In this document: positions 1 to 24,501 of the stretch, one piece after another
How the letters are laid out: every line of letters starts with the position of its first letter
Numbering within the stretch: position 1 is the stretch's first letter
IMG/VR virus record: IMGVR_UViG_3300009431_001371
Coordinates: 1-24,501 of that record
Strand: one strand, 5' to 3'
Source: a virus
DNA: 24,501 bases
Notes under the pieces: generated by a model
The model's database searches: none
Seen by the model: the letters and a program-made list of their open reading frames with translations, nothing else
What the model was told of the DNA's origin: nothing
Made by a program: the position numbers and the translations under genes

Positions 1-47
1 GTCATGCGGGCCTTGAACTGTGGCGTGAACTTGCGTCGCTTGGACAT
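1..47 (-). CDS. IS3-family transposase OrfA, N-terminal fragment cut by window edge
   Basis: Only the first 15 codons are in the window. They read MSKRRKFTPQFKARM, the typical opening of the helix-turn-helix OrfA subunit of IS3-family transposases, which binds the IS ends. An AGGAGG Shine-Dalgarno lies 8 bases before the ATG at 47. The IS terminal inverted repeat lies just outside it (to base 117), as expected. The rest of the element is beyond the left edge, so intactness cannot be judged. Confidence 0.75.
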   Translation of the reverse strand, partial: MSKRRKFTPQFKARM

Positions 48-117
48 GACTGCTGCCTCCTGATCCAGGACGGTACCCGACAATAAGGCACCTGTCCAGT
101 TTCAGGGGTGCAGTACA
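1..117 (-). mobile_element. left end of an IS3-family insertion sequence (partial)
   Basis: On the minus strand the element begins at base 117 with TGTACTGCACCCCTGAAACT followed by GGACA. This resembles the TGT-initiated terminal inverted repeats of IS3-family elements, whose ends commonly read TGTACTG...CCCC...ACTGGACA. The orfA start lies 70 bases inside. The other inverted repeat and any target-site duplication are outside the window. Confidence 0.7.
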
Positions 118-846
118 GTGCTGGGCCAGACCACAGAGGGGCTGGCGATCCGTGGCAAGGAGGGCGCCCTCAACGCGTGGCGGCGTGCCGTGGGTCGCCT
201 GTCGGATCTCAGTTTTCCGGACACGGCTTCTTCCTTGGCGCTGGCACTCAGGCGTGTCATGAGGGAACTGAAACTCCGCCCTCCTTCGTCGAAAGTCGAT
301 GCGAACAGCAGCCATAAGATCCAAACCGCAATGCTCGGCGCCTGGCAGAGACTCGAGGGTGAAGCGCAACACAGGTTCACCGTTATGCCCGGCCCCACCA
401 AGATGAAAGAAGAGCACCTGTTGACGAACCCCGCGGCGCTCTTCCATGAGGGCGTCTTCGCCGGGCTTCCTGAATTGGCCCAGCAGGACTTCGCGGAGGC
501 GGCTCAGTGTCTCGCCTTCTCTCTGTGCACCGCGGGCGCCTGTCTGATAGTCCGCGCGTCTGAATGCGCCCTGCGCCAGTTCTATTGTGCTTGCGCCCAG
601 TCGTGCACGCCCCGGAAGAACTGGCCGGGGTGGAATACTCTCGTGAAGGCCCTCAAGAACCGGAGGACACGCAAACCCAGTGATGCTCTGCTGGCTGGAT
701 TGTTCTACGTGGGAACACATCTGAGAAACCCGACGCAGCACCCCGATCTGAGACACGATGACGAATCCGCCCATACCCTGTTTACCCTCTGCATTGAGGC
801 GGTCAACCATATGGCCAAGGAGACCAAACGCATTTCGGGGTGCTGA
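118..846 (+). CDS. HEPN-like domain protein, probably 5'-truncated by the IS
   Basis: This 242-residue protein is unrecognised overall. Its C-terminal half looks like a HEPN helical domain: a helix with conserved SECALRQFY character, then LRNPTQHP, which contains R-x4-H, the HEPN ribonuclease signature. HEPN proteins act in abortive infection, toxin-antitoxin and CRISPR systems as RNA cleavers. The GTG start at 118 is the first base outside the IS inverted repeat, and the frame stays open into the IS back to base 64. The original N-terminus has therefore probably been lost and replaced. An AGGGGTG inside the IS end could serve as a ribosome site. The gene is convergent with the phage cassette and its base composition looks less GC-rich. 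It could be host DNA or an end-of-phage defence gene. Confidence 0.6.
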   Translation: MLGQTTEGLAIRGKEGALNAWRRAVGRLSDLSFPDTASSLALALRRVMRELKLRPPSSKVDANSSHKIQTAMLGAWQRLEGEAQHRFTVMPGPTKMKEEHLLTNPAALFHEGVFAGLPELAQQDFAEAAQCLAFSLCTAGACLIVRASECALRQFYCACAQSCTPRKNWPGWNTLVKALKNRRTRKPSDALLAGLFYVGTHLRNPTQHPDLRHDDESAHTLFTLCIEAVNHMAKETKRISGC

Positions 847-854
847 GTGAAGCA

Positions 855-1883
855 TCAACCTCCCTCCGTGTCGAGGCGGTCGATGGGGGTGCCGGCGGCG
901 TCGTAGATGATGCGGAAGCGGCCGGGCAGGGCGTCCTCGATCACGCAGGGGCGGCGGGGCGCGCCCTTCTTGTTGCCCTCACCTCTGCCCTCTCCCCTGG
1001 GGAGAGGGAGTGAATACGCGGCCGGGTCCATTCCCAGGGCGCAAATCTCCCGGCACAAGCGGCTTGCCTCTGCCTTATCCTTCACGGCGGCCTGCCCAGC
1101 GCCAAGCCTCTCTTCTCTGGGCCAGATGGCGTCGGGGCCGGTGGGGCGGCACCCCTCCAGGAGGTACGTCGGGCGGAGCTTGTCCTGGCGGCTGCGCAGG
1201 AGCATCTTCAGGGCCAGGCGGTGGAGGTCCTCGGGCGGCAGGTCGCCGACGCAGTCGCTCAGGCGCGCGGGGCGCTCTTTCATGCGCAGGTACTGCCGCA
1301 CGTGCTGGCGCTGAACGAGGCGGTAGTCGGGCTTGACGCCCTTCAGGTGGAAGATCAGCACAGGGCCTGTGACGGTGGCCTGGACACGGGCGCCGGGGAT
1401 CGGCTCGGCGTCGGGCCGGGCGGCGGCGCGTCCTCCCCAGATCAGGTCCTTGAACCTGCGCCGGTTGACGTAGAGGTGGCAGCGGTCCTGGTGGCGGAGG
1501 CGCTGGGTGGTGTGGTAGAGGTCGCCCCACATCTCTGCCAGGCGCAGGCGGACCAGGGCGTGGGGTCCCTCGGCCAGGCGGCGGAGGCGGTCGGCCTGGT
1601 ATTCGCAGAGGACGTCGTCGGCGTCGAGCCAGAACAGGTGGTCGGAGTCGGTGTGGGCGGCCAGGTGGTTGCGTGCCTCGACCCAGCCGAGCTGGGGGCC
1701 CTCATGGCGCGCGTAGCGGACGCGCGGGTTGCGACGGGCGAAGTCGGCGGCGACGTCGGGGGTCTCGTCGGTGGAGGCGTCGTCCAGGACGATGATCTCG
1801 TCGAAATGGTCGACGAGGGATGCGAGGCAGAGGCGCAGCGTGTATGCGTCGTTGTAGGCCGGGATGAGGGCGGTGAGTTTCAT
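855..1883 (-). CDS. GT2-family glycosyltransferase with an in-frame palindromic repeat
   Basis: This is a GT-A fold family 2 glycosyltransferase that would transfer a sugar from a nucleotide-sugar donor. Visible motifs are the N-terminal ALIPAYND strand, the DD pair at residues 34-35 (VLDDAST) and the metal-binding DAD at 87-89 (FWLDADDV). The acceptor-side half after residue 150 is less conserved. Near the C-terminus (about residues 292-303) the peptide LPLPRGEGRGEG is encoded by a 21-base palindrome of a kind common as a dispersed chromosomal repeat, so that part is probably an insertion rather than part of the fold. The start overlaps the metallopeptidase stop by 4 bases (1880-1883), implying translational coupling. 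It is the last gene of the minus-strand cassette. Confidence 0.85.
   Translation of the reverse strand: MKLTALIPAYNDAYTLRLCLASLVDHFDEIIVLDDASTDETPDVAADFARRNPRVRYARHEGPQLGWVEARNHLAAHTDSDHLFWLDADDVLCEYQADRLRRLAEGPHALVRLRLAEMWGDLYHTTQRLRHQDRCHLYVNRRRFKDLIWGGRAAARPDAEPIPGARVQATVTGPVLIFHLKGVKPDYRLVQRQHVRQYLRMKERPARLSDCVGDLPPEDLHRLALKMLLRSRQDKLRPTYLLEGCRPTGPDAIWPREERLGAGQAAVKDKAEASRLCREICALGMDPAAYSLPLPRGEGRGEGNKKGAPRRPCVIEDALPGRFRIIYDAAGTPIDRLDTEGG
988..1008. repeat. perfect 10-bp-arm palindrome inside the glycosyltransferase gene
   Basis: CCCTCTCCCC (988-997) and GGGGAGAGGG (999-1008) flank a single T. With the preceding CCTCACCTCTG this resembles the small CCCTCACCC...GGGGAGAGGG repeats dispersed in many GC-rich bacterial chromosomes. 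Here it is read in frame as PLPRGEGRGEG. Confidence 0.8.
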
Positions 1884-2179
1884 CGGCGCTCGCCCTTGAG
1901 AAGGTGCGGGATTGCCGCCGGGTTGTCGAGCATGACCTGGGTGATGGCGGTCGCGATGGTGGCGACCTGGCCCTCATGCAGCTCGAGATGGTTCGAGTTG
2001 TTGATCGCGTGTATGATTTCGTGCCAGAATATCTCCCAGCCACGGTCTGCGCAGGCCTCCATGTCGATGCGTATCTCGTTGGAGACGGATATGTGCTGGC
2101 CGAGGATGTCGCCGCAGGCGACCTGGCGCACGGCATAGGTCATGCCGGCGATCCGGACGGTCTTGGGGAGTTTCTTCAC
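1880..2179 (-). CDS. small HExxH zinc metallopeptidase
   Basis: This is a 99-residue single-domain protein with WHEIIHAIN at residues about 52-60, the HExxH zinc-binding and catalytic motif of gluzincin-type peptidases. A downstream acidic segment (LELHEGQ) could supply the third ligand. Similar compact HExxH proteins occur in phage genomes and resemble stripped-down ImmA/IrrE- or SprT-like domains; the substrate is unknown. The start is GTG at 2179, with GAGGAG 8 bases upstream, and it overlaps the stop of the preceding glycosyltransferase as GTGA. No signal peptide is visible, so it is probably cytoplasmic. It might process a virion or host protein, but nothing in the sequence says which. 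Confidence 0.75.
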   Translation of the reverse strand: MKKLPKTVRIAGMTYAVRQVACGDILGQHISVSNEIRIDMEACADRGWEIFWHEIIHAINNSNHLELHEGQVATIATAITQVMLDNPAAIPHLLKGERR

Positions 2180-3129
2180 GGTGTGGGCTCCTCGCCTATG
2201 TCGTTGGCCTCGAGGTGCACGACCATCTTGGCGCCTCGCAGATAGTTCGGCGGGGCGGCGCTCGCCTCCGGGTTCAAGAGGGCTTCGAGGGCCTGGTAAC
2301 GGTCCTTGGGCGATAGGTCGTATAGGACCGATGGGGCTGATGACAAGTCCTCGCGGGCGCGGGCGAGCAGGGCCTCCCAGTAGGGCGTCAGGTCGGCGGG
2401 GGTGAGGGGGCCGCCGTCGCCGAAGTCGGTGTTTCGGGCCTGGAACATGGCCAGGCTCTCGGGCCTGTTCCCCAAGGCGGAGATGTGGCCGACGCCCTGG
2501 TCCCAGCGGTAGACGTAGCTCGGGGGGCCGTCCGCCCAGTCGCCGATCTTGACGAGCTCGCCTGCCTTGTGGAACTTGCCCAGGAGGGCCTTCGCCTGGC
2601 CGCTGTGGCGCGGGGGGTAGCCGCCGAGCTCGAGGGCGCGGGCGCGGGAGAAGACCATCTGCCCCTCGAAGACATTGTGGCGGATGCCGCGGACCTCCGT
2701 GCCGACCATGAACCAGGCGCCGCGGCCCTTCGCGCAGGTCGCGCCAGGGCGCGCGAGGAGGGCCGCCACGGCGCGCGTGAGGTGATGGGGTAGGTATAGG
2801 TCGTCGTCGTCCCAGTGGGCCACCAGGGGCGTCTGTGCGGCCTCCAGCAGGGCCTGGCGCTTGTGGCCGAGGGTCTCCAGCGGGGGGGCGTTGATGATCT
2901 CGACAGGCAGGGATAGGTCATATAGGACGGATGGGACAGATTCGGCGACCGCATCGCCGGGCGCCGGCGGAGAGTGCCGGATCGGCTCCGGCGCGTCATT
3001 GAGGATCAGGAGATGCTTGTTCGGGTAGTCTTGGGCCAGGAAGCAGGCGAGGGCCTCGCGCAGGCGCTCGAACCGGCCGTAGGTCGGGCAGAGGCAGGTC
3101 ACTTCGGGCCTGTTGTCATGAGGCGGCAT
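2176..3129 (-). CDS. GT2-family glycosyltransferase (paralog 1 of a tandem pair)
   Basis: A family 2 GT-A glycosyltransferase of 317 residues. It opens with VTCLCPTYGRF and LLILNDAPEP (nucleotide-binding strands), with AHWDDDDLYLP at 105-114 as the acidic metal/donor motif. A conserved ALELGGY segment lies near residue 155. It is closely similar to the next gene upstream (3116-3919), sharing most of the first 115 residues and the TDFGDGxPLTPADL segment, so the two arose by tandem duplication. Two separate copies of the 9-base dispersed repeat lie in frame and give the identical peptide PSVLYDLS at residues 66-73 and 266-273. It overlaps its upstream neighbour by 14 bases, with GGAGG 7 bases before its ATG. 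Donor and acceptor cannot be deduced. Confidence 0.87.
   Translation of the reverse strand: MPPHDNRPEVTCLCPTYGRFERLREALACFLAQDYPNKHLLILNDAPEPIRHSPPAPGDAVAESVPSVLYDLSLPVEIINAPPLETLGHKRQALLEAAQTPLVAHWDDDDLYLPHHLTRAVAALLARPGATCAKGRGAWFMVGTEVRGIRHNVFEGQMVFSRARALELGGYPPRHSGQAKALLGKFHKAGELVKIGDWADGPPSYVYRWDQGVGHISALGNRPESLAMFQARNTDFGDGGPLTPADLTPYWEALLARAREDLSSAPSVLYDLSPKDRYQALEALLNPEASAAPPNYLRGAKMVVHLEANDIGEEPTP
2312..2338. repeat. 9-bp repeat cluster, copy A
   Basis: Three consecutive 9-base units read GATAGGTCG, TATAGGACC, GATGGGGCT. They lie in frame in the C-terminal part of the 2176-3129 glycosyltransferase, encoding SVLYDLS on the minus strand. Related copies are at 2912, 3711, 7986 and 8438. 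Confidence 0.8.
2912..2938. repeat. 9-bp repeat cluster, copy B
   Basis: Units read GATAGGTCA, TATAGGACG, GATGGGACA. They are in frame in the N-terminal third of the 2176-3129 glycosyltransferase and encode the same PSVLYDLS peptide as copies A and C. Confidence 0.8.
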
Positions 3130-3919
3130 CGGAGAGCCTCCGCTGGAGTTCCGCGTGGGCGTCGGACGGGAGCAGGGGGCGCGCGCCGTCGATGATAGCG
3201 GCCCACAGCGGCCGCAGATCGGCGGGCGTAAGGGGCCGGCCGTCGCCGAAGTCGGTGTTGCCGGCGCGGAAGGCCTCCGGAGTTCGGGCCTCGATGTTGT
3301 GGCCGGGCGCGCGGCGCACGGCGACGCTGCGCAGCCCGTTGTCGCCGAAGGGGCCGTACCTGCCGGTGGCCTCGAACCTGTGCAAGAGGTCGATGCTCTG
3401 GCCGGTCTGGGTGAGGCGGTAGCCGCCGAGCTCGAGCGCGGCCTGGCGTCGGAAGACCATCGCGCCGTCGTTGCCGGAGTCGTGGGTGCCGGTGATCGTG
3501 CCGTCCTTCATGAGCCAGGCCGAGCGGACCTTCGTGCAGTCGACGCCGTTGCGGAGCCTGTCGACGGCGTCGGAGAGGTGCCAGGGCAGGTAGAGATCGT
3601 CGTCGTCCCAGTGGGCGACCAGCGGCGTGTCCGCCAGGCCCAGAAGGGCCGCCCGCTTGTGGCCGAGGGTCTCGAAGGGGGTGGGCAGGTTCAGGACCTG
3701 GATGGGCGGCGATAGGTCGTATAGGACCGATGGGACGTATGCGGCGCCGGCTTTGCCCGGCGCCGGCGGCCTGTACCGGATCGGCTCAGGCGCATCGTTG
3801 AGGATCAGAAGGCGTTTGTTGAGATAGTCCTGCGCCAGGAAGCAGGCGAGGGCCTCCCGCAGCCTCGAGAACCGTCCGTAGGTCGGGCACAGGCACGTGA
3901 CGGCGGGCGTGTCTGTCAT
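3116..3919 (-). CDS. GT2-family glycosyltransferase (paralog 2 of a tandem pair)
   Basis: A 267-residue family 2 glycosyltransferase. N-terminal motifs are VTCLCPTYGRF (7-17) and LILNDAPEP (38-46); the acidic HWDDDDLYLP box is at 103-112 and ALELGGY follows near 165. It is the tandem paralog of the gene that follows it, differing mainly in the middle and C-terminal acceptor region, which suggests a different acceptor after duplication. Copy C of the 9-base repeat encodes PSVLYDLS at residues 63-70. GGGAGG lies 7 bases before the ATG. It overlaps the neighbouring glycosyltransferase (3916) by 4 bases, so it is part of one translationally coupled string. No signal peptide or membrane segment is visible. 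Confidence 0.87.
   Translation of the reverse strand: MTDTPAVTCLCPTYGRFSRLREALACFLAQDYLNKRLLILNDAPEPIRYRPPAPGKAGAAYVPSVLYDLSPPIQVLNLPTPFETLGHKRAALLGLADTPLVAHWDDDDLYLPWHLSDAVDRLRNGVDCTKVRSAWLMKDGTITGTHDSGNDGAMVFRRQAALELGGYRLTQTGQSIDLLHRFEATGRYGPFGDNGLRSVAVRRAPGHNIEARTPEAFRAGNTDFGDGRPLTPADLRPLWAAIIDGARPLLPSDAHAELQRRLSDAAS
3711..3737. repeat. 9-bp repeat cluster, copy C
   Basis: Units read GATAGGTCG, TATAGGACC, GATGGGACG. They are in frame in the 3116-3919 glycosyltransferase at a position equivalent to copy B in its paralog, so B and C probably predate the gene duplication. Confidence 0.8.
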
Positions 3920-4590
3920 GGCTGGACCTCCCGGATGGGCAGTTTGTATTTCTTCAGGGCCTCATGGTGGATGATGCCGCGCGGCTCGCCCTCGAATGAG
4001 AGCTCCACGGGGCCCAGCCACCAGGTCTCCTTGTCGCCGACGCCGGCCTGGGCCAGGGCCATAGCGAAGGCGGCCTGGGCGACGTGATAGGATTTCGAGA
4101 GCTTCACGCCGGTCTCGTCGATCCTCCTGCGCCAGTAGCTAACCTCCCCGAGCACGAGGGCGTCGATCTCGCGGGGCAGCAGGAAGGCGCACGTGGTGCC
4201 GAGTTGGCGATAGGGGAGCTTGAACGTCTTGAAAAGGCCCCTGTAAGCCTGCTCATCCCACCTGTTTCGGCCGGTGGCCTGGAGCGGGGATTGGCGCAGG
4301 GCCACGCGCGCGCCGCGCAGACGGGCACCCTCGACCAGCAGCCCGACGTCGCCCCGAACATAGGAGTCGGCGTCGATGGAGAGCAGCCAGGGCGTGCGCA
4401 CGGGCAGGAGGGCCTCGTAGCCGCTGGAGTAACGCTCAGTCCTGCCGCCGTCCGCCTCGTAGCAGACGATGCGGATCTCGGCGGGCTGGCACCGGCCGGA
4501 GACGCCCAAGGCGACGGCGGCCGCGCGGCGTCCCCACTCGGGGTCAGTGACGCGGATCGCGACGGTCAGGTCTTTGTATATGTTAGCCAT
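3916..4590 (-). CDS. GT-A glycosyltransferase, IIHH-type paralog
   Basis: A 224-residue protein with a single GT-A-like domain. PWLLSIDADSYV carries a DAD metal-binding motif at 73-75, and the C-terminal part ends in GPVELSFEGEPRGIIHHE. The same SIDAD plus terminal G-I-(I/V)-H-H pattern is found in the 6672 gene and, as LNAD plus GGIVHH, in the 4717 gene. These three form a local paralogous group distinct from the GT2 pair beside them. The terminal His pair may be a metal ligand like the late His of GT8-type enzymes (inference). It overlaps neighbours on both sides (4 bases at 3919, 8 at 4590). Donor and acceptor are unknown. Confidence 0.78.
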   Translation of the reverse strand: MANIYKDLTVAIRVTDPEWGRRAAAVALGVSGRCQPAEIRIVCYEADGGRTERYSSGYEALLPVRTPWLLSIDADSYVRGDVGLLVEGARLRGARVALRQSPLQATGRNRWDEQAYRGLFKTFKLPYRQLGTTCAFLLPREIDALVLGEVSYWRRRIDETGVKLSKSYHVAQAAFAMALAQAGVGDKETWWLGPVELSFEGEPRGIIHHEALKKYKLPIREVQP

Positions 4591-4774
4591 TGTTCTCGTC
4601 CTCGGGCTGCCAATGGGAGCACATGGAGCTTCCGGGCTTAGGGAGCCTCTTCGGCTCGCAAAGGCACCAACCGTCCTTGCGCCCTGCGCCAGTCCAGCCC
4701 GTCGCCGTGAAGATGCCTAAGTCGCGGCGCCAGAAGGAGCATGTTTCGCAGCATTTGCGCTGTATCTTGGCCAC
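4583..4774 (-). CDS. small Cys-rich protein, zinc-ribbon-like
   Basis: This is a 63-residue protein starting at GTG 4774 with GGAG 7 bases upstream. The longer open frame to 5014 is ignored because its upstream part only shadows the glycosyltransferase gene. It reads VAKIQRKCCETCSFWRRD and later GWCLCEP and MCSHWQP. Cysteines at 8, 9, 12, 37, 39 and 52 suggest a zinc ribbon or short zinc knuckle of the kind seen in many small phage proteins. It overlaps the end of the upstream glycosyltransferase by 58 bases in another frame and the start of the next by 8, which is long but plausible in so compact a cassette. Function is unknown. Confidence 0.6.
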   Translation of the reverse strand: MAKIQRKCCETCSFWRRDLGIFTATGWTGAGRKDGWCLCEPKRLPKPGSSMCSHWQPEDENNG

Positions 4775-5445
4775 TCTTTCTCTCCGAAAGGATCGACGTC
4801 GGTGCCGAGGTGGTGGACGATGCCGCCGGACTCGCCGGCGAAGTTCCAGGACAGCTCGTCCCGGCAGAGTGGTGTCGCGCGCCACTGGCGGGACGCGATT
4901 ATGGCGGAGAGGGCGTACTGGTCGCTCATCCACCACTCGGGGACGGGTTTCGAGATGAGGGCCCGGTTCAGCGGGTCGGGCAGGCCAATATGGGTTATTG
5001 CGCCCATCCACCAATCCAAGGCGCTGTGGAGGTGATCGGAAACGGCCCGCCGGCAGACGAAGCAGTTGTTAGAGTAGATGGGGCCGCGGCAGACGCCAAA
5101 CGAGTCCAGGATGTTGTACCAGCGCTTCTTGTTGAGCCGGTCGGAGCCCCAGGCGCGGGAGACGCGCACGCGGATGTCGACGTTCTCGTCGATGAGCTCC
5201 CGGAGGTCCCCGTTCACCCACGTGTCGGCGTTGAGCATGATCACCCACTCGGTGGGGCAGTCGCCCCCCGGCAGCACGTGAGTCATGACGCCCCAGGGGT
5301 AGTCGTTCTCGGGCACCTCGGCGATGCGGATGCGGACGCCGGGGGTGGCGCGGGCGGCGCTGTAGGCGCTGGCGGCCGCGCAACGGGGGTATGGCAGGTC
5401 GGGCGTGACGGCGTAGCAGACGGTGATGTCGCCGGGGTCGATCAT
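4717..5445 (-). CDS. GT-A glycosyltransferase, IVHH-type paralog
   Basis: A 242-residue protein. EWVIMLNADTWVNGDL supplies the D-x-D-like motif (N72-A-D74) after an N-terminal Rossmann-type half, and ESGGIVHHLGTDVDPFG closes the domain. It belongs to the same local group as the 3916 and 6672 proteins by motif layout, though diverged. An aromatic segment (LDWWMGAITHIGLPDP, then EWWMSDQ) probably lines the acceptor site. The start overlaps the methyltransferase stop by 4 bases (ATGA). The C-terminus is overlapped by the small Cys-rich gene. Predicted to be cytoplasmic; substrate unknown. Confidence 0.72.
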   Translation of the reverse strand: MIDPGDITVCYAVTPDLPYPRCAAASAYSAARATPGVRIRIAEVPENDYPWGVMTHVLPGGDCPTEWVIMLNADTWVNGDLRELIDENVDIRVRVSRAWGSDRLNKKRWYNILDSFGVCRGPIYSNNCFVCRRAVSDHLHSALDWWMGAITHIGLPDPLNRALISKPVPEWWMSDQYALSAIIASRQWRATPLCRDELSWNFAGESGGIVHHLGTDVDPFGEKEWPRYSANAAKHAPSGAAT

Positions 5446-6080
5446 GTCTCCCTCCTCGGCGTGAAGAACATGGCGTTACAGTGGATGTTCTTGCAGCAGT
5501 TGCGGATGTGGAGCTGGTCGTACCAGGCGCGCCGGAGGTCCGGGCACAGCTCGAACCCGCGCGCCTTGAAGAGGTCTACCCAGTACTCCTTGGGCCGGCA
5601 GTTGATGTGATGGACGCCCTTCTGGCCGGGTCGGGCGGCGCTGAAGAAGACCGTGCCATCCTCGCCGCATAGCGCGCAGAGCCCCTCGACCAGGCCGGGG
5701 GCGTAGCCGGCCTCGAGGTGCTCGCCGACCTCGACGCAGAGGACCAGGTCCCAACTGCTGCCCTGGTCGAGGCACCAGTCCCGAGCGCGCAGATCACAAT
5801 CCATTATGCGCCCCTCGCAGACGGGGTGGCACGAGCTCGTCCGTCTGATAAGGTCCGCGACGCCGTCCACGCCCCATACGCAGACCTGCGGCCGATGCAG
5901 GAGCCAGTACTCCATCCACCAGCCGCGGCCACAGCCGACGTCGAGGACAGAGTTGGGCCGCTCGATGCAGTCGAGCGCGGCGGCCATGTCCTGCTTGGCG
6001 GCGTACTGGTCGATGCCGCGCTGGGCGCCCTTGGTCTCGTACTCCTCGCGGTAGATTTCCTCAAGGCTCGGTTCTGACAT
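5442..6080 (-). CDS. class I SAM-dependent methyltransferase
   Basis: A 212-residue Rossmann-fold methyltransferase. Motif I is SVLDVGCGRGWWMEYW (44-59, the SAM-binding glycine loop), an acidic residue follows in VWGVDGVADL, and LVLCVEVGEHLE is motif IV, followed by VFFSAARPGQKGVHH. The layout matches Methyltransf_11/23-type enzymes that methylate small molecules or sugars. Between glycosyltransferases, sugar O-methylation (capping of a glycan) is the most economical role, but this is inferred from context. A GGGGAGAG ribosome site precedes the ATG at 6080. It is Cys-rich (C104, C114, C137, C140 region), which is unusual but without a clear metal-site pattern. Confidence 0.85.
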   Translation of the reverse strand: MSEPSLEEIYREEYETKGAQRGIDQYAAKQDMAAALDCIERPNSVLDVGCGRGWWMEYWLLHRPQVCVWGVDGVADLIRRTSSCHPVCEGRIMDCDLRARDWCLDQGSSWDLVLCVEVGEHLEAGYAPGLVEGLCALCGEDGTVFFSAARPGQKGVHHINCRPKEYWVDLFKARGFELCPDLRRAWYDQLHIRNCCKNIHCNAMFFTPRRET

Positions 6081-6100
6081 ATCTCTCCCCTTTCTTGTGG

Positions 6101-6682
6101 CTACTGTCTGCGGCTATCTGTGATTTCAACCCACCAGACGTGATGGGGTTCGATGTGGACGTCGTCGCCGAAGGCCTCGCGCACTGCCCGGATGACGCCC
6201 CACTCCTCGCCCGCCCTTGAGCGGGCCAGGAAGTCGTGGCCGGCGACGATGCCGCCGGGCCGGACCTTCGGGGTCCAGGCCGCGATGTCCTGGCGCACGT
6301 ACTCGTAGGAATGATTCGCGTCGATGAAGACGAAGTCGAGGTGGCGGTCCGGGAGGGCCATCGCCGCCCAAAGGCTGAACGTTCTCAAGATGAAGACCCG
6401 GCCGATGTGGGGCGTGATGCGCTCCATGAATTCGCGGAAGGCGCGGTCGAAGCTCTCCCGATCGCGGCGCTTCGAGGCGGCCAGGAACGCCTGATAGGCC
6501 GGGTATGGCAGCCAGGGATCGACGGCGTAGTAGGTATGGAGCGCCGGCAAGTGCCGGAGGAGACGGACGGCGGTATGGCCGCGGTTGACGCCCACCTCGG
6601 CGCCCGTGCCATGGGGGCGGTCCTTCAGGAGCCGGATCAGGACGGCGGCGTGGTTCGGCGGTTTGGCCGGCTTATTGCTCAT
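6101..6682 (-). CDS. class I SAM methyltransferase, Methyltransf_24/CmcI-like
   Basis: A 193-residue protein. GAEVGVNRGHTA (27-38) is the SAM-binding loop. LDFVFIDANHSYEYVRQDI (115-133) followed by PGGIVAGHDF (142-151) is the characteristic D-x-x-H-x-Y plus GHD signature of the Methyltransf_24 family, where the Asp/His residues bind a divalent metal for O-methylation of sugars or phenolics. It overlaps its upstream neighbour by 11 bases with GAGGAGAG before the ATG. It is probably the second O-methyltransferase of the glycan cassette; the methyl acceptor is not deducible. Confidence 0.85.
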   Translation of the reverse strand: MSNKPAKPPNHAAVLIRLLKDRPHGTGAEVGVNRGHTAVRLLRHLPALHTYYAVDPWLPYPAYQAFLAASKRRDRESFDRAFREFMERITPHIGRVFILRTFSLWAAMALPDRHLDFVFIDANHSYEYVRQDIAAWTPKVRPGGIVAGHDFLARSRAGEEWGVIRAVREAFGDDVHIEPHHVWWVEITDSRRQ

Positions 6683-7370
6683 GGCGTCTCTCCTCGAGGG
6701 CGGACTCGAGGCGGCCGGCGGCCTCGAGCTCGGCGTAGACCACCCCGTTGAAATGGTGGATGATGCCGGGCGTCTCGGGGCGGCTGTGCCAGGAGAACGT
6801 CTCCGGCCCCTTCCAGCCCGTCAGCCCGTCCGTGACGCCCGCCTCGGCGAGGGCCATAGTGACGGCGACCTGGCCGGGTTTGCGGTGCGGGCGGTCGAAG
6901 ATGATCGGGCGGTAGTCGAGACAGAAGCGGGTCCAGTGGGGCAGGCGCGGGATGACGCGATCGGCGAGCTCGCGCGTGATGTAGAAGGCGCCGTTCCAAA
7001 CCGGCGCCCGTGGCGCCAATCTTGTGCTGGCCAGCATGCCCAGCCACCGATCGTTGTGCCAGGCCGGGTGCTCGTGGAGGGGCGAGGCGCGGACGAGGAT
7101 GTCCTGCCAGCCGAAGCTGCGGCGGAGCTGCACCGGCTCGTGGACGTCGCCCGCCGCGAGGACGTCGGCGTCGATGGAGAGCACCCAGGGCGTCTCTGCC
7201 TGGAGGATGCCCTGTAGCCGGTCGGCGTCGCCGCGGCCGGCGCGGCGCTTGTAGGTGTAGAGGATCGTCCGGACGTCGGGCGCCAGGGCCAGGACCGAGT
7301 CGAGGGCGCGCCTGGCCCGGGCGATCCAGACGGGGCCGCTTGCGGCGCAGACGACGGTCAGCTCAGACAT
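6672..7370 (-). CDS. GT-A glycosyltransferase, IIHH-type paralog
   Basis: A 232-residue protein starting at ATG 7370 (MSELTVVCAASG). The open frame extends further upstream, but that part only shadows the sulfatase-like gene. Features are TPWVLSIDADVLAAGDV with DAD at 67-69, a central ASPLHEHPAWHNDRW segment, then TFSWHSRPETPGIIHHFNG at the C-terminus. It closely follows the layout of the 3916 protein, including the SPL segment after the acidic motif and MALAEAGV before the terminal motif, so the two are paralogs. The start overlaps the sulfatase-like stop by 8 bases. Confidence 0.78.
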   Translation of the reverse strand: MSELTVVCAASGPVWIARARRALDSVLALAPDVRTILYTYKRRAGRGDADRLQGILQAETPWVLSIDADVLAAGDVHEPVQLRRSFGWQDILVRASPLHEHPAWHNDRWLGMLASTRLAPRAPVWNGAFYITRELADRVIPRLPHWTRFCLDYRPIIFDRPHRKPGQVAVTMALAEAGVTDGLTGWKGPETFSWHSRPETPGIIHHFNGVVYAELEAAGRLESALEERRHEQ

Positions 7371-8226
7371 AGCCCAGGGCCTCCAGTTTCTCGCGTGTCG
7401 CGGTGGCGGCGTCCGCGGCGGTGCCGCCGACGATCTCGGGCGTGAGCTGCAGCCAGGGGACCCGGTAGAGCTCCTCGTCGCGCCAGTCGGCCTCATGCCC
7501 GAACCGGCCCCCGGCGCCGAGGACCTCGCCGTGGTCGGATGTGACGACGATCCGCCAGCCGGGCCGGTAGGCCCAGAGGGCGCGGGCCAGGTCGCGGGCC
7601 GCGTCCCAGACCAGGCGCAGGTTGCCCAGGTATGCTTCCTTGACTTCCGGCCAGGTGCACTTGCCCTCGCGGACGGCGACGTCGGGCCGGGCCAGGGCGT
7701 GGCATTGCCGCCAGAGGTCGCCCTTGCCGCGTCCCCACCGCGCCAGCGGCAGGGCGGGCTCGCCGATGAAGGGGCTGTGCGGCTGGAGGTAGTGGACGAC
7801 GAGCGGGCACTGCGAGTCTGCCCCCCACCGGTCCCACGCCATCACCAAGCCGTTCAGCGCCTGGGGGTGGACCGACGGGATGCGGTGCGGCGTGTGCAGG
7901 CCCCAGACTAGACCCCAGGCGCTGACCAGGTTCACGCGGTTGCCCAGGGGGCCCTCCTCCCGGCTGACGACCGGGTTCGCTGTGAAATAGGTCCAATCGG
8001 ACCTATAGGACCTATTGCTTCGGCCTCCTCCGCCGGCCTGCCGGAGCTGCCCCAGCGCCTTGATCCAGCCGGCGGTGCAGCATGCCGGCGAGCGGACCGC
8101 CTCGGCGGTCTTGCCCTTCGGCAGGTCTCGGCCGGCGACGGCGTTGAAGGCGTCGGCGCGGCAGGCGTCGAGCACGACCAGCACGTCCCACTCGCCGGCC
8201 GCAATGAGGTCGAGCTGGTCTCTCAT
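7363..8226 (-). CDS. sulfatase/alkaline-phosphatase-superfamily enzyme
   Basis: A 287-residue protein. WDVLVVLDACRADAF (13-27) gives the first metal Asp (D20). SPACCTAGW (46-54) is the position of the nucleophile, most likely Thr51, because the CxPxR sulfatase motif that matures to formylglycine is absent. IVVTSDHGEVLG (D231, H232) and RFGHE (H244) supply the second metal ligands. It is therefore more likely a phosphatase, phosphodiesterase or phospho-group transferase than a true sulfatase (inference). The segment 69-79 (RSNRSYRSDWT) comes from copy D of the 9-base repeat. No signal peptide or membrane anchor is visible. GAGGAGGTGA lies before the ATG. In this glycan cassette it may add or remove a charged substituent on the sugar. 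Confidence 0.78.
   Translation of the reverse strand: MRDQLDLIAAGEWDVLVVLDACRADAFNAVAGRDLPKGKTAEAVRSPACCTAGWIKALGQLRQAGGGGRSNRSYRSDWTYFTANPVVSREEGPLGNRVNLVSAWGLVWGLHTPHRIPSVHPQALNGLVMAWDRWGADSQCPLVVHYLQPHSPFIGEPALPLARWGRGKGDLWRQCHALARPDVAVREGKCTWPEVKEAYLGNLRLVWDAARDLARALWAYRPGWRIVVTSDHGEVLGAGGRFGHEADWRDEELYRVPWLQLTPEIVGGTAADAATATREKLEALGYV
7986..8021. repeat. 9-bp repeat cluster, copy D
   Basis: Units read AATAGGTCC, AATCGGACC, TATAGGACC, TATTGCTTC. They are in frame within the sulfatase-like gene, in a Gly/Ser/Arg-rich stretch that looks like a surface loop. Confidence 0.8.
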
Positions 8227-8230
8227 GGGA

Positions 8231-8458
8231 TCACCTCCTCGCGAGGCGCATCGAGCCGTCCGGGTTGAAGGGCCAGTTCTCGGGGCGGGTCGCGCTCTCG
8301 GTCATCCAGATCTCGTGCACGATGACCTTCCCGTTGTTGGAGGCGGCGGTGGTCTCGAAGACGTAGCGGTACGTCGTGCCGGCGCAGCCGATCAGCACGA
8401 CGGCCGCCAGCGCGAGCAGGCAGAACAGAATAAGTCGCATAGGCCCTATCGGTCCCAT
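8231..8458 (-). CDS. small lipoprotein with repeat-derived N-terminus
   Basis: The core protein MRLILFCLLALAAVVLIGCAG starts with a hydrophobic signal segment ending in the lipobox LIGC, so it should be lipidated on Cys and membrane-anchored. About 50 residues follow (TTYRYVFETTAASNNGK..., ending DGSMRLARR) with no recognised domain. AAGGAGG is 5 and 8 bases before two tandem ATGs (8461, 8458), whereas the ATG of the core (8440) has no good ribosome site. The repeat copy E therefore sits between the ribosome site and the old start and adds MGPIGP to the N-terminus. In a phage, a small lipoprotein may act in lysis (spanin-like) or superinfection exclusion, but this is not shown. Confidence 0.72.
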   Translation of the reverse strand: MGPIGPMRLILFCLLALAAVVLIGCAGTTYRYVFETTAASNNGKVIVHEIWMTESATRPENWPFNPDGSMRLARR

Positions 8459-8461
8459 CAT
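8438..8461. repeat. 9-bp repeat cluster, copy E
   Basis: Units read CATAGGCCC, TATCGGTCC, CATCAT on the plus strand. On the minus strand this forms the first codons (MMGPIGPM) of the lipoprotein gene, directly after its Shine-Dalgarno sequence. Confidence 0.75.
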
Positions 8462-8480
8462 CTCAGCCTCCTTCTAAAGC

Positions 8481-8544
8481 GAGGCCCGCTGCCCGAATCC
8501 CATGACTCGGCTTAGGCGGCAGCTCCCCGCCGCAGCGGGCCCTC
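8481..8544 (-). ncRNA. predicted three-way-junction RNA structure, 64 nt
   Basis: Minus-strand folding by eye gives: closing helix 8544-8532 with 8492-8481 (12 bp, one bulged G); hairpin GGCGG/CCGCC (8531-8527 with 8519-8515, 7-base loop); linker UAAG; hairpin CCGA/UCGG (8510-8507 with 8496-8493, 10-base loop), returning straight into the closing helix. It fills the gap between the holin-like stop (8549) and the lipoprotein ribosome site (starting about 8474). It matches no tRNA or RNA family I recognise. The plus strand could fold similarly, so the strand is inferred from transcription direction. Confidence 0.45.
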
Positions 8545-8548
8545 GAAC

Positions 8549-8728
8549 TCAGTCCTTGAGCTTGCCGCTCTCGAGTTTCGCCGCGGCGTCTTCGGCGGCG
8601 ATCAGGCCGGCGTTGACCATGATGATGGTCGGTATGGCCGCGGCGTTGCCCGTGACGGCAGCCGCCACGCAGGCACCCACGGTGAGCCAGAACTTCCTCG
8701 ACTGCAGAAGACCTTTGAACCATCCCAT
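8549..8728 (-). CDS. holin-like small membrane protein
   Basis: A 59-residue protein, MGWFKGLLQSRKFWLTVG at the start and AAKLESGKLKD at the end. The LLxSRKFW opening followed by a small-residue hydrophobic stretch (ACVAAAVTGNAAAIPTIIMVNAGLIAA, about 18-44) and a short polar tail is the usual design of small phage holin-like proteins, whose openings often read xLLxSRKFWxA. One or two membrane segments are possible. GGAGGAG lies 7 bases before the ATG. It precedes the three-way-junction element and the lipoprotein, which could form a lysis-type group, but no endolysin is in the window. Confidence 0.7.
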   Translation of the reverse strand: MGWFKGLLQSRKFWLTVGACVAAAVTGNAAAIPTIIMVNAGLIAAEDAAAKLESGKLKD

Positions 8729-8729
8729 C

Positions 8730-9101
8730 TCACTTCTCCTCCGTCAATGGAGACTTGCTCTTCGCGGCCGCCTCGCGGTCGCGCTTCCGTTTAAGGTACG
8801 CCCGGTGTTCAGGGCACTTCCCTGGCACCCGGCCTCTCGCGCAGCTGCACCACGCATACGCAGTGTGGGCCAGGCAATGGTACATCCGGCAGTCTGGTGG
8901 GGACAGCAGGCGGTCTATCGCCAGCAAAATGGGGGCGATCCGTTTCTCTGTCGTCGCTCTCTTCTCGAGGGCATTCAACAGGTCCGCCACGGTAGCAATA
9001 CCGCGACGGATGAGGGTGCCGTCCTCTTTAATACCATACGCGTGGAAACGATAATGACTGATCGCGGCCTCTGCACGCTCTCGGTATTTGGATCTCCACA
9101 T
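8730..9101 (-). CDS. hypothetical Cys/His-rich protein
   Basis: A 123-residue protein starting at ATG 9101 (MWRSKYRERAEAAISHYRF), with GGGGAG ahead; the frame further upstream shadows other genes. The N-terminal half is helical and charged. The centre (about 71-99) carries C71, H75, C76, C85, C87, C96 and H99 (CRMYHCLAHTAYAWCSC then CPEH), suggesting one or two zinc sites. The C-terminus is a basic/charged tail (KRKRDREAAAKSKS). It could bind nucleic acid, but no family is recognised. The stop lies 1 base from the holin-like start. Confidence 0.6.
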   Translation of the reverse strand: MWRSKYRERAEAAISHYRFHAYGIKEDGTLIRRGIATVADLLNALEKRATTEKRIAPILLAIDRLLSPPDCRMYHCLAHTAYAWCSCARGRVPGKCPEHRAYLKRKRDREAAAKSKSPLTEEK

Positions 9102-9112
9102 GTTCTCCCCTT

Positions 9113-9397
9113 TCAAGCGGCTTCGCGGTCCAGCGCGTCGCCCCGGGCGGCGCCGTGGACGTGCTCGTGGTAGTGGTCCCCCGCGGTGTGCGGGCCGGTG
9201 AACGTCACGTTCGGGCCGAAGAGCCGCCGGCACCGGGCGCGGGCCGCCCTCCGGACCACGCCCTGGCAGGCGCCGTGCAGCCGCTGGACCCACATGGGGC
9301 CGCCGCAGCTCTCGCAGTCCAGCACGACGAACTGCAGCTCCTGGTGATACCAGTGGGTGCGCTGCTTCAGGCTGCAGAGCGGGCAGTCGTCGGTCAT
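9113..9397 (-). CDS. small zinc-ribbon protein
   Basis: A 94-residue protein. CPLCSLKQRTHWYHQELQFV followed by LDCESCGGPMWV gives two C-x2-C pairs (C5/C8, C28/C31) about 20 residues apart, a typical zinc ribbon. The C-terminal half is Arg/His-rich (GPHTAGDHYHEHVHGAA). Short proteins with a CPLC...W...DCxxCxxPM pattern occur in phages and environmental genomes without assigned function. GGGGGAT precedes the ATG at 9397. It sits between the three-segment membrane protein and the Cys/His-rich protein in the same string. Confidence 0.65.
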   Translation of the reverse strand: MTDDCPLCSLKQRTHWYHQELQFVVLDCESCGGPMWVQRLHGACQGVVRRAARARCRRLFGPNVTFTGPHTAGDHYHEHVHGAARGDALDREAA

Positions 9398-9400
9398 GTG

Positions 9401-9673
9401 CTATCCCCCGCGTCGGATGGCCTCGATCTTCCGCCAGGTGAACTCCTGGGCGAAGATAACGAGCCAGAGTACGGCAGTAATACCCCATGCCACGGGTGCG
9501 AATTTCAGGCCCAATCTGAGCCCACAACCGACGTACACGATAAGGGCCAAGGCAGTGACGCCGCTGGTGAAGGGGCGGACGCCGGGGCGCCGGCCGAACC
9601 CCGCCCACACCTGGGGGATGAGAGCCCCGACGAAGAAAAACGAGAACACCATCATTATTCGGTCTTCGATCAT
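9401..9673 (-). CDS. small membrane protein, about three transmembrane segments
   Basis: A 90-residue protein starting at ATG 9673, overlapping the stop of the 789-residue glycosyltransferase by 4 bases (ATGA). Hydrophobic segments are about 6-22 (IMMVFSFFFVGALIPQV), 38-56 (GVTALALIVYVGCGLRLG) and 59-76 (APVAWGITAVLWLVIFAQ), followed by a positively charged end (WRKIEAIRRGG). Size and topology fit a class I holin or a small membrane partner of the glycan pathway; the sequence does not decide between these. Translational coupling to the glycosyltransferase favours a shared job. Confidence 0.65.
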   Translation of the reverse strand: MIEDRIMMVFSFFFVGALIPQVWAGFGRRPGVRPFTSGVTALALIVYVGCGLRLGLKFAPVAWGITAVLWLVIFAQEFTWRKIEAIRRGG

Positions 9674-12039
9674 TCGCGATTCCTCCAGTACTCGGTGAGC
9701 TTCCGGATGCACTCGTCCCGGTGCTCGAAGTGGCCGGGCCGAAGCGCCCTGGAGCGGGCGTCCTCCTTGCCAACCTGCTTCCAGCGTCCCGCCAGCACCG
9801 CCGGCACGAGGTGATAGTTCGGCAGGCCGCGGCTGATGCAGAGGTTCACGTAGACGTCGTCCTCGCCCGGATCGACGCCGGGGATCGCCATCGGCACGCG
9901 GGCCAGCAGCCGCGTGGGAAAGAGCATCATCCGGCCCTTGATCAGGTCCACGCGCCGGTCCGTCTTCGAGCGGCCGTTGACGTGGAGGCCGGCCTTGTAG
10001 CTCTTCCCCTCGACGCGCCGGTAGCCGAACGGCCCGACTATGCCCTCCGGGCAGAGGCGGCGCTGCGCGTCGATGGCGTCGGCCAGCACGCGCTCGTCGG
10101 CCAGGGCCAGGTCGTCGTCGAGCGAGCAGACGTAGTCGGTCTTGACCCCGGTGGCCATCCACCAGCGGGGCATGCAGCCGAGGTTGCGCGAGGGCGAGAT
10201 GACCAGGCCGATCATGGGGTGCTCTGCGATGGGCAGCAGCCCGCGCACGCCGGCGCGGTACTTGAGGCCGCCGCTCTCGCCGAACCCGTTGTCCCAGATG
10301 GCGACTTCGGGCTTGATCGTCTGGCGCGCCAGAGACTGGAGGACGATGGAGATGTTCTCCGGCCGGCGCCAGTTCAAGAGCACGACCGTGACGGTGGGGG
10401 CGGCAGGATTTGTCGGGTGAGTTGACTTGTGTGTGCCTTGGCCTTTCGCATGGGTGTCGCCTCCTTTCGGGCCGCCCCTCACCGTCAGTGCCTTGCGGTA
10501 TTCCTTGAGTCTGTCGCCCGTGGCGAAGCGCTCCTTGTCCTCGATCTGGTAGGCGTCGGCGGTGGGGTTGACGACGATCCTGCCGCCGGGGGCCAGCAGC
10601 CTCTTTGCGGCGGGCCGGCACGCCTCCGCCATCTCGCCGCCGAGGGTTATCAGGTCGAAGGGCTTGGCGTCCTTCAGGAACCCCGCCGCCTGCGGGTCGG
10701 TCCAGTGGCGGAGCTCGACCTGGAGCAGCTTCACGCCCAGGCGTTTCAGGAGCGGGCCCCAGTTCTGCGCCCGGTGCCGGTTCCATTCCAGGCAGGTGAT
10801 GTCATTGCCCGGGAACACAGGGTAAATGAGGGGAGTACTCTCGCCGGGACGCCACTGCAGTATCCGGAGCGGCCTGTCGGCCAGGGCGTCGGCCGTCAAG
10901 GCCAGCCCTGGCAGCCAGGCGTGGTCGTTGTGCGGCTCGGTTATCTTCGCGCCACGCCCGCACAGGTAGGTGAAGATGCGCCGCTCAGCGCCCCAGGTCC
11001 AAGGGAGCGGGCCGGGGCGGTCGGCGCGGGCCTGCTTCGCCAGTCCCTCGACGTGCTCGCGGATGTATGTCTCGCAGAAGGGCCGGAACCGCTCGTCGAA
11101 TGTCTCCTCGGAGAGCAGCGCCGCCATCGAGTAACAGACGTTCTTCCAGGTCTCCAGGCCGGCGTTCGGGACGGGGTTGGTCTCCTTGTAGTGGTGATGG
11201 GTCTTCAGGTCGCGGCTGACCAGGACGGGGATGCCCAAGAGGAACGCCTTGACGGCCAGCGCCTGCTCGCTGAAGCCCCAGCGTCCCGCCACGTCGTCCC
11301 AGAGCCTGCCGGTGGGCGCCGAGAGCCGCTCGATGGTCTCGCGGCCCATCACGTAGCAGGCGCCCATCGGTGATGGGACGCGGATCCATTCGGGTTGATG
11401 TTTCGGATAGATGCGGTATTTCGGCTGGAGGCCGTAGCCGAGGTTCCAGTGCAGGTCGGCGCCCCAGGCGCGGAACCCGTGCGGCTTGCCCGTCTTCTTG
11501 TCCCGCCAGCCGGCGGCCTTCGACGTCACAATCGCGCCGGACTCGACGGCCTTGGCCGCGAGCGCCTCCATGACGCCGGGCGGGAACCGCATGTGGGCGT
11601 CGTGGAAGCTGACGACGTCGGCGCCGGAGGCAAGCGCGGCGGCCAGGCCGGCGTTGCGGGACCGCCCGACGCCCAGAGGTTTCTCATGCCTGATGATTAC
11701 GCCGTCGGGGTGCCCCAGCGCGGTCGCGCGGCCGACGGCCGGCTTCGAGCCATCGTCCACTACGACCGGCACAAGCCCCGCGATGAAGTCCGTGATGGGC
11801 CCGCACAGGCTCTCGACGGTCTTGTAGACCTCCTCGCCCTCGTTGAAGGAGGTGATGACGGGGGCGAGCATCAGGGGCGCGGCGGGTTTTGCCACGGTGA
11901 TGGCCTCCTTCGCCTTGCGGAGCAGCTTCTTGCGGCAGCCCTTGCAGCCGCGCTTGTCCCGCCGCCCCGCGTGCGGGCGGGGGCGGGGGCCGCTCGCTTT
12001 CATCTCGCGCAACCGCTTACGGAGTGTCGATTTCGACAT
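9670..12039 (-). CDS. three-domain glycosyltransferase: GalNAc-transferase-like, methyltransferase-like, GT2
   Basis: A 789-residue fusion. After a basic start with CxxC (32-35), residues 58-290 form a GT-A domain: VVVDDGS (92-98), VVSFHDAHMRF with a DXH metal motif (D147-H149), PSPMGACYVM (222-231), RWGFSEQALAVKAFLLG (253-269) and THHHYKE (280-286). DXH with these later blocks is the layout of polypeptide GalNAc-transferases rather than ordinary DXD GT2 enzymes. Residues about 390-525 resemble a class I methyltransferase with a degenerate SAM loop (QWRPGEST) but a kept LEWN and LAPGGRIVV. After a Gly/Thr/Pro linker (522-548), residues 549-789 are a second GT2 domain with SLDDDLAL (641-643). 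It is the first enzyme after the structural genes, overlapping an upstream small gene by 23 bases. Donor sugar is unknown. Confidence 0.82.
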   Translation of the reverse strand: MSKSTLRKRLREMKASGPRPRPHAGRRDKRGCKGCRKKLLRKAKEAITVAKPAAPLMLAPVITSFNEGEEVYKTVESLCGPITDFIAGLVPVVVDDGSKPAVGRATALGHPDGVIIRHEKPLGVGRSRNAGLAAALASGADVVSFHDAHMRFPPGVMEALAAKAVESGAIVTSKAAGWRDKKTGKPHGFRAWGADLHWNLGYGLQPKYRIYPKHQPEWIRVPSPMGACYVMGRETIERLSAPTGRLWDDVAGRWGFSEQALAVKAFLLGIPVLVSRDLKTHHHYKETNPVPNAGLETWKNVCYSMAALLSEETFDERFRPFCETYIREHVEGLAKQARADRPGPLPWTWGAERRIFTYLCGRGAKITEPHNDHAWLPGLALTADALADRPLRILQWRPGESTPLIYPVFPGNDITCLEWNRHRAQNWGPLLKRLGVKLLQVELRHWTDPQAAGFLKDAKPFDLITLGGEMAEACRPAAKRLLAPGGRIVVNPTADAYQIEDKERFATGDRLKEYRKALTVRGGPKGGDTHAKGQGTHKSTHPTNPAAPTVTVVLLNWRRPENISIVLQSLARQTIKPEVAIWDNGFGESGGLKYRAGVRGLLPIAEHPMIGLVISPSRNLGCMPRWWMATGVKTDYVCSLDDDLALADERVLADAIDAQRRLCPEGIVGPFGYRRVEGKSYKAGLHVNGRSKTDRRVDLIKGRMMLFPTRLLARVPMAIPGVDPGEDDVYVNLCISRGLPNYHLVPAVLAGRWKQVGKEDARSRALRPGHFEHRDECIRKLTEYWRNRE

Positions 12040-12256
12040 CCAGGTCGATCCCCTCTTTGGTGCAGACGGCCTCGACCAGGCGCGCGGCCTCGCGCACGCC
12101 GCCGGGGCCGCCGAAGTTGAACAGGTCCTTCTCGGCGAACTCCGCCAATGCCTGGGCCTGCTGCTCCTTGGTGGTCACCTTCAGCCAGGGCCCATAGCCG
12201 CGGGCGATCATGATGTCCGCGAGCTCATCGACTTGCTGCTCGGTCATCTCCGGCAT
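12017..12256 (-). CDS. small acidic hypothetical protein
   Basis: A 79-residue protein, MPEMTEQQVDELADIMIARG at the start, mostly helical and acidic, ending EGIDLDVEIDTP. No domain is recognised. GGAGAGGAAG precedes the ATG at 12256. It lies between the 902-residue structural protein (stop at 12272) and the three-domain glycosyltransferase, overlapping the latter's start by 23 bases in a different frame. It could be a chaperone or small partner of the adjacent structural protein, but the sequence alone does not say. Confidence 0.6.
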   Translation of the reverse strand: MPEMTEQQVDELADIMIARGYGPWLKVTTKEQQAQALAEFAEKDLFNFGGPGGVREAARLVEAVCTKEGIDLDVEIDTP

Positions 12257-12271
12257 GTCTTCCTCTCCTGG

Positions 12272-14980
12272 TTATGAGACGACGCACGTGCCGCAGCCGG
12301 CGTCGCTGAGCCCGGCGTCGAGCGCGTAATTCCCGCCGGGGCAGCCGTCGGTGTTGGGCATCTTCCAGATGCACTGATAGAGCCAGCCGATGGGTTCCTG
12401 CCAGACGCGGCCGCGCACATACCACGTATTGGCGTCCGCCACGAACCCCCACCCGGTGGGGCTGCACTCGACGTCGATCTCGTAGCTGCCGGGCACGAGC
12501 TTCCAGCCGATGCAGTCGGTGATGTCGCCTATGTCGTGGGCGCCGTTCAGGACGGCCACGTTCCCGCCGCAGGCGGCGATGGTGACCGTCGTCTCGGTGC
12601 AGCCGGTGCAGTCCTCGGGGCAGGCTTCCGGCGGCGGCTCGGTCGTCGTGCTCGTGGTCGGCGCGGCGGTGGTCGGCGTGGGCGCCTCGGTCGTCGTCGG
12701 GCAGGGGGTCTCGACCACGGTGACCGACCCCGCGTCGCCGCAGATGCAGCTATACGTCCCTGTCGGGTCGCAGGGGTCGGTGGCGCCGGAGTCCTTGAGC
12801 CAGCCGTTCTCCCCGTGGATGATGAGCCAGCCGGCGACGGGGTGGAAGATCAGCTCGACGACGTCGCCCGGCGGCTGGCCGTACTCCTCCTGGGTCGTGG
12901 TCGCCGGGGCGGCCGTGGTAGTCGTCCCCTCGACGCAACTCAACTCGCCCTGCCACCAGCACCCGATGCCGTCGGGGCCGTTCACCGAGGCCAGCCACTC
13001 GAGCACCGCCGAGCAGCCGCCATACGCGACCCCGCAGCAGGGGCCGTCGAAGTCGAGCAGGTAGCACAGGTCCGACAGCTCCCGGCAGTCGTCGCAGGCG
13101 GGGGTCGTGGTCGGCGCCGCGGTGCTGGTCGGGCCGGGGGCGCCGGTCGTCGTGGTGCCGGGCGCGCCGGTCGTCGTGGACACAGGGGCCTGCGTGGTCG
13201 TCGTCGTGGGGGCGTTGGTCGAGGTCGAGTAGTTGGCGCCATCCTCCGGCGGCTCGGGCGCCACCTGGCAATCGAGCGTGTCCTCGGCCAGGTCGCGGGC
13301 GGTCTTGATCTCCCGGTTCAGGTAGAGGCGCCTCTTGAGCTCGCTGTAGCCCTCGAGCATGAAGAACGTGTTGGCCGCCGTGATCTCGGTCAGGTTGGCC
13401 TCGAAGTCGTAGAGCACCTCGACGGCGTTCAGCGCCACCTCGGACCAGTCCATCGGGTCGGGGTCGCACCCGCCGATGGTCGGCGCGGTGAGGTTAGTGA
13501 CGTTGTAGCGGTAGGTCAGGTCGATACCGAACGGGTCGGCCAGGTCGCAGCGCAGCGCGCCCTGGAGCCGCACGTCCTCGTGCTGCTCCAGCAGGCGCTC
13601 GGCGAGGGTCTCCATCTCGGTCTCTTCCTCGGCGTCGCCGGAGGCCGGGTAGCTGGAGGTGTGGCGGAAGGCCGGGTCGTAGACCCAGAGCGTGCGCTCG
13701 TAGCCGTAGCACTCGTAGGCCGTGCCCTCCGGGCCGGCCCCGGCGGTGAAGGGGCGCCGGGCCCAGTACCAGCCCCAGAGCTTCTCGCCGGGGCCGAGCG
13801 TGGGCACGTAGTAGAACATGATGATGCCGGTGGCCAGGCTCAGGGCCCACCTGCTGCCGGGCACGAGGCGCACCAGGTATGCCTTCGCGCCGGCGTCGGT
13901 GCCGCGGTAGATGCGCGGGCCACGGTGGATCGAGACGACGTTGTCGGGCACGCCGCACTCGGCCCCGCCGCCCTCGCAGGAGCCGTCCGTGCCGACGTTC
14001 CGGGCGGTCCAGGCCCGGTATGGCTGGGCCAGCGCCCTGTAGGCGCACGGCCAGCCGCGCCAGGGCGAGGCGATCAGCTCCAGCTCGCCGCCGCCGTTGA
14101 GGGCCGGGTTGCCGCTGCCCTCGATGTTGGAGGGTTTCACCTCGACCGTCAGGTCGGTGCCCTGGACGACGACCTCGCTGTAGACGCCCTCGAGGCTCCA
14201 GTCGACGCGGTTGCCCAGGAGCAGGTAGTCCTTGCCGACCTCGTCCTGCCAGTGGCCCAGCTCGCCGGCGGCCAGGTCGGTGGTCGGCAGGGTCGGCAGG
14301 TCGTGCAGGCGCAGCACGCCCATCTCGTCGATGTACCAGCCCCAGAACCCGCCCGCCAGCCCGAGCAGCATGTCGAGCGCATCGGCCACGGGGGTGTCGC
14401 TGACGCTGAACTCGCCGATGGCGCTGTCGATGGCCAGCCAGTCGGCGGCGTCGTAGCCGACGATGTCCAGGCCGGTCAGGTAGGTGTCGGTGACGCATGA
14501 GGCGGCCGAGTGGTGGCCGGCGATGTCGCTGCCGGCGGCGGGGATGCCCAGGGCGTGTTCGAGGATGTCGATGCATATCTCGCCGGCGGCCCACTTGCCG
14601 CCGTCGCGGCCGGGGGAGTCCTCGCCGCCGCCGCGGGAGCAGCGGTAGCCGCGCCGGTTCCAGACGTAGAAGGCCGAGCCGTTGATGCGGACGATCTCCT
14701 CCTGGAGCCGGAACCGGCGTCCCTTGCACAGCCACTTGATGCCCTCGCCCTCGACGCCGCCGGGGCTGGCCTGGAGCGCGTTGCCGCGGAACAGGATGCG
14801 GCCCATCTCCGAGTCGCGCAGCTCGACCCAGTCGTAGAGGTCGATGACGGCGCCGCCGTCCTGGTCGTGTCGGCCGGCGCAAGAGAGCTCGCAGGACCAG
14901 GGATCGAGGTATCCCCGCCGCAGCCAGTTGGCCTTGAGGTCAGTGCTCAACGCCCCGTTTGTATAGACTTCAATCGCCAA
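12272..14980 (-). CDS. large virion protein: hub-like N-terminus with Thr/Pro linkers and Cys-rich domains
   Basis: A 902-residue protein starting at TTG 14980 (GAAGGG 7 bases upstream). The first ~470 residues (VELRDSEMGRILFRGNALQA, then DTPVADALDMLLGLAGGFWG) resemble phage late-control/baseplate-hub-type proteins, with a short insertion rich in Trp and Gly. After residue 580 the chain becomes modular. Three Thr/Ala/Pro linkers (about 585-627, 685-698, 757-786) separate compact Cys-rich modules (CDDCRELSDLCYLLDFDGPC; then a Trp/Cys module; then the final ECPEDCTGC-like module ending CGTCVVS). The many cysteines suggest disulfides or metal sites in an extracellular part of the particle. It probably combines tail-tip structure and receptor binding (inference). 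The position after the tail genes and before the glycosylation cassette supports this. Confidence 0.6.
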   Translation of the reverse strand: MAIEVYTNGALSTDLKANWLRRGYLDPWSCELSCAGRHDQDGGAVIDLYDWVELRDSEMGRILFRGNALQASPGGVEGEGIKWLCKGRRFRLQEEIVRINGSAFYVWNRRGYRCSRGGGEDSPGRDGGKWAAGEICIDILEHALGIPAAGSDIAGHHSAASCVTDTYLTGLDIVGYDAADWLAIDSAIGEFSVSDTPVADALDMLLGLAGGFWGWYIDEMGVLRLHDLPTLPTTDLAAGELGHWQDEVGKDYLLLGNRVDWSLEGVYSEVVVQGTDLTVEVKPSNIEGSGNPALNGGGELELIASPWRGWPCAYRALAQPYRAWTARNVGTDGSCEGGGAECGVPDNVVSIHRGPRIYRGTDAGAKAYLVRLVPGSRWALSLATGIIMFYYVPTLGPGEKLWGWYWARRPFTAGAGPEGTAYECYGYERTLWVYDPAFRHTSSYPASGDAEEETEMETLAERLLEQHEDVRLQGALRCDLADPFGIDLTYRYNVTNLTAPTIGGCDPDPMDWSEVALNAVEVLYDFEANLTEITAANTFFMLEGYSELKRRLYLNREIKTARDLAEDTLDCQVAPEPPEDGANYSTSTNAPTTTTTQAPVSTTTGAPGTTTTGAPGPTSTAAPTTTPACDDCRELSDLCYLLDFDGPCCGVAYGGCSAVLEWLASVNGPDGIGCWWQGELSCVEGTTTTAAPATTTQEEYGQPPGDVVELIFHPVAGWLIIHGENGWLKDSGATDPCDPTGTYSCICGDAGSVTVVETPCPTTTEAPTPTTAAPTTSTTTEPPPEACPEDCTGCTETTVTIAACGGNVAVLNGAHDIGDITDCIGWKLVPGSYEIDVECSPTGWGFVADANTWYVRGRVWQEPIGWLYQCIWKMPNTDGCPGGNYALDAGLSDAGCGTCVVS
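12625..12712 (-). repeat. Thr/Ala/Pro-rich linker 3 in the hub-like protein
   Basis: Encodes PTTTEAPTPTTAAPTTSTTT. Mixed ACC/ACG/ACA codons are used, so the pattern is kept at protein level rather than being a simple DNA tandem repeat. Confidence 0.8.
12890..12928 (-). repeat. Thr/Ala/Pro-rich linker 2 in the hub-like protein
   Basis: Encodes TTTTAAPATTT between two Cys/Trp-rich modules; a short version of the same linker type. Confidence 0.8.
13100..13230 (-). repeat. Thr/Ala/Pro-rich linker 1 in the hub-like protein
   Basis: Encodes several TTT(T)xAP units (TTTTTQAP, STTTGAP, GTTTTGAP, TSTAAPTTT). It resembles a mucin-like stalk and joins the hub-like part to the first Cys-rich module. 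Confidence 0.85.
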
Positions 14981-15003
14981 TTGAACGCCCTTCTATATGC
15001 CCT

Positions 15004-15834
15004 CTAAGCGGGGGTTGTGGTGGTGGTAAACTCCCAGGCGCCGTAGACGCCAATGTCCTGCACGAACTCACACTCGACGACGGTGTGCTTGCGGTCCGTA
15101 TGGCGCGGTCGCACGCCCTCGAGCAGGACCCCGGCGTAGGCGTTGCCATTGGCCGTCAGGGCGACCGGGCCGGGGCCGATCGCGCGGGCCAGGTCCTCCA
15201 GGTCGGTCGCCAGGTTCTCGGTCGCGGCGATGCGCTCGGTCTCGACCAGGAACCTGATCAGCGCCCCTGCCGGCGGCACGCTCGTGCGGGCGCCGCGCGC
15301 GCGGGGCAGCTCGCGCATGGGCCAGGAGCGCTGCATCTCGATCCTCATCACGCCGCCCTCGCCCAGGTCGACGCCGCCCGCGCGGTAGTCCTGCGCGTTT
15401 GTGGTGCCGGGGTATGCGGCGGGCGCGGCGGGCACGGATCCCCAGGCGGGCTCGGAGGACTTCTCCGGGCAGGCGAAGTCCAGCTTGAGGTCGGCGAACC
15501 GGAAGGCCCGCACCTGGCCGGAGCCGCCGACGCAGACGGCGTCGCCGAAGACGTGCCGGTGGCCCCGGTTGTCCTCGAAGGCCAGGTCGCCGGCGGTGCT
15601 GGTGGCGAGGGCCGCGAGCATCTCGTAGACGTATCGTTCGGCATCGCCCAGGTTCGACCGCAGTCTTTGCCCCGTGGCCTTCAGCTCCAGCACCCCACCC
15701 CCGGACGCCAGCACCACCCCCGGTTCGGCGTAGGGCATGAGGGCGACGTTTCGCCGCCGGGCCGAGGGCGTCACGAATACGTGCCGGCCCAGCTCCAGGC
15801 TCACCGTCCCGTCATCGAAGTATCCCGCTGCCAT
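15004..15834 (-). CDS. putative phage structural/tail protein with Thr tail
   Basis: About 276 residues from ATG 15834 (MAAGYFDDGTVSLELGRHVF); GAGGGAG lies 11 bases before it. A GTG at 15861, overlapping the previous stop as GTGA, is an alternative giving 285 residues. It is beta-rich and contains DLEDLARAIGPGPVALTANG and HTVVECEFVQDIG. I do not recognise the family; the position between a tail-tube-like gene and the large hub-like gene suggests a tail or baseplate component. The last residues are EFTTTTTPA: a five-Thr run (15013-15027) appended to an otherwise ordinary domain end, matching tails on the 16116 and 19011 proteins. Confidence 0.62.
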   Translation of the reverse strand: MAAGYFDDGTVSLELGRHVFVTPSARRRNVALMPYAEPGVVLASGGGVLELKATGQRLRSNLGDAERYVYEMLAALATSTAGDLAFEDNRGHRHVFGDAVCVGGSGQVRAFRFADLKLDFACPEKSSEPAWGSVPAAPAAYPGTTNAQDYRAGGVDLGEGGVMRIEMQRSWPMRELPRARGARTSVPPAGALIRFLVETERIAATENLATDLEDLARAIGPGPVALTANGNAYAGVLLEGVRPRHTDRKHTVVECEFVQDIGVYGAWEFTTTTTPA

Positions 15835-15857
15835 TGCTCTTGGATCTCCCTCGTGTG

Positions 15858-16094
15858 TCACCTGGCTGTCGCGAGCGCCTTCATGAGGCGTTTGACACGT
15901 TCCATCTCGGCTCTTAGGGTCTGGACGGCTTCCAGGGCCCTGCCGTGCAGCCGCAGGTTCTCCTGCGCGGTTTCAAGTATCGCCTCGCGCAGGCGCACGA
16001 GTTCGCGGGTCTGCGCGGCGTGGGCGTCGACGACCTGTTCGAGCGCCCGGTCCGCGGGCGGTCGCGAGGGCGACTGTTCCGCGTGCTGTGCCAT
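15858..16094 (-). CDS. short coiled-coil protein
   Basis: A 78-residue protein. After a polar N-terminus (MAQHAEQSPSRPPADR) the rest is one long amphipathic helix with heptad-like Leu/Val/Ile spacing (ALEQVVDAHAAQTRELVRLR then VQTLRAEMERVKRLMKALAT). AGGAGG lies 7 bases before the ATG. It is located directly after the tail-tube-like gene, where tailed phages usually keep tail chaperones and the tape-measure gene. It is far too short for a usual tape measure. It may be a chaperone, a minimal length-determining helix, or a structural spacer; none can be chosen from sequence. Confidence 0.65.
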   Translation of the reverse strand: MAQHAEQSPSRPPADRALEQVVDAHAAQTRELVRLREAILETAQENLRLHGRALEAVQTLRAEMERVKRLMKALATAR

Positions 16095-16115
16095 GTCAAT
16101 GCCTCCTGCGCCGCG

Positions 16116-17060
16116 CTACGGCGCGGTGGTTGTCGTGGTGATCGGGGGCGCCAGAGAGACCTCCCAGGTGAGGTCCGCACCGCTTTCGTCCGCCGCGGCC
16201 TCCAGCCTCGCGTGCGAGAGCGCCAGCCGCGCGGGCGGCGCGTCCTCGGAGCTTTCGGCCGGATGCAGGACCGGCAGCTCCAGGCTCATCTCGTGCCCGT
16301 CGGGATGCGTGAATTCGGCCTCGAAGGCGATGGTCGCGCCGCCTCGGATCGCAGCGTTGAACTCGTCGGTGCCGTCGAGCCTGGTCAGCTCCAGCGCCAC
16401 CGATCTCTGGCCGGCGGCAAGCCACGCGACGTAGCCGCCCTGGTTCGGGCCGGGCCGGACCGAGTTGTCGACCGTCAGGCTGAAGCCCTCGACGTCGAGC
16501 GCGGCCTCGCCGGCAATCGTCACGGCGGCCCGCCGCAGCGCGAAGGGCGCCGCGGTCAGGCCCTCGTAGTCGAAGTCGTCCTCCGCGAGGGCGTCGTTCT
16601 CGACCTCCTTGCGCGCCCGCAGCCGCAGAAGCAGCCTCACGGCGTCGGGCTCGGCGCGGATCTGGAGGCCCTCGACGACGATGCCGAGGTAGCGGCGCGG
16701 ATCGGGCGGCGTGTAGAAGTCCACGCAGTAGCTCTCGAGGTCGCCGTAGCGGGGGCTGGCCGGGTCGGCGTCGCGATCCAGCGCCGCCCCGAGCAGGTAG
16801 CCCGTCAGCTCAGGCCGGGCGAGTACCTCGACCTGGCCGGCGGTCTCCTGGAGTTCCGGCAGGACGAGGCTGCGCTTCCAGCCGCCGAACCCCGTCGCGG
16901 GCCAGAACAGCGAGGCGGCGGCCTTCAGGCCCATGACGCCGCGCTCGATCGGTACGGCGCGCCACTCCGGCGAGAGGGGCGCGACACCCCAGGTGGTCTC
17001 CTGCGCCCACCGCATGTGGCGGCGCCATCCCTTGTGCACGTCTGTGCCGGGTCCGGGCAT
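16116..17060 (-). CDS. tail-tube-like protein with Thr tail
   Basis: A 314-residue protein starting MPGPGTDVHKGWRRHMRWAQ. The opening QETTWGVAPLSPEWRAVPIE, the central LTVDNSVRPG and the beta-rich make-up fit the general pattern of phage tail tube proteins, which often begin with a QETTWGT.P-like segment. They assemble as stacked rings forming the DNA channel. GGAGG lies 10 bases before the ATG. Neighbours support it: a tail-completion-like gene upstream and a coiled coil downstream. The last residues are PPITTTTTAP; the five Thr codons (16125-16139) are ACC, ACG, ACA, ACC, ACC. The tail is probably a surface-exposed addition after the folded domain. Confidence 0.62.
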   Translation of the reverse strand: MPGPGTDVHKGWRRHMRWAQETTWGVAPLSPEWRAVPIERGVMGLKAAASLFWPATGFGGWKRSLVLPELQETAGQVEVLARPELTGYLLGAALDRDADPASPRYGDLESYCVDFYTPPDPRRYLGIVVEGLQIRAEPDAVRLLLRLRARKEVENDALAEDDFDYEGLTAAPFALRRAAVTIAGEAALDVEGFSLTVDNSVRPGPNQGGYVAWLAAGQRSVALELTRLDGTDEFNAAIRGGATIAFEAEFTHPDGHEMSLELPVLHPAESSEDAPPARLALSHARLEAAADESGADLTWEVSLAPPITTTTTAP

Positions 17061-17081
17061 CTTGTCTGCGCCTCCGGTTCG

Positions 17082-17531
17082 CTAAGCACGCTTCCAGGCA
17101 ATCGCCATGTCGATCCGCGCGCTCCAGAGGATGCGCGCGTCGCCGGCGGCCGGAACGGGCCGCCACGTGATGCCCTCGACCTCCAGGCCGGTCACGCCGT
17201 CGCCGGCCAGGCCCAGGCACGTCGAGTCGCACGCCACGATGCGGTCGAGAACCAGCGCCACGAGCTCCTCGCACGGCTCGGCGTCCTGGCCGTCGGTGGC
17301 CACCTCGATGCGCAGGCGCTGGGAGAGGTCGGTCAGGGCGTTGCAGGTGCGCAGCGCATCGCCCCCGGCCGGCGAGAGCGCCAGCAGGGGACAGTCGGCC
17401 GGCTCCATGCGGAACCGCCGCCGCAGCCCGGCCCCGAACTCGAACCAGGTCTTCACGCGCGCGGCGATCTGCACGTCGGCCTTCAGCGCGTCAAGCAGCG
17501 CGTCGCGACCATCTGTCAGGAAGTTGGCCAT
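17082..17531 (-). CDS. tail-completion / head-tail connector-like protein
   Basis: A 149-residue protein, MANFLTDGRDALLDALKADV at the start. It has an alpha-helical opening, a middle with LRIEVATDGQDAEPCEELVAL and then a beta region ending IDMAIAWKRA. The size, the opening helix addressing repeated subunits, and the position between the DUF1320 gene and the tail-tube-like gene match phage tail terminator or neck proteins, which cap the tail tube and join it to the head. Family assignment is from layout rather than a specific motif. AGGAG lies 6 bases before the ATG. Confidence 0.55.
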   Translation of the reverse strand: MANFLTDGRDALLDALKADVQIAARVKTWFEFGAGLRRRFRMEPADCPLLALSPAGGDALRTCNALTDLSQRLRIEVATDGQDAEPCEELVALVLDRIVACDSTCLGLAGDGVTGLEVEGITWRPVPAAGDARILWSARIDMAIAWKRA

Positions 17532-17565
17532 GCTCTGCTCCTGGGGTGGTGGCGGGTCGGGGGCA

Positions 17566-17985
17566 TCAGAGCGGCTCCCCGCGGCCGAAAATCCTCGGCT
17601 CGGTCTCGTAGCGCACGCCGGGGGCGCGGTCGCCCTCGGCCGCCGACGGCTCGATGCCGAGCGAGACGTTGCCGGCGACGACCTGCCGCAGCCACGCGAC
17701 GTCGTCCTCGTACTGCCGGCGCACGTCCTCGGTGGCGCTGTCGCGGCCCAGCCGCAGGAAGTAGACGGCCAGGTTCACGGCGCGGGTGCGCAGCACGTCC
17801 GGCACTGGGCTGACCGGCACGCTGAACCTGACGCTCAGGTAGCTGTCGACAAGCGAGCAGGCGTCACCTATCGCCGCGGCGACCACGTCGGCGTCGGGCA
17901 GGCCGTCGCCGTCGTAGTCCGCCAGGGCGGCCAGGTCGGTCTCGCCGATGCGCGTCTCTACGTCGCTTTGGGTGCAGTAAGCCAT
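17566..17985 (-). CDS. DUF1320 (Mu gp36-like) head-tail connector protein
   Basis: A 139-residue protein starting at ATG 17985 with GGGAGGAG just upstream; the longer frame to 18117 runs through the non-coding hairpin and is not used. MAYCTQSDVETRIGETDLAA, the DADVVAAAIGDACSLVDSYL helix and AVNLAVYFLRLGR are the hallmarks of DUF1320/gp36 proteins of Mu-like phages. These follow the major head gene and are thought to act at the head-tail joint. Here too it comes directly after the gpT-like capsid gene. Confidence 0.85.
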   Translation of the reverse strand: MAYCTQSDVETRIGETDLAALADYDGDGLPDADVVAAAIGDACSLVDSYLSVRFSVPVSPVPDVLRTRAVNLAVYFLRLGRDSATEDVRRQYEDDVAWLRQVVAGNVSLGIEPSAAEGDRAPGVRYETEPRIFGRGEPL

Positions 17986-18013
17986 CGTCTCCTCCCGGGT
18001 CTGAAGCGGGCTG

Positions 18014-18050
18014 GCCTGCCCCGCGGCACCGGGTGTCGCGGGGCAGAGGC
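18014..18050. promoter_or_regulatory. strong hairpin between capsid and DUF1320 genes
   Basis: GCCTGCCCCGCG (18014-18025) pairs with CGCGGGGCAG-A-GGC (18037-18050), a 12-bp stem with one bulged A. The loop extends it with CAC/GTG (18027-18029 with 18033-18035). It lies 30 bases past the capsid stop in the direction of transcription. No U-run follows, so it is not a standard intrinsic terminator. A mRNA-stabilising or attenuating role after the most needed transcript is likely (inference). Confidence 0.55.
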
Positions 18051-18079
18051 CCGTGAGCGGCTCACGTGAGCGTGCCCGC

Positions 18080-18964
18080 TTATGCGCCGTTAGAGGCCTG
18101 GATGAGCCACGGTGCAAGGACGGCCACGGCGCAGCGTCGGCGGCCCTTGTAGGCGTAGATCTCCCGGTAGAACGCGTCGTCGTCGGCCGGGTCGTCCTTC
18201 GCCGTGAACTCGGGGCCCTCGCGGTCCTGGAGCACCATCGGCTTGACCGGATCGTCGTCGATGACGAACCAGGCCGTGCTGCTGCCCAGGCGTGGCAGGA
18301 CCATCAGGTCCGTGCGCTTGTAGCGGCGGTTGCTGGAGCCGTCGGCCAGGTACTGGATCTCGACCAGCTCCTCGGCGGTGGCGCGAAGCTCGATGCCGCA
18401 CACCAGCAGCCTCGGCACCAGGCCCAGCGCCGCGCCGTCGGGACCGGCCCTGCCCTCCAGGGCGAGGCAGGCCGCGTCGAAGTTGTCCGCGTCCAGGGCC
18501 ACGTCGCTGCGGTTGGACCAGCCCTGCCCGCCCGGCCAGGTGTGGCTTGTGCCGAAGACGCTCTGGCCGTCGATCCACTCGTCGGTGAACCCGGACAGCA
18601 GCGCCTCGACCGCCAGGCGCAGCGGGTAGAGCGCGGCGCGGCGGCCAAGCTGTCGCACGCCCGGCCGGTAGACGCCGACGTTGTCGTCGGCGATGTCGTT
18701 GCGCCTGACCTGAACGATGCGTGCGAACGTGCGGTTCGGCACGCTCTTGACGAAGCGCCCGATGCTGGTGATGGTCACCTCGTCGAGCACCTCCTCCAGG
18801 TCGCCCAGAAGGGTCGCGATCGGATAGTGCTCGGTGTCGGTGGTGCTTGCGACGGTCTCCATCAGGCGTTCGATCTCGGCGACTTCCGTTGAGCGGACGG
18901 CCTCGGCGAAGGTCGCCTTCAGCCCGGTGAAGACGGCTTGCAAGTTGCCCTGTGTTACGTCCAT
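18080..18964 (-). CDS. major capsid protein, Mu gpT-like
   Basis: A 294-residue protein that fits Mu-like major head subunits of the gpT type: it opens MDVTQGNLQAVFTGLKATFA, has a long alpha helical/beta core, and includes LRLAVEALLSGFTDEWIDGQ, SVFGTSHTWPGG and ATAEELVEIQYLADGSSN. The C-terminal part contains FVIDDDPVKPMVLQDREGPEF. It probably forms the icosahedral shell on the scaffold encoded upstream. AAAGGAGG is 8 bases before the ATG, among the strongest ribosome sites in the window, consistent with high output. Gene order (protease/scaffold, decoration-like, capsid, DUF1320) agrees with Mu-like phages. Confidence 0.83.
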   Translation of the reverse strand: MDVTQGNLQAVFTGLKATFAEAVRSTEVAEIERLMETVASTTDTEHYPIATLLGDLEEVLDEVTITSIGRFVKSVPNRTFARIVQVRRNDIADDNVGVYRPGVRQLGRRAALYPLRLAVEALLSGFTDEWIDGQSVFGTSHTWPGGQGWSNRSDVALDADNFDAACLALEGRAGPDGAALGLVPRLLVCGIELRATAEELVEIQYLADGSSNRRYKRTDLMVLPRLGSSTAWFVIDDDPVKPMVLQDREGPEFTAKDDPADDDAFYREIYAYKGRRRCAVAVLAPWLIQASNGA

Positions 18965-19010
18965 CCTTCTGTCCTCCTTTTCTCACGCGGCGGCTCGAGG
19001 ATCGCTCCCC

Positions 19011-19499
19011 TTAGGCCGCAGCGGTAGTGGTCGTGGTTGCCGGAGCGGCCGTTGTGGTGGGCGGCACCCAGCTCTTGCCCGTCTGCGCGTAGTGGTCGAT
19101 GGTTATCCAGCACTCGCCGCTGGACTCGATCTTGTCGATGCGCCCGCAGGCGATCGAGTTGGTGGTGTCGGAGTCGTCGGCCACGGTCTGGTCGTCGTAG
19201 ACGCAGACCTCGCCGCTCATGGACGCCTGGTCCAGGGCGCTTGCCGAGTCGAAGCGGTATCGGCCGCGCCGCCGCACCACGACGCTGACGTCGCCGTCCG
19301 CGCCGGAGCTGTTGTCGGCCTGCTGTGTGGCGACGCCCTCGAAGACGTAACCCGCCGTGTCGGCGCCGGGCACCGCGTAGCCGGCGGCGTCGGTGCACAC
19401 AAGCGAGCCGGCGAATATCTCCTCGCCCGCCGCGACGGGTATGGCGAGCAGATCGCCGAGACTGTAGTCAGTGCTTCTGTCCTGCGTCAGTGCAGTCAT
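19011..19499 (-). CDS. capsid decoration-like protein with Thr tail
   Basis: A 162-residue protein starting at ATG 19499 (MTALTQDRSTDYSLGDLLAI), where GGAGGAG is 6 bases upstream; a start 5 codons earlier is possible. It resembles DUF2190-type and decoration proteins that sit between scaffold and capsid genes: IPVAAGEEIFAGSLVCTDAA and AGYVFEGVATQQADN are typical of these beta-barrel capsid-surface proteins. The C-terminus ends PPTTTAAPATTTTTAAA (19014-19061), a Thr/Ala/Pro tail. If it decorates the capsid, many copies of the tail would be exposed on the particle. Five of the Thr codons at the end are ACG, ACC, ACT and ACC in mixture. Confidence 0.72.
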   Translation of the reverse strand: MTALTQDRSTDYSLGDLLAIPVAAGEEIFAGSLVCTDAAGYAVPGADTAGYVFEGVATQQADNSSGADGDVSVVVRRRGRYRFDSASALDQASMSGEVCVYDDQTVADDSDTTNSIACGRIDKIESSGECWITIDHYAQTGKSWVPPTTTAAPATTTTTAAA

Positions 19500-19532
19500 T
19501 CGAGTCTCCTCCAAAGTCGAGCTTTGAGAATG

Positions 19533-20057
19533 TCAGAGCCTGCCCTCGTCAGCAGCGTCGAGGAATGCCTCGGCGCTCAGGCCGAGCTGCCTGCACAGGC
19601 AGGTCTCGGCGTCCGTCAGGCCGCGCCGCCGCCCCGCGTGCGCGGGGCCGCCGGCCAGGGGGGTGGAGACGAGCGGGGCAAGGCTGTTTAGGCACAACCG
19701 CGTGCCCGGCAGGTCCTCGCGCGCGCAGCGCAGGAAGAAGTCGCGCTGGGCGGGCGTGATGCGGCCTTGCCGGACAGCGCCGTCCACGAGCTGCTCGGCC
19801 TCCGTGTCGCGCCGCGTCTGTTGCAGCGCGCCGATGGCGTTGAGCACGACGTCCTCGCCGGCGCCGGCGGCCAGTCCGAGCGCGCCGCGCACGGCGGCAG
19901 TGCCGGCCGCCTGCGCCTCGAGCTGCTCGAGACGCGCGGACTGCTCAAGGAGCGCCGCCGCCACGTCCCGGTCCTGCGCCGAGTGCAGGCGCAGGGCCTG
20001 GCGGACCTCCCCGGCGGGTCTGTTCAGAGCGGCGGCCATCTGGTCCAGTATCGGCAT
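19533..20057 (-). CDS. nested scaffold protein from an internal start
   Basis: The internal ATG at 20057 (codon 187 of the protease gene, MPILDQMAAALN) is preceded by AAGGAGGTGA with 7 bases between GGAGG and ATG, the best Shine-Dalgarno match seen in this window, in the middle of a coding frame. It would give a 174-residue scaffold-only product. In phage Mu, gene Z lies in frame inside gene I in just this way, and lambda C/Nu3 is analogous. The product should lack the protease and co-assemble with the full-length form inside the prohead. Confidence 0.75.
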   Translation of the reverse strand: MPILDQMAAALNRPAGEVRQALRLHSAQDRDVAAALLEQSARLEQLEAQAAGTAAVRGALGLAAGAGEDVVLNAIGALQQTRRDTEAEQLVDGAVRQGRITPAQRDFFLRCAREDLPGTRLCLNSLAPLVSTPLAGGPAHAGRRRGLTDAETCLCRQLGLSAEAFLDAADEGRL

Positions 20058-20615
20058 GGCGTCACCTCCTTGCGTAAAGGGCTGCTCCGGCGCCTGGCCT
20101 GCGCTCTGCTCATTCAGCGCCTGGAGCTCGGTCAGAAAGGGCGTGTTGGTCAGGGCGAGGCTGTGGACCAGCATCGGCACAGGCCTGCCCGTGACGCGGT
20201 CCGGTGCGCCGAAGCGCAACACGGGCGAGACGTAGCGGAACCTGCCCGCCGCGACGTCGCGCGCCGCGTCGGCGGTCCAGACCACGCGTGCCCACAGCTG
20301 CGTGCCCTCGGCGCGCAGCTCCATCTGTCGAATCCAGCCCGCCGCCGGGGCGGGGGGGCCGCCCCTGGCCGCGGCGAAGACGCTCCCGTGGTGGTAGTCG
20401 ATGGGCAGGTCGGCGTCGTTGGCCTCGTAGTGGCGCTCGAAGTGGTCGAGCGCGCTGGCGAGGCGGGCGGCCGTGATGACCTCGGGCCCATCCGGATGGC
20501 CCTCCCAGCGGCCCACGCGCCCGATCATCACCCACTCGGGCGCCTGCCCGCGCGGCAGGAGCGGCGCGGCGGCTGTCGGTCTTTCGGCAAGTTGCGTCTC
20601 AGTGTCTTTGCTCAT
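19533..20615 (-). CDS. Mu-like prohead protease/scaffold (gpI-like)
   Basis: A 360-residue protein. The N-terminal ~165 residues match Mu-like prophage I proteases: DLPIDYHHGSVF (69-80, with His75/His76) and PMLVHSLALTNTPF (147-160, with Ser152 in the conserved HS-x-AL-T segment), giving a Ser/His protease that matures the prohead. The rest (from ~187) is helical, with QMAAALNRPAGEVRQALRLH and a Gln/Glu/Ala-rich coil, and works as the scaffold. The gene overlaps the portal stop by 4 bases (ATGA, 20612-20615). A strong internal ribosome site creates a separate scaffold product (see 19533-20057). Confidence 0.85.
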   Translation of the reverse strand: MSKDTETQLAERPTAAAPLLPRGQAPEWVMIGRVGRWEGHPDGPEVITAARLASALDHFERHYEANDADLPIDYHHGSVFAAARGGPPAPAAGWIRQMELRAEGTQLWARVVWTADAARDVAAGRFRYVSPVLRFGAPDRVTGRPVPMLVHSLALTNTPFLTELQALNEQSAGQAPEQPFTQGGDAMPILDQMAAALNRPAGEVRQALRLHSAQDRDVAAALLEQSARLEQLEAQAAGTAAVRGALGLAAGAGEDVVLNAIGALQQTRRDTEAEQLVDGAVRQGRITPAQRDFFLRCAREDLPGTRLCLNSLAPLVSTPLAGGPAHAGRRRGLTDAETCLCRQLGLSAEAFLDAADEGRL

Positions 20616-21886
20616 GCTGTTTCTCTCCTATCGGCGAGGGCCGGGGGCATCGGCGCTAACGCCTCGCGGGCGCCGCCGCCGAGGGTCTTCTGTCCATCCG
20701 CCGGCTCGGGGATGCCGAACCGCTCGTAGACCCACTTCGAGGGTATGGGCAGGCCGGCCTCGGCAAGGGTCTTGATGGTGCCGGCGAGCGCGGCGAGGTC
20801 GCGGGGCTCCTCGAGGATGAAGTGCCAGCGCGGGGCCGGCGCGCCGGGGCCCAGGTTGAGCCGGACCAGCGGGGCGAGCAGCTGGCTCGTAAGGGTCTCG
20901 GCGAGGGCGAGCGCGTCGGATTCCAACAGGTCCCAGCGCACCTGGTTGTGGACCTTGCCCAGGGCGTAGGATCCGCCGCGCTCGCCGCCGCTGGTGAGGG
21001 TCTGGCCCAGGATGGCCAGCGTCATCTCGCGGCCGGCGGTCTCGAGGATGCGCAGAAATATCTCGCCGTCGCCTGCGCCGCGACTGTCGACCATCTCGAT
21101 GCGGCTGCCCTCGCGCACGACCGCCGCAGCGTCCATGCCGAGGGAGCGCACGGCCTGCCAGAGCTGCCGGGCCTCCTCCGAGTCCCACGGCACGCCCTCG
21201 CGCAGGTGGCCGATGCGCGGCGGCATGCCGTAGACCTCGGCGAAGGCCATCCAGTCCTTCCACGAGACGTGGCGCACCACGAAGGCGCGCACGCAGCTTC
21301 GAAGCAGCCCAGTGCGGCCGCAGAACCCGCTGCGGGCCTTCGTGCGATGCAGGATGAAGTTGAGAGGGTTGATCGGCCGACCCTCGCCGCCGCTCTCGTC
21401 GCGCAGCAGCAGCGTCTCGCCGTCGTCGGCCGCCGTGAACCAGCGCTGCGGCCTCCAAAGGAGTCTCGCCGGGCGCCACGTGCGCGCGTCGGTCTGCCAC
21501 TGGATCTCCAGGACGCTGAAGCCCTTCGGCACAGCGTCGAGCAGGTCGAATATGGCCTCCTTCATGTTGGGCAGCGCGCCGATGTGTTCCCGGCACAGCG
21601 CGGCCGCCTCGGCCGCCGCCGGCGACTCGTCCGCCGGCAGCAGCTCGAACCCCAGAGAACTGACGCCGCTCTTGCGGGTGCGCAGGTGCGCGTCCAGCTC
21701 GCCGTCTTTCTCCTCCATCCTCTCGAACAGCGCGCACTGGCTCGCCAGGTCGCCGCTCTCGGCCTCCACCAGCATGTTCTTGATCTGCCGGGGGCCGAGC
21801 GTGTCGATGTCCACGTGGCTCACGACGGTGCGCGGGCCGTAGTGTTGCGCTTCGGCGAGGACCTTACTGTCGGGTTGATCGGCCAT
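20612..21886 (-). CDS. DUF935 portal protein (Mu gp29-like)
   Basis: A 424-residue protein. MLVEAESGDLASQCALFERM, EEKDGELDAHLRTRKSGVSS, AEVYGMPPRIGHL, AILGQTLTSGGERGGSYALG and WVYERFGIPEP are in the order and wording of DUF935 proteins, the gp29 portal of Mu-like phages. Twelve copies should form the ring at one capsid vertex through which DNA passes and to which the terminase and neck attach. It is the first gene after the 358-base non-coding gap and may have its own promoter there. A Mu-F/gp30-like minor head gene, which usually follows, is missing. Confidence 0.9.
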   Translation of the reverse strand: MADQPDSKVLAEAQHYGPRTVVSHVDIDTLGPRQIKNMLVEAESGDLASQCALFERMEEKDGELDAHLRTRKSGVSSLGFELLPADESPAAAEAAALCREHIGALPNMKEAIFDLLDAVPKGFSVLEIQWQTDARTWRPARLLWRPQRWFTAADDGETLLLRDESGGEGRPINPLNFILHRTKARSGFCGRTGLLRSCVRAFVVRHVSWKDWMAFAEVYGMPPRIGHLREGVPWDSEEARQLWQAVRSLGMDAAAVVREGSRIEMVDSRGAGDGEIFLRILETAGREMTLAILGQTLTSGGERGGSYALGKVHNQVRWDLLESDALALAETLTSQLLAPLVRLNLGPGAPAPRWHFILEEPRDLAALAGTIKTLAEAGLPIPSKWVYERFGIPEPADGQKTLGGGAREALAPMPPALADRRETA

Positions 21887-22082
21887 CTTGTGCCTTTCGC
21901 TTTGTTGTGCGCACCGGCGGCCTTAGGGCTTGTCTGCCGGCCGGGCGGCTCTAGCTCGACTATACCCGTCCCCCGCGCCCCCGGTGTCCGCTCTGGGCGG
22001 TCCTGTCGGAACTGTCCGGATCATCACGCGCCGGCGCGGCTGCGATCTGTGGATCTCCATGGCGGGCAAAGGCTTACGGGAA

Positions 22083-22125
22083 GGCCCCGAGGGGACTTTT
22101 CCCTTCTGTCCTGCAGGGAGGGGCC
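22083..22125. repeat. interrupted inverted repeat
   Basis: GGCCCC (22083-22088) pairs with GGGGCC (22120-22125), and TCCC (22100-22103) with GGGA (22116-22119) directly beneath it, giving a 10-bp helix with an 11-base bulge. It could be an attenuator or terminator of read-through between the two operons; the evidence is only pairing. Confidence 0.35.
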
Positions 22126-22154
22126 GGGCACGCCGGGCGTGGCCGAAGGGCGAT

Positions 22155-22183
22155 TGACACGGCGGCTCGGCAGGCGTATAAGT
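22155..22183 (+). promoter_or_regulatory. sigma-70-type promoter, plus strand
   Basis: TTGACA (22155-22160) and TATAAG (22178-22183) are separated by exactly 17 bases. It points away from the structural operon, toward the 24-residue membrane peptide 62 bases downstream. Confidence 0.75.
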
Positions 22184-22244
22184 GACGGTCGTGTGTGGGC
22201 CGCAGAGTCGGCAGGATGAGGCCTTATTCTAGGGAGGATGGCGG

Positions 22245-22319
22245 ATGTACTACTGGATTCTCGGCATCGTGCTTGTGGTGCTGATCGTCGTGTTCATCGT
22301 GCTGAAGAAAAGAGGGTAG
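22245..22319 (+). CDS. 24-residue single-span membrane peptide
   Basis: Encodes MYYWILGIVLVVLIVVFIVL followed by KKRG. It has one hydrophobic span of about 17-18 residues with a positively charged C-terminus, giving a positive-inside C-terminal orientation. AGGGAGG lies about 8 bases before the ATG, and a perfect TTGACA-17-TATAAG promoter lies upstream. It is on the plus strand while every other phage gene in the region is on the minus strand, and it converges with the terminase gene. Such independently promoted small genes in prophages are often morons expressed in the lysogen. Functions might include membrane signalling, a toxin of the Hok/Ldr type or superinfection exclusion; none is shown. 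Confidence 0.65.
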   Translation: MYYWILGIVLVVLIVVFIVLKKRG

Positions 22320-22357
22320 GCCTGCCGGGTTTCTGAACCGCCCCTGCGTCGGCGGGG

Positions 22358-23893
22358 CTACAGGTGGGTGAAATCGGCGCGCCGGTCCAGGGTGCCGTAG
22401 CGGAACTCGCAGTCGTCCCCGCCGAATGGCTGCGGCAGGAGTTCATCGCACCCCGCCGCCGCGTCGGGGCCGTCCACGAATCCCCGGGGGTAGTTGAGGA
22501 ACTGCTCCTGAAGGGTTCGCACGCCCGGCCCCGGGTCGCGCGGGAAGAGCCACAGGCCCGCCTCGAACTGGGCCGAGAGCCGCTCGATGCGCAGCTCCTT
22601 GGCCTCGGTGTGGTTGACGTACCGAACCGGCAGGAACGCGTCGCCCGCCCGCATCCGCAACAGCGGCCGGATCAGCGCGTAGCCGCCGTTGGCCTCGATG
22701 CCGATCAGGCGCGGCCGCCAGCGCCGGTGGAACGCGATGAGCCGGTCGAGCATCTCCAGCGGGCTGCGCCGCTCGATCCAGGCGTCCAGAACGTAGCGCC
22801 GGCCGGTGGCGCGGTCGGCGCCGACGCACACCAGCGCGCGCGGGCAGCCCGAGGCGGACTCGCTTACGGCCGGGTCCAGGAAGCAGACCCGGTCCAGCCC
22901 CTCCACGTCCAGCTCGCCCGGATCGTACTGGCGCATCCAGTCCGGCTGGAACGGCCGCGTCGGGTCCTCGGCCACCAGGGCGTAGTTGCGAAGCCAGTTG
23001 CGAAGGCCGATCGTGCGCCGGATGCGCTGGAGCGCGTGGTCGGGGAAGCGCTCGGGCCAGACGCTGCTCCCCTCCAGGCCGGCGCCCGCGTCGGGGCCGT
23101 GGGTTGCCTGCTGGATGAAGACCTTCGCCAGGGGCCGGCCGCGCGCGTCGCGCTCGTCGGCGAGCCGGCGCGCCCTCTCGAGCATGCAGCCCGGGCCGAA
23201 CACCGTGCCCAGCACGGTGAAGCAGAACCTTTCGGGTTCCATCGCCGGGACGACCTCGTCCATGAGCCAGTCCCAGAGGTTCTGCTCGCGCTCGGGGTTG
23301 CGGGCCAGCTCGGCGGTCTCCAGGTCGTCGCCGACGAATTCCAGCGGGCGCCACTGCCGCCAGCGCCTGCCGCGCGGGCTCATGCCGATGCCGAAGGCCT
23401 CTAACTTCGCCTCGCGGGCCCCGGCGCCGGTCGTCCGGACGGTCCATTCGCCTTCGGCGCCGGCCACGGCGATCTCGCCGTAGTCGCAGCGGATGCGCGC
23501 GTTGTGCTCCAGCTCCAGCCGCAGGAACCCCATGGTCTCGGCCGCCAGTTTCTGCACCTGGCTGGCGTAGATGAAGTAGGGGCACTCGCCGCGCAGCAGG
23601 AGCCACAGCGGGCGCGCCAGGGCCAGCAGCACGCTCTTGCCCGCGCCGCGGAAAGCGCCGACGAAGGTCGGCATGGCCGCCTCGCCGACGGCCGACGTCA
23701 TGCGGCCGTGGAACCGGGCGAACGGCCGGTCGAAGTAGTGCGGCAGGTAGAGGCGGCACCACTCAAGCAGCGGCGCGCCACGGCGCTCGGCGCCGGCCTG
23801 CTCGCCCGTGTCGGCGAACGCCTGCGCCTCGCGCTGCATCCTGTCGAGAACTCGCTCCTGCAGGAGCTCGTGCTGTCGGGTCCAGTTGGCCAT
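22358..23893 (-). CDS. terminase large subunit (Mu gp28-like)
   Basis: A 511-residue protein. The ATPase domain has Walker A GAFRGAGKS (79-87) and Walker B PLEFVGDD (183-190). The nuclease domain has FLDPAVSES (first metal Asp340), LIGIEANGGY (E400) and a late acidic segment around residue 480 (GFVDGPDAAAGCDEL). This is the DNA packaging motor and headful nuclease; it acts at the portal. It has no strong Shine-Dalgarno at its ATG (23893). A 5-bp GC hairpin (22340-22344 with 22354-22358) sits at its stop, in the convergence with the 24-residue peptide gene, but without a U-run. The neighbour upstream at 23934 may be the small subunit. Confidence 0.9.
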   Translation of the reverse strand: MANWTRQHELLQERVLDRMQREAQAFADTGEQAGAERRGAPLLEWCRLYLPHYFDRPFARFHGRMTSAVGEAAMPTFVGAFRGAGKSVLLALARPLWLLLRGECPYFIYASQVQKLAAETMGFLRLELEHNARIRCDYGEIAVAGAEGEWTVRTTGAGAREAKLEAFGIGMSPRGRRWRQWRPLEFVGDDLETAELARNPEREQNLWDWLMDEVVPAMEPERFCFTVLGTVFGPGCMLERARRLADERDARGRPLAKVFIQQATHGPDAGAGLEGSSVWPERFPDHALQRIRRTIGLRNWLRNYALVAEDPTRPFQPDWMRQYDPGELDVEGLDRVCFLDPAVSESASGCPRALVCVGADRATGRRYVLDAWIERRSPLEMLDRLIAFHRRWRPRLIGIEANGGYALIRPLLRMRAGDAFLPVRYVNHTEAKELRIERLSAQFEAGLWLFPRDPGPGVRTLQEQFLNYPRGFVDGPDAAAGCDELLPQPFGGDDCEFRYGTLDRRADFTHL

Positions 23894-23933
23894 GGTCCGT
23901 GGTCGCTTGGGACGGGTCCGCCGGCGGGACGGC

Positions 23934-24167
23934 CTACGTCAGCAGGGCGCGCAGCCGGCGGGAGAACTCGTCCAGCAGCCTGAGGCGTTCGACGGCGGCG
24001 GCGAAGTCGTCGGCCGCCGCTCGGACCTGGGACGGGTCCGTCCGCTCCAGGGGCGTGATGCCGCTGGCCAGGCGCACGAGGTTGCCGGCTGCGCCGGAAG
24101 CCTCGGCTTCGGCCTCTTCCCATTGGCGGCGAACCTCCGCCAGGGTCTTCTCGATCTGTTCCCTCAT
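23934..24167 (-). CDS. small helical protein, possibly terminase-associated
   Basis: About 77 residues from ATG 24167 (MREQIEKTLAEVRRQWEEAE), where GAGGAG is 8 bases upstream; a TTG at 24173 has too short a spacing. The protein is two amphipathic helices joined by GITPLERTDPSQV, with no DNA-binding motif that I can see. Its place just upstream of the large terminase would suit a small terminase subunit or a Mu gp26/gp27-like accessory protein, but size and sequence do not prove it. Confidence 0.55.
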   Translation of the reverse strand: MREQIEKTLAEVRRQWEEAEAEASGAAGNLVRLASGITPLERTDPSQVRAAADDFAAAVERLRLLDEFSRRLRALLT

Positions 24168-24186
24168 CTGCAAGTCTCCTCTTTCG

Positions 24187-24501
24187 CTATGCGCTGCGGC
24201 GTGGCGTCGCGCCCCCCGAGTGCGTGCGGTCGCATTCCTCGTGGGTGACGAACCGTCTACGGTCGTCGCGCAGGCCGTCCTTGATCTCCCGGATCTCGCT
24301 GAGCACCACGTCCAGCCGGGCGCTTATGATCGGCACGGCGCTGAGGGCCCGGTCGCTGGAGTCCAGCTTCTCCTCGACGTGCTCCAGCCGGTCTTCCGTG
24401 CGCTGGCGCCAGCGGCCGAGTCGGAAGGCGACGACCCATCCGCCGACGAATCCCCCCACCACGGCCGAGAGGACGGATACTGCGGCTTGGACCCAACTCA
24501 T
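24187..24501 (-). CDS. membrane-anchored coiled-coil protein
   Basis: A 104-residue protein whose ATG is the very last codon of the window. Residues ~5-25 (QAAVSVLSAVVGGFVGGWVVA) form one membrane span, followed by RLGRWRQR and a long coiled coil (RTEDRLEHVEEKLDSSDRAL then RLDVVLSEIREIKDGLRDDR). The C-terminus has HEECDRTH, a possible metal-binding end. Design resembles the N-terminally anchored coiled-coil proteins often found before the terminase in Mu-like phages (such as DUF2730-like) or a spanin-type protein. Upstream regulatory signals are outside the window. Confidence 0.55.
   Translation of the reverse strand: MSWVQAAVSVLSAVVGGFVGGWVVAFRLGRWRQRTEDRLEHVEEKLDSSDRALSAVPIISARLDVVLSEIREIKDGLRDDRRRFVTHEECDRTHSGGATPRRSA

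Follow-up and report, generated by a model that had tools for sequence, protein, structure and literature searches.

A Mu-like phage with a GT27-like glycosyltransferase and Thr-rich tails that probably adds sugars to its own virion

The window analysed here, 24,501 nucleotides in length, corresponds to positions 1 to 24,501 of the IMG/VR virus record IMGVR_UViG_3300009431_001371 and derives from a Mu-like phage, the host of which is probably of the Planctomycetota type. Judging from its sequence, the virus probably adds sugars to its own particle. We favour, with reasonable though not high confidence, a soluble phage-encoded O-glycosylation of the virion in which the GT27-like domain of the product of gene 9670 acts as the starter; this reading draws on the Thr-rich tails, the gene order, the kinship of the enzyme and the co-occurrence of the two. 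To our knowledge, few phage glycosylation systems have been described and their starter enzymes are ill-defined. The relevant features are collected in Table 1.

Table 1. Features of the virion genes and the glycosyltransferase cassette
Coordinates	Strand	Feature	Basis
19011..19514	-	virion decoration/stabilising protein, phrog_1731	PHROGs E 2.9e-37
19014..19064	-	Thr/Ala/Pro C-terminal tail of decoration-type 19011	read directly
16119..16148	-	C-terminal Thr tail PPITTTTTAP of tail tube 16116 (gene 16116-17060)	sequence
15007..15030	-	C-terminal Thr tail FTTTTTPA of 15004 (gene 15004-15861)	sequence
13097..13231	-	Thr/Ala/Pro linker 1 of tail protein 12272 (gene 12272-14980)	sequence
12884..12931	-	Thr/Ala/Pro linker 2 of 12272	sequence
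12623..12700	-	Thr/Ala/Pro linker 3 of 12272	sequence; tandem repeat
9670..12039	-	glycosyltransferase with three domains, putative starter and extender	PF00535 E 2.5e-14
11020..11877	-	N-terminal GT27-like GT-A domain of 9670, residues 55-340	profile, AlphaFold pLDDT 78, fold
11593..11601	-	DXH metal motif D147-A-H149	invariant in 10 sequences; aligns to DSH in GalNAc-T2
10510..10887	-	Rossmann-like middle domain of 9670	C-terminal model; methyltransferase-like row 3e05 in fold search
9673..10395	-	C-terminal GT-A domain of 9670, invariant DDD, KfiA/EXTL2-like	C-terminal model and fold search
7363..8226	-	alkaline-phosphatase/sulfatase-superfamily enzyme, putative role	PF00884 E 9e-4, below cut-off
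6672..7496	-	putative GT-A protein with a SIDAD motif; no match to a family	sequence only
6101..6682	-	methyltransferase, Methyltransf_24	E 8e-18
5442..6080	-	methyltransferase, Methyltransf_23	E 1.2e-11
4717..5445	-	putative GT-A protein, no family match	sequence only
3916..4590	-	putative GT-A protein, no family match	sequence only
3116..3919	-	GT2-type glycosyltransferase	PF00535 E 1.6e-6
2176..3129	-	GT2-type glycosyltransferase	PF00535 E 2.6e-8
855..1883	-	GT2-type glycosyltransferase; among solved structures its nearest relative is SunS, a peptide S-glycosyltransferase	PF00535 E 2.6e-23

Thr-rich tails and linkers on virion proteins

Three Mu-type virion proteins, 19011 (ending in ...VPPTTTAAPATTTTTAAA), 16116 and 15004, carry TTTTTAP-like C-terminal tails, read directly from the sequence, and a fourth, 12272, contains three Thr/Ala/Pro linkers (residues 590-628, 684-699 and 761-786). 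A preliminary description of this DNA had reported such tails or linkers on these four proteins within one transcription unit, and the observation holds; the genes are all on one strand and lie -38 to +46 nt apart. The head genes are Mu-type and 16116 is a tail tube protein (PF18906, E 2.2e-15); no family match was obtained for 15004 or 12272. Since a Thr tail is absent from 18080, the major capsid protein, the earlier suggestion of a sugar-coated capsid rests on the decoration protein. The peptide TTTAAPATTTTTAAA is a candidate acceptor.

Thr clustering was matched in 0/2000 shuffles of the same protein for 19011, 27/2000 for 12272, 88/2000 for 16116 and 98/2000 for 15004; taken singly, the short tails of the last two are only modestly unusual. 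The Thr codons of the tails are a mixture of ACC, ACG, ACA and ACT, which rules out simple triplet slippage as their origin.

Single-sequence searches with 9670 in IMG/VR, cultured phages and PDB gave no match, and relatives were therefore reached with the portal protein as query. In all 11 close relatives the 19011 homologue bears a Thr run at the same C-terminus; among cultured-phage matches to 19011, the 40 best-ranked of 113 stop short of the tail, at residue 139 or 146. The short tails recur at matching C-termini, on the 15004 homologue (L007), the tail tube protein (L015) or both (L090), and relatives of 12272 have linkers at corresponding places. A homologue of 9670 follows that of 12272 in each of the five close-relative records reaching that far.

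A GT27-like enzyme and its cassette

The cassette is placed directly after the tail genes. Gene 9670, taken earlier to be the first enzyme gene after them, is indeed the next large gene, with a 79-aa ORF (12017) intervening between it and 12272. The motifs previously noticed in its product are present (DAH, 147-149; WGFSE, 254-258; HHH, 281-283), and D-x-H, W-G-x-S-E and the His (D147, H149, H282) are invariant in 10 sequences; the architecture, however, also includes two further domains, one Rossmann-like and the other GT-A, as which residues 352-789 are modelled.

In a profile search of 48 PDB sequences the top 14 were GalNAc-transferases (E 1e-16 to 3e-9; next family 4e-9), and in a fold search of PDB (VIA list) rows 1-29 were GalNAc-transferases (Z 22.8-26.6), followed by GlfT2 (19.2). 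The top 50 Foldseek hits to the model of the N-terminal domain were likewise all GalNAc-transferases. As a control, cassette enzyme 855 led to SunS and not to GT27. By profile and modelled fold, the DXH domain is thus closest to GT27 and not to lipid/polysaccharide-type GT2 enzymes, in agreement with the preliminary assignment. The spacing between W254 and H282 is 28 residues, identical to that of W331-H359 in human GalNAc-T2 (PMC4432651) and W359-H387 in the snail enzyme (PMC6994419); H282 is equated with the third His metal ligand through this spacing, not by an alignment match, and the C-terminal block of the domain, searched alone by sequence, found no GT27.

Asp224 and Gly309 of GalNAc-T2 contact the N-acetyl group (PMC6994419). 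The former corresponds to D147 of 9670, the position of the latter is occupied by an invariant Ala227, and no Pfam match to a ricin-type lectin domain was detected, the Rossmann-like and second GT-A domains standing in its stead. Because of the Ala and the missing lectin domain, GalNAc, the sugar originally proposed, may not be the one transferred. No hydrophobic segment that could serve as an N-terminal membrane anchor was found either. We regard 9670 as a putative peptide O-glycosyltransferase resembling the animal enzyme that starts mucin sugars.

None of the cassette enzymes has a membrane segment (max KD19 1.56). Among cultured phages, no relatives of the divergent enzymes were found either. 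The 'phosphatase-like' label given earlier to 7363 comes down to a weak alkaline-phosphatase/sulfatase match (Table 1); the gene is kept in the cassettes of L090, L091, L093, L094, L096 and L107. Profile searches with 855 returned SunS first (E 2e-11, far under the SunS family cut-off), and the flagellin glycosyltransferase GmaR was also among the matches, making 855 a second candidate peptide glycosyltransferase. The tails might accordingly receive their first sugar from another enzyme, such as the SunS-like 855, with 9670 acting later; we consider this quite improbable, given that the GT27 metal and Trp positions are present in 9670 and that G109, an unrelated phage with both tails and a DXH enzyme, showed no homologue of 855 in its fetched part.

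Co-occurrence of tails and enzyme

Thr-rich proteins are encoded by 12 of the 14 short-listed contigs with a DXH enzyme, contigs which are not independent of one another; none was found in the short enzyme-bearing contigs L249 and L254. Inside the Mu-like clade the co-occurrence is largely one inheritance. The same pairing is found in G109, an unrelated phage with an HK97-type head, where the DXH enzyme accompanies tails on two major tail proteins. As the preliminary description would predict for relatives devoid of the enzyme, real Thr tails were present in 0/60 related Mu-like loci and 0/8 other Planctomycetota Mu-like prophages; the latter result disfavours a host-lineage effect as the cause of the tails. 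Thr-protein counts in the control loci come from all-ORF counting of GC-rich DNA, and inspection of the few matches there revealed no structural protein with a T-A-P-type tail. No PF00535 match was detected in the 45 DXH-negative Mu-like records tested.

The reverse test failed: TTTTAAPTTTT tails occur in more than 120 other viral contigs, and 50 whole records with such tails yielded no strong match to the DXH enzyme and one weak match, spanning profile positions 19-111. Thr tails are therefore no hallmark of the enzyme and can serve without it. These data would fit tails acting simply as flexible linkers or as sticky extensions, with a cassette modifying some other target, e.g. the host surface or phage DNA; according to PMC12619734, phage glycosyltransferases often change host serotype or DNA. 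We nevertheless deem this explanation unlikely: related phages without the enzyme also lack tails, the pairing recurs in G109, the cassette comes straight after the tail genes, its proteins have no membrane segments, unlike GtrB-type O-antigen conversion, and the 9670 domain resembles protein-glycosylating GT27.

Proposed pathway and comparison with known systems

For virion O-glycosylation started by 9670, the acceptor, donor sugar, order of steps and benefit that we infer are as follows. In the cytoplasm, soluble enzymes encoded by the Mu-like phage would act on its decoration, tail-tube and tail-tip proteins. The GT27-like domain would attach the first sugar to Thr in the Thr/Ala/Pro segments, be they tails or linkers. 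Extension would fall to the other GT-A domain of 9670 together with the downstream glycosyltransferases, and methyltransferases, perhaps with the phosphatase-like enzyme, would cap the glycan. The phage may gain shielding or altered adsorption. The interpretation in the preliminary description is partly supported. Of the three outcomes named there as refuting it, two were examined and did not arise: a DXH domain grouping with non-protein GT2 enzymes, and Thr tails equally frequent in related phages lacking the enzymes. More tentatively, we raise the possibility that viruses of prokaryotes encode their own equivalent of mucin-type O-glycosylation, in which a GT27 homologue starts O-glycans on the Thr/Ala/Pro tails of virion proteins and has spread with these tails across unrelated phages; if true, such a homologue may bear on the origin of animal GT27. 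A self-contained soluble starter and short portable Thr tails would make a two-part system open to direct test and a possible tool for O-glycosylation of tagged proteins in bacteria. The proposal also supplies a hypothesis for many Thr-tailed proteins of environmental phages, otherwise without explanation here.

GT27 polypeptide GalNAc-transferases add GalNAc to Ser/Thr of Thr/Pro/Ala-rich peptides. Enzyme 9670 shares with them the GT-A fold, the DXH motif with a third His and the Trp-to-His spacing, and acceptor-like Thr/Pro/Ala sequences are encoded by adjoining genes. It differs in lacking the membrane anchor and lectin domain, in its two additional domains, in the Ala at the Gly309 position and in having Ser-Glu where T2 has Glu334-Asn; identity is about 17%. 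With SunS/GmaR-type enzymes the link is the weak kinship of 855. Chlorovirus PBCV-1 encodes A111/114R, a multidomain glycosyltransferase acting outside host organelles (PMC7826918); its autonomous glycosylation is similarly virus-encoded and multidomain, but the virus infects algae, the capsid glycans are N-linked and the enzymes are different ones.

Virion glycosylation is also known in mycobacteriophages (Che8, cluster O; Freeman 2023, as relayed in PMC12619734 and PMC11600133), where capsid and tail tube subunits carry glycans at their C-termini (PMC12619734). Phage-encoded glycosyltransferases and methyltransferases are shared, as is the C-terminal position, where glycans were seen there and candidate acceptor tails are read from sequence here. 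Phage type and host differ, the capsid and tail C-termini of Che8 are not Thr-rich, and Che8 enzymes 108-110 match the 9670 enzyme profile at noise level (E 0.018 or worse), showing no homology to it. On our best reading, the present system is functionally akin to those of mycobacteriophages, but its starter enzyme is unrelated to theirs and GT27-like.

Gene layout and threonine-rich virion proteins

The window is a viral fragment of 24.5 kb from IMG/VR. Its main genes lie on the minus strand, where a Mu-type head module is followed by tail genes and an enzyme cassette (see table). Thr-rich tails or linkers on four structural proteins, as noted in the preliminary description, were seen directly in the sequences: the decoration protein (19011) terminates with VPPTTTAAPATTTTTAAA, the tail tube protein (16116) with PPITTTTTAP and the product of gene 15004 with FTTTTTPA, and the tail protein 12272 contains three internal Thr/Ala/Pro linkers. 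The Thr clustering of 19011 was matched by none of 2000 shuffles and that of 12272 by 27/2000; for the short tails of 16116 and 15004 it was reached in 88/2000 and 98/2000 shuffles, respectively, and the weight of these two tails therefore rests on conservation. A Thr run ends the decoration protein in all 11 close relatives (63–75% portal identity), and in several of them the tail tube protein, 15004 or 12272 bears one as well. Since the Thr codons in the runs are mixed, an origin by slipped triplets is ruled out. Decoration-protein matches in cultured Mu-like phages (best 40 of 113 records) end at residue 139 or 146, short of the tail.

In the C-terminal third of 12272 and in its homologues, Thr linkers lie between Cys-rich repeat-like modules (CPxGxYxL...TVY), the number of which differs among relatives. 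At the left end of the window GC falls to 62%, and the cassette does not run on into any clear minus-strand gene; this segment is possibly other-strand or foreign DNA.

Features of the window and of the 50-kb phage L255
Feature	Location	Strand	Family or remark
Terminase	Mu-type head module	-	
Portal	Mu-type head module	-	PF06074
Protease	Mu-type head module	-	PF10123
Decoration protein 19011	Mu-type head module	-	phrog_1731
Capsid	Mu-type head module	-	PF10124
gp36	Mu-type head module	-	
Tail protein 12272	12272-14980		
Glycosyltransferase 9670	9670-12039	-	Proposed starter enzyme
Small protein between enzyme genes	8231-8461		Lipoprotein-like signal (LLALAAVVLIGCAG); may be a lysis lipoprotein
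Glycosyltransferase 855	855-1883	-	SunS-like (PDB profile E 2e-11); second candidate peptide glycosyltransferase of the cassette
Left-end segment	1-858		
Portal-adjacent ORF of L255	16606-18387		Matches DNA methyltransferase and head protease families

The candidate glycosyltransferase

The 9670 protein consists of three parts: a GT-A domain (residues 55–340; AlphaFold mean pLDDT 78), followed in the model by a domain of Rossmann-like fold and then by another GT-A domain, which has an invariant DDD and is nearest to KfiA and EXTL2. D95-D96, D147-x-H149, W254-G-x-S-E258 and H282 are kept in ten homologues. A profile of these ten searched against the PDB retrieved GalNAc-transferases first (human GalNAc-T2 at 1e-16; all top 14 sequences), the next family being chondroitin synthase (4e-9). 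In a fold search with the first GT-A domain, GalNAc-transferases occupied rows 1–29 (Z 22.8–26.6), with GlfT2 as the next family (19.2). A control profile search with 855 led to SunS, not to GalNAc-transferases. In T2, manganese is liganded by Asp224, His226 and His359, and Trp331 is the key loop residue (PMC4432651); the Trp–His spacing of 28 residues is the same in the 9670 domain. By profile as well as by fold, GT27, the family of polypeptide GalNAc-transferases, is closest to the DXH domain.

However, both the lectin domain and the membrane anchor of GT27 are absent in 9670. The position of Gly309, which in T2 contacts the N-acetyl group (PMC6994419), is an invariant Ala in the 9670 family, and Glu334-Asn is Ser-Glu. 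A sequence search with the C-terminal block of the GT-A domain alone did not find GT27. Because of these differences, an enzyme that works like a polypeptide O-glycosyltransferase has better support than one that is a GalNAc-transferase.

Co-occurrence of tails and enzyme

The enzyme gene follows the 12272 homologue in all five close-relative records reaching that far, and more carriers were added through wider scans. Thr-rich proteins also occur in 12 enzyme-bearing contigs (the window, G001, G002, G004, G006, G011, G107, G108, G113, G112, G109 and G188); they were not found in two short ones, L249 (7.8 kb) and L254 (15.7 kb). Contig C160 of G111, with the enzyme near its end and structural genes absent, was left out of the count either way. 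In one Planctomycetota bin, the contig with the structural genes (C70) has its end in 15004, and the enzyme is located at the end of C160; the two would fit a single phage divided between contigs. The most telling carrier is G109 (L255), whose HK97-type capsid and portal (phrog_10, phrog_12) are unrelated to those of the window, yet Thr tails are present on the protein following the capsid gene and on two major tail proteins. L255 encodes about six Thr-tailed or Thr-rich proteins, one starting with MTTTTSSSTSTTTY.

Remote homologues on Planctomycetota chromosomes (L251, L252) display a D-G-H motif and WGGSE/WGLED blocks; Thr-rich neighbours were not found there. Their function could reveal the ancestral role.

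No real Thr tail was present in any of 60 loci that have a related portal and lack such an enzyme, the few matches being ORFs without a T-A-P-type tail on a structural protein; 45 of these records, searched whole, contained neither the enzyme (0/45) nor a PF00535 match (0/45). Thr tails were likewise found in none of eight other Planctomycetota Mu-like prophages and are present in two Planctomycetota members of the window's clade. A scan with TTTTAAPTTTT returned at least 120 stretches, which in the inspected loci lay within real-looking ORFs, often as tails of 100–140-residue proteins. Among 50 whole records from this reverse test, one matched the enzyme weakly and over part of its length, and 12 had a PF00535 enzyme; Thr tails thus far outnumber the DXH enzyme. 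Outside enzyme carriers, they either have a sugar-free function or are served by other enzymes. The expected association thus holds in one direction: the enzyme predicts tails, but the reverse prediction fails.

As IMG/VR loci L109–L188 show, environmental phages widely encode proteins with poly-Thr/Ala/Pro tails or linkers; many of the stretches are C-terminal on 100–140-residue proteins, and a recognisable GT2 glycosyltransferase is mostly absent from the record.

Possible function and comparison with known systems

The hosts are probably Planctomycetota, because matching metagenome-assembled genomes belong to Brocadiaceae, other Planctomycetota and one Zipacnadia bin. Virion proteins would be modified in the cytoplasm, before or during assembly. 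None of the cassette proteins has a membrane-length hydrophobic stretch, which fits such modification and argues against the alternative that the cassette serves O-antigen conversion. For the virion glycan, the downstream glycosyltransferases, two methyltransferases and a protein weakly matching alkaline phosphatases/sulfatases would build and cap the chain. The resulting sugar coat could shield against antibodies, grazers or host surface traps.

Mycobacteriophages are known to carry phage-encoded sugars on the C-termini of capsid and tail-tube proteins (PMC12619734). In mycobacteriophage Che8, the enzymes are not matched by the 9670 profile, and the capsid and tail C-termini are without Thr tails. 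Among 50,697 phage records, neither 9670 nor two divergent homologues had any relative, and a literature search of partial coverage found no report of a GT27-type enzyme in phages. A case for something more novel than known phage virion glycosylation is plausible but unproven. Given the mycobacteriophage precedent, the differences from Che8 and the lack of phage relatives and literature reports, the proposed window system would be a new form of a known kind of virion decoration with sugars.
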